Origin: Ruegeria sp. THAF33
GTDB taxonomy: Bacteria; Pseudomonadota; Alphaproteobacteria; Rhodobacterales; Rhodobacteraceae
DNA: 64,000 nucleotides
Reading direction: 5' to 3'
NCBI RefSeq assembly: GCF_009363615.1
Contig: NZ_CP045385.1
Location: 186,001 to 250,000, forward strand
Part shown: piece by piece, positions 1 through 64,000 of the stretch
Position numbering within the stretch: position 1 is the stretch's first letter
Layout of the letters: each line of letters opens with the position of its first letter
Notes under the pieces: model-generated
Seen by the model: only the letters and a program-made list of their open reading frames with translations
The model's database searches: none
What the model was told of the DNA's origin: nothing
Made by a program: the position numbers and the translations under genes

Positions 1-1
1 C

Positions 2-268
2 GGGCTGGATCCGGGAGCGGTTTTTCCGGGGATGCGGTTCGATCAGTTCTCGATGCTGATCGAGGCCGCCGTCGTCGGTTTGGGTGCCGCCATTCTGCCC
101 TCGTATTTGATTGAAGAAGAGCTGGCGTCCGGTGTTCTGACCGAAATCGGCCAGATCGCCAACACGTCGAACAGCGCCTATTACATCGCGGCGCCAACAG
201 GTCAGAAGAACGAAGCCGTTCAATTTTTTGCAAACTGGATCAGCAAGCAGACGCGGGCACGCGGGTAA
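2..268 (+). CDS. LysR-type regulator, C-terminal fragment (cut by window edge)
   Basis: The reading frame is open from the window's first bases and ends at a TAA, so only the last 88 or so residues of a longer protein are present. The visible part (GLGAAILPSYLIEEELASG, then ANWISKQ near the end) is the closing section of a LysR substrate-binding domain, where the second effector subdomain ends in a helix. The protein would be a DNA-binding transcription factor, but its HTH is outside the window. It converges with the LysR gene on the minus strand, 44 bp away. Its target is unknown. Confidence 0.75.
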   Translation, partial: GLDPGAVFPGMRFDQFSMLIEAAVVGLGAAILPSYLIEEELASGVLTEIGQIANTSNSAYYIAAPTGQKNEAVQFFANWISKQTRARG

Positions 269-312
269 CTGGTCAAATACAGAAGATCGAACTCACTGCC
301 CGCAGGCACATC

Positions 313-1188
313 TCAGGCGAAAATCTGTTTGAGCCAGGTTTCAAACATCTGTTTGGCAGCAGAGTTCGCGTTTGATCTCTGACCATCGACAAGGAAATGG
401 CTCTGTTCGATTGGAATGGCGTCCCCGACTATCGCGATGGACCTTCCGGCCTTGATTGCGGTTCTGGCAAAGCGCTCAAGGATTACCGCGTATCCTCCAC
501 CTTCCGCCACGATGTCCACGGCGGCAATTGTCGTGTCCACGGTGAAGCAAGACGCCGCAGGAGAATATTTTGTGCCGAAAGCGGAAAAATACCGGTGCCA
601 CATGTCCTGAAATCCCAAAATCTGTATTTGGGGTTTGACCAGCAGTTCTTGCGCCGAAGGCCATTTCCGATCTCGTGATCCGGCTGCAACCGGTACGATA
701 CGTTCGTCCGAGATCTTGCTGAACGGCCCGTCGTTCCATTCCCCGTTCCCCAAACGCAGCTCGACATCGACGTTTTCCCTGCCCGCGGATTCTGCCCAGA
801 TATTTGAAACCAACCTGATCGATACACCCGGGTGTGCGCGTGAAAACTCGGGCAATCTGCCGGCAAGGAACAAGCTGGCCGTGGAAATCGGCACACGCAC
901 GACCAGCTCGTGCTTGTGACAGGAGCCAAACAGGCTTGCGGTCGACAGGTCGATATCGCCCAAGGCGCGCCGAACTGAAAACGCATACGCCTGCCCGACC
1001 TCTGTCAGGCTGAGGTTGCGCGCGGCACGAAAGAACAAAGGGCAGCCCAGCTGTGCTTCCAATGAGCGGACGTGCAGGCTCAGGGCCGTCTGTGTGATGC
1101 CAAGTTCTTCTGCTGCAGCAGTAAAGCTCATATGCCGTGCGGCACAGTCAAAAGACCGCAGCCAGACCAGATTGGGCGATTTTGACAT
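313..1188 (-). CDS. LysR-family transcriptional regulator (GcvA-like)
   Basis: About 291 residues, the usual LysR length. An N-terminal winged HTH (residues about 5-65, with SFTAAAEELGITQTALSLHV as the recognition unit) is followed by a periplasmic-binding-protein-like effector domain. The sequence style (WLRSFDCAARHMSFTAAA) is that of the GcvA/AmpR branch. ATG at 1188 is preferred over an in-frame TTG four codons upstream because the conserved N-terminus starts there. It is divergent from the dehydrogenase at 1321, which is the usual LysR target arrangement, so that gene is the likely regulated partner (inference). Confidence 0.88.
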   Translation of the reverse strand: MSKSPNLVWLRSFDCAARHMSFTAAAEELGITQTALSLHVRSLEAQLGCPLFFRAARNLSLTEVGQAYAFSVRRALGDIDLSTASLFGSCHKHELVVRVPISTASLFLAGRLPEFSRAHPGVSIRLVSNIWAESAGRENVDVELRLGNGEWNDGPFSKISDERIVPVAAGSRDRKWPSAQELLVKPQIQILGFQDMWHRYFSAFGTKYSPAASCFTVDTTIAAVDIVAEGGGYAVILERFARTAIKAGRSIAIVGDAIPIEQSHFLVDGQRSNANSAAKQMFETWLKQIFA

Positions 1189-1320
1189 TTCCAGCACCAA
1201 AAAAATTTATGGATACTGGCGATAATTATTCGTTTTACATGCTGCATTCAACGGCCGTAGATTTCATCAGGGAAAAACAGCGCTGGTCCTCTGATTGGCC
1301 ACCGGAAAGGGAACGCAGGT

Positions 1321-2286
1321 ATGAAAGTTGGATTTATCGGCCTTGGAAATGTCGGCGGGAAACTCAGCGGCAGTTTGCTGCGCAATGGCGTTGATCTGAC
1401 CGTACATGATCTGAACTCTGACCTGGTGTCAGGTTTCGTCGACCGCGGGGCAAAGGCTGCCGAGAATCCGGCACAACTGATGCGGGATTGTGATGCGGTG
1501 ATCACCTGCCTGCCCTCTCCGGCGGCTTCGGACGCTGTGATGGAGGACATGCTGCCCGAAGTGACCGAGGGCAAAATCTGGATGGAGATGTCCACCACGG
1601 ATGAAGCAGAGGTCAAGCGTCTGGGTGCGATGGTGAAGGAACGCGGTGGCGCTGCCGTCGATTGTCCGGTCTCGGGCGGGTGTCATCGAGCGGATACCGG
1701 CAACATTTCGATTTTTGCCGGATGTGATCGCGCCACGTTCGAACGTATTCTGCCCTTTCTGACCACGATGGGGCGTCGCATCCTTCATACCGGTGAACTG
1801 GGATCTGCTTCGGTGCTGAAGGTGCTGACCAACTATCTGGCCACTGCAAACCTGATCACCTGTTCAGAGGCGCTTGTCGTCGCCAAGGCCGCCGGAATGG
1901 ATTTGAATACGGCGTATGAGGCAATGAAGATCAGTTCGGGAACATCCTTCGTGCATGAAACCGAAAGTCAGGTCATCCTAAACGGATCTCGCGATATCTC
2001 GTTCACGATGGACCTGGTGTTGAAGGATATCGGCCTGTTTCAGGAGGTGGCGGATCGCGCCGGGGTGCCGCTGGAGATCAATCCGCTGATGATCGAGATT
2101 TTCAAGGACGGTATCGAGAAATACGGCCCTCGTGAGTTTTCCCCCAACATCATCCGCCGGCTCGAAGACAAAACCGGGCTGGATATCCGCGCGCCGGGGT
2201 TCCCATCGGAAATGCTGGACGATGAACCCGAAGAGCCGGGTTACGAAGTGATCCCGCAAGGATCTGACCTGAAGGCCGCCGAGTAG
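1321..2286 (+). CDS. NAD(P)-dependent beta-hydroxyacid dehydrogenase (3-hydroxyisobutyrate dehydrogenase family)
   Basis: 321 residues. The N-terminal Rossmann motif (KVGFIGLGNVGGKL) and the substrate signature (DCPVSGGCHRADTG, residues about 116-129) place it with 3-hydroxyisobutyrate dehydrogenase, tartronate semialdehyde reductase and GLYR-type enzymes. The catalytic lysine region is visible as LKVLTNYL. These enzymes oxidise or reduce 3-hydroxy acids with NAD(P). The C-terminus carries about 20 extra acidic residues. The divergent LysR gene suggests substrate-inducible expression. The exact substrate cannot be read from the sequence. Confidence 0.88.
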   Translation: MKVGFIGLGNVGGKLSGSLLRNGVDLTVHDLNSDLVSGFVDRGAKAAENPAQLMRDCDAVITCLPSPAASDAVMEDMLPEVTEGKIWMEMSTTDEAEVKRLGAMVKERGGAAVDCPVSGGCHRADTGNISIFAGCDRATFERILPFLTTMGRRILHTGELGSASVLKVLTNYLATANLITCSEALVVAKAAGMDLNTAYEAMKISSGTSFVHETESQVILNGSRDISFTMDLVLKDIGLFQEVADRAGVPLEINPLMIEIFKDGIEKYGPREFSPNIIRRLEDKTGLDIRAPGFPSEMLDDEPEEPGYEVIPQGSDLKAAE

Positions 2287-2632
2287 GGCGGTGCGCGGCG
2301 GGCAGGAAACGGATCTACAGCATGGCGGATCATCATTCTTGCGCCGTTGCATTCGCTGACATGGGGGGATCCTGCATCACGCCTGAAGCAAATCGGCTGA
2401 AACGTCTGGCCGTTTTTCGTGCCGCCGTTGCTGTGGGGAACGGTTCGCTTTCCGCTGCCGGTGTCCGCAAGAAACCGGATGGGCGGGGCAGGTTGCACAA
2501 GGCGCTCGATAACCACCGCCCGTTCCACGAATAGGTCGCATCATGTATCGCCGGCCATCACGCAAATATCCTTACGAGCCGCCTCCGGCTTGGTCCTGAA
2601 AAAGGCGACTTTATTCAGGAAAGGACAATCAC
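2287..2632. other. intergenic stretch, no gene recognised
   Basis: 346 bases between the dehydrogenase and the hydroxylase. Short open frames exist on both strands, but none has a ribosome-binding site with a plausible protein. The only clear element is a purine-rich SD (AGGAAAGGA at about 2617-2625) belonging to the next gene. Confidence 0.5.
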
Positions 2633-3664
2633 GTGACGACCCAAGACGCGAACCCTCAGGACATCACCAAAGCAAGCCCCGAGCCCGGCCCCATGAGCCG
2701 CGAATGGCATTGGCACCCGGACTTGCCGGTGAAATACGCCCCGTACTGGAACTGGCCACCGAAAATCGACGTCCTGGCGAAATGGGATTGGCAGAACTGG
2801 CTTCAGTTCTCGGACCGCTCGATCTTTCTGGCCTTGGCCTTCCTTGTGGCCTTCTGGGTACAACCCGTCGATGCCGGGCAGGCCTCGTTTGCCCCGGGCT
2901 GGATGTCATGGGTATTCATTCGGAACTGGGTGCTGCTGTTGATCGTCGCCGGTGGTCTGCACATGTGGTTCTACGGGGTCGACGGGCAGGGAAAGCTGCT
3001 GAAATACGACCCACGGCCTTACATGAAGCGCAAGAACGCTTTGTACAAGTTCGGCTATCAGACCTGGGACAACATCTACCATTCGATGGTCTTTGGCGCG
3101 ACATTCCTGTCGATGCTGGAGTGCTTTCTGCGCTGGATGTACGCCAACGACTATATCGCCACGCTCAGCTTCGCGGCGCATCCGGTCTGGTTCGTGCTGC
3201 TGTTTCCGATCCTGGCGATCTGGCAGAGCTTTCATTTCTACGTAGTGCATCTGTTTCTGCACCAGCCGTTCATCTACAGACATGTTCACGCCGTGCATCA
3301 TCGCAACGTCAACACCGGCCCATGGTCGGGCATGTCGATGCATCCGGTCGAGGCTTTGGGGTATCTCAGTGCCATCCTGATCGTGCTGGTACTGCCCAGC
3401 AACCCGGTGCACATGATCTTTCTGGGGTATTGGCTGATGTTGGGTGCCGCCTCGTCTCATTCCGGGTACGAGGCCATCTGGGCGCGCGACCGTCAGGCGT
3501 TGTTGATCGGGGCGTTTTTCCACCAGTTGCATCACCGGTATTACGAATGCAATTACGGCAACGCGGAAATGCCCTGGGACAAGTGGTTCGGAACCTATCA
3601 CGATGGCTCGGAAGAGGCCACGAAACGAACTCGCAACCGCAAACGTGACATGCACGCCAAATAG
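2633..3664 (+). CDS. sterol desaturase / fatty acid hydroxylase superfamily membrane protein
   Basis: 343 residues with a GTG start backed by a strong SD (AGGAAAGGA about 8 nt upstream). Several hydrophobic segments surround the di-iron histidine clusters of the fatty acid hydroxylase superfamily: HLFLH, then HAVHHRN and, near the C-terminus, HQLHHRYYECN. Members hydroxylate or desaturate lipid, sterol or carotenoid substrates in the membrane using O2. The basic C-terminal tail (KRTRNRKRD) is probably cytoplasmic. The gene has no obvious operon partner and the substrate is unknown. Confidence 0.88.
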   Translation: MTTQDANPQDITKASPEPGPMSREWHWHPDLPVKYAPYWNWPPKIDVLAKWDWQNWLQFSDRSIFLALAFLVAFWVQPVDAGQASFAPGWMSWVFIRNWVLLLIVAGGLHMWFYGVDGQGKLLKYDPRPYMKRKNALYKFGYQTWDNIYHSMVFGATFLSMLECFLRWMYANDYIATLSFAAHPVWFVLLFPILAIWQSFHFYVVHLFLHQPFIYRHVHAVHHRNVNTGPWSGMSMHPVEALGYLSAILIVLVLPSNPVHMIFLGYWLMLGAASSHSGYEAIWARDRQALLIGAFFHQLHHRYYECNYGNAEMPWDKWFGTYHDGSEEATKRTRNRKRDMHAK

Positions 3665-3830
3665 AGCGGCAGGCAACGCGGCGCGCGCAGGTGGCGCTGC
3701 CTCGGCCGATCATTTGTCTTGCCCGACAACGCTTGACTGAACCGACCCCGTTGGCGCAATCCTGACCCTGTACGAAACCGGGCGCGCGGGGCCGGATGGC
3801 ATTTCCTTCGGGCCCGATTATACTGGGCAA

Positions 3831-4646
3831 ATGAAAGATACCGCTCCAGACTGGTTTGAAACCTGTGTCAGCCGGCTGACCACGACAAGCACCCAGCGGG
3901 TGTGGTCTGTTCTGGTCACGATTTTCGGCGATCTGGCGCAGGATGGATCAGATCAGATCAGCGGATCACTCATCACCGCGCTTACGCGTCTGGCGGGGAT
4001 CAGGGCCGAGGCCACGCGGGTTGCGTTGCATCGGTTGCGCAAGGAAGGCTGGATTGAAAGCACGCGGGTTGGTCGGAACAGTGTGCACAGGCTGACCAGC
4101 TTTGGCCGCCGTCAAAGCGTTGCAGCCGCACCGCGTATCTATTCCCGCGACCCGAACATGCCGGATATCTGGCATGTCCTCATCGCCAGCAACTCGGAAA
4201 GTTCCCGAAAGGAACTGTCGGACCTGATGCTGACAGGGGATTACTTCTCGCTGAATGCGACTACGGCCATGGCGCCCGGGCCGATGCCGGATGATCTTGA
4301 GGAGCTTCTGGGTTTCGAGAGCGACACGATGTCCGTCCCGAACTGGCTTCGCGACCTGTGCGGGCCGGAGCCGTTGAAAACCGCCTATGATCAGTTCTGG
4401 GATGCCATTCAGGTGGTTGAGCGGCTTTTGCCCGCAGAGGGGGCGGGCGATCCGATGCGGTCGGCGGTTCTGCGCGTACTGGTGGTGCATGCCTGGCGAC
4501 GTATCGTTCTGCGCCATCCAAGCCTGCCGCCGGTTTTCCTGCCGGACGACTGGAAAGGCGCCGCGTGCAGAGAAGCTGTCTCGCACTTGTTGGACAGGCT
4601 GCCGCGCCCCTCGCTATCGAGCTTGGAAGCCGAGCTGATGGACTGA
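3831..4646 (+). CDS. paaX: PaaX-family transcriptional regulator
   Basis: 271 residues. The N-terminal winged helix (VWSVLVTIFGDL...AEATRVALHRLRKEGWIES) and the C-terminal region are typical of PaaX, the repressor of phenylacetate catabolism that is released by phenylacetyl-CoA. It lies directly upstream of paaJABCDE in the same direction, separated by 231 bp that hold two palindromes. This context supports a role as local regulator of the paa operon. The start has only a weak SD. Confidence 0.88.
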   Translation: MKDTAPDWFETCVSRLTTTSTQRVWSVLVTIFGDLAQDGSDQISGSLITALTRLAGIRAEATRVALHRLRKEGWIESTRVGRNSVHRLTSFGRRQSVAAAPRIYSRDPNMPDIWHVLIASNSESSRKELSDLMLTGDYFSLNATTAMAPGPMPDDLEELLGFESDTMSVPNWLRDLCGPEPLKTAYDQFWDAIQVVERLLPAEGAGDPMRSAVLRVLVVHAWRRIVLRHPSLPPVFLPDDWKGAACREAVSHLLDRLPRPSLSSLEAELMD

Positions 4647-4828
4647 CCCACAGCGGGGCAAAGTTCGGGCGAGCTGTTGGATGTCCTGCCATCGCGAAGG
4701 GCTGCGTCGTCTTTTTTGCGGCCAAGAACACCTCTTTGGTCAGCAGTCACCTTTAATGTTACAAGATGTGCGACACATGAGAAGATTGAGTAACATAAGA
4801 CTTGCATCGAATCAGGGGAGGATTTATT

Positions 4829-4844
4829 AACCGACCAGACGGTT
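4829..4844 (+). promoter_or_regulatory. candidate operator of the paa operon
   Basis: AACCG and CGGTT form a perfect 5-bp inverted repeat around ACCAGA, 34 bp before paaJ. The site resembles the ACCGACC-centred palindromes described for phenylacetate regulators of the PaaR type. It may bind PaaX or a TetR-type PaaR encoded elsewhere; which one is inference. Confidence 0.45.
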
Positions 4845-4849
4845 GATAT

Positions 4850-4864
4850 TGTTCCACGGGAACA
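4850..4864 (+). promoter_or_regulatory. perfect palindrome next to the paaJ ribosome-binding site
   Basis: TGTTCC-ACG-GGAACA is a perfect 6-bp inverted repeat ending at the SD (AGGAG, 4864-4868) of paaJ. Its position suggests an operator overlapping the leader. The binding protein is unknown. Confidence 0.4.
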
Positions 4865-4877
4865 GGAGTACTCTAAG

Positions 4878-6080
4878 ATGGACGCTTTCATTTGTGACGC
4901 GACGCGCACTCCAATCGGACGCTACGGAGGGGCGCTTTCGTCGGTCCGCACAGATGATCTGGCTGCTCTGCCGTTGGCGGCATTGAAGGCGCGCAACCCT
5001 CAGGTCGACTGGGCCAGTGTTGACGACGTGATCTATGGCGATGCCAATCAGGCGGGCGAGAGCAACCGAAACGTTGCGCGTATGGCGGCACTGCTGGCGG
5101 GTTTGCCGATTGACGTTCCGGGAACGACGGTGAACCGTCTGTGTGCCAGCGGCATGGACGCCGTGGGAATGGCGGCGCGCGGCATCAAGGCGGGCGACTA
5201 TGATTTGGCCATTGCGGGTGGCGTGGAAAGCATGTCCCGTGCGCCGTTCGTCATGCCCAAGGCAAGCTCGGCGTTCACCCGCAGCAACGCGGTGTACGAC
5301 ACCACGATCGGGTGGCGTTTCGTGAACCCGAAGATGAAGCAGGCATACGGCGTCGATTCCATGCCGCAAACGGCCGACAATGTCGCCGAAGATTATGGTA
5401 TCAGCCGGGAAGACCAGGATGCTTTTGCCGCGCGCAGCCAGTCCCGCTGGGCCGCCGCGCATGCCGCTGGGGTGTTCAAGGATGAAATTACCCCGGTTTC
5501 GGTTCCCCAGCGCAAGGGCGATCCGATTGTCGTTGATACGGATGAGCACCCGCGCCCGGGAACAACGGCAGAAAAACTCGCGGGTCTGAACGGTGTGAAC
5601 GGGCCCGACAAAACCGTGACGGCGGGAAATGCGTCCGGTGTGAATGATGGCGCGGCGGCGATCCTGATGGCGAATGAGGCTGCTGCAGCCAAGAACGGTC
5701 TGACCCCGATGGCCCGTGTGGTTGGTATGTCGGTTGCAGGTGTTGCACCACGTGTAATGGGTATCGGCCCGGTGCCGGCCAGCCGCAAGGTGTTGGCCCG
5801 GGCAGGGCTGAGCGTGGATCAGATGGACGTGATCGAACTGAACGAGGCGTTTGCCTCTCAGGGCCTTGCCACCTTGCGCGAGCTGGGTCTTCCCGACGAC
5901 GCGCCCCACGTGAACCCCAACGGTGGCGCAATAGCGCTGGGCCATCCCCTTGGCATGAGCGGTGCGCGTCTTGTGCTGACCGCGGCCTATCAATTGAAAC
6001 GTACCGGCGGGCGCTATGCCCTGTGCACCATGTGTGTGGGTGTCGGGCAGGGTGCGGCCCTTATACTTGAACGCGTGTAA
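4878..6080 (+). CDS. paaJ: 3-oxoadipyl-CoA/3-oxo-5,6-dehydrosuberyl-CoA thiolase
   Basis: 400 residues, full-length thiolase. The acylated cysteine is C89 in [11 protein letters not shown]. The C-terminal signatures [17 protein letters not shown] and [12 protein letters not shown] supply the catalytic His and second Cys. It cleaves 3-oxoadipyl-CoA to succinyl-CoA and acetyl-CoA and its dehydrosuberyl analogue in phenylacetate catabolism. As first gene of the paa operon, with paaA 15 bp downstream, PaaJ is preferred over the near-identical PcaF of protocatechuate catabolism. A clear SD (AGGAG) precedes the ATG. Confidence 0.92.
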
Positions 6081-6095
6081 CGGAGGAGACGGGAC

Positions 6096-7073
6096 ATGTA
6101 TGCTCAGATGGTAGAATCCGAAGCATCGAATGAAGATCCGGACAAGCTTGCTGAATTCCAGGCGCGGATCGATGCGGATATCAAGATCGAGCCCAAGGAC
6201 TGGATGCCTCACGGGTATCGCAAGACGCTGATCCGTCAGATTGGTCAGCACGCTCATTCCGAGATTGTGGGTCAATTGCCCGAAGGCAACTGGATCACGC
6301 GCGCGCCGACACTGGAGCGGAAGGCGATCCTTCTCGCCAAGGTGCAGGACGAGGCCGGGCATGGTCTTTACCTGTATTGTGCCGCCGAAACGCTGGGTGT
6401 CAGCCGCGATGAGCTGACCGAGATGCTGCTGGATGGCCGCATGAAATACTCGTCGATCTTCAATTACCCGACCTTGAACTGGGCCGATATCGGTGCCGTC
6501 GGGTGGCTGGTTGACGGCGCGGCGATCATGAACCAGGTGCCGCTGCAAAGAACGTCCTACGGGCCGTATTCGCGCGCGATGATCCGCATCTGCAAGGAAG
6601 AAAGCTTTCACCAGCGCCAGGGGTACGATGCCATTCGCAAGATGGCCGAAGGCACGCCGGAACAGCGCAAGATGGCCCAGGATGCGATGAACCGTTTCTG
6701 GTACCCGTCACTGATGATGTTTGGCCCGTCCGACAAGGACTCGGTGCATTCGGCTCAGTCGATGGCGTGGAAGATCAAGATCAACACCAATGACGAGCTG
6801 CGCCAGAAATTCGTCGACCAGACCGTGCCGCAGGCTGAATATCTGGGCCTGACGATCCCTGACCCGGATCTGAAGTGGAACGAAGAGCGGGGGCATTACG
6901 ACTTTACGGAACCCGACTGGTCCGAGTTCTTTGACGTGATCAAAGGCAACGGCCCCTGCAACGTGGACCGGCTGGCCGCGCGCAACAAGGCATGGGACGA
7001 CGGCAAGTGGGTCCGTGACGGGCTGTTGGCCCACGCCCGCAAGAAAAAGGCCGGCAATCTGGCTGCTGAATAA
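6096..7073 (+). CDS. paaA: 1,2-phenylacetyl-CoA epoxidase, catalytic subunit PaaA
   Basis: 325 residues, expected length. It is the di-iron oxygenase subunit that epoxidises the ring of phenylacetyl-CoA. Two carboxylate/histidine metal-binding helices are visible: [13 protein letters not shown] (ExxH) and [12 protein letters not shown] (ExxxH-type region). It forms a complex with PaaC and receives electrons from PaaE via PaaB/PaaD-assisted assembly. The SD (GGAGGAGA) is strong, and paaB follows after 23 bp. Confidence 0.96.
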
Positions 7074-7096
7074 GCTTACCCTGAGGAGGATACCCG

Positions 7097-7381
7097 ATGA
7101 ATACCGAATGGCCCCTGTGGGAAATCTTCATCCGCGGTCAGCATGGGATGAGCCACCGACATGTCGGTTCGCTACATGCCCCTGACGCGGAAATGGCAAT
7201 CAAGAACGCGCGCGACGTCTACACCCGCCGCAACGAAGGCGTCTCGATCTGGGTGGTCGAAGCCAACAATATCTCGGCGTCATCGCCCAGCGACAAAGGC
7301 CCGCTGTACGAACCAAGCGAAAGCAAGGTGTACCGGCACCCGACCTTCTTCGACATTCCCGATGAAGTGGGGGCAATGTGA
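7097..7381 (+). CDS. paaB: 1,2-phenylacetyl-CoA epoxidase subunit PaaB
   Basis: 94 residues. The PaaB signature is clear (WPLWEIFIRGQHGMSHRHVG near the start, then the motif around VYTRRNEGVSIWVV). The small subunit bridges PaaAC dimers and is needed for epoxidase activity. The stop overlaps the start of paaC (TGATG), indicating translational coupling. A strong GAGGAGG-type SD precedes the start. Confidence 0.95.
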   Translation: MNTEWPLWEIFIRGQHGMSHRHVGSLHAPDAEMAIKNARDVYTRRNEGVSIWVVEANNISASSPSDKGPLYEPSESKVYRHPTFFDIPDEVGAM

Positions 7382-8139
7382 TGACCCGGGATGAGGCATT
7401 TCTGCAATTCCTGCTGCGGATGGGGGACAACACACTGATCCTCGGGCATCGTGTCAGTGAGTGGTGCGGCCATGCGCCGGTTCTGGAAGAAGACATAGCG
7501 CTGGCCAACACCGCGCTGGACCTGATTGGCCAGACCCAGATGTGGCTGGGCCTTGCGGGAGAGGCCGATGGTGGCAAAAGCGCCGACGATCTGGCTTTCC
7601 TGCGCGACGCCTGGGATTTCCGCAACGTGTTGCTGGTCGAGGTGCCGAACGGCGATTTCGGCCGTACGCTGATGCGTCAATTCCTGTTCGATGCGTGGCA
7701 CTCGATCATGCTGGGGCGCCTGATGGCTTCCTCGGACGAGCGGGTCGCGGCAATCGCCGCCAAGGCCAGCAAGGAAGTGACCTACCATCTGGAACGTTCG
7801 GGCGACACGGTTGTCGGGCTTGGTGATGGAACCGAGGAAAGCCATGCCCGGATGCAGGATGCTCTGGATTACCTGTGGCCCTATGTGGGCGAGATGTTTG
7901 CCAGCGACGAGGTGGACGCCCAGATGGTCGCCGCAGGGATCGCTCCGAATCCGGCGGATTTGCGAGAGGAATACGACGCTCTGGTTGAGCGGGTCCTCAA
8001 TCAGGCAACTCTGACCATTCCGGAAAGCCGTTTTGCCCATAAAGGCGGCCGCGACGGGCGCATGCATACCGAACATCTGGGCCATCTGCTGACGCAGATG
8101 CAATGGCTGCAACGCGCCTATCCCGGAGCAAAGTGGTAA
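7381..8139 (+). CDS. paaC: 1,2-phenylacetyl-CoA epoxidase structural subunit PaaC
   Basis: 252 residues from ATG 7381; a GTG one codon upstream is also in frame. The ferritin-like helical bundle matches PaaC (FLLRMGDNTLILGHRVSEW at the N-terminus, then KEVTYHLERSGD). PaaC is the non-catalytic partner of PaaA in the (AC)2 core and helps bind the CoA substrate. The start overlaps the paaB stop by one base, and paaD begins 6 bp after the stop. Confidence 0.95.
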   Translation: MTRDEAFLQFLLRMGDNTLILGHRVSEWCGHAPVLEEDIALANTALDLIGQTQMWLGLAGEADGGKSADDLAFLRDAWDFRNVLLVEVPNGDFGRTLMRQFLFDAWHSIMLGRLMASSDERVAAIAAKASKEVTYHLERSGDTVVGLGDGTEESHARMQDALDYLWPYVGEMFASDEVDAQMVAAGIAPNPADLREEYDALVERVLNQATLTIPESRFAHKGGRDGRMHTEHLGHLLTQMQWLQRAYPGAKW

Positions 8140-8145
8140 AAGCGG

Positions 8146-8604
8146 ATGCGGGTCTCGACTGACCAGATATGGAGCTGGCTGGATGCCGTGCCCGATCCCG
8201 AAATCCCGGTGATCTCCGTCGTGGATTTGGGCATTGTGCGCGATGTGCGCTGGGACGCTGACACGCTGGTCGTAACCGTCACGCCAACGTATTCCGGTTG
8301 CCCGGCGACATCCATCATTAGTATGGATATCGAAACCGCCCTGCGCGATCACGGCATCGGGGATCTGCGCATAGAAACCAGCATTTCACCCGCCTGGACC
8401 ACAGAGTGGCTCAGCGAAAAAGGCCGCGCCAAGCTGGAAGATTATGGCATTGCGCCGCCGCAACCCGCAGGCGGCCCGGATCGCTGCCCCCATTGCGGCA
8501 GCAAAGCAGTCGAAAAGGTCAGCCAATTCGGCTCGACCCCGTGCAAGGCCCATTGGCGCTGCGCGGACTGTCTGGAACCCTTTGACTATTTCAAGTGCAT
8601 CTGA
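8146..8604 (+). CDS. paaD: 1,2-phenylacetyl-CoA epoxidase assembly subunit PaaD
   Basis: 152 residues. The N-terminal MIP18/DUF59 domain (VPDPEIPVISVVDLGIVRDV) is the type used in Fe-S and metal-centre assembly. A C-terminal zinc-ribbon-like part follows (CPHCGSKAV...CKAHWRCADC). PaaD is not in the purified oxygenase core and is thought to help mature its metal sites. It sits in the normal order between paaC and paaE. Confidence 0.94.
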   Translation: MRVSTDQIWSWLDAVPDPEIPVISVVDLGIVRDVRWDADTLVVTVTPTYSGCPATSIISMDIETALRDHGIGDLRIETSISPAWTTEWLSEKGRAKLEDYGIAPPQPAGGPDRCPHCGSKAVEKVSQFGSTPCKAHWRCADCLEPFDYFKCI

Positions 8605-8617
8605 GGAGGAGCACCGG

Positions 8618-9691
8618 ATGGCACGTTTTCACGACCTGAAAGTCACCGACATCCACAAAACCATCCGCGATGCGGTTGTCGTTACGCTTGAGCCCGTTAA
8701 CGGCGCAGCGGAACAGTTCGACTTCGCCGCCGGCCAGTACCTGACGTTCCGGCGCGAATTCGACGGTGAAGAACTGCGCCGCTCCTACTCCATCTGTGCC
8801 GGCAAGGATGACGGTGTTCTTCAGGTTGGCATAAAACGTGTCGAGGGTGGCGCATTCTCAAGCTGGGCAAATGAAGAGCTCAACATAGGTGACGTCGTGC
8901 AGGCGATGCCGCCCATGGGCAATTTCCATGTACCCATCGATGCGGGTGCGGAAAAACAATACCTTGGCTTCGCCGGCGGATCGGGGATCACGCCTGTTCT
9001 GTCGATCCTCAAAACCACATTGGCGCGCGAACCCAAATCCCGATTTACGCTGATCTATGCCAACAAGGGCATCAACACGATCATGTTCCGCGAGGAACTG
9101 GAGGATCTGAAGAACCTCTATATGGGTCGGCTGAACGTCATCCACATTCTGGAAACCGACGCGCAGGAGATTGACCTGTTTACCGGTCTGGTAACGCAGG
9201 AAAAATGCCGCGAGCTGTTCAAGCACTGGATCGATGTCAAGAATGCAGACACCGCATTCATCTGCGGACCAGAGCCGATGATGCTGGGTATTGCCGCCGC
9301 TCTGCGGGAACACGGACTTGAGGACAGCCAGATCAAGTTCGAACTCTTCGCAAGCGCCCAGCCGGGTCGGGCCAGGCGCAAGACAGACGCCGCCGACGCA
9401 GGCACGCAGGCAAACCAGACCAGTGCTTCGATCACACTGGACGGTGCGACGCAGACCGTCACCTTGCCGAAGGATCAGTCCATTCTGGATGCCGCCCTGG
9501 AAAATGCCATGGACGCGCCTTACGCCTGCAAGGCCGGGGTCTGTTCAACCTGCCGCTGCCGTGTTCTTGAGGGCGAAGTCGAGATGCTCGCCAATCACGC
9601 GCTGGAAGATTACGAGGTCGAAAAAGGTTACGTGCTGAGTTGTCAGGCTTACCCGGTGACCGACCGCGTGGTCGTGGACTACGACCAGTAA
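8618..9691 (+). CDS. paaE: 1,2-phenylacetyl-CoA epoxidase reductase PaaE
   Basis: 357 residues from ATG 8618, chosen because it has a GAGGAGG SD and the conserved start MARFHDLKV; the frame is open further upstream only inside paaD. Domain order is an FAD-binding barrel (RRSYSICAG), an NAD(P)-binding fold (GFAGGSGITPVLSIL), then a plant-type 2Fe-2S ferredoxin domain (CKAGVCSTCRCRV with the fourth Cys in LSCQAYP). It passes electrons from NADPH to the PaaA di-iron centre. Confidence 0.95.
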   Translation: MARFHDLKVTDIHKTIRDAVVVTLEPVNGAAEQFDFAAGQYLTFRREFDGEELRRSYSICAGKDDGVLQVGIKRVEGGAFSSWANEELNIGDVVQAMPPMGNFHVPIDAGAEKQYLGFAGGSGITPVLSILKTTLAREPKSRFTLIYANKGINTIMFREELEDLKNLYMGRLNVIHILETDAQEIDLFTGLVTQEKCRELFKHWIDVKNADTAFICGPEPMMLGIAAALREHGLEDSQIKFELFASAQPGRARRKTDAADAGTQANQTSASITLDGATQTVTLPKDQSILDAALENAMDAPYACKAGVCSTCRCRVLEGEVEMLANHALEDYEVEKGYVLSCQAYPVTDRVVVDYDQ

Positions 9692-9704
9692 AGGGAGAGG
9701 ATCA

Positions 9705-10466
9705 ATGACCGACGCCATGACACTTGACAGCTATCTGGCCGCAGGCGGAGTGCTGACCAATCCGACCAACGTACCGCCGCGTTACCGCGCCGAGCTGATG
9801 AAACTGATGGCTACGTTTGTAGACAGCGAACTCGCAGGTGCCGCAGGCTTTGCTGATGTCATCAACCAGGGCCCCGGCATAAAGGAACGCATCGCGGCGG
9901 CGAAGATCGTGTTGGAAAAGACGGACCATGCGGATCGGGTTCTGAAAATCATGGGTGAGTTCGGCGCCGACACGGATCGTTATGCCACGCATCACCCGTG
10001 GACTGCCCGGTTGGATCGAAAAGCGGATATCGGCGCGACCCGCAGCGAACATGACATGCGGCTTGCGGTGTTCAATTATCCGATTTCCGGTTGGACTGAT
10101 GCCGTCGTCATGAACCTGCTGATGAGCCGTGCCGTGGCAGAGCAACTGGCGGAGTTCTCGACCGTCTCTTACCAGCCACTGGCCGAGGCTTTTCGGCAGA
10201 TCGCACCGATCGAGGCGCATCACGGCGAACTGGCGTTGGAAGGCGCTGTGAAGTTGGTTGAAAACGGAGCGTCGCAAGACATGCAAGACGCTGTGGACTA
10301 TTGGTGGCCACGCGTAGCAGTGTCTTTCGGGAGGGATGACCCGAACCGATTTGAGCATCTGAGATCACTTGGTTTGCGCCATAGCACCAACGCTGCCCTT
10401 CGGGAACGTTGGGCTCGGTCAGCGGACGAAGCTCTGAAACAGTTGGGTTTGAAATCACCCTCATAG
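9705..10466 (+). CDS. additional PaaA/PaaC-family (phenylacetate catabolism, ferritin-like) protein
   Basis: 253 residues, helical, with the general look of the PaaA_PaaC family, including one ExxH pair (APIEAHHGELALEG, residues about 165-178). The first metal helix (VDSELAGAAGFADV) lacks a visible histidine, so a complete di-iron site is doubtful. It lies 13 bp after paaE with a good SD (GGGAGAGG), hence the last gene of the operon. It may be an accessory subunit or scaffold of the epoxidase. Its biochemical role is not known to me. It ends just before an IS relic. Confidence 0.72.
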   Translation: MTDAMTLDSYLAAGGVLTNPTNVPPRYRAELMKLMATFVDSELAGAAGFADVINQGPGIKERIAAAKIVLEKTDHADRVLKIMGEFGADTDRYATHHPWTARLDRKADIGATRSEHDMRLAVFNYPISGWTDAVVMNLLMSRAVAEQLAEFSTVSYQPLAEAFRQIAPIEAHHGELALEGAVKLVENGASQDMQDAVDYWWPRVAVSFGRDDPNRFEHLRSLGLRHSTNAALRERWARSADEALKQLGLKSPS

Positions 10467-10511
10467 TGCCACGATGCATCCAATTTCAAGGTACTTCAGG
10501 GTACACGTCCT

Positions 10512-10925
10512 AGAAAACGGAGCGGTGACACGCGTGATCCTTTCTGGTTGACTGACGAGCAGGAGGCCAGGCTCGCCCCCTTCTTAGCAGGGTCGCTTGG
10601 CAAGCCTCTGGCTGATGACAAAGGGGTATTAAGCGGGACTATCTTCATCAATCGCAATGGTTCGCGGTGGCGCGACGTTCCCGAGAAATACAGAGCGCAC
10701 AACTCGCTTTACAGCCGGAGAAAGCGTTGGTGCGAGAAAGGTATCTTCGCCGGAATGCTGGCCGGCCTTGTTGCCGGGCAGGGCGAGAAGAAGACTGTGA
10801 TGATCCCCATCGTGGCATCATTGGCGTGCCGCCCTGTTGGGCAATAAGCGCGACCTGTTCCAGGATCTTCCAATCAGCGATCGCACCCGCAGCAACAGTC
10901 GTTTACTGGTTAGGAATCGCGACCC
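10512..10925 (+). pseudogene. IS5-family transposase remnant (copy 1, internally deleted)
   Basis: The N-terminal transposase part (LTDEQEARLAPFL ... NGSRWRDVPEKYRAHNSLYSRRKRW) reads from 10548 to about 10800. Another frame then resumes directly at a transposase C-terminus (SRIFQSAIAPAATVVYWL, about 10855-10905). The middle, with the catalytic DDE region, is missing and the frames disagree, so the copy is dead. The leader before the frame (GGTGACAC.CGT) is shared with copy 2 near 15.39 kb, which places the element's start near 10512. No clean terminal repeats or target duplication were identified. Confidence 0.8.
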
Positions 10926-11060
10926 CAGAGCCTGTTTTGAAGTTCATGGTTTTCTTTTCGTCGGTCGCTCCATTCTGATAGTTCTGTTTACATTTGCTCA
11001 TCACCTTGCATACGATCCGGTTGAATTCTTTCGATTGTTCTAACGCAAAGGTTTGATGCC

Positions 11061-12692
11061 ATGGCAGAAACGCTGGACCTGCATAAGTTCGAGAACCTAA
11101 GTCCTTTCCAGATCAAAGACGAACTCATAAAGCTGGCGCAGAGGGAGTCGCGCCAAATGGCACTGCCATATTTGAACGCAGGGCGCGGCAACCCGAATTG
11201 GATCGCTACCAAGGCGAGAGAGGCGTTCTTCCTTTTGGGTCAGTTCGCGATGACCGAGGCACAGCGACATCGCAATGAACCACAAGTTGGACTAGCCGGT
11301 ATGCCACAAGGGCCGGGATGTTACGAACGGCTCAAGGCATACTGCGCCGAAACGTCGGAAAAAAACGGTCCTCCAGGTGCAGATACTTTGGTGGCCGTGG
11401 TGGATTTTGCGATTGAAAAATTTGGTTTCACAGCAGACGATTTCGTACTCGAATTGACCGACGGTATCATTGGCGACCACTACCCGATGCCGGACAGGTG
11501 CTTGGAACACAATGAGGCGATCGTCCACGAATACGTGATGTGGGCGATGTGCGCAGGCCATCGGCCCGACGCAAAGTTCGATATCTACGCAGTAGAGGGC
11601 GGAACTGCTGCGATGTGCTATATTTTCAAAGCGCTCAAGAACCAGCGGTTGCTTAATGCAGGCGACACAATTGCATTGGGCACGCCGATCTTCACGCCTT
11701 ATCTGGAAATGCCGGTGCTTGAAGATTACGGGTTGAATACTGTGGATGTGTCTTCTGCTGAAGAAGATCATTTTCAACTTAACGACAACGATTTTGAACT
11801 GCTGGCCGATCCCAAAGTCAAAGCGCTGTTCTTGGTCAACCCAGGGAATCCATCCTCTGTCGCGATCAGCCCCGAAGTCATGACCCGACTTGTGGACTTC
11901 GTAAAGACCCGCCGTCCTGACCTGATCATATTGACAGATGATGTCTACGGCACATTCGTACCCGACTTTCAATCGGTGATGGGACATCTTCCTGAAAATA
12001 CGATCGGGGTTTACTCCTACTCGAAGTATTTTGGTTGCACGGGCTGGCGTCTGGGCGCAATTCTGGTGGCCGAGAACAACATCTTTGACAAGATGATTGC
12101 TGAGGCACCGGACGAGACCAAAGCTGTGGTGAACGCCCGGTATGAATCGCTGACCCCCGACCCGTCCTCGTTCAAGTTCATTGATCGGATTGTCGCCGAC
12201 AGCCGGGATGTCGCACTAAATCACACTGCGGGTCTGTCGGTGCCACAACAAGTGATGATGACATTATTCTCGCTTGTTGAATTGATGGACCAAGAGAAAG
12301 TTTATCAGAAATTCTGTTGGGGTATCTTGAAGCACCGTTTTGATGAACTGGTCGATGGATTGGGCGTTGAAGTCGCCGACAACCCGTTGTTCGACAAGTA
12401 TTATGGCATCATAGATTTCGAGTTCTGGCTGCGGAAATACGTCGGCGAAGATGTGGTCGAATGGATCAAGGAAAACGTTCACCCGTTGGATATCTCGTTC
12501 AAACTGGCGCAGGACCACGGAATCGTGCTGTTGAACGGGTCCGGTTTTGATGCGCCCAACTGGTCTGCACGCGTGTCTTTCGCCAATTTGGACGACAGCG
12601 CCTATCGCCAGATCGGTCGCGCTGTACGGGCTGTGGCCGTTGGATATGTGCAGGCTTATCGCGCGTCAAAAGGATTGCCGTTGCACGGTTAA
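11061..12692 (+). CDS. aspD: bifunctional aspartate aminotransferase / L-aspartate 4-decarboxylase (PLP)
   Basis: 543 residues, the length of AspD/Asd and about 140 more than a normal aminotransferase. The fold-type I PLP signature is present: K322 in GVYSYSKYFGCTGWRLGA binds the cofactor, and LFLVNPGNPSS and ILTDDVYG are cofactor-contact motifs. The enzyme beta-decarboxylates aspartate to alanine and CO2. Next door and convergent is AspT, which exchanges aspartate for alanine; together they form a decarboxylative proton-motive cycle. GC is lower than in neighbours, and IS relics bracket the pair, suggesting transfer. Confidence 0.92.
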   Translation: MAETLDLHKFENLSPFQIKDELIKLAQRESRQMALPYLNAGRGNPNWIATKAREAFFLLGQFAMTEAQRHRNEPQVGLAGMPQGPGCYERLKAYCAETSEKNGPPGADTLVAVVDFAIEKFGFTADDFVLELTDGIIGDHYPMPDRCLEHNEAIVHEYVMWAMCAGHRPDAKFDIYAVEGGTAAMCYIFKALKNQRLLNAGDTIALGTPIFTPYLEMPVLEDYGLNTVDVSSAEEDHFQLNDNDFELLADPKVKALFLVNPGNPSSVAISPEVMTRLVDFVKTRRPDLIILTDDVYGTFVPDFQSVMGHLPENTIGVYSYSKYFGCTGWRLGAILVAENNIFDKMIAEAPDETKAVVNARYESLTPDPSSFKFIDRIVADSRDVALNHTAGLSVPQQVMMTLFSLVELMDQEKVYQKFCWGILKHRFDELVDGLGVEVADNPLFDKYYGIIDFEFWLRKYVGEDVVEWIKENVHPLDISFKLAQDHGIVLLNGSGFDAPNWSARVSFANLDDSAYRQIGRAVRAVAVGYVQAYRASKGLPLHG

Positions 12693-12700
12693 AAACATGG

Positions 12701-12748
12701 CCGCTGAGGACGCAGGCGACCCAAACTATCAGCCTGTCTTCTCAGCGG
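12701..12748. terminator. long stem-loop between the convergent aspD and aspT genes
   Basis: CCGCTGAG (12701-12708) pairs with CTCAGCGG (12741-12748), and inside it CAGGC pairs with GCCTG. No T-run follows on either strand, so it is a plausible transcript-end structure rather than a textbook intrinsic terminator. Confidence 0.4.
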
Positions 12749-12809
12749 GTCATGTCCTAGCCGCATGCCACATAGTCGCGATCGAAAGTTGAGGTAATTC
12801 TGAAGCGAC

Positions 12810-14510
12810 TTACGGTACGAACGCCACAACGAGCGGGCCCCAGAGCGTCAAAAAGATATTTGCAACCGCATAGGTCATGGTGAACGCTGGCGTGGGAGTG
12901 GAGTTCCCTGCCTTTTCAAGCAACGTGGCAAACCCCGGGTTCCCGGACCGGGACCCGGTAACAACCGCGCAGGCTTCGACCGGGTTTTTGATGCGCAAGA
13001 CATAGTAGTTAATAGGGAATTGAACAATCATTGGCATCATTGTGACCAGGACTCCCAACAGAAGCAGGGTAACGCCGTACTGTTGAATTGCTTCCAGAGC
13101 AGGTTTACCGGCATTCAAACCAACAACCCCGACGAATACCGCCAATCCGAAACTCTGCAGAAAATTTGCGGCCCCATGGTTGATCCCGCCGATCTTTGGT
13201 CGGCGAATACGCAAATACCCGATTATCAACCCTGTCACGAGGCACCCAAGGCCCGAGCCGAGCGACACTTTGGTTCCAGCGATCACGAAGCTGATTTCGC
13301 CAATCAAATAGCCAATTGCCACACCAATCCCCAGCGCGATGAAATTTGTGGCCGAAGCCAATGGCGGTACGTATCCCGCCTCTTTTGCCGCTCGGTTCAA
13401 GTCGTCTTTGTGGCCGACGATGCAGATCTCATCGCCTGCATGAATTTCGGTATTTTGCAACACCGGCACTTCGTGACCCATTCGGGTAATTTTTGAGATG
13501 TGAACGCCGCGTCGTTGATCGGCTGTCAGGGCTTCGCGTAATTCGGCAAGAGTTTTACCTGTCAGTTTCCGATTAGTGACAACAACATTTCGACGTTCTT
13601 CCACTACCGTCAATTCAGGTGGGTACTCACCAATTTCTCCGCTTGCACTACCTTCGAACCGGGTCAGGGTTGTAACAAGCCCCGATACAACGATGACGTC
13701 TCCTGGGCTGATAATCATGTCCGGTTTGGGATCTAACGGCGCACCTTCATGCAGAATTTTCTCGACGATCAGGTCGCCGTCGTAAGTGTTTTCGATGGAT
13801 TTAACTGACTTTCCTGCAATCGAGGCGTCGGAACCTACCTGATAGGCACGGGCGTTAAAGCGGTTCATTGGGAGGAACTCGCCTTCTTCCAGTTTGCGGC
13901 CACCCCCGCTGAGTTTTTGGGCCAGCTTAATCGCCTCTTTACGCAGATCCACGCGCATTATGATTGGAATGACACTCACCGCCAAAATTGGCCCGATCGA
14001 GCCGAAGATGTAAGTGACTGAATATCCCACGGCGATGTTGGTTTTGAGCTTTTCCGCTTCGTCAGCGGCCAGCCCAAGCAGGTCGATGGCATTTCCAGCG
14101 GTACCAATGATTGCGGATTGCGTAAGCCCTCCTGCAGCCAGCCCGGCGGCCAACCCTTTGTCCAACCCAGCCAAACGGGCGACGACCACCACAAAGAAAA
14201 GTCCCCAGACAGTCATCATAAATGCAGCCAGTAACTTGGTAAGTGCGGTTCGGTTCAGAGCTGCAAAAAATTGAGGGCCACCATTATAGCCGACCATAAA
14301 AATGAAGAGAGAGAAGAAAATATTCTGGACATCGGTGCTCAGGTTAATGCCCCCGATTTGACCTACAAGAACGGCCACCAAAAGGGTTCCGGCGATGCCA
14401 CCAAGTTCGAACTTGCCGACCCTGAACTTTCCAACGCCATAACCTAAGCCCAGACAAAGAAACAGCGCCATAATCGGGAAGGTACGAAGCTGCTCAGAAA
14501 TCAATTCCAT
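12810..14510 (-). CDS. aspT: aspartate:alanine antiporter (AAE family)
   Basis: 566 residues from the ATG at 14510, chosen for its SD (CAGGAG) and because the conserved MELISEQLRTFPIMALFL begins there. Architecture is typical of AspT: N-terminal membrane helices, a central cytoplasmic region with two RCK_C/TrkA-C modules (about residues 205-375, DASIAGKSV and RKLTGKTLAEL), then a second helix block. Electrogenic exchange of aspartate(-) for alanine(0) with AspD in the cytosol consumes a proton and yields proton-motive force. It is convergent with aspD. Confidence 0.92.
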   Translation of the reverse strand: MELISEQLRTFPIMALFLCLGLGYGVGKFRVGKFELGGIAGTLLVAVLVGQIGGINLSTDVQNIFFSLFIFMVGYNGGPQFFAALNRTALTKLLAAFMMTVWGLFFVVVVARLAGLDKGLAAGLAAGGLTQSAIIGTAGNAIDLLGLAADEAEKLKTNIAVGYSVTYIFGSIGPILAVSVIPIIMRVDLRKEAIKLAQKLSGGGRKLEEGEFLPMNRFNARAYQVGSDASIAGKSVKSIENTYDGDLIVEKILHEGAPLDPKPDMIISPGDVIVVSGLVTTLTRFEGSASGEIGEYPPELTVVEERRNVVVTNRKLTGKTLAELREALTADQRRGVHISKITRMGHEVPVLQNTEIHAGDEICIVGHKDDLNRAAKEAGYVPPLASATNFIALGIGVAIGYLIGEISFVIAGTKVSLGSGLGCLVTGLIIGYLRIRRPKIGGINHGAANFLQSFGLAVFVGVVGLNAGKPALEAIQQYGVTLLLLGVLVTMMPMIVQFPINYYVLRIKNPVEACAVVTGSRSGNPGFATLLEKAGNSTPTPAFTMTYAVANIFLTLWGPLVVAFVP

Positions 14511-14669
14511 TTTGAAATCTCCTGCGTCTCTCTTCAGGGTCGTTCCGATCAAGATACAGTGACTAACTATATTGAAAACAAAAAAACAATGTGACTGACG
14601 TAGCGCGAGGATTTAAGAGCACAGCGCTTTGCATCTCTATTCCGGCGGAAAGGTTTCGAAAAAGAGCTA

Positions 14670-15390
14670 ATGTACATGGGCGAGGATTCCCAGTCAGTGG
14701 ATGACGGTTTCTTTGAGTGCGGTCGCTGATTGGAAGACCCCGGATCAACGGAGATGGCGAGTTGCCGCACGCCTCCAATTCTTAAGCCCGCCAAACATAG
14801 TCTCGATGCAGTTGCGGCGCTTGTCTTCCTTGACTGGCATCACGGCCACGTTCCCCAAGCAGCCAATCCACATTTGGGATGCTACTGAGCAGAGCCCGGG
14901 CGTCGATGTAATCATTGTCGCTCCCGGCGGTCACGAACAGGTTGAGCGGGCGACCCTGGCCATCGCAGGCGGGCATCAGCTTGGTATTCATGCCGCCCTT
15001 GGTGCGCCCGATCAGGCGGCCACGCCCTCCGTTTTTTCGGCCATACTGGTCTCGGTGCCGTGTGCGATGAGATAAGTCGCGTCCATTGCCCGGCAGGGGA
15101 TCGTGTTCTTCCTTTCGCCGTGCCCGGCAACCAGTTCGGCCAGCATCCGGGCGAAGATACCCTTCTTGCACCAACGCTTCCACCGGCTGTTAAGCGTCTT
15201 GTGAGTTCTGTATTCCTCGGGAGTATCGCGCCACCGCGAACCAATGCAGTTGATGAAGACAATCCTGCGTAACACCGGTTTGTCATCAACCCGAGGCCCG
15301 CCGTGCGACTTCACGAAGAAGGGGGCATGCCTAGCCATCTGCGCGCCGGTCAACCAGAAAAAATGACGTGTGTCACCGCCTCGGTTTTCA
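14670..15390 (-). pseudogene. IS5-family transposase remnant (copy 2, frameshifted)
   Basis: Read leftward, the N-terminus (NCIGSRWRDTPEEYRTHKTLNSRWKRW) runs from 15353, then another frame carries GRTKGGMNTKLMPACDGQGRPLNL. A third gives RRNCIETMFGGLKNWRRA, holding the last catalytic Glu of the DDE triad. The C-terminus (VFQSATALKETVIH, then TGA in place of a Trp codon) is recognisably the same as copy 1. Several frameshifts and the stop make it non-functional. With copy 1, in inverted orientation, it brackets aspD-aspT. Confidence 0.85.
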
Positions 15391-15543
15391 AGCCGTGAAC
15401 CGTGCCGCGCAGTGAATACGGATGCACCATGGCATTATTTATGAAGTAGCTGCCGATTTTTTTGGTCTGCGAGTTGATCCGCCCTGTCTTCTGGAATGTT
15501 GAACCCGGCCAGTTTCTCAAACTGAACCGGGCTTGCGACAGGG

Positions 15544-16674
15544 TCAGAGACACTCGGCCAGAGTTTTTGCCATGTTGAGAATAACTTGCGGGTAGAGACC
15601 GGCTCCGGGTTCCAGATCAGAGCCCAGCGGATCGATTACGCCCGTTTTCGCCTCGGTCCCGTCTAGCACGGTTTTGACGATACCGGGGTTGAATTGCGGC
15701 TCGGCGAGAACGCAGTTGATACCCTCTTCGCGGATACGGGTTTGAATCTCGGCGATACGAGCCGGGCTCGGGTCCGAGGCGTCGGCGATGGAAATCGCAC
15801 CTGCGGCTGGAAAGTCAAATGCATCCTCGAAATACTGGTAGGCGTCGTGGAACACGACGAAGCTTCCTCCGCGTACCGGTCCAAGCGTCTCGGCCACTTG
15901 TTCAGACAGCGCGGCCATTTCAGCGCGCGCGGCTGCGGCATTGGCAAAATATGCACCTGCATTGTCCGGGTCGGCAGACGACAGCTGCGCGGCGATCAGA
16001 TTCAGCCAGGTTTCTGCATTTGCCGGTGAAAGCCACGCATGTGGGTCGTGCGCGCCATGCGCGTGATCATGATGCTCATCATGCTTGTCTTGATCGGCAT
16101 GTTCTTCGTGATCGTGATCATCATCCTTGGCGTGGTCGTCGTGATCATGCTCGTGATCATCATCCTTGGCGTGGTCGTCGTGATCATGCTCGTGGTCATC
16201 ATCCTTTGCATGGTCGTCGTGACCATGTTCATGATCATCATGATCGTGCCGGTCGTCTTCGATGTGCTCATCATCATGATCATGTTCGTCTTCGCCGCCA
16301 TGATCGTGTGCCTCGAAAACAGCGCTTTCGCGGAACTCCAGAAGAACCGTACCATCCGCGTCAAGAAGGGACGTGACCGTCGCACTGTCGGCAAGGGTTT
16401 CGATGGCACTTTCCATCCAAGGTGTCAGGTCTTCTCCTACCCAGAACACCAGATCGGCATCCTGCAATGCGGCCGCCTCGGACGGGCGCAGGTTGTATTC
16501 ATGAGGCGAGGCACCTGGTGCGACGATCAGGGCCGGTGTTCCGACGCCGTCCATAACCCGGGAAACGAGCGAGTGGATCGGTGCGATATCGACCGCGACG
16601 TTCGGAACGTCCGCAATGGCCGTTCCTCCCATCAATGCAACCGTGATCGAAACTGGAAGAAGCTTTCTGGACAT
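15544..16674 (-). CDS. znuA: zinc ABC transporter, periplasmic zinc-binding protein
   Basis: 376 residues with a signal peptide (ending near GGTAIADVP). It captures Zn2+ for ZnuBC. The cluster A-1 metal ligands are visible as histidines in APIHSLVSR, ASPHEYNLR region, AHDPHAWLSP and VVFHDAYQYF. Between the first two lobes lies an unusually long His/Asp-rich loop (about residues 120-215), built partly from a 13-residue repeat of the form EHDHDDHAKDDDH. It is divergent from zur-znuCB, with a Zur-like operator in the 57-bp gap. Confidence 0.95.
   Translation of the reverse strand: MSRKLLPVSITVALMGGTAIADVPNVAVDIAPIHSLVSRVMDGVGTPALIVAPGASPHEYNLRPSEAAALQDADLVFWVGEDLTPWMESAIETLADSATVTSLLDADGTVLLEFRESAVFEAHDHGGEDEHDHDDEHIEDDRHDHDDHEHGHDDHAKDDDHEHDHDDHAKDDDHEHDHDDHAKDDDHDHEEHADQDKHDEHHDHAHGAHDPHAWLSPANAETWLNLIAAQLSSADPDNAGAYFANAAAARAEMAALSEQVAETLGPVRGGSFVVFHDAYQYFEDAFDFPAAGAISIADASDPSPARIAEIQTRIREEGINCVLAEPQFNPGIVKTVLDGTEAKTGVIDPLGSDLEPGAGLYPQVILNMAKTLAECL
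16114..16230 (-). repeat. three 39-bp tandem repeats inside znuA
   Basis: Units 16114-16152 and 16153-16191 are identical; 16192-16230 differs at a few positions. Each encodes 13 residues of the His-rich metal-buffering loop, so copy-number change keeps the frame. Confidence 0.9.
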
Positions 16675-16689
16675 CAGACCCTCTGTGTG

Positions 16690-16705
16690 ATTTTATAACG
16701 TTACG
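16690..16705. promoter_or_regulatory. candidate Zur operator between znuA and zur
   Basis: On the minus strand the site reads GTAACGTTATAAAAT, close to the alphaproteobacterial Zur palindrome built on GTTATAAC. It lies in the shared promoter region of znuA and zur-znuCB, where zinc-loaded Zur would repress both. A second AT-rich element (ATGATATGAAATAACAT, 16717-16733) overlaps the zur start. Confidence 0.5.
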
Positions 16706-16731
16706 AGTGGCAATACATGATATGAAATAAC

Positions 16732-17244
16732 ATGACAAGCGATACGAACCCTGCCTCTGTCGATGAGGCGGCCCCGGTCGGGTTTCAGGAACATGACCAT
16801 CAGAGTTGCGTCAAAACTGCGTTGGTATCCGCCGAGGCGCGCTGCAAGGGCGAGGGGCTGCGCCTGACGCCGGTTCGCCGCAAGGTCTTGGAAATGCTGC
16901 TGCAAGAGCATCGGGCCCTTGGTGCCTATGCAATTCTTGACCGCCTGCGAGAGGAAGGGTTCGGGTCTCAACCTCCGGTCGCCTATCGGGCGCTTGATTT
17001 CCTTGTTCAAAACGGCTTCGTTCACAAGATCGAGCGGCTGAATGCATTCGTTGCCTGCTCTCACCCCGGCGCGTCGCATTCGCCGGCATTCATGATTTGC
17101 AGAAAGTGCGATGCCGTTGCCGAGGCGCAGTCCATGCCGGCCAAAGGTGTTCTGGGTGCCGCTGCGCGCGCAGCGGGTTTCGAGATCGAGCGAACGGTTG
17201 TAGAAGCCGAGGGACTTTGCCCCGACTGCACCGAAAAGGCCTGA
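16732..17244 (+). CDS. zur: Fur-family zinc uptake regulator Zur
   Basis: 170 residues. The Fur-type winged HTH (LRLTPVRRKVLEMLLQEHRALGAYAILDRL) is followed by a dimerisation domain with a structural zinc site made of two CxxC pairs (CRKC and CPDC) and a His-rich stretch (CSHPGASHS). Zinc binding enables repression of zinc importers. Its place next to znuA and in front of znuC, only 2 bp away, identifies it as Zur rather than Fur. Confidence 0.93.
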   Translation: MTSDTNPASVDEAAPVGFQEHDHQSCVKTALVSAEARCKGEGLRLTPVRRKVLEMLLQEHRALGAYAILDRLREEGFGSQPPVAYRALDFLVQNGFVHKIERLNAFVACSHPGASHSPAFMICRKCDAVAEAQSMPAKGVLGAAARAAGFEIERTVVEAEGLCPDCTEKA

Positions 17245-17246
17245 AA

Positions 17247-17987
17247 ATGACGCTCGTCTCGGTCGAGAATCTCAGTGTTCGCTATGGTTCAAACACTGTT
17301 CTGAGCCATGTGGACATGGCTGTCGAACCCGGCGAGATCGTCACCATCGTCGGGCCGAACGGGTCGGGCAAAACCAGCCTGTTGCGCGCCATCATCGGTG
17401 CGACCAGGCCAAGTGCCGGGCATGTATCGCTGAAACCCGGATTGAAGATCGGGTACGTGCCGCAGAAACTGCACGTGGATCCCACGTTGCCAATCTCGGT
17501 CGAGCGATTCATGCGACTGACCGACCGTGTCTCCGGCCGTCAGTGTGTCGAGGCATTGGAAAAAGCGGGCGTCCCGGATCTGTTGAAACGTCAGATGTCG
17601 CAACTGTCCGGCGGGCAGTTTCAGCGTGTGTTGCTGGCGCGGGCGCTGATCAACCAGCCTGACCTTCTGCTGCTGGATGAGGCAACCCAGGGGCTGGACC
17701 AGCGCGGATCAGCGAGTTTCTATCAGCAGATTGAGGCCGTGCGCCGCGAAACCGGATGTGCAATCCTGATGATCAGTCACGAATTGCACGTGGTCATGAG
17801 CGCCTCGGACCGGGTGATTTGTCTGAACGGCCATGTGTGCTGTGAAGGATCGCCGGCGGTGGTCGCTTCGGCACCGGAATACCGGGCCTTGTTCGGAACG
17901 GGAACAGGCGGAGCGCTTGCCCTGTACCGGCACGAGCATGATCACCATCACGACCATGATGCAAATCCTCAGGAAGCGGCGGAATGA
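17247..17987 (+). CDS. znuC: zinc ABC transporter, ATP-binding protein
   Basis: 246 residues from ATG 17247, which follows the zur stop by 2 bp; upstream in-frame codons lie inside zur. The Walker A (GPNGSGKTS), signature (LSGGQFQRVLLARAL) and Walker B (LLLLDEATQ) motifs are intact. It powers Zn2+ import through ZnuB. The C-terminus ends in a His/Asp tail (HEHDHHHDHD), a common metal-binding extra in this family. Its stop overlaps the znuB start by 4 bp (ATGA). Confidence 0.95.
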   Translation: MTLVSVENLSVRYGSNTVLSHVDMAVEPGEIVTIVGPNGSGKTSLLRAIIGATRPSAGHVSLKPGLKIGYVPQKLHVDPTLPISVERFMRLTDRVSGRQCVEALEKAGVPDLLKRQMSQLSGGQFQRVLLARALINQPDLLLLDEATQGLDQRGSASFYQQIEAVRRETGCAILMISHELHVVMSASDRVICLNGHVCCEGSPAVVASAPEYRALFGTGTGGALALYRHEHDHHHDHDANPQEAAE

Positions 17988-18784
17988 TGCTTGACGATTT
18001 CATGATGCGTGCAACGCTTGCAGGTATTGGCGTTGCGTTTGCGGCGGCGCCTCTTGGATGTTTCGTGGTGTGGCGCCGCATGGCGTATTTCGGTGACGCA
18101 ACCGCACATGCCGCGATTCTGGGCGTGGCCCTGTCACTGACCTTTCAGATGTCGATCTTCACCGGTGCGCTGGCTGTTGCGTTGATTATGGCGCTGACGG
18201 TCACTTTGTTGGCGGGTCGTGGCTATGCGATGGACACGCTGCTGGGGGTCCTGGCGCATTCCGCTTTGGCTTTCGGTCTGGTTGCCGTTTCGTTTTTGTC
18301 CGGCGTCCGCATTGATTTGATGGCATATCTGTTCGGCGATATTCTTGCGGTATCCCGTTCGGATCTGCTTGTGATCTGGGGCGGCGCGGCGCTTGTCGTG
18401 GCGCTGATCGCCTGGCGATGGGCTCAGCTTTTGACGGCTACATTGAACGAGGAACTGGCCTATGCCAGTGGGTTCGACCCGAGGCGGGAACAGTTGATTC
18501 TGACTCTGTCTCTGGCGGTGACCGTGGCTGTTGCGATCAAGGTCGTGGGGGTATTGCTGATCGCGGCGATGCTGATCATTCCCGCGGCGGCGGCACGAAA
18601 TCTGGCCCGCTCGCCCGAATCAATGGCGTTGATAGCGGCAGCAATAGGCGCGATGTCCTCGATTGCGGGGTTACGGGCAGCTTATGTGTTCGATACTCCG
18701 GCGGGGCCATCAATTGTCTGCGTCGCCGCAGTCTTGTTTGCCTGTCTCAGCGTGGTGGGGTGGCGAAGACAGGGCAGGGCGTGA
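17984..18784 (+). CDS. znuB: zinc ABC transporter, membrane permease
   Basis: 266 residues with about eight hydrophobic segments and the ABC-3 permease pattern (GCFVVWRRMAYFGDATAHAA near the start). It forms the inner-membrane channel of ZnuABC. It is translationally coupled to znuC by an ATGA overlap, and the transcription unit ends at a strong terminator 70 bp downstream. Confidence 0.95.
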   Translation: MMLDDFMMRATLAGIGVAFAAAPLGCFVVWRRMAYFGDATAHAAILGVALSLTFQMSIFTGALAVALIMALTVTLLAGRGYAMDTLLGVLAHSALAFGLVAVSFLSGVRIDLMAYLFGDILAVSRSDLLVIWGGAALVVALIAWRWAQLLTATLNEELAYASGFDPRREQLILTLSLAVTVAVAIKVVGVLLIAAMLIIPAAAARNLARSPESMALIAAAIGAMSSIAGLRAAYVFDTPAGPSIVCVAAVLFACLSVVGWRRQGRA

Positions 18785-18854
18785 TGGATCTGAGCTTGAT
18801 TGCGCTGACCAGGTAAACTCATTCGTTGTTCGGCACTTCAGGTGCGCACAGCAC

Positions 18855-18890
18855 AAAAAAGGGCCCGCACACGGATTGCGGGCCCTTTTT
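18855..18890. terminator. bidirectional intrinsic terminator
   Basis: GGGCCCGCA (18861-18869) pairs perfectly with TGCGGGCCC (18877-18885), with A6 before and T5 after. It can end znuB from the left and the purine operon from the right, as expected between convergent units. Confidence 0.9.
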
Positions 18891-18908
18891 GTTCCTTGAC
18901 GATACAGC

Positions 18909-19982
18909 TTACTGCGGAATTTCGCCTTCCAGCCCTTCAACATAGAAGTTCATGCCTGCCAGCGTGCCATCGTCAGCGGTTTCGCCTTCAGCCAGCCAGT
19001 CACTGCCGTCCTGCTTCTTCAGCGGACCGGTGAACGCGTGATAGCTGCCATCTGCAAGCGCCGCCTTCAGGGCCAGAGCCTCTTCCTTGACATCTGCCGG
19101 AACCGCGTCCGAAATCTCGCCGATTTCAACCATTCCTGCGCCGATACCGTCCCAGGTGTTGGAAGACGTCCAGGTCCCGTCCATTACGGCTTTTGTCCGC
19201 GCGATGTAATAGGGGGCCCAGTTGTCGATGATCGATGACACACGCGGAAGCGGTGCGTACTCGCTCATGTCCGACGCCTGACCGAAGGTGATCACATTGC
19301 CGGCTTCTTGCGCTGCTGCTTGCGGCGCTGTCGAATCGGTGTGTTGCAGGATTACGTCCGCGCCCTGCTCGATCAAAACGGTGGCGGCGTCAGCTTCTTT
19401 CGCCGGGTCGAACCACGTATAGGCCCAGACGATCTTGAACTCGACATCCGGGTTCACTTTCTTGGCGTGGATATAGGCCGAGTTGATGCCGCGGATCACC
19501 TCGGGGATCGGGTAGGAGCCGATATAGCCGATGATGTTCGACTTGGTCATTTTACCGGCGATGTGGCCCTGAACCGCGCGACCTTCGTAGAAACGGGCCG
19601 AGTAGACCGAGACGTTGTCGGCGGTTTTATAGCCTGTTGCGTGCTCGAACTTCACGTCCGGGAATTTCTTGGCCACGTTGATGGTTGGGTCCATGTAGCC
19701 AAACGAGGTGGTAAAGATCAGATCCGCGCCTTCCAGCGCCATCTGGGTCATCACACGCTCGGCATCTGGGCCTTCGGGAACGGATTCAACGAATACGGTT
19801 TCAACCTTGTCGCCAAACTCTTTTTCAACGGCCTGCCGGCCTTTGTCATGTTCATAGGTCCAGCCGCCATCGCCGACCGGGCCGACATAGACGAAACCGA
19901 CCTTGGTCTTGTCTTCGGCCATGGCCCCCGAGGCCAGACCCAGCGCCATGGCGGCGCTCGTCAGAAGTGTAGTGAATTTCAT
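18909..19982 (-). CDS. BMP-family nucleoside ABC transporter, substrate-binding protein
   Basis: 357 residues with a Sec signal peptide ending near LASGAMAED. The mature part is a PnrA/BMP-type binding protein (KVGFVYVGPVGDGGWTYEHD; IFTTSFGYMDPT). The family binds purine nucleosides. It is the last gene of a seven-gene minus-strand operon, 31 bp after its permease. Linkage with xanthine dehydrogenase suggests nucleosides or oxidised purines as substrate (inference). Confidence 0.9.
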   Translation of the reverse strand: MKFTTLLTSAAMALGLASGAMAEDKTKVGFVYVGPVGDGGWTYEHDKGRQAVEKEFGDKVETVFVESVPEGPDAERVMTQMALEGADLIFTTSFGYMDPTINVAKKFPDVKFEHATGYKTADNVSVYSARFYEGRAVQGHIAGKMTKSNIIGYIGSYPIPEVIRGINSAYIHAKKVNPDVEFKIVWAYTWFDPAKEADAATVLIEQGADVILQHTDSTAPQAAAQEAGNVITFGQASDMSEYAPLPRVSSIIDNWAPYYIARTKAVMDGTWTSSNTWDGIGAGMVEIGEISDAVPADVKEEALALKAALADGSYHAFTGPLKKQDGSDWLAEGETADDGTLAGMNFYVEGLEGEIPQ

Positions 19983-20013
19983 GTGTTACTCCCCAAGTTG
20001 GTACTGTTGGCCC

Positions 20014-20934
20014 CTAGTGTGAGGCATGGAAGGTCCGGCCCAGCGAGGCAGGTGCGCTGCTCTTGTCGGCCGAAAGGATCACAAGCACAAGGATCGTGAT
20101 GATATAGGGCGACATTGCCAGATACTCGACGGGAATGGCAACGCCCGCTGCCTGCAAATTAAGCTGCAACACGGTAATGCCGCCGAACAAATAGGCACCC
20201 AGCAGGACACGCCACGGCTTCCAGCTTGCAAAGACAACAAGGGCCAATGCGATCCAGCCGACACCGGCGGTCATGCCCTCGGTCCACTGCGGCACGCGGA
20301 TCAGGCTGATATAGGCCCCGCCCAGACCAGCGCAGGCGCCGCCGAACATGATGGCCAGAATGCGGATCTTGATCACCTTGTAGCCCAACGCATGCGCGGC
20401 ATCGTGGTTTTCACCGACTGCCCGCAGGATCAGACCAAGACGGGTGAATTTCAGCACCGCCCAGACGGCCGCCGTGATCGCGATACCGACATACAGGATC
20501 GGGTCATGTTGAAACAGGATCGGACCGACAACCGGAATATCGCTGATCAGCGGAATATGGATGTCGCCCATACTGGGGGGTTTGATCCCCACATAGCTTT
20601 GCCCCATCAACGCGCTGAACCCCAGACCAAACAGGGTCAGCGCCAGACCACTGGCCACCTGATTGGCCAGCGCAAACTGCGTCAGCAAGACGAACAGCAG
20701 CGATAGAACAGCGCCGCCGATCGCGGCAGCAACAAAGCCCAGCCAGGGCGAGCCGGTCTCGACCGAAATCGCGAAGCCGCTGATCGCACCGACAATCATC
20801 ATGCCTTCGACGCCTAGGTTCAGAACGCCTGCTTTCTCAACGACCAGCTCTCCGATCGCGGCCAGCAGCAAGGGGGTCGCGGCCACCATCAGTGAAGCGA
20901 CCAGAAGTACGGGATTGATTTCACCAAGGTCCAT
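20014..20934 (-). CDS. nucleoside ABC transporter permease (NupQ/BmpC-like)
   Basis: 306 residues with 8-9 hydrophobic segments. It contains the BPD_transp_2 pattern of nucleoside and sugar permeases (GVEGMMIVGAISGFAIS; RAVGENHDAAHALGYKV, the coupling-helix region contacting the ATPase). It pairs with the permease encoded just upstream, whose stop is only 3 bp away, to form a heterodimeric channel. Confidence 0.92.
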   Translation of the reverse strand: MDLGEINPVLLVASLMVAATPLLLAAIGELVVEKAGVLNLGVEGMMIVGAISGFAISVETGSPWLGFVAAAIGGAVLSLLFVLLTQFALANQVASGLALTLFGLGFSALMGQSYVGIKPPSMGDIHIPLISDIPVVGPILFQHDPILYVGIAITAAVWAVLKFTRLGLILRAVGENHDAAHALGYKVIKIRILAIMFGGACAGLGGAYISLIRVPQWTEGMTAGVGWIALALVVFASWKPWRVLLGAYLFGGITVLQLNLQAAGVAIPVEYLAMSPYIITILVLVILSADKSSAPASLGRTFHASH

Positions 20935-20937
20935 GGG

Positions 20938-22020
20938 TCACGCCACCTCGTTACGGGCCGCACGGATGCGGTAGTTGGTCAATAGGTCGAAGGCCAGCAG
21001 GAAGAACAGCAGCATGCCCTGGAACACCTGAATGGCAGCGGCAGGCAGGCCCAGCTGCGACTGCGCGATTTCACCGCCGATATAGGTCAGCGCCATCAGT
21101 CCACCGGCCAGCAGAATGCCCACAGGGTGCAGACGGCCCAAAAAGGCCACGATGATAGCAGTGAAACCGTAGCCCACGTTGAAATCGATGCTGACAACGC
21201 CTGAAGGGCCGGAAACCTCGAACATGCCTGCAAGTCCTGCAAGCGCGCCGGACAGACCCAGACAGAACAGGATCAACCGGGCCGGGTTCACACCCGCAAA
21301 TTTCGCGGCGCGCGGTGCTTCACCGGTCAGGCGGATGTGAAAGCCCAGCATGTGCCGGTTCAGCAGGACATAGGCAAAGATCACTGCGATCAACGCGGTC
21401 ACAACACCCCAGTGCATGCCGGATCCGGCGATCAGTTCGGCATTGTGCGCACTGTCATAGGATTGCAGATTGCGGGACCCCGGGAAGCCAAACCCTTCGG
21501 GGTTCTTCAGCAAACCCAGAGAAACCGAGGCCAGCATCTGCTCGGCCACATAGACCAGCATCAACGAGACGAGAATTTCGTTGGTGCCGAAACGCACCTT
21601 CAGGAAGGCGGGGATCATGGCCCACAACCAGCCGCCGAAGGCGCCGGCAATCACCATGATCGGAAAGATATAGAAGGCATCCAAAGGGTAAAAGGCCAGC
21701 CCGGCACCCGCACCGAAGATGGCGCCCATAATATACTGCCCCTCGGCCCCGATGTTCCAGATGCCTGCACGAAAGCCCAGCGACAGACCGATGGCGATAA
21801 GCACCAGCGGAGCGCCTTTCACCAGCAGCTGTGGGCGATAATAAAAGGCGAATTCACCAAAAAGAGGTTCCCAGAAGATGGTGCCGATGGCCTCAACCGG
21901 ATTCTTGCCCAGTATGGCGAACAGTACTCCGCCAAAAAACATCGTCGCCAAAACTGCAACCAACGGCGTTGCATAAGACCAGACCCTGGAAGGCTGAGGA
22001 CGTTTCTCCAGCACAATCAT
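20938..22020 (-). CDS. nucleoside ABC transporter permease (NupP/BmpB-like)
   Basis: 360 residues, multi-spanning, with the BPD_transp_2 pattern (GFRAGIWNIGAEGQYIMGAI) and the coupling motif RLTGEAPRAAKFAGVNPAR. This larger permease is the usual first partner of the NupPQ heterodimer. It lies 63 bp downstream of the ATPase gene in the purine operon. Confidence 0.92.
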   Translation of the reverse strand: MIVLEKRPQPSRVWSYATPLVAVLATMFFGGVLFAILGKNPVEAIGTIFWEPLFGEFAFYYRPQLLVKGAPLVLIAIGLSLGFRAGIWNIGAEGQYIMGAIFGAGAGLAFYPLDAFYIFPIMVIAGAFGGWLWAMIPAFLKVRFGTNEILVSLMLVYVAEQMLASVSLGLLKNPEGFGFPGSRNLQSYDSAHNAELIAGSGMHWGVVTALIAVIFAYVLLNRHMLGFHIRLTGEAPRAAKFAGVNPARLILFCLGLSGALAGLAGMFEVSGPSGVVSIDFNVGYGFTAIIVAFLGRLHPVGILLAGGLMALTYIGGEIAQSQLGLPAAAIQVFQGMLLFFLLAFDLLTNYRIRAARNEVA

Positions 22021-22083
22021 CAGCTCGTTCCCCTGACTTCTTCATCTTTTTTCAAATGCTCTCGCCGAAGGCGGCCCAACAGA

Positions 22084-23601
22084 TCAAACATGCGCCACCT
22101 CCATTCCGTGGGCACCGCCCATCATCAGCCCGATTTCGTCCACCGTCAGTCCGGTTGTCGGACGTGGCGCGCTCAGGCGGCCCTCGTTCAGCGCAGCAAA
22201 GCTGTCCGAGATTTCCATCAACTCATCCAGATCCTGAGAGATGCAGACAACCGCCGTTCCCTTTGCCGCCAGGTCGAGGATTGCCTGCCGGATCGACGCG
22301 GCCGCCGCGGCATCCACGCCCCAGGTTGGCTGGTTCACCACCAGCACATCCGGGTTTTGCAGCACTTCGCGTCCGATCACGAATTTCTGCAGGTTTCCCC
22401 CGGACAAGGACCGCGCCGCGTTGTCCGGGCCGGGTGTCCGGACGTCAAAAATCTCGATGATCTTCTCCGCAAAGCTCTTGGTCTCGGCCCATTTCAGAAA
22501 GCCGTTGCTTTCCAGACCCTCTCGAACGGACCCCGTCAACAGGGCGTTTTCGGTCAGGCTCATGTTCGGGGCGGCGGCATGGCCCAGCCGCTCTTCTGGC
22601 GCGGTCAACACGCCAAGTTTGCGTCGCGCGGTCGGGCCCAGCTTGCCGATCGCCTGACCGTTGAACTTGATCGCGTCAGCAGATGTCAGGATTTCACCGG
22701 ACAGAACGCCCAGCAATTCATCCTGCCCGTTGCCCGCAACGCCGCCAATGCCCAGAACCTCGCCCTTGCGGACGGTCAAATGCACGTTGCGCAATGCGGT
22801 GCCGAATTCTGACGGAGAAGGCACCGACAGCCCGCTGACATCCAGCGTCACTGCGCCAAATTCACGCCCCGAACGTTCCGGGGTTTGCAGGGCCGTTCCC
22901 ACCATCAGTTCGGCCATGTCGCGGGCCGAGGTCTCAGAGGGGACGCACTCGCCCACATTCTTGCCCAGACGCAGGATCGTGGCGTGGTCACACAGTGTCC
23001 GTATCTCTTCCAGCTTGTGCGAGATATACAGGATCGACGTGCCCTCGGACCGCAACTTGTTCAGCGTCTCGAACAGGATTTCGACCTCCTGCGGGGTCAG
23101 TACCGAGGTCGGTTCGTCCATGATCAGCAGTTTCGGGTCTTGCAGCAGGCAACGGATAATTTCAACACGCTGGCGTTCCCCAGCGGACAGATCGCCGACA
23201 GTGCGGAACGGATCCAGCGGCAGGCCGTAGGTTTCCGACACTTCGCGGATGCGCGAGGCCAGATCACCCATGGCGGGCGGGTTTTCCATCCCCAAAGCGA
23301 TGTTTTCGGCCACGTTCAGGGCGTCAAACAGCGAAAAATGCTGGAACACCATCGCAATTCCGTCAGCCCGTGCGGAGCGGGGCTCGGGCGGCGCAAAAGG
23401 CTGACCGCGCAACAGCATGGTGCCACTGTCAGGTTTCACCAGCCCATAGATCATCTTGACCAGCGTGGATTTCCCGGCCCCGTTTTCCCCCAACAGGGCG
23501 TGAACTTCGCCCTCTCCGATGTCAAAGGACACCTGATCATTGGCCACGACACCGGGATAGGCTTTGGTCAACCCTTGCAGGCTCAGCAATGGAGTGGTCA
23601 C
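22084..23601 (-). CDS. nucleoside ABC transporter, double ATP-binding protein (NupO-like)
   Basis: 505 residues with two ABC domains, as in sugar and nucleoside importers. The first has Walker A GENGAGKSTL, signature LSAGERQRVEI and Walker B LLIMDEPTS. The second is degenerate at Walker A (GVAGNGQDELLG) but keeps LSGGNLQKFVIGREV. It overlaps the xdhC stop by 4 bp, so import and purine oxidation are co-transcribed. Confidence 0.93.
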   Translation of the reverse strand: MTTPLLSLQGLTKAYPGVVANDQVSFDIGEGEVHALLGENGAGKSTLVKMIYGLVKPDSGTMLLRGQPFAPPEPRSARADGIAMVFQHFSLFDALNVAENIALGMENPPAMGDLASRIREVSETYGLPLDPFRTVGDLSAGERQRVEIIRCLLQDPKLLIMDEPTSVLTPQEVEILFETLNKLRSEGTSILYISHKLEEIRTLCDHATILRLGKNVGECVPSETSARDMAELMVGTALQTPERSGREFGAVTLDVSGLSVPSPSEFGTALRNVHLTVRKGEVLGIGGVAGNGQDELLGVLSGEILTSADAIKFNGQAIGKLGPTARRKLGVLTAPEERLGHAAAPNMSLTENALLTGSVREGLESNGFLKWAETKSFAEKIIEIFDVRTPGPDNAARSLSGGNLQKFVIGREVLQNPDVLVVNQPTWGVDAAAAASIRQAILDLAAKGTAVVCISQDLDELMEISDSFAALNEGRLSAPRPTTGLTVDEIGLMMGGAHGMEVAHV

Positions 23602-24533
23602 GCGCTCAGGTCCTTCTTCAACTCATTCTGCCGGGCCGGGCGCAGCAGTTGCGCTGCGACGCCCACGGCGATCATCTGCGGGTGTTTGCCCAGCGACGGG
23701 TCACCAATCGGGCAGGTAATCCGGCTTATCCGGTCGGGCGGATGCCCAAGAGCCGCCAGCCGCGATCGGAACCGCGCCCATTTGGTAGCCGAGCCGATCA
23801 GTCCCGCAAAGCGGAAATCGTGCAAAAGCAGCCTGTTGCACAGTTCTAAATCCAGATTGTGTGAATAAGTCAGCACAAGGTGCTCGGCATTGGGCGGTGC
23901 ATGTCGCACAAGTTCGGCTGGTTTCGTCGCTGGCAGATCGGTCACGCCTGCAGGAATCACGTCCGGAAAGCGCTCGGGGCCGGTATCGACCCAAGTGATC
24001 GCAAGATCGGGCAGGGGGGACAGAACATCCACCAGCGCCCGTCCGACGTGACCTGCGCCCCAGATCCACAGGTTTCGTGCCGGTTTATGCACCGGTTCGA
24101 TCATCCAGCCGTCGATCAGGCGTGGTTCGGGTGCAATGCCCTGACTGCGTGCTGCCGCCAGCACTCGCTTGACCGAAAGAGGCACGGCGCCACCGGATGC
24201 TGATCGTGCAATGATCGTATCATCCAGCGTTTCAACCTTCTTGAGATCATAGACTTCGCTGAACAACGAGACCGCTCCGCCGCAACATTGGCCCATGTCC
24301 GGTCCCAGCGTGTGATGCGTCAGGCGCGTGGCGACTGTTTGCGATCGTGCGGCCTCTGCGGCCTGGTATTCCAGCGTACCACCACCGATGGTTCCGCTTT
24401 GCCCGTCTTTCCAGACCAGCATCGCAGCACCCACCTCGCGCGGGGACGACCCTTTGATCCCGGCGATGACCACCCGAACCACTTTCCCGTGGGTTTTGAC
24501 CGCCTCCCTCAAAGCCTCAAGGTCAAATCCCAT
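23598..24533 (-). CDS. xdhC: xanthine dehydrogenase accessory protein XdhC
   Basis: 311 residues from ATG 24533, whose A overlaps the xdhB stop (TGATG). Motifs typical of XdhC are present: KGSSPREVGAAMLV, GTIGGGTLEYQA, DMGQCCGGAVSLF and the C-terminal Rossmann part FAGLIGSATKWARF. XdhC binds molybdenum cofactor, promotes its sulfuration and inserts it into XdhB. It belongs to the xdhABC-importer operon. Confidence 0.94.
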   Translation of the reverse strand: MGFDLEALREAVKTHGKVVRVVIAGIKGSSPREVGAAMLVWKDGQSGTIGGGTLEYQAAEAARSQTVATRLTHHTLGPDMGQCCGGAVSLFSEVYDLKKVETLDDTIIARSASGGAVPLSVKRVLAAARSQGIAPEPRLIDGWMIEPVHKPARNLWIWGAGHVGRALVDVLSPLPDLAITWVDTGPERFPDVIPAGVTDLPATKPAELVRHAPPNAEHLVLTYSHNLDLELCNRLLLHDFRFAGLIGSATKWARFRSRLAALGHPPDRISRITCPIGDPSLGKHPQMIAVGVAAQLLRPARQNELKKDLSA

Positions 24534-26935
24534 CAGATGCCTCCCTTCATCCTCTGGACCCCGCGCCAAACCTCTTCGGCCGTGGCCGGAGCGTTCAGGG
24601 CCGGGTATCTGTCTCCGCAGGCGGCAACTGCGTTCGACAGCGCCAGCCAGGCCGAGATCCCCAGCATGAAAGGCGGCTCGCCCACAGCTTTCGAACGATA
24701 GATGGTGTCCTCACGGTTTTCGCCATCCCAAAGCGTGACGTTGAAGATGTCCGGCCGGTCCGAGCAGGCCGGAATCTTGTAGGTCGAGGGCGCGTGCGTG
24801 CGCAGGTTGCCCGTGTCATCCCAGACCAGCTCTTCGGTCGTCAGCCACCCTGCACCCTGTACATAGCCGCCCTCAACCTGACCTATGTCCAAAGCCGGAT
24901 TCAGCGACGCGCCCGCGTCATGCAGGATATCCGTTCGCAGAATGCGGTTTTCACCGGTCAGAGTGTCCACCGCCACCTCGGTAACGGAAGCGCCGTAGGC
25001 AAAGTAGAAGAAAGGGCGACCGCGCCCGGCGATCCGGTCCCACTCGATCTTGGGCGTCTTGTAGAACCCGGTCGCCGACAGGCTGACGCGCCCCTGATAG
25101 GCCAGTGCGGCGGCTTCGGCGAAGGTGTAGCGCTCTTCTGAGACCGACACCTGCCCATCCGAGAACGTGACCGTCGATGGATCGGCCTGATGACGTTCCG
25201 CAAGATAGGCGGCCATCCGGTCGCGGATCGTGTCGCAAGCGGCCTTCACCGCCATACCGTTCAGGTCACTGCCCGAAGATGCCGCCGTCGCAGACGTGTT
25301 CGGTACTTTCGCCGTGTCGGTTGCGGTGATTTTCACCATCTCCAGCGGTATGCCAAAGCGCGACGCGGCGACCTGTGCGACCTTCTGGAACAGGCCCTGA
25401 CCCATCTCGGTGCCACCGTGATTCAGGTGGACTGATCCGTCCTGATAGACATGTACCAGCGCACCCGCCTGATTGAGGTGGGTCAGCGTGAACGAGATAC
25501 CAAACTTGACCGGGGAAAAGGCGATGCCCTTTTTGATTACACTGTTCTCGGCATTCCATTTCGCGACAGCCGCCTTGCGCGCGGCGTAGTCGCTGGATTT
25601 CAGCAACGCCTCGGTCATGCCGTGCAGTTCGAAATCGCTGACCTCCATCCCATAGGGTGTGGTGTTGCCGCCAGCGGGCAGAGGACGCACCGGTGCGTCG
25701 CCCATTTCAACGGCGCCGCGGCTGGTCAGGTCTTCGTGCGGATCGGGATGCCCCAGTGGTTTTTCCGTCGGTGTGCTCTCGGCCACAGCGTGCGCGGGTG
25801 CATAGTAATTCCGGCGGCGCAGCTCGACGGGATCCAAACCCAGCGCATGCGCGGCATGGTCCATGACCCGTTCGATGCCGACCATGCCCTGCGGGCCGCC
25901 GAACCCGCGATAGGCGGTGGCAGATTGGGTGTTGGTCTTCAAGCGGTGGCTTTCGATCCGGGCGTTCGGCAAAAGGTAGGCGTTGTCCGAGTGCAGCATC
26001 GCCCGGTCGGCCACGGGCAAGGACAGGTCCTGCGCCCAGCCGCAGATCGCATAGTGGAGGAATGAGACGCCCTGTATATGGCCATGCTCATCGAATCCGG
26101 CCTTGTACGAAATGCGGAAAGCGTGGCGCTTGCCGGTGATGATCATGTCATCGTCACGGTCATAGCGCATCTTGCAGGCCTTGCCGGTTGCGCGGGCGGC
26201 CACGGCGCAGGCCACTGCCAAAGCGTTGCCCTGACTTTCCTTGCCGCCAAACCCTCCGCCCATGCGGCGGGTCTCGACCCGGACGGCGTGCATCGGAACA
26301 CCCAGAGCGTCGGCCACTTTGTGCTGAATCTCGGTCGGGTGCTGGGTCGAGCTGTGCACCAGCATATCCGCACCTTCATTCGGCACGGCCAGCGCGGCCT
26401 GACCTTCCAGATAGAAATGCTCCTGCCCGCCCAATTCAAACGAACCTTCGATCACATGCGGCGCACTGGCAATGGCCGCATCCGCATCGCCCTTGGCATA
26501 GATGCGTGGACCATCTTCAAACCGGCTGTCGGCGGCCAAGGCGTCCGCGATCGTCAGGATCGGCGTTTCCTCGGCATAGTCGACCTTGCCCAATCGCGCC
26601 GCTTTGCGGGCGGCCAGATGGCTGGTGGCAACGACCAGGAACACGGGCTGACCGATATAATGCACCGTGCCGTCCGACAGCAGCGGCTCATCGTGGATCG
26701 AGGGCGAGACATCGTTGGCAAACGGCAGATCCTCTGCCGTCATGACCATCACGACACCCTCGGCGTTTTTGACAGCCGACAGATCCATTGCGGTGATCTT
26801 GCCCTTGGCGATCTGGCTCAGGCCAAAGGCCAGGTGCAGCGTGCCCTTGGGTGTCGGGATGTCATCCACGTACCGTGCCGCGCCCGAAACGTGCAAAGGG
26901 GCGGCGTCGTGGGGCAGGGCTTGCGTCACACTCAT
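24533..26935 (-). CDS. xdhB: xanthine dehydrogenase, molybdopterin-binding subunit
   Basis: 800 residues, the expected length for bacterial XdhB. It oxidises hypoxanthine and xanthine to urate at a molybdenum site. Cofactor and active-site motifs include [15 protein letters not shown] and the glutamate loop [11 protein letters not shown] near the C-terminus; [13 protein letters not shown] is another cofactor-contact motif. It overlaps xdhA by 4 bp (ATGA) and xdhC by 1 bp. Confidence 0.96.
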
Positions 26936-28293
26936 GCCGACACCTCCAGCACATTGGTGATCTCGCCCTGATCTTCCAGGAAATACCGTTGAAGCATCGC
27001 CTTGGCGGTTTCCAGTCGATACAGGGCCGAGGCGCGCATATCCGTGAGTGGCGAAAAGTCGTCGGCAAAGGATGGCAGCGCGGCGTCAACGGTCTTGCGC
27101 GTCCACGGTTTGCCGATCAAAGCGGCCTCGACATGGGTTGCCCGTTTCGGAACAGCAGCCATGCCACCATAGGCGATGCGCGCCTGTGTGACGCTGCCCT
27201 CCGAAACGGTTATGTTGAAACAGCCGCAGACGGCCGAGATATCCTGATCGAACCGTTTGCTGAGCTTGTAAGCCTTCAGGCGATCTGGCTGGCGGGGGAA
27301 GCTGACGGCTTCCACAAACTCGCCCGGAACCCGATCCTGTTTGCCGTAGTCGATGAAGAACTCTTCCAGCGGGATCGACCGCCGCTCGTCGCCCTTGCGC
27401 AGGTGCAGTGTCGCGTTCAATGCGATCAGCGCAGGCGGGTTGTCCCCGATGGGCGAACCGTTTGCGATATTGCCGCCCACGGTGGCCGCATGGCGCACCT
27501 GCACGCTGGCATAGCGGCGGATCATCTCGGCATAGGACGGATGCAGATCGGCCATCGCCGCGCCCATGCGATTCATGTCTACCATTGCGCCAAAGCGGAC
27601 TTCTTCACTGCCGAGCGTGATCTTCTTCAAATCATCACAGCGGTTGAGGAAGATCACCGGGTCCAGTTCGCGCAGTTGCTTGGTGACCCAAAGGCCCACA
27701 TCGGTCGCACCAGCGACCAGAGTCGCATTCGGGTTCTCGGCATACACGGCGGCCAATTCGTCGGATGAGGTTGGCAGCATGCGCGAAGCGGCAATCGTTG
27801 CAAGTGGTTTATCTTTGACCCAAACCGGAACGGGCTCTTCCTCGGCCGCTTTCGCTGCACGAATGATCGGCGCATAGCCGGTGCAGCGGCACAGGTTGCC
27901 TGCAAGAAAAGTGTCATGGTCCGTTGCACCATTCGTGTGCCCGGCAACCATCGACATGACGAAACCGGGTGTGCAGAAGCCGCATTGCGAACCGTGCAGA
28001 TCAACCATTGCCTGCTGAACCGGGTGCGCTTCGCCATTCGGGCTGCTGGCACCTTCGACCGTGCGCACCGCTTTGCCATGCAGTTGCGGCAGAAACAGAA
28101 TGCACGAGTTCAGTGCCTTGGCGCCTTCGTCATCCGTCACCATCACGGTGCAAGCCCCGCAATCGCCTTCGTTGCAGCCTTCCTTGGTGCCGGTCAGGCC
28201 GCGATCTTCGCGCAGCCAATCCAGCAGGGTGGCTGTCGGATCGATATCAGCCAACTCCACTGTCTCTCCGTTCAGAAGAAACGTGATGTTCAT
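26932..28293 (-). CDS. xdhA: xanthine dehydrogenase, FAD/iron-sulfur subunit
   Basis: 453 residues from ATG 28293, where the conserved ferredoxin fold starts ([17 protein letters not shown]); the frame is open upstream but without family resemblance. Cysteines of two 2Fe-2S clusters are visible ([23 protein letters not shown] and CRCTGYAP). The FAD domain follows ([16 protein letters not shown]). It moves electrons from the Mo site to NAD+. It is the first gene of the operon. Confidence 0.95.
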
Positions 28294-28637
28294 TCGAGAA
28301 ACCCGTCGCCTTACCCGGTTGCGCCCTTGTGGCCCTCCTTCGATGCGACGTAGAAAGAGTGGCGGGCGAATTGCTTGCCATGAGATGTTAGAAACAGCGC
28401 GGCTTGTCTGGCAAGAAAAACCGCCTCTGTCATACACCATTAGACGTATACGGCCTGTGACCGTCTTTTCTGATTAATGAGCAGCCACTTGTAAATAAAG
28501 CGGTTTTTGATTGCGACGCCCAGTCAATCCCGAAGCACCTTCTGAAAAAGCCGAATAATCAATGGCGATTTTTTTTGCGGCAAACGTGAGGCGGTTCAGC
28601 CTTTTGCCGCGCAGCCGGCTGGGGTAGCTTGGGCGTC
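28294..28637. other. divergent promoter region of xdhA and dnaE
   Basis: 344 bases holding the start regions of the purine operon (leftward) and dnaE (rightward). No gene was recognised. An A/T-rich stretch near 28560-28580 precedes dnaE. No riboswitch could be assigned with confidence. Confidence 0.5.
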
Positions 28638-32138
<3,501 letters not shown>

Positions 32139-32223
32139 CGCCGCTTTGTTGCCAGACTGTTGGTGCCCCGCTAGGCTGACTTGACAGAGATGTCTTTAGG
32201 TCATGCCACGGGAGGGCGTTGTT

Positions 32224-32442
32224 ATGACAATAGCAGGTCTCAAGTTCAGAAAGATATTATTCGGCGCAGCAGCGACGCTGGCTTTGGTTTCGGCCTCAGC
32301 TGGTCTGGCGGAGGACAAGAAAAAAGAAAACACGATCAAAGGCGCCGTGATTGGCGCGGGTGTCGGCGCGCTGATCGGCGACGGCAAAGGTGCCGCCGCC
32401 GGAGCGGTGGCCGGTGCGCTGATCGGCGCGAATTCCAAGTAA
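32224..32442 (+). CDS. small exported glycine-zipper protein
   Basis: 72 residues from ATG 32224, which has a GGGAGG SD about 9 nt upstream; an ATG seven codons earlier has none. A signal peptide (ending near SAGLAED) is followed by a glycine-zipper segment (GAVIGAGVGALIGDGKGAAA). Such YMGG/glycine-zipper proteins sit in or on the outer membrane. The exact function is unknown. The next gene follows after 16 bp. Confidence 0.72.
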   Translation: MTIAGLKFRKILFGAAATLALVSASAGLAEDKKKENTIKGAVIGAGVGALIGDGKGAAAGAVAGALIGANSK

Positions 32443-32458
32443 GCGGAGGAGCACCCGG

Positions 32459-32827
32459 ATGAGGACGAATTTGCTTAAGCCAGCCGCCACCGCCTTAATG
32501 CTTGCAGCGCCCGGATTGGCCCTTGCCGACGAGGAAGCCGAACAGATGATGCAGGACGCGCTGCCGCTGATGTATCACACCTGCACCTCTGTTATCGAAG
32601 AGGCTGATGGGAACGAAGAGTACATTCTGGACGTCGTTGGGAAGATGACGGCCCTTTCGCTTTACAACCGTCAGGTTGACATCGAAGCCCACGCGACTTC
32701 GGATGAGGAAAAGGCGGCTCTGAGAGAAACATTTGTGGCCGCCTTGAAAGAGGGCTGCACCGGGGACGAAAACGCCCTGTTGGGAGGCGTTGTGGACAAC
32801 GCGGTAAAATCGACGCTTGGGCTTTAA
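32459..32827 (+). CDS. exported protein of unknown function
   Basis: 122 residues with a clear signal peptide (ending APGLALADEE) and a mature acidic helical part holding two cysteines (HTCTSV and KEGCTG) that could form a disulfide. The SD (GGAGGAG) is strong. It follows the glycine-zipper gene by 16 bp, so the two are probably co-transcribed. No family was recognised. Confidence 0.72.
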   Translation: MRTNLLKPAATALMLAAPGLALADEEAEQMMQDALPLMYHTCTSVIEEADGNEEYILDVVGKMTALSLYNRQVDIEAHATSDEEKAALRETFVAALKEGCTGDENALLGGVVDNAVKSTLGL

Positions 32828-32831
32828 ATCA

Positions 32832-33026
32832 TCAATAGTGAGGCGGTCGTTCGTCACCAAAGACAACGCCGCCTGAACCTTCCTGCGCCCGTTCTGCTTC
32901 GCGCTGCAACAGCATTTCAACCCGTTGGGTCAGCCGGTCGATTTCCGACTGTTGTCTGGTGACGACCGTGTTCAGTTCGTCCACGGTACGGGTCAGATGG
33001 GCGATCTCTTCTTCCAGATGCTGCAT
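32832..33026 (-). CDS. slyX: SlyX family protein
   Basis: 64 residues forming one heptad-rich coiled coil (LEEEIAHLTRTVDELNTVV, then RLTQRVEMLL) and the conserved C-terminal end DERPPHY. SlyX proteins are small coiled-coil proteins of unknown biochemical role. The ATG at 33026 has a GGAG SD. It is convergent with the exported protein gene, 4 bp away. The same frame stays open far upstream opposite hisS/hisZ, but only these residues match the family. Confidence 0.85.
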   Translation of the reverse strand: MQHLEEEIAHLTRTVDELNTVVTRQQSEIDRLTQRVEMLLQREAERAQEGSGGVVFGDERPPHY

Positions 33027-33155
33027 GGGGAACTCCTGTCTTGCGCTGGTCATAGCGACACAGTCGGCCCAAGGCCAGAGAAAGCGCGCCTTGCCCCGAT
33101 GCGGACCATGGGATAGACCGCGCGCGGAACAAGGACACTCCCAAGGACGCCCCAC

Positions 33156-34643
33156 ATGGCCAAGCCCAAGAAACAGCCCCGCCCCAAGGCCGTCACGCCG
33201 AAAGGGTTCCGCGACTATTTCGGCGAGGAAGTCACGCAGCGCACCGAGATGCTGCGGACGATTGCGGGCGTGTATCATCGTTACGGGTTCGACGCGCTTG
33301 AAAGCAGTGCGGTCGAGACCGTCGAGGCGCTGGGCAAGTTCCTGCCTGATGTGGATCGCCCGAACGAAGGCGTGTTCGCCTGGCAGGAGTTTGACGAGGG
33401 CGGCAACGGCGATTGGATGGCGCTGCGCTATGATCTGACAGCACCTTTGGCTCGGGTCTATGCCCAGCACCGCAACGATCTGCCCACGCCCTACCGCCGC
33501 TGTGCGATGGGTCCGGTCTGGCGCAACGAAAAGCCGGGGCCGGGGCGGTACCGTCAGTTCTATCAGTGTGATGCGGATACGGTGGGGACGGCCAGCATGG
33601 CCGCCGATGCCGAAATCTGCGCGATGCTGTCGGATACGCTGGAAACCGTGGGCATTCCTCGCGGCGATTATCTGGTCCGGGTCAACAACCGCAAGGTTTT
33701 GAACGGCGTGCTCGAAGCGATGGGTTTGGGCGAAGACGCAGCCGCCCGTGACAACGTTCTGCGCACCATCGACAAGTTCGACAAGGTGGGCGAGCAGGGC
33801 GTGCGCGAGTTGCTGACCAAAGGCCGGCTTGATGCCTCGGGCGCGTTCATCGACGGTGTGGACCTGTCCGAAGATCAGGCCGACCCGGTGATCGCTTTCC
33901 TGACCTCCAAGGCTGATGATGCCGCTGGAACGCTGGCCAACCTGCGTGCGGCCGTGGGTGACAGCAAGATCGGCGCCGAAGGAATTACGGAATTGGAACA
34001 GATCGGCGAGTTGCTGGCCGCGGGCGGCTATGGCGCTGATCGCATCCAGATCGATCCCTCGGTCGTGCGCGGTCTGGGGTATTATACCGGGCCGGTCTAT
34101 GAGGCCGAACTGACCTTCGAGATCTTTGATGAGAAAGGCCGCAAGCGGCAGTTCGGCTCGGTCTCGGGCGGCGGCCGTTATGACGATCTGGTCAAGCGCT
34201 TTACCGGGCAGGAAGTACCTGCGACAGGCATCTCCATCGGCGTTGATCGCCTGCTCGCCGCGTTGCGCGAAAAGGGCCGGATCAGTGCTCAGGCCACCGG
34301 CCCTGTGGTCGTGACCGTAATGGACCGCGACCGCATGGCCGACTATCAGGCGATGGTGGCCGAGCTGCGCAATGCCGGCATCCGGGCCGAGGTCTATCTG
34401 GGCAATCCCAAGAATTTTGGCAACCAGCTGAAATATGCGGACAAGCGGAATTCTCCGATTGCAGTGATCGAGGGCGGCGACGAAAAAGCCAAATGCATCG
34501 TGCAGATCAAGGACCTGATCCTGGGGGCCAAGATTGCCGAAAGCGCCACGCTCGAGGAATGGAAGGAACGCCCCAGCCAGTTCGAGGTGCCGCGCAGCGA
34601 TCTTGTCGCCAAGGTGCGCGAGATTCTGGACAGTCAGGACTGA
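33156..34643 (+). CDS. hisS: histidine--tRNA ligase
   Basis: 495 residues. Class II synthetase motifs are visible: motif 2 region ([18 protein letters not shown]), the histidine-binding loop [14 protein letters not shown] and motif 3 with GGGRYDDLV and GVDRLLAAL. It charges tRNA-His. It heads a hisS-hisZ-hisG cluster, with hisZ 3 bp downstream. The length matches the longer alphaproteobacterial form, whose C-terminal domain ([19 protein letters not shown]) binds the anticodon. Confidence 0.96.
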
Positions 34644-34646
34644 GCC

Positions 34647-35735
34647 ATGCCCAACCGATCCCAGATCCAGGCCCAGGCCGCGATGATGCGCGTGCGCTTC
34701 GAGGCCGCCGGGGCGCAGGTCGTCGACCCGCCGCTGCTGCAATCGGCCGAGACGCTGCTGGACCTCTACGGCGAGGATATCCGCGCGCGCGCCTATGTCA
34801 CCTCGGACGCGCTGCGCGGCGAACAGATGCTGCGCCCGGATTTCACCCTGCCGGTGGTGCAGATGCACATGCGCGACGGGGCCGAACCGGCGCGCTATAC
34901 CTATTCGGGTGAGGTGTTCCGCCGTCAGGAGCATGACCCCGACCGCGCCAATGAATACATCCAGGTGGGATACGAGGTCTTTGACCGTGACGATCCGGCC
35001 GGGGCCGATGCCGAGGTGTTTTCGCTGATGGCGCTTCAGTTGCGCGGGCTGCCCCTGCGCGCGGCAACCGGGGATATCGGTATCCTCACCGCTGCGGTCG
35101 AAGGGCTGCGCACGACCGAGCGTCGCAAGGCCGCCCTGATGCGGCACCTGTGGAGACCGCGCCGATTCCGTGTCTTGCTGGATCGGTTTGCGGGTCGCAA
35201 GGCGCCCTCGGAAGGGCGCGCCGCGCTGCTGGACGCTGCCGATCCGATGGCGTTTGATGCCCCAATGATCGGCAAGCGCCGCAAGGCCGAAATCGCAGCG
35301 CGCATCGAAGCCCTGCGCGAAGACCGCGATACGCCGCCGATTTCCGACAATGAACTGGCCGGGCTGGAAACGTTGCTGAATGTGCGCGAGACCATGCCAT
35401 TTGCGCTGGAACAGCTGCGCGACGTGGCGGTGGATCTGCCCCAGATCACGCCCGCCTTGGACCGGTTGGAAGCGCGCGTGGCTGCGCTGCAAGCACGTGG
35501 CGTCGATGTCGAGCGGTTGGATTTCGAGGCCGCCTATGGCCGGACATCGATGGAATACTACGATGGTTTTGTTTTTGGGTTTTACGCAGAAGGTCGGCCT
35601 GACCTGCCTCCGATCGCCACGGGCGGGCGCTATGACGCGCTGACACGGCAATTGGGCCGCGGAGACGAAATCCCGGCTGTCGGCGGCGTGTTGCGCCCCG
35701 ACCTGATGCTGGAGATCGAGGAGGGTGCTGTATGA
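34647..35735 (+). CDS. hisZ: ATP phosphoribosyltransferase regulatory subunit
   Basis: 362 residues. It resembles a catalytically dead HisRS core (LRPDFTLPVVQMHMRDG; ATGGRYDAL near the C-terminus) but lacks the anticodon-binding domain, which defines HisZ. It forms a hetero-octamer with short HisG and is needed for activity and histidine feedback in the first step of histidine synthesis. It overlaps hisG by 4 bp (ATGA). Confidence 0.95.
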   Translation: MPNRSQIQAQAAMMRVRFEAAGAQVVDPPLLQSAETLLDLYGEDIRARAYVTSDALRGEQMLRPDFTLPVVQMHMRDGAEPARYTYSGEVFRRQEHDPDRANEYIQVGYEVFDRDDPAGADAEVFSLMALQLRGLPLRAATGDIGILTAAVEGLRTTERRKAALMRHLWRPRRFRVLLDRFAGRKAPSEGRAALLDAADPMAFDAPMIGKRRKAEIAARIEALREDRDTPPISDNELAGLETLLNVRETMPFALEQLRDVAVDLPQITPALDRLEARVAALQARGVDVERLDFEAAYGRTSMEYYDGFVFGFYAEGRPDLPPIATGGRYDALTRQLGRGDEIPAVGGVLRPDLMLEIEEGAV

Positions 35736-36421
35736 GCCTGAAACTGGGTGTGCCCTCGAAGGGCCGGTTGATGGAAAAGACCTTCTCGTGGTTCGAAAAA
35801 CGCGGCATCACCTTGTCACGCAGCGGGTCGGACCGGGAATATGCGGGCAAGGTCGAAGGGATCGACGGTGTCTCTCTGATCCTGCTGTCGGCGGGGGAAA
35901 TCCCGCGTGAACTGGCGGCGGGGCGGATTCATCTGGGCGTCACCGGGATCGATCTGGTGCACGAGAAACTGCCGCGCTGGGAACAGCAGGTTGAAGAGGT
36001 TTCGCAGCTTGGATTCGGCAAGGCTGATCTGATCATCGCAATCCCGGCATGTTGGGTCGATGTCGATACGCTTGATGATCTGGACGCGGCAGCAGCTGCG
36101 TTTCGCAAAACCCATGGCCACCGGCTGCGGATCGCCACCAAGTACCACCGTCTGGTTCGGGAATTCCTGACAGACGCGGGCGTGGCCGATTATACGCTGG
36201 TCGACAGTCAGGGCGCGACTGAAGGCACGGTGATGAATGAAACCGCTGAAGCAATTGCCGACATCACCTCGACCGGAGAGACCCTGCGCGCGAACCACCT
36301 GAAGATCCTCTCGGACGGTCTGATCCTGCAATCACAGGCCACGCTGTGGCGCAGTCGCGTTGCAAAATATGATCCGACAGAAAAAGCGGTTCTGTCCGAA
36401 CTGCTGGATCGGTTGCGGTAA
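35732..36421 (+). CDS. hisG: ATP phosphoribosyltransferase, short form
   Basis: 229 residues, the short HisG that lacks the regulatory ACT-like domain and depends on HisZ, encoded directly upstream with a 4-bp overlap. Motifs include GVPSKGRLMEKTF near the start, GVTGIDLVHEK and the phosphoribosyl-diphosphate loop near DSQGATEGTVMNE. It commits ATP and PRPP to histidine synthesis. Its stop abuts the stop of the convergent next gene with no space. Confidence 0.96.
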   Translation: MSLKLGVPSKGRLMEKTFSWFEKRGITLSRSGSDREYAGKVEGIDGVSLILLSAGEIPRELAAGRIHLGVTGIDLVHEKLPRWEQQVEEVSQLGFGKADLIIAIPACWVDVDTLDDLDAAAAAFRKTHGHRLRIATKYHRLVREFLTDAGVADYTLVDSQGATEGTVMNETAEAIADITSTGETLRANHLKILSDGLILQSQATLWRSRVAKYDPTEKAVLSELLDRLR

Positions 36422-36853
36422 CTACAGCACACCTATTTCTGCCAGGGCGCGGTTCAGATCATCGGGCAGGGCATCGTCCTGCTCGCGGTTTTTGGGCAAA
36501 TCGGCAGGGGTATCTTCAGGCTTGAGATAACGCCATCCCTGAAACGGGCGTTTCAGGGCGTTCTGGGTGCGGTGCAGCTTGGGGTCCAGCACAATGGCAC
36601 AGCGGCGGATACCATCGTCTCCGATCACTTCATCCAGCCGCAGGATCCTTTGGCGACACTGGATTACGCCCTTGATGACCCAATAGATCGATCCGCCGTT
36701 CAGAATTTCGGCTTCGCGCTTGGGCCACATGCGGGTGACGTGGCGTGGAAGGCCATCGGCGAACCGCTGGCAATAGCTGTCCTGCCAGGCCATCAGCGTG
36801 TCGACGCTTTCCGACCCGACCGAAAGTTTTATGAGGTTTACGTAATTATCCAC
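36422..36853 (-). CDS. DUF1489 family protein
   Basis: 143 residues from a GTG start; no ATG lies upstream of the conserved start (NLIKLSVGSESVDTLMAWQ). The middle (GGSIYWVIKGVIQCRQRIL) and the end (KRPFQGWRYLKPEDTPADL) match the DUF1489 family, widespread in Alphaproteobacteria and of unknown function. It is convergent with hisG with no gap. A perfect DnaA box spans its first three codons. Confidence 0.85.
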   Translation of the reverse strand: MDNYVNLIKLSVGSESVDTLMAWQDSYCQRFADGLPRHVTRMWPKREAEILNGGSIYWVIKGVIQCRQRILRLDEVIGDDGIRRCAIVLDPKLHRTQNALKRPFQGWRYLKPEDTPADLPKNREQDDALPDDLNRALAEIGVL

Positions 36854-36854
36854 A
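36846..36854 (+). promoter_or_regulatory. perfect DnaA box upstream of nrdJ
   Basis: TTATCCACA matches the DnaA consensus exactly and lies 129 bp before the ribonucleotide reductase start. DnaA is known to act at nrd promoters in other bacteria. Whether it does so here is inference. Confidence 0.45.
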
Positions 36855-36982
36855 GCTTTCCCACAGAGTCGTCCCGAGGATCATCTTTATATTGTAGCTT
36901 GGTTCCAGTTGTCATCAAGGTGTTGTGGTGCCCATGTGATTTGAGGTAGTCTGGATACCTCTTTCAGCACAGGGAATCACCA

Positions 36983-39265
36983 ATGAGCCGCTTTGCCGCC
37001 CCCATCGCCGAGCAGATCTGGGATATGAAATACCGCTTTAAACAGGCGGACGGCACACCCATCGATCAGACGGTCGAAGACAGTTGGCGACGTATTGCCC
37101 GCGATCTGGCGCGGGTCGAAAAAGACCCTGCGCATTGGGAAGAAGAGTTCTATCAGGCGCTGGAGGATTTCAAATACCTGCCAGCCGGGCGGATCACGGC
37201 GGGTGCGGGTACCGCGCGGCAGGTGACTCTGTTCAACTGCTTCGTCATGGGCACCGTGCCTGACAGCATGGGCGGCATTTTCGATATGCTGAAAGAGGCC
37301 GCGCTGACCATGCAGCAGGGCGGGGGGATCGGGTATGATTTCTCGACCATCCGACCGCGCGGTACAGATGTTAAAGGCGTCGCGGCAGATGCCTCGGGCC
37401 CGCTGAGCTTCATGGATGTCTGGGATGCGATGTGCCGCACGATCATGTCCGCAGGCTCGCGCCGTGGGGCGATGATGGCGACCATGCGCTGCGACCACCC
37501 CGATATCGAACAGTTTATCACCGCCAAGTCCGACCCGGCCCGTCTGCGCATGTTCAACATGTCGGTGCTGGTATCTGATCCTTTCATGGAGGCGGTCAAA
37601 GCCGATGGCCCGTGGGAGCTGGTGTTTGGCGATAAGGTCTATCACACCGTTCAGGCGCGTGATCTGTGGAACAAGATCATGCAGGCGACCTATGACTATG
37701 CCGAGCCGGGCGTGATCTTCATCGACCGCATCAATCAGGCCAACAACCTCAGCTATGTTGAGACTATCGCAGCCACCAATCCGTGTGGCGAGCAGCCTCT
37801 GCCGCCCTATGGCGCCTGCTTGTTGGGTTCGATCAATCTGGCGCGTTTGGTGGTTGAACCGTTTGAGGCAAAAGCCCGTTTGAATGAAGAGGCCCTTCAA
37901 GAACTTGTCGCCACGGCTGTCCGGATGATGGACAATGTCGTTGATGTGTCAAAATTCCCACTGGCCGAACAAGAGGCTGAAGCGCAGGACAAGCGCCGCA
38001 TCGGGCTGGGCGTGACCGGGCTGGCGGATGCGCTGTTGATGCTGGGCCTGCGTTATGGCTCGGACGAGGCGGCGCGTCAGACCGAGCGCTGGTTGCACGC
38101 GATCGCCCGCGCCGCGTATCTGGCGTCGGTCGACTTGGCCAAGGAAAAAGGGGCGTTTCCCCTGTTCGATGCCGAGAAATACCTGGCCAGCGGCACGATG
38201 CAGCAGATGGATGAGGATGTGCGTGATGCGATCCGCGAGCACGGCATCCGAAACGCGCTGCTGACCTCGATCGCGCCCACTGGGACGATCTCTCTCTACG
38301 CCGGCAACGTGTCGTCGGGGATCGAGCCGGTTTTTGCCTATGCCTACACCCGCAAGGTCTTGCAGAAGGACGGCTCGCGGACCGAGGAAGAGGTGGTGGA
38401 CTATGCCGTTCAGATGTGGCGCGACAAGTTCGGTGACACAGAACTGCCGGACTATTTCGTGAACGCGCAAACCCTGTCCCCGTCCGATCACGTCAAGATG
38501 CAGGCCGCGGCACAGAAATGGATCGACAGCTCGATCTCGAAGACGATCAACTGCCCCGAGGACATCTCGTTCGACGCCTTCAAGGACGTGTATATGCAGG
38601 CCTGGGATCAGGGCTGCAAAGGCTGCACCACCTATCGCCCGAATGATGTGACCGGCTCGGTGCTGACCGTCTCGGAAAGCGACGACAAGGTGCCGGGTGA
38701 AAGTGCGGATGCGCCGCACGAGGTGGATGGCGGCGATGTCATCTACATGTCCGAACCGCTGGACCGGCCGCAATCGCTTGAGGGTTCGACCTACAAGCTG
38801 AAATGGCCCGACAGCGAACACGCGATCTATCTGACCATCAACGATATCGTCATCGGCGGCCGGCGTCGTCCGTTCGAGGTGTTCATCAACTCGAAGAACA
38901 TGGAGCATTACGCCTGGACGCTGGCCCTGACCCGGATGATCTCGGCCGTGTTCCGGCGCGGTGGTGACGTGTCTTTCGTGGTCGAAGAACTCAAGGCCGT
39001 GTTCGATCCGCGCGGCGGGGCTTGGGTGCAGGGCAAGTATATCCCTTCGATACTGGCGGCGATCGGTGGCGTGATCGAGCAGCACATGATCGCGATCGGG
39101 TTCCTCGAGGGCGAAGGGATGGGGCTGAAATCCGACCCGCAGGCGCAGGTGGTCAACATGGACGCCCCCCGCGGGAAGGCCTGCCCGTCCTGCGGCCAGT
39201 ATGACATGGTGATGATCGAGGGCTGCATGACATGCCGCAGCTGCGGGCATTCGAAATGTGGCTGA
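36983..39265 (+). CDS. nrdJ: adenosylcobalamin-dependent (class II) ribonucleotide reductase
   Basis: 760 residues. Substrate-site and radical motifs are visible: LFNCFVMGTVPDSMGGIFD, QQGGGIGYDFSTIRPRG and NPCGEQPLPPYGACLLGSIN, the last carrying an active-site Cys and Glu. The C-terminus ends in a zinc-ribbon-like tail (CPSCGQYDMV, CMTCRSCGHSKCG) used for re-reduction. It makes deoxyribonucleotides with B12, independently of oxygen. It is single-gene, as expected for class II. Confidence 0.96.
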   Translation: MSRFAAPIAEQIWDMKYRFKQADGTPIDQTVEDSWRRIARDLARVEKDPAHWEEEFYQALEDFKYLPAGRITAGAGTARQVTLFNCFVMGTVPDSMGGIFDMLKEAALTMQQGGGIGYDFSTIRPRGTDVKGVAADASGPLSFMDVWDAMCRTIMSAGSRRGAMMATMRCDHPDIEQFITAKSDPARLRMFNMSVLVSDPFMEAVKADGPWELVFGDKVYHTVQARDLWNKIMQATYDYAEPGVIFIDRINQANNLSYVETIAATNPCGEQPLPPYGACLLGSINLARLVVEPFEAKARLNEEALQELVATAVRMMDNVVDVSKFPLAEQEAEAQDKRRIGLGVTGLADALLMLGLRYGSDEAARQTERWLHAIARAAYLASVDLAKEKGAFPLFDAEKYLASGTMQQMDEDVRDAIREHGIRNALLTSIAPTGTISLYAGNVSSGIEPVFAYAYTRKVLQKDGSRTEEEVVDYAVQMWRDKFGDTELPDYFVNAQTLSPSDHVKMQAAAQKWIDSSISKTINCPEDISFDAFKDVYMQAWDQGCKGCTTYRPNDVTGSVLTVSESDDKVPGESADAPHEVDGGDVIYMSEPLDRPQSLEGSTYKLKWPDSEHAIYLTINDIVIGGRRRPFEVFINSKNMEHYAWTLALTRMISAVFRRGGDVSFVVEELKAVFDPRGGAWVQGKYIPSILAAIGGVIEQHMIAIGFLEGEGMGLKSDPQAQVVNMDAPRGKACPSCGQYDMVMIEGCMTCRSCGHSKCG

Positions 39266-39584
39266 GACGGGGGGTGGGGTTTCTGTTTGGGTGGGCATAA
39301 ATAGCCCATAAGGTTGAATTTTGCGCCCATTTGAACGGTCTTTAATGCCCACAGATTCTTAAGGCTTTGAAAAAAATAAAAAAGATTCCTGTAGAGTTTT
39401 GAGGCTGTTCTGCGTTGGGCGACCATCGATAACATTCGCGCTATTGACCAAAACCTGAAAATCTCAAGACTGTGGCCATGGAACCAAATCGTCTCATACG
39501 CGTCACACGCAAAAGCTGACCAGAATGTTGTACTTGCCCAGCAAAACCGCCCGGGCAGTTCCATGGCTATCGGATACCTAATTG
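39266..39584. other. intergenic stretch, no gene recognised
   Basis: 319 bases after nrdJ. They include an A-rich segment (about 39366-39386) and no open frame with a supported start. No terminator hairpin with a T-run was found. Confidence 0.45.
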
Positions 39585-39863
39585 ATGAAAAACAAATCGC
39601 CTATCGAGGAGTCCCCTCAATACTCCGAATTGAACGCTCGATTTTCCCGTTTTCTCCTGGACTTCCGAAAGGAAAAACTCGCGCAGCAACTTGCCGGAGA
39701 CGACAAAAACCGTGACGAGATTACTCGCGGAGACTTTCAATCATTCAAAGCGCGGATGACTGAGGGTTTAGAACTAACCGATTACGATCTAGATCGTATT
39801 CACCGCCGAGTATTGTCTTTACTTCTCCGCCCCGAAGAGGGCTCGGTGCTACAAGACGAATGA
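39585..39863 (+). CDS. hypothetical protein
   Basis: 92 residues from ATG 39585. It is charged and probably all-helical (LNARFSRFLLDFRKEKLAQQ; TEGLELTDYDLDRIHRRVL). No signal peptide, membrane segment or known domain is visible. The SD is weak and base composition is poorer in GC than the genes to the left. It could be a small cytosolic regulator, but no function can be assigned and it may not be expressed. Confidence 0.42.
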   Translation: MKNKSPIEESPQYSELNARFSRFLLDFRKEKLAQQLAGDDKNRDEITRGDFQSFKARMTEGLELTDYDLDRIHRRVLSLLLRPEEGSVLQDE

Positions 39864-40090
39864 GGCCGGAAGGCGTGAAACTGGCGTGTAGACCGATCCG
39901 CTTTGACGATGATTCAGTCCTGAAACTCACTTAAACATCTACGGTCACGTCACTGCGCACTCTCCAGTGACACAACAAACACGTTATTCTAAGCTACTCC
40001 CGCTTTTCTCTTATATGCGCAACATCGGCGGGTCGCAGCCCGAAGCGGACAATCATCGTCGGGCTTTGCAAAATCCGAAATGCGGACAAT

Positions 40091-40123
40091 CCTGCCATTC
40101 ATCTCGCTTAGACGAATGGCAGG
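40091..40123. terminator. strong stem-loop between convergent genes
   Basis: CCTGCCATTC (40091-40100) pairs perfectly with GAATGGCAGG (40114-40123) around a 13-nt loop. It lies past the 3' ends of both flanking genes. No T-run is present, so its termination role is uncertain. Confidence 0.45.
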
Positions 40124-40159
40124 ACTGGCGCGGTATACCGGTCTGATAACTGAAAGACG

Positions 40160-40420
40160 CTAAGCTTCGAGCATGACAACAATTGTGTCGGCATGGACAC
40201 CATCGTGTTTCATCGCCGCCTGGCCGACTGGTCCGTTGTTGATCTCGAAAAACTTGTCCAGATCTGGGATGTTGGCGGACAGGCCGACCTTATTGGGCTC
40301 TGTCGGATGGACGAAAGTCACCATGTCGAAGGCAACCTCCTTGAAGATTTCATCGCGCTTGGGGGATGAAAGCCAGTGTTCGACATCGTCCACATCATGC
40401 ATTGCAATAACTCTGGGCAT
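40160..40420 (-). CDS. small conserved hypothetical protein
   Basis: 86 residues with no signal or membrane segment. The pattern (MPRVIAMHDVDDVEHWLSS at the start; IPDLDKFFEINNG) looks like a small dimeric alpha/beta protein of the ferredoxin-like type, but the family is not one I can name. It is 24 bp downstream of the DoxX-like gene on the same strand, so they are likely co-transcribed and divergent from the LysR gene at 40999. Confidence 0.75.
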   Translation of the reverse strand: MPRVIAMHDVDDVEHWLSSPKRDEIFKEVAFDMVTFVHPTEPNKVGLSANIPDLDKFFEINNGPVGQAAMKHDGVHADTIVVMLEA

Positions 40421-40444
40421 TGGTCTTCTCCTTGTTGAAAGATC

Positions 40445-40903
40445 TCAGGTGATAGCGGGAACGGGACGGGTCTGTGCCCTCGGCGTACCTGTCTCAAAAA
40501 GAACCGCGAACCTTGAGCGTTGGACCCATAGGATCAGGATTCCGCAAACGATCAGGACAAATGCGAGCGGGAGTCCTCCGGGATTGAGGGTGGCATGAAA
40601 CAGAACGATAACGGCCATTATCGGTGCCAGCAGGGCCAACCCCAGTGCCGGGGCCCGGTTGGACAGAAGAAGAAGCGCACCTGCCAGTTCGACACCTTTC
40701 ATCAATGGCCAGAGAAATCCGGCCTCCTTGAGCGCCGCTTCAAGCGCAAGCCCGGCGGAAGAGGTCGGCGGATGTATCAGGTGTGCGCCAGTGAAAATGA
40801 ACGCAAATCCGTCCAACGCCCCCATCAGAAATATGCCGCCAAGTAACAGACGCGGCGCAGGATCGATCAGAAACGTCCGGAGGTTCGGAAGGGAGAACGG
40901 CAT
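40445..40903 (-). CDS. DoxX-like small membrane protein
   Basis: 152 residues with four hydrophobic segments (LLLGGIFLMGALDGFAFIF; GVELAGALLLLSN; LALLAPIMAVIVLFHATL; AFVLIVCGILILWV). Layout and the FLWPLMKGVELAGALLLL segment resemble DoxX/DoxD-type proteins, often linked with redox or oxidative-stress functions. The exact role is unknown. It is the first gene of a two-gene unit divergent from a LysR regulator 95 bp away, its probable controller (inference). Confidence 0.72.
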   Translation of the reverse strand: MPFSLPNLRTFLIDPAPRLLLGGIFLMGALDGFAFIFTGAHLIHPPTSSAGLALEAALKEAGFLWPLMKGVELAGALLLLSNRAPALGLALLAPIMAVIVLFHATLNPGGLPLAFVLIVCGILILWVQRSRFAVLFETGTPRAQTRPVPAIT

Positions 40904-40998
40904 CGTGAATTTCCTTCAGGTTGCGATTGCATTTCAGTGCGTTTTCTTCTGAGTATGAGGGTAGGCAGCATCACTCCAGCAAATAGTTTTCAGTCCAG

Positions 40999-41964
40999 AT
41001 GAATGAAATTCAGATCAAGAACCTCGACCTGAACCTGCTCCTCGTCTTCCGGGTCCTGATGGAAGAGGGCAGCGTGAACCGGGCCGCCGAACAGCTCGGC
41101 CGAACACCCTCGGCCGTGAGTCACGCGCTTGGGCGATTGCGCGAACAACTGGATGACCCATTGCTGGTGCGCGCCGGTGGCATTATGAAACCAAGCCCGC
41201 GGGCCGAGGCCCTGTATCGCGAGATCCGACCGATCCTGTCACGGATCGAACGCGTGGTGCAGGCGCCCGCCCCCTTCGAACCCATGACCTGCTCCCGGAC
41301 CTTTCGCATGGCAGGACCGGCGCTGAATTGCATCGCCTCTGGAGTTGTCTCGCGCATGCAGGCAGAAGCACCGGATGCGGCATTGGCATGGCAACCCTAT
41401 TCCAAAGATACCATGGATCAGATCATCAAGGGTGAAGTGGATATCGCATTTGGAAACGCCAACTTTCCCTTGCCTGAAGGTCTGAAGGCAAAAGTCCTGA
41501 AACCGATGAAACGTTATGTTCTGGCGCGGCGGGGCCACCCGGCGACAAATGACTGGAGCTTGGACAGCTGGATGCGATGGCCGCATGCCGTTGTGCGCAT
41601 TCCGGCCGCCATCCACGGTACGGTCGAAGAGCATCTTGCCCATCTTGGTCTGAAGCGCCGCATTGGATTTCACGCGGCCAGCTGGTCCGGAATCGCATCG
41701 GCGCTGAACGACACAAACATGTTGGGAAACTTCGTTGCGTTAGTCTTGCTGGAGGGCCGCGCTGGCGACGACCTGCAAGTCCTGGAACCGCCCGAACCGA
41801 TGCCCGATCTTGTCTTTCGTGTCATCTGGAATGCGGAGCTGGACGCGGACCCGGCCCTTGTCTGGATGCGCGGTATTGTTTTGACCACATTTGAAGACCT
41901 CGTGGATGAAGCCCAAAAAATCGTGTCAAATCGCGATATCATCGTACCGCGCACCTTCGGTTGA
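40999..41964 (+). CDS. LysR-family transcriptional regulator (NodD/NahR-like branch)
   Basis: 321 residues. The N-terminus (LDLNLLLVFRVLMEEGSVNRAA, then QLGRTPSAVSHALGRLREQL) is the branch that includes NodD, NahR and LeuO. It has a full effector-binding domain. Divergent from the DoxX-like and small hypothetical genes, which are the natural target candidates. The inducer cannot be inferred. Confidence 0.9.
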   Translation: MNEIQIKNLDLNLLLVFRVLMEEGSVNRAAEQLGRTPSAVSHALGRLREQLDDPLLVRAGGIMKPSPRAEALYREIRPILSRIERVVQAPAPFEPMTCSRTFRMAGPALNCIASGVVSRMQAEAPDAALAWQPYSKDTMDQIIKGEVDIAFGNANFPLPEGLKAKVLKPMKRYVLARRGHPATNDWSLDSWMRWPHAVVRIPAAIHGTVEEHLAHLGLKRRIGFHAASWSGIASALNDTNMLGNFVALVLLEGRAGDDLQVLEPPEPMPDLVFRVIWNAELDADPALVWMRGIVLTTFEDLVDEAQKIVSNRDIIVPRTFG

Positions 41965-42335
41965 TGTTTCAGGCAACCCCAAACACTCTCCATCTTGGAA
42001 GCGGTCATTCGTCGTTGGCGCAGCATTGAGCACTTTGGGCTCGAAGCCGTCATTGACGCAATCCCGACAAGTGTCTGCTTCGCGGACAAAGCCCCAATTC
42101 GCTGTGGGTGCGCCAATGATTGCTTTCGGAAAATCGGGCCGGTCCAAAACAACCGTGTTTGCCGTTTATTTTGGCGATATTGACGGCTGAAAAATTGAGC
42201 AAAAAACGGATTGGATATTTCATGCGGTAGTAAACTGGCCAGAAGCTAAACAAAATAATCATGTCGCCAGAGAAAGCAAGACTTGGTTTCGCCTGGCGCA
42301 TACGAGTAGAGGACACCAGTTGGAAGTGTCGCCCC
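41965..42335. other. intergenic stretch with a dispersed-repeat-like segment
   Basis: 371 bases between the convergent LysR and cydB genes. The part at 42034-42054 begins TTTGGGCTCGA and is shared, with changes, by 45317-45336, suggesting a decayed dispersed intergenic repeat. No supported gene was seen; in particular no DUF2474/CydX-type small subunit follows cydB. Confidence 0.4.
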
Positions 42336-43346
42336 TCAGTCGTAGCGCAACTCGGTCGCCTTGCCCCGAAAGATCGTGTAAGCCATCACCGTATATCCGG
42401 CGATCACCGGCAAAACAAAGACTGTCCCTATCAGAATGATGAATAGGCTTTCCGGAGCACTTGCCGCTTCATAAATCGTCAATTGCTCGGGGACCACATA
42501 TGGGTAGAAGCTGTACGCCATCCCGAAAAATGCCAGTGTGAACAGAGTGATAGACGCCGCAAAAGGGAACCAGGCCCAACTGTCGTTGCGGGTTGGCAAG
42601 TGACGCAAGGCATACCACAGCAAAGCGATCAAAATGCCCGACATGAGGGGCAGAGGCAGCAGCAGGAAGAACTCGGGGAAGGTAAACCATTTGTCAAAGA
42701 TGCGTTGGCTTACCCAAGGGGTCGCCAGTGACACAGCGCTGATGCCGGTGATCAGCCCCCAGATGCCACCTTTGGCCCAATCGACGGCTTTTTGCTGCAG
42801 CCCCCCGTCGGTTTTGAGAATGACCCAACAGGCTCCGATGAACGAATAGCCAACGGCCAGAAACACGGCCGTGATAGCGGCGAAGATCCAGGTACCGAAA
42901 GTGCTTTCCAGCCCCATGACGTATTTGCCCAGCATGAAACCTTGCGCCAATGCGGTCATTAGCGAGCCGGTAAAGAACGCCATATTCCAACTGCTCTTGT
43001 GATGCGCCGGGGCTTTGACCCGGAATTCGAACGCGACACCGCGCAGGATCAGGCCAATCAGCATGATGGCTACAGGCAAGTATAGTGAAGTCAGGATAAC
43101 CCCGTGTGCGGTCGGGAAGGCCACCAAAAGGATGCCGATCGCAAGCACCAACCACGTTTCGTTTGCGTCCCAGAATGGCCCAATTGAGGCAACCATTCGG
43201 TCCTTTTCGGCCTCATCGGCGAAGGGGAACAGTATCCCAACGCCCAGATCAAAGCCGTCCAGAACCACGTAGACAAGGATCGAGAGCCCCATAAGCGCAG
43301 CGAACGTCAGAGGCAGCCAATGTGTCGGATCACCAAAATAGGTCAT
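42336..43346 (-). CDS. cydB: cytochrome bd-type ubiquinol oxidase subunit II
   Basis: 336 residues with eight or nine hydrophobic segments and the CydB start pattern (VYVVLDGFDLGVGILFPF) and GPFWDANETWLVLAIG. It supports subunit I in the quinol oxidase that reduces O2 to water in the inner membrane. It follows cydA by 6 bp. The subunit I type (short Q-loop) indicates a cyanide-insensitive CioAB-like enzyme. Confidence 0.94.
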   Translation of the reverse strand: MTYFGDPTHWLPLTFAALMGLSILVYVVLDGFDLGVGILFPFADEAEKDRMVASIGPFWDANETWLVLAIGILLVAFPTAHGVILTSLYLPVAIMLIGLILRGVAFEFRVKAPAHHKSSWNMAFFTGSLMTALAQGFMLGKYVMGLESTFGTWIFAAITAVFLAVGYSFIGACWVILKTDGGLQQKAVDWAKGGIWGLITGISAVSLATPWVSQRIFDKWFTFPEFFLLLPLPLMSGILIALLWYALRHLPTRNDSWAWFPFAASITLFTLAFFGMAYSFYPYVVPEQLTIYEAASAPESLFIILIGTVFVLPVIAGYTVMAYTIFRGKATELRYD

Positions 43347-43352
43347 GGTCCT

Positions 43353-44726
43353 TTATTCCGCTGGAACTGCTTTGGGGTATTTTGGCTCTGGCCGGAAGGG
43401 TTGGTCGCCTTGCGCCGCCTTCCGAGCCAAATAAAACAGCACGCCGATATACGCCGTGAGAAGTAGGACGTAGATCAGCAGGTAAGCCGCCAGCGTCGTG
43501 CCCACCAATGGTGCCGGGACATCAGCCACGGCTTGTTCGGTTGTCAGCACGCCATGAACCAGCCACGGCTGGCGGCCAATCTCGGTTGTGTACCAGCCGG
43601 CCAACGTTGCGATCCAACCCGAAAAGGCCATCGGGACCAATGCGATTTGCATGAGTTTGGGCACTCCCGCAGGCCCGCGCCCGCGCCGCATGAACAGCAA
43701 TGTCGCCCAGCTGAGCAGCAACATGGCCATGCCTGTAGCGACCATGATGCGGAACGACCAAAAGACGGGTGCAACGGGTGGGTGTAGAACTGTGCCATCC
43801 TCGGCGACAAAGTCATTCAGGCCGGGCACCACGCCATCGGCCTTATGTGTTAGAATGACCGAAGCGAGGTTGGGGATGCTGACCTCATATTGGTTCTCAC
43901 GCGCGGTTTCGTCTGGAATGGCAAACAGCACCAGCGGTACGTTAGATTTCGTCTCCCAATTGCCCTCCATCGCGGCGACCTTCTGCGGCTGATATTCAAG
44001 CGTGTTCAGCCCGTGCATGTCTCCCATGAAGATTTGCACCGGGATCAACAATGCGCCCAGCCAAGCGCCGGTCATAAAGGTTGCCCGCACGTCCTGCCCG
44101 CGATCTCCGAGCAGCCATCGGAAGGCCGAGAAGCCAAGCACCAGGAATGCCACCGTCAGGCCGCTGGCCAGCAGCATGTGGGTCAGTCGGTAAGGCATAG
44201 ATGGGTTGAATATGATTGCCCACCAATCGGTTGCGAAAGCTACGCCATCCCGCATCTCGAACCCGGCGGGCGTGTGCATCCAGCTGTTCAGGACCAAAAT
44301 CCAGAAGGCCGACATAGTCGTTCCGAACGCTACAAGGAAAGTCGCGGTTGTGTGCAACCAGTTTGGAACGCGTGAGAAACCGAACAGCATGATGCCCAGA
44401 AACACTGCCTCGAGAAAGAAAGCAGTCAGGATCTCATAGGCCAACAACGGCCCGGCGATATTGCCTACGGCCTCCATGAAACCGGGCCAGTTGGTGCCAA
44501 ACTGAAAAGACATGGTGATACCCGAGACCACACCCATCGCAAATGACAAGGCAAATACCTTCACCCAAAAGCGGTAGGCATCCATCCATTTGGTGTCTTT
44601 GGTTGTGTTGAAGCGCAGTTTGAAAAACAGCAGTACCCAACCCAAGGCGATTGTGATCGTCGGGAAGAGAATGTGGAAAGATATGTTTGCCCCAAACTGA
44701 ATACGGGACAGCAGAAGCGCGTCCAT
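43353..44726 (-). CDS. cydA: cytochrome bd-type ubiquinol oxidase subunit I (CIO-like)
   Basis: 457 residues, shorter than the E. coli form of about 520 because the quinol loop is brief. H18 (IQFGANISFHILFPTI) is the haem b595 ligand position. NSWMHTPAGFEMRDG and GWYTTEIGRQPWLVHG are conserved, and the quinol-loop region reads KVAAMEGNWETKSNVPL, as in CioA. This oxidase has high O2 affinity and resists cyanide. It is the first gene of the cydAB pair. Confidence 0.93.
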   Translation of the reverse strand: MDALLLSRIQFGANISFHILFPTITIALGWVLLFFKLRFNTTKDTKWMDAYRFWVKVFALSFAMGVVSGITMSFQFGTNWPGFMEAVGNIAGPLLAYEILTAFFLEAVFLGIMLFGFSRVPNWLHTTATFLVAFGTTMSAFWILVLNSWMHTPAGFEMRDGVAFATDWWAIIFNPSMPYRLTHMLLASGLTVAFLVLGFSAFRWLLGDRGQDVRATFMTGAWLGALLIPVQIFMGDMHGLNTLEYQPQKVAAMEGNWETKSNVPLVLFAIPDETARENQYEVSIPNLASVILTHKADGVVPGLNDFVAEDGTVLHPPVAPVFWSFRIMVATGMAMLLLSWATLLFMRRGRGPAGVPKLMQIALVPMAFSGWIATLAGWYTTEIGRQPWLVHGVLTTEQAVADVPAPLVGTTLAAYLLIYVLLLTAYIGVLFYLARKAAQGDQPFRPEPKYPKAVPAE

Positions 44727-45470
44727 TTTTCACCTGTAGAAGACTTGTTTGAGCCTCAGATAGGTGTGACCGTTTTGGCGTTAAGGGATGTGCGACAGCC
44801 GGTCATGCGGCAGGGTGGCGCATGCCTTTGGTTCTCTGGAACCCGGTTTCCCCCCGTTTGTGGGCAAAGTTTTCCGCGACATATCCCTGTGCTCCATCTT
44901 TCTCAAAAACCACTGACGACGGACAATCGCGTCTATGAAAGCGCTTCAAAACAGACAAAGACAATCAGTATGGATAAAAACAACAGTGGAGCGAGACGCT
45001 TGAATTGATAAAGCTTGCTTCGTGGGTCCGCAGCGGACCAAAGCGGTGCAAAGGCTGCCATTGCTGCAATTCCGTTGCGCCTTTTTAACTTTTCTTGTCG
45101 GTTTTTGTTTTGTTGAAACTTAGTTGCTGCGTGAGCGGTCTGGATGTCGTAGTTGTCTTTCATTTGCTACTCCTCGTGACTAAAGGGGAGTTAGAGGTTG
45201 AAAATCTATTTCCACAATTGACTGAAAAAAGCGGCAATCTGGCACACTTAGCCGAACGGATACCAGGTTGAAGTATTCGCATAGCTGTCGCGACGGGTTA
45301 TCGGAGCAGCTGCAAATTTGGGCTCGATGCGGCCATTCTTTGCGGCAAGCATTGTTGGCTGGTCGCAGCCCATAGAGCACGTTGCTCAGATGCATGTTCA
45401 TTCTGCATATGTGCCTCACAAAACTCTTGAGTGGACCGTGAAAGGTACAGTGCTTGAAAGGATCTGGCTG
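44727..45470. other. low-GC intergenic region upstream of cydA
   Basis: 744 bases between the start of cydA and the 3' end of the TetR gene. It holds one candidate small gene (44933-45163) and a repeat-like segment at 45317-45336 that matches one at 42034. Nothing else is supported. Confidence 0.4.
44933..45163 (-). CDS. candidate small membrane protein
   Basis: 76 residues. A good SD (GAGGAG) lies about 6 nt before the ATG at 45163. The N-terminal half is polar and basic (QQNKNRQEKLKRRNG), and the end is one membrane helix (LAPLLFLSILIVFVCFEAL), fitting a tail-anchored peptide. It is upstream of and co-directional with cydAB, 206 bp away. No family was recognised, and part of the coding sequence resembles local intergenic repeats, so it may be spurious. 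Confidence 0.4.
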   Translation of the reverse strand: MKDNYDIQTAHAATKFQQNKNRQEKLKRRNGIAAMAAFAPLWSAADPRSKLYQFKRLAPLLFLSILIVFVCFEALS

Positions 45471-46082
45471 TCAAACGCCGCGGCTTGGAATGCGATCTGG
45501 GATGAACTGCCGCAAATATGAGATCGATGCAGAAAGCCCATCGTCAATCATCTCGGCGGTCAGAGCCCCGTGCCTCTGAAATGATAGGCTGAGGAACAGA
45601 TCAAATATCTCGATTGCATGGAAGAAACGTAATTCGCGTTGGTCAATGCCGGGCAACACAAAGTAGCCGTCCATGAGCTCGGCGAATTGAACGCCAAGCT
45701 CAAAGTCGTTTTGTCTATCGGTAGCCTTGATCGTAGGTGCCGTTGTACTCCCTAAGATAAGTCGGCAATAGCCTGGCTTCCTTTGGTACAAAGCGACGCC
45801 TCGGCGTGCTGCGTGTTCGAACAAGCTACGCCAATCCTCCAAGGCAGCGCCTGAGTAGGGCGCGATTATCTCTTCGATCAACTGCTCACCAAAACGAGCG
45901 GCCGCAGCTGCAAAAACCTCGTTGACCCCCTTGAAAAAGTGGTAAGCAGAACCTGACGGGATATCGGCTTCTGCCGCGATCCGATGCATGGTGATATCTG
46001 GAAGGTCTTCGTTTTCCAGAAGTGTTTCGGCAGCGAGGATCAACTTCAGTCGTCGTTCCTCACCTTTAGCGTAGCGTTTCAT
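45471..46082 (-). CDS. TetR-family transcriptional regulator
   Basis: 203 residues. The N-terminal HTH (residues about 10-55, with MHRIAAEADIPSGSAYHFFK as the core) is TetR-type, and the rest is a helical ligand-binding domain. It is encoded 72 bp downstream of, and on the same strand as, the serine hydrolase at 46155, and probably controls the nearby hydrolase/porin genes (inference). Its ligand is unknown. Confidence 0.88.
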   Translation of the reverse strand: MKRYAKGEERRLKLILAAETLLENEDLPDITMHRIAAEADIPSGSAYHFFKGVNEVFAAAAARFGEQLIEEIIAPYSGAALEDWRSLFEHAARRGVALYQRKPGYCRLILGSTTAPTIKATDRQNDFELGVQFAELMDGYFVLPGIDQRELRFFHAIEIFDLFLSLSFQRHGALTAEMIDDGLSASISYLRQFIPDRIPSRGV

Positions 46083-46154
46083 TCACAGTCTTGACCATTG
46101 GTATATGACACGTCCGTACCAACAACAGGACCCACGCGTCAAATTCCCGCAGCC

Positions 46155-47429
46155 CTACATCTTTGCTGTTTCATCTAGAATCGCAGGAACAACCTGTAGG
46201 AAAATCATGGAATTCATGCGTTCCGTTTCCGTCTGCGGGTAGCCACCGTTCATTGCAATGACGGTTTCACTTTCTGGCTCAACCACCAAAACCTGACCGT
46301 GTATTCCGACAAACGCCGCGAATTTGTGTTCACCAATTTCCAAGATCCGGATCTGGTCTTTATACCACCCATTTGGCGCGAGCACGGCCTCTTTTCCGTT
46401 GCTCCAAGCACCGCGGACCCTGTCGTTTCCCATCCACAGGGCGTCCAGGAAAGCGGCAGGGATGACTTGATCTCCAGCGTAGTTCTTACCTCCGGCGAGC
46501 ATCATGCGTCCGACGCGCGCGAGGTCGCGCGTTCTCATGTTCAATCCCCCGGATGCAACTGTTGCTCCCGACGGGTCAGCCATCCAATATGCCTCGCCCT
46601 CAGCTCCTAGCTTTGACCACAACTTGTCTTGCAAATACTCGGCCAATCCAACACCGGTCGCCGCTTCGACGGCAAGACCCAGAACTTCCGTGTTGGGGTC
46701 CTGGTACTGATAGTGCGTGCCTGGTTCATATTTTCGTTGCGCGATTGTCACCAGATAATCTTCGATGCCGTTCAAACCGCTATCATTGGGTCCGTTCCAT
46801 TCCTGAGACTCGGTGAATTTTGGGTCCCACGAAAGAAAGGGCGGTGTGGGAATGTCGAGGCCTGAATTCATGTCGGCCACGTCTTGCAACGAAACGCCTT
46901 CAAACGCCGTCCCTTTGAACCGTGGCAGATAAGCTTCCACCGGTGCCGTCATGTCCAGCTTACCCTCGGCCGCAGCAATTCCAGCAAGAATGGCAGTGAA
47001 GGACTTCGTTACTGACATGTCCAAGTGGGTCGATGTTTCATCCATCCCGTTCCAAAAATGCTGGTGCAGCAGGTCGTCGCCCTTCAGAATTACCATTGAA
47101 TGGTTCTTGAGCCTGTCCCGTAACAAAGTCTCGATATCCAGTGGACCATCAGCGTCTTCAGCAGTCAGTTCGGACAAGTCGAGACTATTAGACTCCGTCC
47201 AGCTCTCGGGCTCAATGTCACCGCTCGGTTCAACAACGTAGTGACGCGTGAACTTGTAGGCATTGGGAAAGGTTACGGCTGCGTTTTCGCCGCTATCCCA
47301 GTTTTCTTGGGTGACACCAAAGCCTTCGACTTGATCGAGGAACGCCTGATCTGGAGGCAGTATTGACTGAGCATATGCTGCTGATGACAGGAGAAAGCTA
47401 ACTGCTACTATACAATTGATTTTGTTCAT
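46155..47429 (-). CDS. exported serine hydrolase of the beta-lactamase fold (paralog 1)
   Basis: 424 residues with a signal peptide (ending SSAAYAQSI). The catalytic SxxK is visible in HLDMSVTKSFTAILAG, with a tyrosine motif near GTHYQYQDPNTEVLG. Family members include 6-aminohexanoate-dimer hydrolase and EstB-type esterases, so it is probably a periplasmic esterase or amidase rather than a true beta-lactamase. It is clearly paralogous to the gene at 48855, sharing STHLDMSV.KSFTA and RDLARVG-type segments. Confidence 0.85.
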   Translation of the reverse strand: MNKINCIVAVSFLLSSAAYAQSILPPDQAFLDQVEGFGVTQENWDSGENAAVTFPNAYKFTRHYVVEPSGDIEPESWTESNSLDLSELTAEDADGPLDIETLLRDRLKNHSMVILKGDDLLHQHFWNGMDETSTHLDMSVTKSFTAILAGIAAAEGKLDMTAPVEAYLPRFKGTAFEGVSLQDVADMNSGLDIPTPPFLSWDPKFTESQEWNGPNDSGLNGIEDYLVTIAQRKYEPGTHYQYQDPNTEVLGLAVEAATGVGLAEYLQDKLWSKLGAEGEAYWMADPSGATVASGGLNMRTRDLARVGRMMLAGGKNYAGDQVIPAAFLDALWMGNDRVRGAWSNGKEAVLAPNGWYKDQIRILEIGEHKFAAFVGIHGQVLVVEPESETVIAMNGGYPQTETERMNSMIFLQVVPAILDETAKM

Positions 47430-47809
47430 CTGTTTTCCTTGATGCCGTTGAGCTTAATTCTAATGACTGCGCTGCATATCTTATGAAATCGAAGCGCGGT
47501 CAGATCTGAGAAGTGTGCTTCGCGCCATGGGCTGAGCGCGGTATTTGTTATTCGAGTCCAGCTTCACGGATATGGTTACACCAAGAAAGCCGATGTCGAC
47601 AATAGTCGAGTTTTAGTCGGGATTTCAGCTATGCCGGGTTGTTACTGACGCGCATCCTTGCTAAAAAAATGAGCAATTTAATAACCTTGTGGAAAATCGG
47701 TTTCGACAATTTCCCAAACCCAATGCTCTCGAAGTTATCGACACGAGTCGAAAATAGGATATAAGAATCTCGTGGGAGAATCTGGTGTATCTGACCTTAG
47801 GAGCTACCC
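47430..47809. other. AT-rich divergent promoter region
   Basis: 380 bases between the divergent hydrolase (leftward) and porin-like gene (rightward). It is clearly AT-richer than the window average. No gene was recognised. Confidence 0.45.
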
Positions 47810-48706
47810 TTGTCTTGCATGGTAATTGGGCCTTGGGCCCGAGCAACTCAGTTAAGCTCGCTGGCCAATCGACTGTGTGTGCTCTCCAGGCTAGTTCTCT
47901 TTAGTGTTTTTTGCTCGATAATTTTTTACTCTCTCGCTTATGCGCAGGAAGAGTGCGACGCCGCGTGCCAGGCCGCACGTAAAGCACAGGACCCGCTCGC
48001 CGCAGTCACCGCACTACTTACGGATAACACAATCGGCTTTGGCCCCAATAGCGACAGCACAACCTACAATTTTCAACTTCAACCAGTTTACACGTTCGAG
48101 GGAGAATCCGCGAATGTGATTTTGCGCGGATTGATACCTTATGTTGGATTGCCTGGCGGTGTAGCGGGCGCAGATGCCAGCCTCCCGGAATTCGCCTTTT
48201 CCGACCGTGGCGGAGGAACAGATTTCGGCTTTAGCGATACCATTGTTCAGGCCTTTTATGTACCCGAAGTGGAGCCAGGGACATTTAAGATCGGATACGG
48301 CGTCCAACTCTCTTTTGATACAGCTGAAGACGGATTCAACGGACCTGGAAACGGAGCGGGCCTTGCCCTTGTTGGGTTCAATTTTGCTGGCGATTTGTCT
48401 TATGGTGGTGTGGTCGGACATCTCTGGGGAGAGGATGATTTTTCTCTCACAACCATACAGCCAATAGTCTTCTACAATTTGGAGGATTTCCTCGGAGGTT
48501 CTTACGTCGGCTACTCTAATACAAGTAGCTATAATTGGAGCACAGGTGATTGGGTTGTTCCCGTTGGAGCGACCTTTGGGAAGACGTTTGTCGTGGGTGG
48601 CGGAAACGCTATCGACCTTAATGTTGGTGCCTACTATCTCGCCGAGGCGCCGGACAACAGCAATGACTGGCAGCTCAAATTCGGCGTTTCGTGGTTCTTG
48701 CCGTGA
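47810..48706 (+). CDS. outer-membrane beta-barrel (porin-like) protein
   Basis: 298 residues from TTG 47810, which sits 6 nt after an AGGAG SD; ATG 47819 is the alternative. An export signal (LVLFSVFCSIIFYSLAYAQ) is followed by alternating hydrophobic strands and an aromatic C-terminal strand (WQLKFGVSWFLP). The pattern resembles the MetA-pathway/neuromedin-U-like group of small outer-membrane proteins. It lies between two hydrolase paralogs, so it may admit their substrate or product (inference). Confidence 0.68.
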   Translation: MSCMVIGPWARATQLSSLANRLCVLSRLVLFSVFCSIIFYSLAYAQEECDAACQAARKAQDPLAAVTALLTDNTIGFGPNSDSTTYNFQLQPVYTFEGESANVILRGLIPYVGLPGGVAGADASLPEFAFSDRGGGTDFGFSDTIVQAFYVPEVEPGTFKIGYGVQLSFDTAEDGFNGPGNGAGLALVGFNFAGDLSYGGVVGHLWGEDDFSLTTIQPIVFYNLEDFLGGSYVGYSNTSSYNWSTGDWVVPVGATFGKTFVVGGGNAIDLNVGAYYLAEAPDNSNDWQLKFGVSWFLP

Positions 48707-48854
48707 ACCCGCCAAGACCATCCCCATACGATGACTGTCGATGTCATAGAGTAGGCCATCAGGAGAACGTTTTCCCTACTACTTATATCCGCAGAACTCC
48801 TTTCCGGCAGTCGCTGTAAGGTTCGCTCAAACAGATGCAAAGAGGTTTTTTGCA

Positions 48855-50141
48855 ATGAGACACATTCCTACAACGGCATTCTGGGCCATTCTGGTTGGAG
48901 CGCTGACGGTCAGTGCTGAAGCGACAACCTTTAAAGAGCCGGACGCTGAATTCATCGAAGCTGCGTCAGCAATTGGATTAACAGGAGAGAACTGGGAAAC
49001 ACCTGAATTCATCGCCTCTGCCATGCCACACGTCTACAAGTTTTCCCACAGCTACACGCTGCACAAGGGCGATTATGTTCGTGAGTTGCCCCAAAGCGAT
49101 CAGGTTCTGAACCTAGAAGAAGTAATGGTTCAGGATTATGACGGGCCAATTTCTGCAAGAGACTTCCTGTTGAACCGGATGCAGAACCACAATGCAGTGA
49201 TTATTCAAAATGGTGAACTTATTCACGAGCACTATGGAAATGGATTGGACGAGTATTCAACGCATCTCGACATGTCGGTTTCTAAATCCTTTACAGCGAT
49301 GGCCGCGGCAATTGCTGTTGGAAAGGGTTTGCTCAATTGGGAAGACCCAGCAATCCGGTACGTACCTGAATTAGCAGGGACCGCATTCGAAACCGCCACG
49401 GTGCAAGAGATTTCTGACATGCGGACTGCGGTCGTGCTGGCCCCCGGAACAGCAGAAAAATACTGGGATACCCGCCTTTCTGAGGCACAGGGCTATTATG
49501 GTCAGGAAAAGTCCGAGGCTTACCCAAACGGCACGATGGACTTCTTTCCTTTGATCACTGAGCGGCAAGACTACGCAATGGGTGAGAAGTACGACTACCA
49601 GGATGTCAACAGCGAGCTTCTGGGGCTCATCGTGGACCGCGCGACCGGAGAGTCTTTCACGACAATTCTTGAGCAGGACCTTCTACAGAAGGTGGGTGTC
49701 GCTTCAGATGCCCATTTCATGTCCGACAAGAAGGGCCTAGCGATGGGGTCTACAGGCATGAACATGGCTACCAAAGACCTCGCTCGCGTCGGCCTGCTCT
49801 TTCTGAATGAAGGCAAGAACGAACTTGGGGAGCAAGTGTTGCCCGCCCAATTTGTCTCTGACCTTTGGGAAGGAAATGAAGCCGTACGCAGCGCTTGGCT
49901 TAAGGGCAAAGAATCTGCGCTAGCTCCGGGTTACTACAAAGATCAATTTAGAGTTCTTGAAGTAGGTGATTACCGCATTTTGGCTATGATTGGCGTCAAT
50001 GGGCAAATGTGCGTCATCAACAAGGAAACAAACTCGGTCATTGCCTTGAACGGTGCGTACCCAATGGCAGAAACCCCTCGTTTCGCCACCATGCAATTCC
50101 ATCAATTCGTGCCAGCGATCTTAGATGCCATGTCAAATTAG
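48855..50141 (+). CDS. exported serine hydrolase of the beta-lactamase fold (paralog 2)
   Basis: 428 residues with a signal peptide (ILVGALTVSAEA). SxxK lies in HLDMSVSKSFTAMAA, the Tyr motif in EKYDYQDVNSELLGL, and the C-terminal HxG-equivalent region reads MIGVNGQMCVINKE. It is paralogous to the protein encoded at 46155, in the opposite direction. Like that protein it is likely a periplasmic esterase/amidase. It is followed 75 bp later by the PAP2-barrel fusion gene. Confidence 0.85.
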   Translation: MRHIPTTAFWAILVGALTVSAEATTFKEPDAEFIEAASAIGLTGENWETPEFIASAMPHVYKFSHSYTLHKGDYVRELPQSDQVLNLEEVMVQDYDGPISARDFLLNRMQNHNAVIIQNGELIHEHYGNGLDEYSTHLDMSVSKSFTAMAAAIAVGKGLLNWEDPAIRYVPELAGTAFETATVQEISDMRTAVVLAPGTAEKYWDTRLSEAQGYYGQEKSEAYPNGTMDFFPLITERQDYAMGEKYDYQDVNSELLGLIVDRATGESFTTILEQDLLQKVGVASDAHFMSDKKGLAMGSTGMNMATKDLARVGLLFLNEGKNELGEQVLPAQFVSDLWEGNEAVRSAWLKGKESALAPGYYKDQFRVLEVGDYRILAMIGVNGQMCVINKETNSVIALNGAYPMAETPRFATMQFHQFVPAILDAMSN

Positions 50142-50216
50142 CAGTGGTCGCTGAACCAACTCGTGAGGACAAGTCTGCCCACTAGTTTCAAAGGGGTGCA
50201 AGTTGAGGCGTGAACT

Positions 50217-51497
50217 ATGGAAATGTTAAGAAAAGCAACTGCGGTCGTGCTGTGTGCGTCACTAGGTGCGCTGTCTTCTCCGTCAGTTGTATCTGGTGAC
50301 ACAACTGATGACCTCGAAGACGTCGGCGACGTTCTCCAACTGGCAATTCCTCTCGCAGCCCTTGGGATAACTTATGCTAAGGACGACAAGGAGGGGCGAC
50401 AACAACTCGCAAAGGGTGTTGGCACCACTTTTCTGACCGTTCAGAGCCTTAAGTTTCTTGTGGAGAAATGGCGCCCCAATTACTCGGCGGACAATTCCTT
50501 TCCGTCGGGGCACACCGCAGCTGCATTCTCGGGTGCTGCTTTCCTTCAAACACGGTACGGATCCAGCTACGGCGTACCAGCTTATCTGCTAGCGTCTTTT
50601 GTCGGTTACACCCGAGTTCGCGCCGAGAAACACTTCTCCGACGATGTCCTGGCCGGTGCAAGTATCGCAATGCTTAGCAATTGGTTGTACGCGACGCCTT
50701 TGGAGAAGGGAGTCAAGGTTCTTCCCACAGTCTCGCAGGATGCAGTCGGCTTGCAGGTTTCGATGCTTACTGGATCAAACAAATCGGCAGAGACAAAAGT
50801 GACAGAACCCTTCAAACCCAGGTTTAGGTTTTCATTCTCCTTCGGCGCGAGCAGTCTGGACAACAACGACGTACGATCTCCCAGTTCAACCGGCTCACAG
50901 CTAGACCTTGAACAGTTTGATACCTTTTCAAACCCGACCACAAGTTCCGCGGCGAGTTTCGAGTATTTCATGTCTGATCAGCATGAGTTCTACGCGGTCC
51001 TAAATCCGTTAGAGGTACGAGACGAAGGCACTTTTTCAAACCCCGTTCGGTTTGACGGTACGGTATACCCGGCAAACACCACGACTGCGATGGATTACGT
51101 TATGAACGAAATTCGTGGCGGTTACCTGTACAACGTCGTCCCTGAAGGTCGGTTCGATTTGAAAATTGGCGGGGGTCTGACCTTTCAAAATACCTATGTG
51201 CGACTTGTTTCCGGCAATTTGGATCGAGAAGTCGAAAGCAACGACTTTGCGCCATACGCGAGCATCCATGCCAGCTATGAGCTGTCTGATCGGTTAGAAT
51301 TTCAGTTGGGTGTCGACGGCACTTCGTTCGACTCTGTCGAGTTTCTAGATGCGGTCGCCTTGCTGAGCTACAAACTCGCACCACAATGGGATATTGGAGT
51401 AGGCGTTCAAAGCTTCAGCCGAAAGCTGGATGTGGCTGAACTGAAGAACAAATACGATGCCACCAGTGTCTTTTTGAATGTTGGGTATTCATTTTGA
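50217..51497 (+). CDS. PAP2 phosphatase fused to an outer-membrane beta-barrel
   Basis: 426 residues. After a signal peptide (SSPSVVSGD) comes a PAP2 domain with all three motifs: K79...R86-P87 (KFLVEKWRP), PSGH at 96-99 and R133...H139...D143. From about residue 200 the sequence changes to short amphipathic strands ending in an aromatic residue (VFLNVGYSF), as in outer-membrane barrels. The phosphatase, acting on lipid phosphates or similar, would face the periplasm anchored to the outer membrane. Unlike usual PAP2 enzymes it lacks the six-helix inner-membrane layout. Confidence 0.75.
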   Translation: MEMLRKATAVVLCASLGALSSPSVVSGDTTDDLEDVGDVLQLAIPLAALGITYAKDDKEGRQQLAKGVGTTFLTVQSLKFLVEKWRPNYSADNSFPSGHTAAAFSGAAFLQTRYGSSYGVPAYLLASFVGYTRVRAEKHFSDDVLAGASIAMLSNWLYATPLEKGVKVLPTVSQDAVGLQVSMLTGSNKSAETKVTEPFKPRFRFSFSFGASSLDNNDVRSPSSTGSQLDLEQFDTFSNPTTSSAASFEYFMSDQHEFYAVLNPLEVRDEGTFSNPVRFDGTVYPANTTTAMDYVMNEIRGGYLYNVVPEGRFDLKIGGGLTFQNTYVRLVSGNLDREVESNDFAPYASIHASYELSDRLEFQLGVDGTSFDSVEFLDAVALLSYKLAPQWDIGVGVQSFSRKLDVAELKNKYDATSVFLNVGYSF

Positions 51498-51968
51498 AAA
51501 CTTGGAAGCAACCCAAATAGGCTGTTGAGGCTCAAATTACACATCTACCATTGCTCTGACGAATGATCGCGAATGCTGTTAGCGAAACTTTGCAAAGTCC
51601 GCTTTCTGCGCATCGCTGTCATTGGAGCTTCGCGCGGCATCAGTCAATTTGGACTCGGTAACGACCGTCGCTGACTTCCGTATATGTGGTTAGAGGAAGC
51701 CTCAGGCGGGCCATGCCAACAGTGCTTACAATTCTGCGTTGCGGACAACCTATTTGGCACTCGTTTAGCGAGAGGTTTCCCGAAACTACGCGGTGACTTT
51801 CGAAGTGCAGCACACTCCGTCTTGACATAGTGACACGAACTGGTTCAGCTTCAGGTCATGACGTACTCACGCATCCACTGCCATCGAATATCGGTCTGAG
51901 GTCGATAACCCACGCGAAATCCGTGGGAGGCAGCATTGGTATGCTGGCGAGGCTTATATCATTGTAAT

Positions 51969-52018
51969 CGCTCCAGATTAGAGTGCACGAGTCGGTTCGA
52001 TTCCGACTCCTCCTACCA
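51969..52018 (+). other. tRNA 3'-half-like fragment (possible att-site remnant)
   Basis: Fifty bases fit the 3' half of a class I tRNA: anticodon-arm-like stem CGCTC/GAGTG with a 7-nt loop, 5-nt variable loop, T arm GTCGG-TTCGATT-CCGAC, a 7-nt acceptor strand TCCTCCT, then A and CCA. The loop has A at the position of the invariant U33. No convincing 5' acceptor or D arm precedes it, so it is probably a fragment left by integration. Confidence 0.5.
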
Positions 52019-52033
52019 TCCTCAGGAGGAGTC
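52005..52033 (+). promoter_or_regulatory. hairpin hiding the ribosome-binding site of the next gene
   Basis: GACTCCTCCT (52005-52014) pairs perfectly with AGGAGGAGTC (52024-52033). The second arm contains the SD for the ATG at 52038, and the first arm is the acceptor strand of the tRNA-like piece. The structure could block translation or act as a transcript end. Confidence 0.5.
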
Positions 52034-52037
52034 CGAC

Positions 52038-52544
52038 ATGGCGGACGAAGTCACGAACGCAATTGATTTCAACGACATCAAGCAGTCGGTCGAGAAGAAC
52101 GTCGGCCACACACCCAAAGGCTGGTCCGGCTTGGTCACGGCGCTCTTTACAGAGGTTAAGGAATACTGCGATCTAAAGGATTTCACCTACTCTTTCATCC
52201 TACAGATCAAAGAGAAACTGGGAGAGCTCCGCATCTGCCACCGGTGTGATGATCGACACATCCAATCGATGATCACCTCCACGATTGCACGAGCAAATCG
52301 TACCTGTGAGCGATGCTCAAACGCTGCCGAGACCCAGATTTTGGATGGGCGGTACACGACCCTGTGCTGCTGGTGCGCGCATGATGTCGCGAGCAAGAGC
52401 CACCCTGAAAGAAAGAGGTTTTTTGGTGTTCGAAAAAAGCCTGCTCGGAATCGAATGACGTGCTCGGTCTGTGGATATTTCGGTCAGATCGACCGAACTG
52501 ATGACCGCGGACGCTGTCCTGTATGTGTGACGAAAGGGTGGTGA
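52038..52544 (+). CDS. cysteine-rich phage-type protein of unknown function
   Basis: 168 residues from ATG 52038 (SD AGGAGGA). The core (QIKEKLGELRICHRCDDRH..., then TCERCSNAAE, TTLCCWCAHD) matches the layout of a phage/bacterial hypothetical family with the pattern IKEKFG-LRF, then CxxC, then a TLC-like end. A second zinc-ribbon-like pair follows at the C-terminus (CSVCGYFG...CPVC). Probably zinc-binding; function unknown. It overlaps nothing, and the next gene starts 3 bp later. Low GC, next to a tRNA-like fragment. Confidence 0.7.
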   Translation: MADEVTNAIDFNDIKQSVEKNVGHTPKGWSGLVTALFTEVKEYCDLKDFTYSFILQIKEKLGELRICHRCDDRHIQSMITSTIARANRTCERCSNAAETQILDGRYTTLCCWCAHDVASKSHPERKRFFGVRKKPARNRMTCSVCGYFGQIDRTDDRGRCPVCVTKGW

Positions 52545-52547
52545 GTG

Positions 52548-53135
52548 ATGCTCAAAATCGTTGTCTACGCAAACGAAAGAGAGATCGCCCGGACCCCAGC
52601 CGGGAACGTCAGCGATGACATCGATGGTCTCTGCGACTACGAAGTGCGCGTGAACGAACGAGAGTCTGAGCAGCTCGGTATCGAAGAGAAAGCAGTACGC
52701 TTCGATATCTCGCAGCATAATCGCCAGCAGACGGTGTGGACACTCGTTGAGAAGATCGCCGCCATATGGCTGGAGAAGACCGGTGCGCGAGAGCCCCGCA
52801 CAAAGGCTGACGACGTGACGCGCGCATTCCTGAAGCTGAAGAAGGCCAAATTTCTCGCCGGACAAGCATCGCTGTCTGATCCGATTGGCGCAGAGGAGTT
52901 CGACGCGCTCGCTGCTGACGTCGAGATTGATCCACTGACCAGCGCGCTTTTGGCACTGCAAGAGGCAAGGATCGCACTTGGCCGGGCAAAACTATCTGAT
53001 CCGATTTCCGCAGATGAGATCAGAGCGCGCAAGGTACATGAAGGTAGTGACAACGAATTGCTGTCGCAGATTCGGACGAGCATTCGCGAATTGGATGAGC
53101 GCATCGCTAGTGAAGTGAATGCTTCTACAAGTTGA
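52548..53135 (+). CDS. hypothetical protein, partner of the cysteine-rich gene
   Basis: 195 residues from ATG 52548; a GTG one codon earlier is also possible. The N-terminal part is beta-rich (LKIVVYANEREIARTPAG), and the remainder is helical and acidic with two similar segments (AKFLAGQASLSDPIGAEEFD and ARIALGRAKLSDPISADEIR), suggesting an internal duplication. No known domain was recognised. It is 3 bp downstream of the cysteine-rich protein gene, so the two are almost certainly co-expressed. Confidence 0.65.
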   Translation: MLKIVVYANEREIARTPAGNVSDDIDGLCDYEVRVNERESEQLGIEEKAVRFDISQHNRQQTVWTLVEKIAAIWLEKTGAREPRTKADDVTRAFLKLKKAKFLAGQASLSDPIGAEEFDALAADVEIDPLTSALLALQEARIALGRAKLSDPISADEIRARKVHEGSDNELLSQIRTSIRELDERIASEVNASTS

Positions 53136-53262
53136 AGAATGCTAGCCGAGTTGCAACACGCTGCGACGTGCCCGCCGAAAGCTCTTCTGCTTCGCCGATT
53201 TCGCATCAACCCGTCTCTGGCTCAGCCATTAGTCAACATGAGCTAAATAATATGCGAGATGG

Positions 53263-54546
53263 CTAAGGAGTAAACCCTTTCGGCACACCGAATATCGGCG
53301 AGTCTACGCTGCGACCTGTCAACGAATTCAGAAAAGCAATCAGGTTTTCTATTTCTAATTCCGTGAGTTGGATCGGATCGATATCAATTTTCTTGCGTTG
53401 ACGTGCCATTTCATATTGGTCCTGCCAAACTAGGAAATCCGTTTTTTGCAACCATGGCACGTGGGGTAAGGCAGCCATTTGTGGGGTCCATTTGTCCAGG
53501 CTGGCCTGCGGATCCAAATGATGGCGAATGACGCTTTCAAGATCGGGGAAGGCGCCATTGTGACCGTACGGTGCGGTCAGGGCAACGTTACGGAGCATCG
53601 GGGTGCGGAACCTGTAGGCATCCTCAAGGCGGTTGCTTTCACCCATGCGGCCGACATCCCGGACGAAGGGATCCCACTGCCGGGTGCGACCCGGCCCAAA
53701 GGGAGGCAAGCCCAGTGCATGGAACTTCTGATCTGACATGAGCGGTCCGCTGTGGCAGGCGGAGCAGCCGGCTTTGCCGTAAAACAGCCTCATCCCCTCG
53801 ATTTGCGCCGGTGAAAGGGCCTTCGTGTCGCCCGCAAGATAGTGGTCAAACGGGCTGTCGGTGCTGCGCCATTCGATCGCCATGAAAGCGGCCAGAGCGT
53901 TGGCGACTTGCGTGATCGTGATGTCCTCGGTCGTCTCGACCTCATCAAAGGCGGCGACCATGGCCGGACCATAGCGCAGATCGGTGCGGACGCGTTTCGC
54001 CAGAATGGGCCAGCCCTTGTCGATACGATCATGCACCGCGCCAGTGACTTCATTTTCAGCCACATTGCCCGCCATCTCGAATTGTGAGGTCAGGGGGAAC
54101 AAAGCCTGTGCCGCCAGCAGGGAGTTCAGGCCCTCGGGCAGCCACTCCTGCGCCGGGGAATTGAAGCCGTTGCCGTAGACGTCGGAAATGCTCAGCCTGC
54201 CGTCGTGAAAGACGGTGTGTATGTCCTTGGCCCCAAGATTCCACAGGCCCGGAGAGTTGCGAGGGATGCGTTTGCGTATTCTGTCGGCCCCGGTGCCGGG
54301 TGTGCGGTCCGGCCCCAACTCCTGCCCGCCTTCTCCTATGCCCAGAGACAACCCGTCCGAAGTGCCGAAATCCGGGTGGTGACAATGGGCGCAGGCGATG
54401 TTGCGGTTGCCTGACAGGATCGGGTCGTAAAACAGTTGATGACCGATGGCGGCCTGTTCCATATCAAAGGGGATAAAGTCATCATCGGTCAGCGGGCGCG
54501 GCAAATCCTGTGCCACAGCGGCCCCGACCCAGAAGAAGGCAACCAT
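53263..54546 (-). CDS. di-haem cytochrome c peroxidase / MauG-family protein
   Basis: 427 residues from ATG 54546. Two CxxCH haem sites are visible (ACAHCHHPDFG and GCSACHSGPL), with the family motifs RNSPGLWNLG and RTPMLRNVALTAPYGHNG. Such enzymes reduce peroxide or modify partner proteins in the periplasm. From this ATG the signal peptide (FFWVGAAVAQ) lacks basic residues; the basic run KGKNK lies just upstream in the open frame, so the true start may be a non-ATG codon within the divergent Sel1 gene. Confidence 0.85.
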   Translation of the reverse strand: MVAFFWVGAAVAQDLPRPLTDDDFIPFDMEQAAIGHQLFYDPILSGNRNIACAHCHHPDFGTSDGLSLGIGEGGQELGPDRTPGTGADRIRKRIPRNSPGLWNLGAKDIHTVFHDGRLSISDVYGNGFNSPAQEWLPEGLNSLLAAQALFPLTSQFEMAGNVAENEVTGAVHDRIDKGWPILAKRVRTDLRYGPAMVAAFDEVETTEDITITQVANALAAFMAIEWRSTDSPFDHYLAGDTKALSPAQIEGMRLFYGKAGCSACHSGPLMSDQKFHALGLPPFGPGRTRQWDPFVRDVGRMGESNRLEDAYRFRTPMLRNVALTAPYGHNGAFPDLESVIRHHLDPQASLDKWTPQMAALPHVPWLQKTDFLVWQDQYEMARQRKKIDIDPIQLTELEIENLIAFLNSLTGRSVDSPIFGVPKGFTP

Positions 54547-54549
54547 CCC

Positions 54550-55020
54550 ATGCGCCAGCTTGTTCTTGCCCTTTGCGTATTTGCGTCTCCGGCTCTGGCT
54601 GAACTGGAACAAGCGCGCGATATGATGGAAGCCGGACAGTTTGCAGCCGCGCGCGAGGAACTTCTTCCAGCCGCGCGCTCGGGCAACGCCGAGGCTGAAG
54701 AGTTGATCGGCGTGATGTACGGGCTGGGTTTGGGGGTCGAGCAGGATTACGAACGGGCTTTTGAATGGTATCTGCGGGCCTCGATGAAGGGGCATCCGGG
54801 GGCGCAGTCGGGCGTTGGCTGGTATTACGAATTGGGTCTGGGCATGCCCGCGCCCGATCTGGTGCGTGCGTATATGTGGTACACGCTCAGCGCCATTGGC
54901 GGCGACCCCGACGCGGCGATCAGCCTTGAGGAAGTGGTCAAGAAAATGTCGCCGGAGCAGATCGAAAAGGCGCATGTTCTGGTCAACGACTACAAAGGGT
55001 GGATGTACCCGTTTCGGTGA
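54550..55020 (+). CDS. exported Sel1-repeat protein
   Basis: 156 residues. A signal peptide (MRQLVLALCVFASPALAE) is followed by two to three Sel1-like repeats (AEELIGVMYGLGLGVEQDYE; AQSGVGWYYELGLGM; AYMWYTLSAIGGDPDA). Sel1 repeats form helical protein-binding arrays, usually periplasmic in such genes. The start codon is only 3 bp from that of the divergent peroxidase gene. It converges on the TRAP transporter, with a stem-loop between. Confidence 0.85.
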   Translation: MRQLVLALCVFASPALAELEQARDMMEAGQFAAAREELLPAARSGNAEAEELIGVMYGLGLGVEQDYERAFEWYLRASMKGHPGAQSGVGWYYELGLGMPAPDLVRAYMWYTLSAIGGDPDAAISLEEVVKKMSPEQIEKAHVLVNDYKGWMYPFR

Positions 55021-55044
55021 GGGCCAGGCCGCAAAGCCCGGCCC
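55021..55044. terminator. stem-loop between Sel1 gene and dctP
   Basis: GGGCCAGGC (55021-55029) pairs with GCCCGGCCC (55036-55044) with one mismatch around a 6-nt loop, directly after the Sel1 stop and just before the dctP stop. GC-rich but without a T-run. Confidence 0.55.
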
Positions 55045-55050
55045 AACCGT

Positions 55051-56112
55051 TCACTTCAGATCCGCATCGCGAGCGGCGTTGACGTCCGCCTCAGCCGCCG
55101 CGACCGCCTCGGTCAGTGCAGCAAAGATCTCGTCGCCTCGCGCAACGTTGGACTGGAACCAATCATAGACTGGCGTTGCGGCCTCTTTGAACGCAGCCTT
55201 CTGATCGGGTGTCAGCACATAGAGGTCTCCGCCACCGGCGACGAAATCCTCATAGGCTTGGATCGACTTGCGCTTGGGGGAGGCGAAAGTGGCCTGTTGC
55301 AGGGCATAGAACCCGTCGACCACGACGCGGCGCAGATCCTCGGGCATCTCCTGGAACTTGGCGTTGTTCATCCACCACAATGCGCCCATATAGGCGTGGC
55401 CGTCCAGCGTTACGTATTGCAGGCCCGCATCCGGGAATTTCATGCCCATGATGTCGGTGATGCCGTTCTTGGATCCTTCAACGACACCGGTCTGGAAGCT
55501 GGTGAACAGTTCCGGCCACGGGATTGGGGTGGGCGACGCACCTAGCGCCTTGACCAGTTCCTGCGGCAGGTCGGCGACGACGGTGCGGATTTTCAGACCT
55601 TCCATATCCGCAGGCTCGGCAATGCGGCGCTGTGTGTTGGCAAAGTTGCGCCAGCCGCCGGTGTTGCCGATGGTCATCAGACGGATCGCGCCGCCCGAGT
55701 CCTCAAGCGCCATGTCGCGCATTGTGCGGGTGAAATCGCCCGACAGGACATGCTCGGCAATGCGGTCATCGGCCATCAGATAAGGCAGGTCCAGAACCTG
55801 CACGTAAGGAAAGATGCCTGAGGCACCGCCCGAGGTCGAGATGTAGATGTCGATGGTGCCGTCTGCCACGCCCTGCAAGCATTCGGCCCCGTTCGAGCAA
55901 AGCTGTGTGCCGATGAACAGTTCGACCTCGATCGCGCCGTTCGAGGCAGATTCGACATAGTTCTTGAAGACGATCAGACCGTCATAATCCTCATCGTTTT
56001 CGTTCGAATTTGCGGTTGCGCGCAGTGTATAATCGGCGGCTGTCGCGGCCATGGCGGACGCCGCCACCAGCGATGTGGCCACCGCTGCGGTTTTGATGAA
56101 TTCTCTGAGCAT
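55051..56112 (-). CDS. dctP: TRAP transporter substrate-binding protein (DctP family)
   Basis: 353 residues with a signal peptide (VAASAMAATAADYTL). DctP features include the carboxylate-anchor region (NTQRRIAEPADMEGLKIRTV) and WPELFTSFQTGVVEGSKNG. It delivers an organic anion to the DctQM permease, driven by a sodium or proton gradient. It is the last gene of a six-gene leftward operon with a flavin monooxygenase set, which suggests a sulfonate substrate such as sulfoquinovose (inference). Confidence 0.92.
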   Translation of the reverse strand: MLREFIKTAAVATSLVAASAMAATAADYTLRATANSNENDEDYDGLIVFKNYVESASNGAIEVELFIGTQLCSNGAECLQGVADGTIDIYISTSGGASGIFPYVQVLDLPYLMADDRIAEHVLSGDFTRTMRDMALEDSGGAIRLMTIGNTGGWRNFANTQRRIAEPADMEGLKIRTVVADLPQELVKALGASPTPIPWPELFTSFQTGVVEGSKNGITDIMGMKFPDAGLQYVTLDGHAYMGALWWMNNAKFQEMPEDLRRVVVDGFYALQQATFASPKRKSIQAYEDFVAGGGDLYVLTPDQKAAFKEAATPVYDWFQSNVARGDEIFAALTEAVAAAEADVNAARDADLK

Positions 56113-56136
56113 GCGTTTCCTCCCTGTGGAACTCAG

Positions 56137-57426
56137 TTAGTTGGCAAATCCCGTTATCCTCGGGATCGTCATGGATAGTGCGGGTATGTAGGTGATCAGG
56201 AAAATCACGATGATTTCGACCGCCAGGAACGGCAGGATCGCTTTGGCGATGGTTTCAACCCGTTCGCGCGATACGGCGGCGGCCACGAACAGCACCAAAC
56301 CCATTGGCGGGGTGGCGAGGCCTACTGTCAGGTTGACGCTCATGATGATGGCAAAATGGATCGGGTCGACGCCGAGGCTGGTGAAGATCGGGCCAAGGAT
56401 TGGTCCAAGGATGATGATCGCGGGGCCTGCGTCCAGGAACATGCCGACGATGAACAGCAGCAGGTTGATCAGGAACAAAAGGATCAGCGGGTTTTCCGAC
56501 AGGCTGAGGATCAGCGAGGCCAGTTGTTCCGGCGCATGGCTGAGGCTGACGACCGTCTTGAACGCCATCGCAGCACCAACCAGCAGCAGAACAACGGCTG
56601 AAGTCATGCCTGCATTGCTGAGCACCTCGGGGACCTCTTTCCATGTCAATGTCCGCAGGATGAAGAACCCGATGATGAAGGCATAGCCCACGGCGACTGC
56701 CGCAGCCTCGGTCGGTGTGAAGATACCACCCAGAATACCGCCCAGAATGATGACCGGTGTCATCAATGGGAAAAAGGCCTTCAAACTGGCCTGACGCCGC
56801 TCGGGCCATGTGTATTTGCGGCTGGCGACGGGGAAGTCATAGCGGTCGGCCATCAGTTTGATCATCAGCATCAGACCGACACCGACCATCACGCCCGGAA
56901 CGATCCCCGCCAGAAACAACGCGGCCACGCTTTCGCCCATCACATAGGCATAGATGATCATGATGCCCGAGGGCGGAATGATCGGCCCGATCACCGAACT
57001 CGCCGCCGTGATCGCGGCGGCGAATTTACGGGTATAGCCCTGTTTCTCCATCGCCGGGATCAGCATCGACCCTAGCGCCGAGGTGTCCGCCACGGCGGAC
57101 CCCGAGAGGCCCGCGAACAGAATCGAACTCAGCACGTTCACATGCGCCAGACCACCGCGCAGATGACCCATCAGAGCCTGCGAAAACTCGACAAGGCGGA
57201 TGGTGATGCCGCCTCGGTTCATAAGCTCTCCGGCCAGCATGAAGAAGGGGATCGCCATCAGAGGGAAGCTGTCCATGCCGTTATAGACGTTGCGATACAG
57301 CAACGTGATGTCGTTCGTCTGGCCGTTCAGCCACAGCAGGATTCCGGGCGCCGCCAGCAAAGCGAAAAAGACCGGCAGGCCGATCAGCAGGAAAATCAGG
57401 AAGGTGGGCAGGAACCAGATCAGCAT
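56137..57426 (-). CDS. dctM: TRAP transporter large permease (DctM family)
   Basis: 429 residues with about twelve hydrophobic segments. DctM patterns are clear (LPVFFALLAAPGILLWL; MAIPFFMLAGELMNRGGIT; ANITAASSVIGPIIPPSGIM-type segment; TPTEAAAVAVGYAF). It carries the ion-coupled substrate path. It directly abuts dctQ, with the stop and start separated by no more than a base. Confidence 0.94.
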   Translation of the reverse strand: MLIWFLPTFLIFLLIGLPVFFALLAAPGILLWLNGQTNDITLLYRNVYNGMDSFPLMAIPFFMLAGELMNRGGITIRLVEFSQALMGHLRGGLAHVNVLSSILFAGLSGSAVADTSALGSMLIPAMEKQGYTRKFAAAITAASSVIGPIIPPSGIMIIYAYVMGESVAALFLAGIVPGVMVGVGLMLMIKLMADRYDFPVASRKYTWPERRQASLKAFFPLMTPVIILGGILGGIFTPTEAAAVAVGYAFIIGFFILRTLTWKEVPEVLSNAGMTSAVVLLLVGAAMAFKTVVSLSHAPEQLASLILSLSENPLILLFLINLLLFIVGMFLDAGPAIIILGPILGPIFTSLGVDPIHFAIIMSVNLTVGLATPPMGLVLFVAAAVSRERVETIAKAILPFLAVEIIVIFLITYIPALSMTIPRITGFAN

Positions 57427-58014
57427 TTATTCGGCCCCCACTGCCGCATCAGGAATTTCAGGCAACAGGTGGCCGCCGCCCAGCAGAGTGATGAAGGATC
57501 GCAGGATCAGCTCGATATTCACCGAGATCAGCAGGATGACTCCCACCAGCAGCGATGCCATCATCCAACTGCGCGGAATGCGATACCATTCGTCGAACCC
57601 GAAAGAGGTGGGCAGATACAGCGCGGCAGTGGCGAACTTGCCGCCAAAGCCAGTGACCTCGGACCAGCCGATATTGACCGCGACCAGCAGGACGGCGAGC
57701 GCGATCAAAAGCAGGAACAGATTCAGCGTTTGGCCGATGATGCGGGGAAGGAGGCGTTCCAGCATGTCGATGGCCACAAAACCGCCGCGCCGAAAGGCTG
57801 TGGGGGCCATCAGACCGGTCATCCACAACATGCAGAACCGCGCGGCCTCGTCCGGCCAGGGCAGCGCATTGCCCAGAACGTATCGGAAAAACACCTGGAT
57901 CAGAATTGCGATCACCATGAGCGCAATCGCAACAACACCAACCGCGCGGCCCAGACGCAGCACGGTTTCGTTCACGAATGCAATCAGTGCAAGCACCGAT
58001 GCCAGTCCGCCCAT
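57427..58014 (-). CDS. dctQ: TRAP transporter small permease (DctQ family)
   Basis: 195 residues with four membrane segments and the DctQ pattern around VFFRYVLGNALPWPDEAARF. It partners DctM in the inner membrane. It follows the flavin reductase gene by 53 bp on the same strand. Confidence 0.92.
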   Translation of the reverse strand: MGGLASVLALIAFVNETVLRLGRAVGVVAIALMVIAILIQVFFRYVLGNALPWPDEAARFCMLWMTGLMAPTAFRRGGFVAIDMLERLLPRIIGQTLNLFLLLIALAVLLVAVNIGWSEVTGFGGKFATAALYLPTSFGFDEWYRIPRSWMMASLLVGVILLISVNIELILRSFITLLGGGHLLPEIPDAAVGAE

Positions 58015-58067
58015 GCGGATCCTCCCTTGGTCAGCCGCGGGTGTCCCCCACGGTCATCAAATCGCGC

Positions 58068-58586
58068 TTAGACTTTCGCGAATTGGCCGAGTTTCCCGGC
58101 ATAAAAGGTCAGCGCGTCTCCATCCGACATACTGGCCCGTAGAACCTTTCCAACCACAATAACGTGATCGCCTGCATCGTGATAAGCGTGCTGTTCGCAT
58201 TCGAACCGCGCAAGGCAGTCCGCCAACACCGGCGTCCCATTCTTACAGCGCCCGTGGGTGATGTCCCGCAGTGCAAAGGCGTCTTTCGAGCAGCCGAAAC
58301 ACAGCTCGGCCTGGTCCGAAGACAGCACATGCACGCTGAAATGGCGCGCCTTGTGGAAATAGGGGAAGCGACGCGAGTTTCGGTCTCCGGCCCACATGAT
58401 CAGCGGTGGGTCAAGCGACAGGGACGAAAAGCTGTTGGCGGTGATGCAGACCGGACCGTCCGCGCTGTCGCAGGTCACGATGGTGACACCGGTTGCAAAG
58501 CGGCCGAAGGCGTCGCGCAGGGTACGTGTGTCGTCCTTATGTGGAATGAAGGTGCGGGTCATGTCCTTTGAGATTGCGTTCATCAT
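58068..58586 (-). CDS. flavin reductase (SmoA-like)
   Basis: 172 residues of the flavin reductase-like FMN-binding family (FGRFATGVTIVTCDSADGPV; ANSFSSLSLDPPLIMW). It supplies reduced FMN to a two-component monooxygenase, here most likely the LLM protein encoded two genes upstream. Its start overlaps the aldo/keto reductase stop (ATGA). In the sulfo-SMO pathway this role is SmoA; that assignment is inferred from the gene set. Confidence 0.88.
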   Translation of the reverse strand: MMNAISKDMTRTFIPHKDDTRTLRDAFGRFATGVTIVTCDSADGPVCITANSFSSLSLDPPLIMWAGDRNSRRFPYFHKARHFSVHVLSSDQAELCFGCSKDAFALRDITHGRCKNGTPVLADCLARFECEQHAYHDAGDHVIVVGKVLRASMSDGDALTFYAGKLGQFAKV

Positions 58587-59473
58587 GGTACCTCGTGCCC
58601 CAGTGCCGCCTCGTACAGGCGGAACCAGCTTTCGCGATCCAGTTTGACTTTCAATGCGTCCGAGGCGCGTTTGATCCGGTCAAGATTGTTGGTGCCCAGA
58701 ACCGGCAGGATGTTGGCTGGGTGGGCCAACAGGAACGCCACTGCGACGGCGGCGCGATCCACGCCAAACCCGGCTGCGACTTCATCGGCGACGACCCCAA
58801 CCGGCGGGTTTCCGGCCATCAACAGGCCTCCACCCAGCGGCGACCATGCCATCAACGGATGGCCATGCTGTTGGTGAAACGCCAGATCACCGTTGGTGAA
58901 AGGGCTGATCTGACCCAGAGAAATTTCGATCTGGTTGGTGACCAACTGCGTTTTCATCGCCGATTGCAGCAACGACCAATCCCACGGGCGGAAGTTTGAC
59001 ACACCCACCGCACCGACCTTTCCACTGGCGACGACCTCATCCAGGGCGGCTCCGGTTTCATGGTGGTCCATCATGGGGTCCGGGCGGTGGATCAACAGCA
59101 GATCGATGTGGTCAATCGCCATTTCCGACAGCGACGTGTCGACTGATTTCAGAATGTGGGCGCGCGAGGTGTCGTAGTATTTTACCTTCGCATCCGCGTA
59201 ACGGCCAACCGGCGCGACGATGTCGCATTTGGTGACGATCTCCATCTTCTGACGAAGGTTTGGATTGGCGCGCAGGGCGGCACCCAGCACGGCCTCGGCC
59301 TTGTAGCCGCCATAGATGTCGGCCTGATCGAAGGTGGTGATACCCTGATCCAGACAGGTCTGAATCTTGGCCTCGACATGGGCCGCGGACGTGTCACTGT
59401 CATCGCCCAACCGCCACATGCCATAGACAAGGCGGCTCATCTCCAGCGAGTCAGATAGTTTCACACGTTGCAT
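58583..59473 (-). CDS. aldo/keto reductase (SmoB-like)
   Basis: 296 residues from ATG 59473, which overlaps the monooxygenase stop (TGATG); upstream in-frame codons lie inside that gene. AKR motifs: Asp/Tyr of the catalytic tetrad in FDQADIYGGYKAE, Lys in MEIVTKCDIV, His in LLLIHRPDPMMD, and NQIEISLGQISP. In the sulfo-SMO pathway SmoB reduces 6-oxo-glucose, the product of the monooxygenase, to glucose. The role here is inferred from the neighbours. Confidence 0.88.
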   Translation of the reverse strand: MQRVKLSDSLEMSRLVYGMWRLGDDSDTSAAHVEAKIQTCLDQGITTFDQADIYGGYKAEAVLGAALRANPNLRQKMEIVTKCDIVAPVGRYADAKVKYYDTSRAHILKSVDTSLSEMAIDHIDLLLIHRPDPMMDHHETGAALDEVVASGKVGAVGVSNFRPWDWSLLQSAMKTQLVTNQIEISLGQISPFTNGDLAFHQQHGHPLMAWSPLGGGLLMAGNPPVGVVADEVAAGFGVDRAAVAVAFLLAHPANILPVLGTNNLDRIKRASDALKVKLDRESWFRLYEAALGHEVP

Positions 59474-60627
59474 CAGCGGCGTTCTCCGTTGCCCAGCGGT
59501 GTGGCCGGGGTCGTTTTGGGAACCCTTCCGTAAGCTTCGGGAAGGGAACAGGTTTTCAAATTCGGCAACACGCGGGCGCCGAAATGGCGGGCTTCGTCCA
59601 GATGCGGGTAGCCCGAGAAGATGAAAGCGCGGATGCCCATCTTCTGGTATTCCTCGATCTTCGACATAACCTGATCCGTCGATCCGACCAGAGCGGCACC
59701 GCAACCAGACCGTGCCCGGCCAACACCGGTCCAGAGACCGGGTTCGACATAGCCGTACTCATCCGCCAGATCGCGGTTCCTGGCCTGATGCGCCACCCCC
59801 AGCGAGGTCGAATCCAGCGCCCGTTCGCGGATGGCGCGACCGTATTCGTCGTCCAGCTTCGAGACGATGTAATCCGCGTATTCCTGTGCCTCAACCTCGG
59901 TATCGCGAACGATCATATGGACACGCAACCCGTAATCCAGCGTGCGGTCGTAGTTTTCAGCGACAGCGTGAACGGCCTTCATCCGTTCGGCCAGTTGATC
60001 CTTGGTTTCAGGCCACATCAGGTAGACGTCACAATGCTCGCCGCACAGATCCAAAGCAGAGGGAGAATAGCCGCCGAAATAAAGCAGCGGCCCGCCGGTC
60101 TGATATGGCTTGGCCGGGTCGGTGGTCAGGCCCGAGAAATTATAGACCTCGCCTGCATGATTGATCTCATCCCGCGTCCAGGCCTGTTTCAGAATCTCCA
60201 CCACTTCGCGCGAGCGCTGATAGCGGAACGCGCTGTCGGCCTTCTCACCGGGAAAGTCGGATGAGATGATGTTGACCGTCAAACGCCCCTTCAGCATGTG
60301 GTCCAGCGTTGCGATGGTGCGGGCCAGCATGATCGGTTGCATCTCGCCACAGCGCACGGCGGCCAGCAGGTTGATCCGCTCGGTGATCGGGGCGCAGCCG
60401 GCGACAAAGCTCAGCGTGTCTTGACCGACCTGATAGGAGGACGGGCAGAGGATGTTGCGAAAACCCTGCGCCTCGGCCTCTTTCACAATGTTCGAGCAAT
60501 GCTCCCAACTCGACCGCAGGGCACCATCGGGAACGCCAAGGAACTGGTAATCATCGGAACACAGCGCAGCGAACCAGGAAACTTCGGCCGCATCCAGATC
60601 GGGGGATGTGATGGGGACGATGCTCAT
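59473..60627 (-). CDS. FMNH2-dependent sulfonate monooxygenase (LLM class; SmoC/SsuD-like)
   Basis: 384 residues from ATG 60627 (SD GGAG); the frame extends 15 codons further with no SD. Luciferase-like features include LTVNIISSDFPGE, PLLYFGGYSPSALDLC and the C-terminal GRARSGCGAALVGSTDQV. Such enzymes split a C-SO3 bond with O2 and FMNH2, giving an aldehyde and sulfite. First gene of the leftward operon with an aldo/keto reductase and a flavin reductase, the set that defines sulfoquinovose monooxygenase loci. SsuD for alkanesulfonates is the alternative. Confidence 0.86.
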   Translation of the reverse strand: MSIVPITSPDLDAAEVSWFAALCSDDYQFLGVPDGALRSSWEHCSNIVKEAEAQGFRNILCPSSYQVGQDTLSFVAGCAPITERINLLAAVRCGEMQPIMLARTIATLDHMLKGRLTVNIISSDFPGEKADSAFRYQRSREVVEILKQAWTRDEINHAGEVYNFSGLTTDPAKPYQTGGPLLYFGGYSPSALDLCGEHCDVYLMWPETKDQLAERMKAVHAVAENYDRTLDYGLRVHMIVRDTEVEAQEYADYIVSKLDDEYGRAIRERALDSTSLGVAHQARNRDLADEYGYVEPGLWTGVGRARSGCGAALVGSTDQVMSKIEEYQKMGIRAFIFSGYPHLDEARHFGARVLPNLKTCSLPEAYGRVPKTTPATPLGNGERR

Positions 60628-60677
60628 TTGATTCACGCTCCGTACATCTTTGACTTTCCTCTTGCGTAGCAATCGCT

Positions 60678-60691
60678 TTGATGTAGATCAA
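60678..60691. promoter_or_regulatory. candidate GntR-type operator in the divergent promoter
   Basis: TTGAT-GTAG-ATCAA is a perfect 5-bp inverted repeat, followed at 60698-60702 by another ATCAA-like half (GTATCAA). It lies between the divergent monooxygenase and regulator genes and overlaps the upstream alternative start of the regulator, supporting the downstream start. Confidence 0.45.
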
Positions 60692-60732
60692 TAGTGTATC
60701 AATTTTTCCTGCGACCGAGTGAAGCGTCTGCC

Positions 60733-61443
60733 GTGCCTGCATCCAACCGAAACCCCAATGCCCTGCCGGTATATATTCAGATCGCGGAACTTCTGATCCG
60801 TGACATCGCGGCTGGTCGCCTTATTGACGGTGAACGATTGCCGCCCGAGCGCGAGATGGCCGCAGAGCTGAATGTCTCGGTTGGAACGCTGCGAAAGTCG
60901 CTCTCAGAGCTGGAAAAAAAGGGGATGTTGGAGCGTATCCAGGGCTCGGGCAACTACATACGCGAGACCGGTACGCAAAACAGCGTCTATGCAATGTTCA
61001 GGCTGGAACTGCCGGAAGGGGGTGGCCTGCCTCGTGCGGATATCCTGTCGGTTGACCATCTGAAAAAGCCGATCGATCTGCCGAAATTCGGTGCTTCTGA
61101 CGCCGGTTCGCGTGTCCGGCGGATGCGCTACCTGAATGATACAATCATCGCTGTCGAAGAAATCTGGCTGGACGAATCAGCGGGCCTGATCGACCAGAGC
61201 CTGCTGTCCGACTCGCTCTATCGCTACTATCAGCGCCAGTTGGGCTTTTGGATCGCAAGAGCCGAAGACAGGGTTTCGGTCCGGCCTCTACCGGACTGGA
61301 CGCCTTCTGGCTTCACCAAGCCAGCCGGCCAAGCAGTCGGTTACATCGAGCGTTTCAGCTGGTCGGAAAGCGCCGAACCCGTCGAATTCTCAAAAACTTG
61401 GTTCGACCCGGATCGGGCCAATTACGTACAACGTCTGAAGTAA
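60733..61443 (+). CDS. GntR-family regulator with UTRA effector domain
   Basis: 236 residues from GTG 60733; an earlier GTG at 60694 lies within the operator-like palindrome and has no SD. The N-terminal GntR winged HTH (GERLPPEREMAAELNVSVGTLRKSL) is followed by a UTRA ligand-binding domain (about residues 95-235, VRRMRYLNDTIIAVEEIWLD). It is divergent from the monooxygenase operon and upstream of the Gfo/Idh/MocA-type gene, so it probably represses both until a sugar-like inducer binds. Confidence 0.88.
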   Translation: MPASNRNPNALPVYIQIAELLIRDIAAGRLIDGERLPPEREMAAELNVSVGTLRKSLSELEKKGMLERIQGSGNYIRETGTQNSVYAMFRLELPEGGGLPRADILSVDHLKKPIDLPKFGASDAGSRVRRMRYLNDTIIAVEEIWLDESAGLIDQSLLSDSLYRYYQRQLGFWIARAEDRVSVRPLPDWTPSGFTKPAGQAVGYIERFSWSESAEPVEFSKTWFDPDRANYVQRLK

Positions 61444-61455
61444 AAGGAATTGCGC

Positions 61456-62553
61456 ATGACCCGGACCATCAAATACGGGCTGATTGGATGCGGAATGATG
61501 GGGCAAGAGCACCTGCACAATATCGGATTGCTGGAAGGTGCCAGTGTGGCTGCGATCTATGAACCCGATCAGGAGATGGCAAAAGCCGCCAAGGAAATTG
61601 CGCCAACTGCAACCATGGTAGGTTCCGTGCAAGAGCTACTGGCGGTAGAGGAACTGGACTGCGTCGTCATTGTCAGCCCGAATCATCTTCATGTGGACCA
61701 GATCTGCGAAATCGCAGAAACACGTCCTCTGCCGCTTTTGGTAGAAAAACCACTGTTCACCGACCCGCAAGACGTGCCCCGACTTGAGCAGTTGCAGCGC
61801 GACTACCCCTGCCCGATTTGGGTCGCGATGGAATACCGGTACATGCCCCCTATCGCTGCTTTGATCGACAAGGCCGAGGCGACAGGTGGGGTGAAAATGC
61901 TGTCGATCCGCGAGCATCGTTTTCCCTTCCTCGACAAGGTCGGCCACTGGAACCGGTTCAACCGAAATACTGGCGGTACTTTCGTCGAGAAATGCTGCCA
62001 CTTCTTCGACCTGATGCGTCTGATATTGCAATCCGATCCGGTGCGCATCACGGCAAGCGGCGGGCAGGCGGTGAACCATCTGGACGAAAGTTACGACGGT
62101 CAAACCCCGGATATTCTGGATCATGGCTTTGTTCTGGTCGACTTTGCTTCGGGTGCGCGCGCGATGTTGGAACTTTGCATGTTTGCCGAAGGCGCACGCT
62201 ATCAAGAAGAAATATCGGCCGTCGGACCGGACGCCAAGATCGAGGCGTTTGTCCCCGGACCCGGACGATTCTGGCCCGATCACTTGGGAGCCCCGCCATT
62301 GCCTCAGGTGATTTTGAGCCCGCGCAATCCCAAAGGTCCGGTATCAATGGACGTTCCGGTGGACCCCACCCTTTTGGCGGCTGGGGATCACAATGGGTCG
62401 ACCTACTATCAGCACAAAGGGTTCCTGTCCGTGCTTCGTGGCGAAACAGCAAAGCCGGATGTGAGTTTGCAGGACGGCCTCTGGGCTGTCAGGATGGGGC
62501 AAGCGGCGCAACAGGCAATTGAAACCGGTGAAACGGTTTACTTGGCCGACTGA
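61456..62553 (+). CDS. Gfo/Idh/MocA-fold NAD-dependent protein (oxidoreductase or GH188-type sulfoquinovosidase)
   Basis: 365 residues from ATG 61456 (SD AGGA). The Rossmann start (YGLIGCGMMGQEHL), EKP motif (LLVEKPLF) and the C-terminal sheet domain (REHRFPFLDKVGHWN; FVEKCCHFFDL) define the family. Most members are sugar or inositol dehydrogenases. NAD-dependent sulfoquinovosidases (GH188) share this fold and occur in sulfo-SMO loci, which this gene accompanies. Which activity it has cannot be told from sequence alone. Confidence 0.82.
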   Translation: MTRTIKYGLIGCGMMGQEHLHNIGLLEGASVAAIYEPDQEMAKAAKEIAPTATMVGSVQELLAVEELDCVVIVSPNHLHVDQICEIAETRPLPLLVEKPLFTDPQDVPRLEQLQRDYPCPIWVAMEYRYMPPIAALIDKAEATGGVKMLSIREHRFPFLDKVGHWNRFNRNTGGTFVEKCCHFFDLMRLILQSDPVRITASGGQAVNHLDESYDGQTPDILDHGFVLVDFASGARAMLELCMFAEGARYQEEISAVGPDAKIEAFVPGPGRFWPDHLGAPPLPQVILSPRNPKGPVSMDVPVDPTLLAAGDHNGSTYYQHKGFLSVLRGETAKPDVSLQDGLWAVRMGQAAQQAIETGETVYLAD

Positions 62554-62896
62554 TCGGGGCCGGAGTCCCGGGTGCGTTTTGCGATCGCTAAAGGACCCCT
62601 TAGACTGTTGCAGGCAATGTCTTTCATCGTATGACTAGGACCACGATCGCTTGATTGGTTTAAGAGGGTCAAGCTCGCTGAAACTTCAATCTGCAGCGCG
62701 CTGTGTTTATGCAGAACGCGGCGCTTCTGGAATGTCGGGTCTTTGCTTTTCTGTCTGGTCAAGCGCGTCACGGGGTTCTGAGCTTAGTCACTGTCGAAGA
62801 TTCGCATTCTAAACTAAGTTGAGCTACAGATTATTGTGCCAACTCAAGTGCCGACAGGTAAAAAGGAACACATAAACTAAATAACATCAGTATCTT
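62554..62896. other. intergenic stretch, no gene recognised
   Basis: 343 bases between the Gfo/Idh/MocA-type gene and the last gene. The end is AT-rich (62855-62890), as expected for a promoter, with no clear consensus. No supported gene was seen. Confidence 0.45.
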
Positions 62897-63979
62897 ATGC
62901 GCTTAGTAACGAAACTTCTCTCACTGCTTTGTATTCTGGCCATCTTTTCGGTGACCTCAAGACCTTTGCAAGCTTGCTCAGTCTGCGTGACTTTGCCTGA
63001 GGCTTCGTCGGCTGATCACATTATTTCCGCGGACATTATCGTTCTGGCCGGTCCCACACCGGACAACCCGTTCCGGTTTTCTCCGGTTCACATTCTGAGA
63101 GGGACAGAACAGAAAATCTCAACGCTGCCGGAAATACCGTTTCTGATCGAAAGCAAGACCCGCGCAGCTTTCCGGTCCAATCCAGAAAAGACGGTTCTCT
63201 TCACCTATGGCGCAACCGACAAGGATGGTGCAGGGCGTAGCATTTCAAGAAGCTGGAAGCGCTTATTCATGATGACGCCAGACAGATCTCGGTTTGTTGA
63301 GGATTTAATAGCTGTTGGAGGATCGTGGGCGTACGGCGACAATGACGGCTCGGAGCGTGTTATGTTCTTTGCGGGCTATCTAAGCCACGAAGATCATGTG
63401 CTGAGAAACATCGCTATGGTTGAAATCTACCGTGCCCCATATGAATTTGTTCATCCACTTCGGAACACGGTGCCTACTGAGCAGCTCCTGCAAGAATTTC
63501 GTAGTCTGAACAGGATCAGTTACATACCCGTCGCGGTGCGTCTGCTTGGCTTGCAATCTGATGAACAGGCAGCCTCTGTTGTGCGTTCGCGATTTGAACA
63601 GGTTTTGAAAAGCAATGGTCAAAACCTTTATGAATGGGCTCTCGCAGGTATCGAAATCGACGGCGCCCTTGCAGTTACTGCGATTGAGCGAGCACTGCAG
63701 CGCCCCGGCTGGCAACCGCCCGAAAAGCAATCCCTGATCCGGGCTTTGACCGAAGGCGGCACGGTTTTGCCTGAACTTCGCGCTCAGATTATTGGCATTT
63801 TCGCGAGTGAACTCGAAAAGGACCGTAATCTAGCGCCGCGGATCGCAGTTGCCATGCGGAACTGGGGCGAGACCGCCCTGAATCACCAATTTCAAGCGCT
63901 TATCGTGAGGGGCGAAATTGATCCCGCGACACAATTTGTTCTCGGAACAATAATCGGCGCGGGGCAGGTCACCGATTGA
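62897..63979 (+). CDS. exported protein of unknown function
   Basis: 360 residues with a strongly hydrophobic signal segment (LLSLLCILAIFSVTS) ending near LQACSVC; the cysteine could be a lipobox, but the fit is poor because L-Q-A-C is followed by more Cys. The mature part has no family I recognise; a helical C-terminal half (from about residue 190, many short helices such as PVAVRLLGLQSDEQAASVV) looks HEAT-like. Isolated at the window's right end. Confidence 0.7.
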   Translation: MRLVTKLLSLLCILAIFSVTSRPLQACSVCVTLPEASSADHIISADIIVLAGPTPDNPFRFSPVHILRGTEQKISTLPEIPFLIESKTRAAFRSNPEKTVLFTYGATDKDGAGRSISRSWKRLFMMTPDRSRFVEDLIAVGGSWAYGDNDGSERVMFFAGYLSHEDHVLRNIAMVEIYRAPYEFVHPLRNTVPTEQLLQEFRSLNRISYIPVAVRLLGLQSDEQAASVVRSRFEQVLKSNGQNLYEWALAGIEIDGALAVTAIERALQRPGWQPPEKQSLIRALTEGGTVLPELRAQIIGIFASELEKDRNLAPRIAVAMRNWGETALNHQFQALIVRGEIDPATQFVLGTIIGAGQVTD

Positions 63980-64000
63980 AAGTGAGCTGTGCGCTGTTCT

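Follow-up and report, generated by a model that had tools for sequence, protein, structure and literature searches.

How bacteria that degrade sulfoquinovose (SQ), the sugar of a plant sulfolipid, bring this sulfosugar or its glycosides into the cell is the question raised by the locus described here. SQ production amounts to ~10 billion tons per year according to the accessed part of PMC10755693, and the characterised uptake systems for SQ and SQ-glycerol are ABC systems in the portion of PMC9594981 that was available. No description of the uptake route for SQ glycosides in marine Roseobacters was found in the papers examined, as far as their text was accessible. The window, a stretch of 64,000 nucleotides from a marine bacterium of the Ruegeria type, possesses at 55051-62553 the minus-strand genes dctP-dctM-dctQ-smoA-smoB-smoC and the divergent plus-strand genes gntR-sqgA. 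All eight genes of the original prediction were recovered as open frames at the coordinates given there, each in its claimed Pfam family. The predicted span contains these eight genes but stops short of two others belonging to the same conserved block, which code for a Sel1-repeat and a MauG-like protein. The features are as follows.

53263..54546, minus strand: MauG-like di-haem protein of the TRAP module, start uncertain (PF03150, 113.9 bits; two CXXCH motifs)
54550..55020, plus strand: Sel1-repeat protein of the TRAP module (PF08238, 60.9 bits)
55051..56112, minus strand: dctP, TRAP solute-binding protein, predicted SQ / SQ-glycerol receptor (PF03480, 180.5 bits)
56137..57426, minus strand: dctM, large TRAP permease subunit (PF06808, 405.7 bits; TIGR00786 above cut-off)
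57427..58014, minus strand: dctQ, small TRAP permease subunit (PF04290, 80.6 bits)
58068..58586, minus strand: smoA, flavin reductase predicted at family level to supply FMNH2 (PF01613, 122.2 bits)
58583..59473, minus strand: smoB, aldo/keto reductase predicted to convert 6-dehydroglucose to glucose (PF00248; 64.4% to 7bby)
59473..60627 (listed frame to 60672), minus strand: smoC, predicted FMNH2-dependent SQ monooxygenase (PF00296; 79.9% to 7olf)
60683..60702, minus strand: conserved element TTGATACACTATTGATCTAC, candidate GntR operator (97/99 SmoC-GntR gaps)
60694..61443 (true start probably ~60733), plus strand: gntR, GntR/UTRA regulator (PF00392, PF07702)
61450..62553, plus strand: sqgA, predicted GH188 NAD-dependent sulfoquinovosidase of the Gfo/Idh/MocA family (68.0% to 8zn9)

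The most likely starts of SmoB and SmoC are the ATG codons at 59473 and 60627, the latter being residue 16 of the listed frame. Synteny was analyzed in the best 80 of 576 scan-confirmed SmoC loci from genome contigs. In this sample SmoC is accompanied by SmoB and by an upstream, divergent GntR in 80/80 loci, by SmoA in 78/80 and by SqgA in 77/80. DctQMP with a full DctP match was found in 63 of the 80 and was absent from 12; the contig ended after or within DctQ/DctM in four, and in one locus (L041) roughly a third of dctM was present while dctP gave no match. Since related genomes repeat the same order, the arrangement is beyond chance.

Over 383 residues SmoC is 79.9% identical to 7olf; for SmoB and 7bby the value is 64.4% over 295 residues. 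We take these structures to be the characterised SmoC and SmoB, although their PDB molecule names differ. Among PDB scores, SmoC reached 724 and 719 bits with 7olf/7oh2 and 182 bits with SsuD, so the proposed distinction of the monooxygenase from SsuD held by scores. It is scarcely credible that the locus serves SsuD-type scavenging of sulfur from alkanesulfonates during sulfate starvation and not a carbon-source pathway. SmoC does belong to the SsuD superfamily and matches TIGR03565 at E 2.3e-71, but its 240.7 bits fall below the curated cut-off of 518.2; the identity to 7olf and the company of SmoB and GH188 proteins in 80 and 77 of the 80 loci argue against this reading too. In the part of PMC13372026 consulted, sulfo-SMO is recognised by SmoC and SmoB being encoded together, and here the two genes are adjacent at the identities given above. 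The flavin reductase of the operon fits the SmoA role at family level by its PF01613 match and position.

The Gfo-type protein was likewise placed as predicted, both by scores and by residues. SqgA showed 68.0% identity to 8zn9, 184 of 363 identical residues in the stretch aligned with ArSqgA, and 574 and 373 bits with GH188 enzymes vs 54.7 bits with the best inositol dehydrogenase. It stays below the cut-off of the inositol 2-dehydrogenase IolG model TIGR04380 (92.8 vs 355 bits). All eight counted residues of the SQ/NAD site (K107, Y136, R166, L170, K172, E189, H193 and H321 in ArSqgA numbering) are retained; these residues, the sulfonate triad among them, were taken from the accessed text of PMC10755693. 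At Glu163 of the same text the printed chain has V and SqgA has R, both followed by Glu, and this position was left uncounted. The substrate could in principle be another sulfosugar or sulfoglycoside in place of SQ-glycerol, such as sulfofucose or a different SQ glycoside. Sequence cannot show substrate range, and GH188 acts on alpha- as well as beta-SQ glycosides (PMC10755693, part consulted). The retention of the eight residues with the sulfonate triad makes such a substrate very improbable, and the sulfofucose pathway in the available part of PMC12421959 has different enzymes and ABC systems. No signal peptide was seen by eye in SqgA, which would require the import of the intact glycoside.

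The 20-bp element was found in 97 of 99 SmoC-GntR gaps (own gap included, <=4 mismatches) and in 0/99 with the reversed control. When <=3 mismatches are allowed, a 24-base version of it occurs once in the own genome. The element is a candidate GntR operator from its conservation and position. The GTG listed as start of GntR (60694) lies inside it, and therefore the true start is probably further in, at ~60733. For the smoC promoter, an FNR-type box (TTGAT-N4-ATCAA) was also considered and rejected, as Ruegeria-type sequences have it and several others do not.

The sulfo-SMO enzymes with GH188 are already known in Roseobacters, the latter having been reported within such clusters (PMC10755693, accessed part), and the TRAP system is the previously open part. 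DctP, DctQ and DctM are all above the gathering scores of PF03480, PF04290 and PF06808. An AlphaFold2 model of DctP from 106 rows (pLDDT 93.2) has the canonical TRAP receptor fold; another from 32 close rows was set aside (mean pLDDT 49.9). Comparison of the modelled fold points to a TRAP receptor and nothing narrower.

The genomic distribution of DctP is more specific. Orthologues were found in 54 of 149 family genomes, together with SmoC in 40, with SQ isomerase in 13 and with neither in one (G048); thus 53 of the 54 carry an SQ pathway marker of one kind or the other. DctP lies on the SmoC contig in 37 of the 40, 3.2-4.9 kb apart and on the same strand, and on other contigs in three. This DctP is absent from 21 of 61 SmoC genomes of the family sample. 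The 13 isomerase genomes of the family, where the enzyme is of the fucose-isomerase type, all have DctP and none has SmoC, and 9/13 have a sulfo-EMP-like cluster with a GH188 homologue. In a second sample of 13 class-level DctP matches, SmoC adjoined six and was on another contig in two; four belonged to sulfo-EMP-like loci (one of them from another family, with 52% identity) and one was unplaced. All nine plasmid records with DctP have SmoC nearby.

Nine DctP loci without SmoC combine an SqvD-type isomerase (PF02952), a YihV-type kinase (PF00294) and a YihT-type aldolase (PF01791), families named for these sulfo-EMP steps in the consulted part of PMC9594981. The YihT-type aldolase was not found in L110, the isomerase of L113 had no PDB match, and no SQ isomerase was found in the own genome (E 1e-20). 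A Rieske oxygenase adjoining SmoB in L114 was considered as a SmoC substitute and dropped: its best match was a glycine betaine monooxygenase (below cut-off), the neighbouring gene is sarcosine oxidase/aminomethyltransferase-like, and G126 carries an isomerase elsewhere. No SmoC remnants were detected in five SmoC-less DctP loci or their genomes (E 1e-20). In the DctP tree, built from rows with match cover >0.85 and length 330-400, the sulfo-EMP rows are interspersed; four changes are needed, at least three of them forced by well-supported branches. The tree omits L113 (sulfo-EMP) and some SMO rows failing these filters, and also the own-genome copy L117. Sulfo-SMO and sulfo-EMP have SQ and its glycosides in common, not a short sulfonate or sulfite, and differ in cytosolic steps and end products. 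With SQ and its glycosides as the entry point of both routes, the ligand of DctP best supported by the data is SQ or SQ-glycerol, and from these associations DctPQM appears a strong candidate for the SQ uptake system. The proposal of a TRAP system in place of the ABC importer thereby gains independent support, as the second SQ pathway uses the same DctP.

The enzymes could be sulfo-SMO and the TRAP system could still carry another solute (sugar acid, short sulfonate or osmolyte), with SQ taken up through an ABC or MFS carrier of its own. An MFS gene lies near the DctP-less SmoC loci L052 and L064, an ABC-type binding protein near L071, L076, L081, L088 and L095 (ABC nature partly by eye), and an annotated sugar ABC system near L128. 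Among the 63 TRAP-bearing loci of the best 80 of 576, two have an MFS gene and eight a binding protein too, and the solved receptors nearest to DctP include sugar-acid and isethionate binders. Against this stand the presence of the same DctP beside a second SQ pathway with other cytosolic steps and end products, and the interspersion of sulfo-EMP rows in its tree, SQ and its glycosides being what the two routes share. We consider a different TRAP solute unlikely. The SQ-glycerol ABC importer SmoEFGH was not seen at the locus, where the 15 Pfam-scanned frames of 48855-63979 gave no ABC family; the expectation that ABC genes are not needed is consistent with the locus itself. The ABC binding protein of L056, used as SmoF seed, had no own-genome match; the seed itself had no SmoF-like match, its sole PDB match at E 1e-10 being another sugar-binding protein. 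The L071 binding protein had no Pfam match.

The Sel1-repeat and MauG-like genes follow DctP in 52 of the 63 TRAP-bearing SmoC loci (from the best 80 of 576) and are present in 7/9 sulfo-EMP-like loci. The Sel1-repeat protein is probably exported, judged from a signal sequence seen by eye. The MauG-like protein scored 257.1 bits with TIGR03981, under the cut-off of 340. DctP is present in 37 of 39 family genomes having the MauG-like orthologue; the MauG-like counts exclude paralogue CCP matches (<=50% identity). It is tentatively suggested that DctPQM represents a TRAP family dedicated to SQ/SQ-glycerol, shared by sulfo-SMO and sulfo-EMP across several alphaproteobacterial families, in which a periplasmic MauG-like di-haem enzyme and the Sel1 protein prepare or protect uptake. 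If so, SQ uptake has a previously undescribed periplasmic redox partner.

Taken together, gene content, homology, active-site residues, synteny and the conserved element indicate that the locus very probably encodes a sulfo-SMO (sulfo-ASMO) pathway for complete SQ use with TRAP import of SQ-glycerol and/or SQ. Periplasmic DctP would capture the substrate and the DctQM permease would import it, presumably with sodium. In the cytoplasm, NAD-dependent SqgA would split SQ-glycerol into SQ and glycerol. SmoC, provided with FMNH2 by SmoA, would cleave the C-S bond to give sulfite and 6-dehydroglucose, which SmoB would reduce to glucose. GntR may occupy the gntR-smoC element and be released upon SQ or a derivative. 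The literature searched yielded no account of TRAP-mediated SQ uptake; the cluster drawings of Liu 2023 (Roseobacter SQ use, ISME J 17:393) or the supplement of PMC10755693 may show TRAP genes. Were a TRAP receptor to mark SQ use whatever the downstream pathway, it would be a pathway-independent genomic marker of SQ users. As a binding protein DctP is open to assay, which would test the import of intact SQ-glycerol by marine bacteria before GH188 cleavage.

Compared with known systems, the locus resembles sulfo-SMO/sulfo-ASMO clusters (SmoABC; SquD/SquF) in having SmoC, SmoB and a flavin reductase in one operon along with a sulfoquinovosidase gene, but this sulfoquinovosidase is GH188 and not GH31. 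Where the Agrobacterium cluster that has been characterised encodes an ABC system for SQ-glycerol (PMC9594981, accessed part), TRAP DctPQM is found here. No tested feature separates the SqgA of the locus from GH188 SqgA enzymes. The sulfo-EMP clusters of related genomes share the same DctPQM and a GH188 homologue, and mostly the Sel1/MauG-like pair; they differ by a DeoR-type regulator in 8/9, and such a cluster is absent from this window. Among sulfonate TRAPs, the isethionate receptor IseP (8t9t, 8te9) has 23% identity to DctP, and in contrast to these systems, the putative sulfolactate DctPQM2 (PMC10507020, part consulted) included, DctP is here predicted to bind a six-carbon sulfosugar or a glycoside of it.

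The window covers positions 186001-250000 of contig C2 in a genome of 4.63 Mb. The sulfo-SMO-like gene set that had been proposed for it was confirmed, with the following arrangement.

Within window 55051-62553, minus strand, in this order: smoC, smoB, smoA, dctQ, dctM, dctP
Within window 55051-62553, divergent from the smoC operon: gntR, sqgA
Window 53263-55020, beyond dctP: genes of a Sel1-repeat protein and a MauG-like di-haem protein, in opposite orientations, divergent, with starts close together (start of the MauG-like gene uncertain)

SmoC was identical to structure 7olf at 306 of 383 positions (79.9%) and SmoB to structure 7bby at 190 of 295 (64.4%), supporting the reading of these enzymes as a sulfoquinovose (SQ) pathway. 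We take 7olf and 7bby to be SmoC and SmoB of Agrobacterium/Rhizobium; the PDB lists the two molecules as 'Methanesulfonate sulfonatase' and 'Aryl-alcohol dehydrogenase', respectively. The Gfo/Idh/MocA-fold protein, originally predicted to be a GH188 sulfoquinovosidase (SqgA), fitted that family well, with 247 of 363 residues identical to structure 8zn9 (68.0%) and all eight counted residues around SQ and NAD kept. The SqgA assignment is firmer than the SmoC and SmoB comparison, because PMC10755693 identifies 8qc2 and 8qc3 as structures of SqgA and the counted residues are kept. Glu163 of that text was left out of the count, as it aligns with a valine in the printed chain while the adjacent Glu is kept.

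Among the best 80 of 576 SmoC loci from public genomes, the closest named relatives of this genome, judged by SmoC, belonged to Ruegeria. DctQMP genes including DctP were present downstream of SmoA in 63 of these 80 loci; four were interrupted by a contig end (L051, L058, L073, L079), 12 had no TRAP genes and one (L041) had broken TRAP genes. In L041, from Labrenzia sp. DG1229, the TRAP genes stop about one third into dctM with unrelated frames beyond (12237-15517). TRAP bearers included Roseibium (Stappiaceae) and Rhizobium sp. SL42. On Marinovum algicola plasmid pMaD9 (L128), gntR and sqgA share the strand of smoC; downstream of this sulfo-SMO cluster, an annotated sugar-type ABC system takes the place of TRAP. 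In Rhizobium sp. SL42 (L127, 14926-15885) and Ruegeria sp. TM1040 (L129, 17079-18104), the gene next to the cluster carries the annotation 'putative sulfate exporter family transporter' and may provide a path for sulfite or sulfate.

In a family sample of 149 genomes from 148 genera, SmoC was found in 61 (E 1e-120) and DctP in 54 (E 1e-80). Every DctP match was at least 66% identical, against 28% for the next paralogue in the own genome, so DctP forms a well-separated orthologue group. Forty genomes had both SmoC and DctP, three on different contigs and 37 on a single contig, where the two lie on the same strand with midpoints 3.2-4.9 kb apart. A scan with the SQ isomerase detected it in 13 genomes, all DctP-positive and SmoC-negative, with no overlap with the 61 SmoC genomes. 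Thus 53 of the 54 DctP genomes possess SmoC or the isomerase, compared to 21 of 95 genomes without DctP (Fisher 7e-22, descriptive only, as the genomes are related). This association favors TRAP as the importer of the SQ locus, as had been suggested in place of an ABC system.

DctP loci were retrieved for all 14 family genomes without SmoC, and nine were sulfo-EMP-like clusters, L110 being the weakest. Each of the nine contained DctQMP, a PfkB-type kinase, a fucose-isomerase-type isomerase and a GH188 homologue; a LacD/YihT-type aldolase, a DeoR regulator and a 2-hydroxyacid dehydrogenase were present in eight, and an aldehyde dehydrogenase in four. The sole NCBIfam match of the isomerase was sulfoquinovose isomerase NF048012, at 260.3 bits, under the cut-off of 700, and the aldolase passes NF009498. 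L105 showed neither such a cluster nor smo-locus parts. The other four loci, L107, L108, L114 and L116 (genomes G040, G048, G126 and G143), retained SmoA/B or GntR and SqgA without SmoC, L108 only a 49% flavin reductase. Three of these genomes (G040, G126, G143) encode the isomerase on a contig separate from DctP, as does G014, while G048 lacks both SmoC and isomerase. It is as if one SQ pathway had replaced the other in G040, G126 and G143, the importer staying. A PhyH-type dioxygenase of about 230 aa lies no more than a few kb from DctP in L004, L035, L105, L110 and L113.

Similar contexts were observed in 385 class-level genomes, 13 of them with DctP (three shared with the family sample). 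DctP adjoined SmoC in six, and in two SmoC was on another contig, namely G340 (in a 3.2-kb contig) and G457, where a 17.5-kb stretch spanning TRAP held no smo genes. Four had sulfo-EMP-like loci (G170, G265, G369 and G481, the last from another family with DctP 52% identical), and G512 (DctP 44%) had a context assigned to none of these groups. Among 72,556 plasmid records, DctP was found in nine (E 1e-100), all with SmoC nearby. One of these, of 323,281 bases, is as long as the contig of family genome G094 and is therefore probably not an independent case. SmoC or a homologue occurred in 21 records, ten of them at 79% or more; the one of these ten without DctP is the Marinovum plasmid with the ABC system.

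The DctP tree contained 77 ingroup proteins (81 rows with outgroups), with bootstrap not fully settled. Its eight sulfo-EMP rows need four changes, at least three forced by starred branches, so the receptor has switched partner pathway more than once; the ninth such DctP (L113) was removed by filters. Sulfo-SMO and sulfo-EMP have SQ and SQ glycosides as common starting substrates and differ in later steps, and GH188 of both contexts should act inside the cell. As the pathways share these initial compounds, keep GH188 and exchange DctP, we commit to SQ-glycerol and/or SQ as predicted DctP ligand.

Of 99 gaps between SmoC and GntR, the own one among them, 97 contained TTGATACACTATTGATCTAC at up to four mismatches (absent in L044 and L090), and none of the 99 contained a reversed-sequence control. 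A 24-base version had a single site in the own genome at up to three mismatches. The element, the likely GntR operator, was kept in L107 (two mismatches) and L116 (four), which lack smoC and retain gntR, and was not found in the other 17 loci checked, sulfo-EMP-like ones among them.

The Sel1/MauG-like pair followed DctP, up to 2.8 kb away, in 52 of the 63 TRAP-bearing SmoC loci (three of the remaining 11 reach a contig end within 1.1 kb) and was present in seven of the nine sulfo-EMP-like loci. MauG-like orthologues (at least 52% identity) occurred in 39 of the 149 family genomes, 37 with DctP, and lay within 6.2 kb of it in 30. The MauG-like protein has two CXXCH motifs. In an alignment of 63 rows, Sel1 residues W91, W110, W151 and Y153 are each kept in no fewer than 97%, making a MauG/MbnH-like modification of partner Trp or Tyr conceivable. 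L085 (G025) has a MauG-like gene (51%) after SmoA, with no TRAP or Sel1 gene found in the stretch; in G097 the orthologue is present, and DctP, SmoC and isomerase were not found.

In the available parts of the literature, GH188 is near-universal among Roseobacter sulfo-SMO clusters (PMC10755693), and sulfo-SMO is prevalent in rhizobia and Roseobacters (PMC13372026), so the sulfo-SMO enzymes with GH188 are an ordinary trait of Roseobacters. The available main text of PMC10755693 mentions no TRAP, DctP or transport. Compared to these known systems, the chemistry of the locus is not new, and what is new here is the predicted importer.
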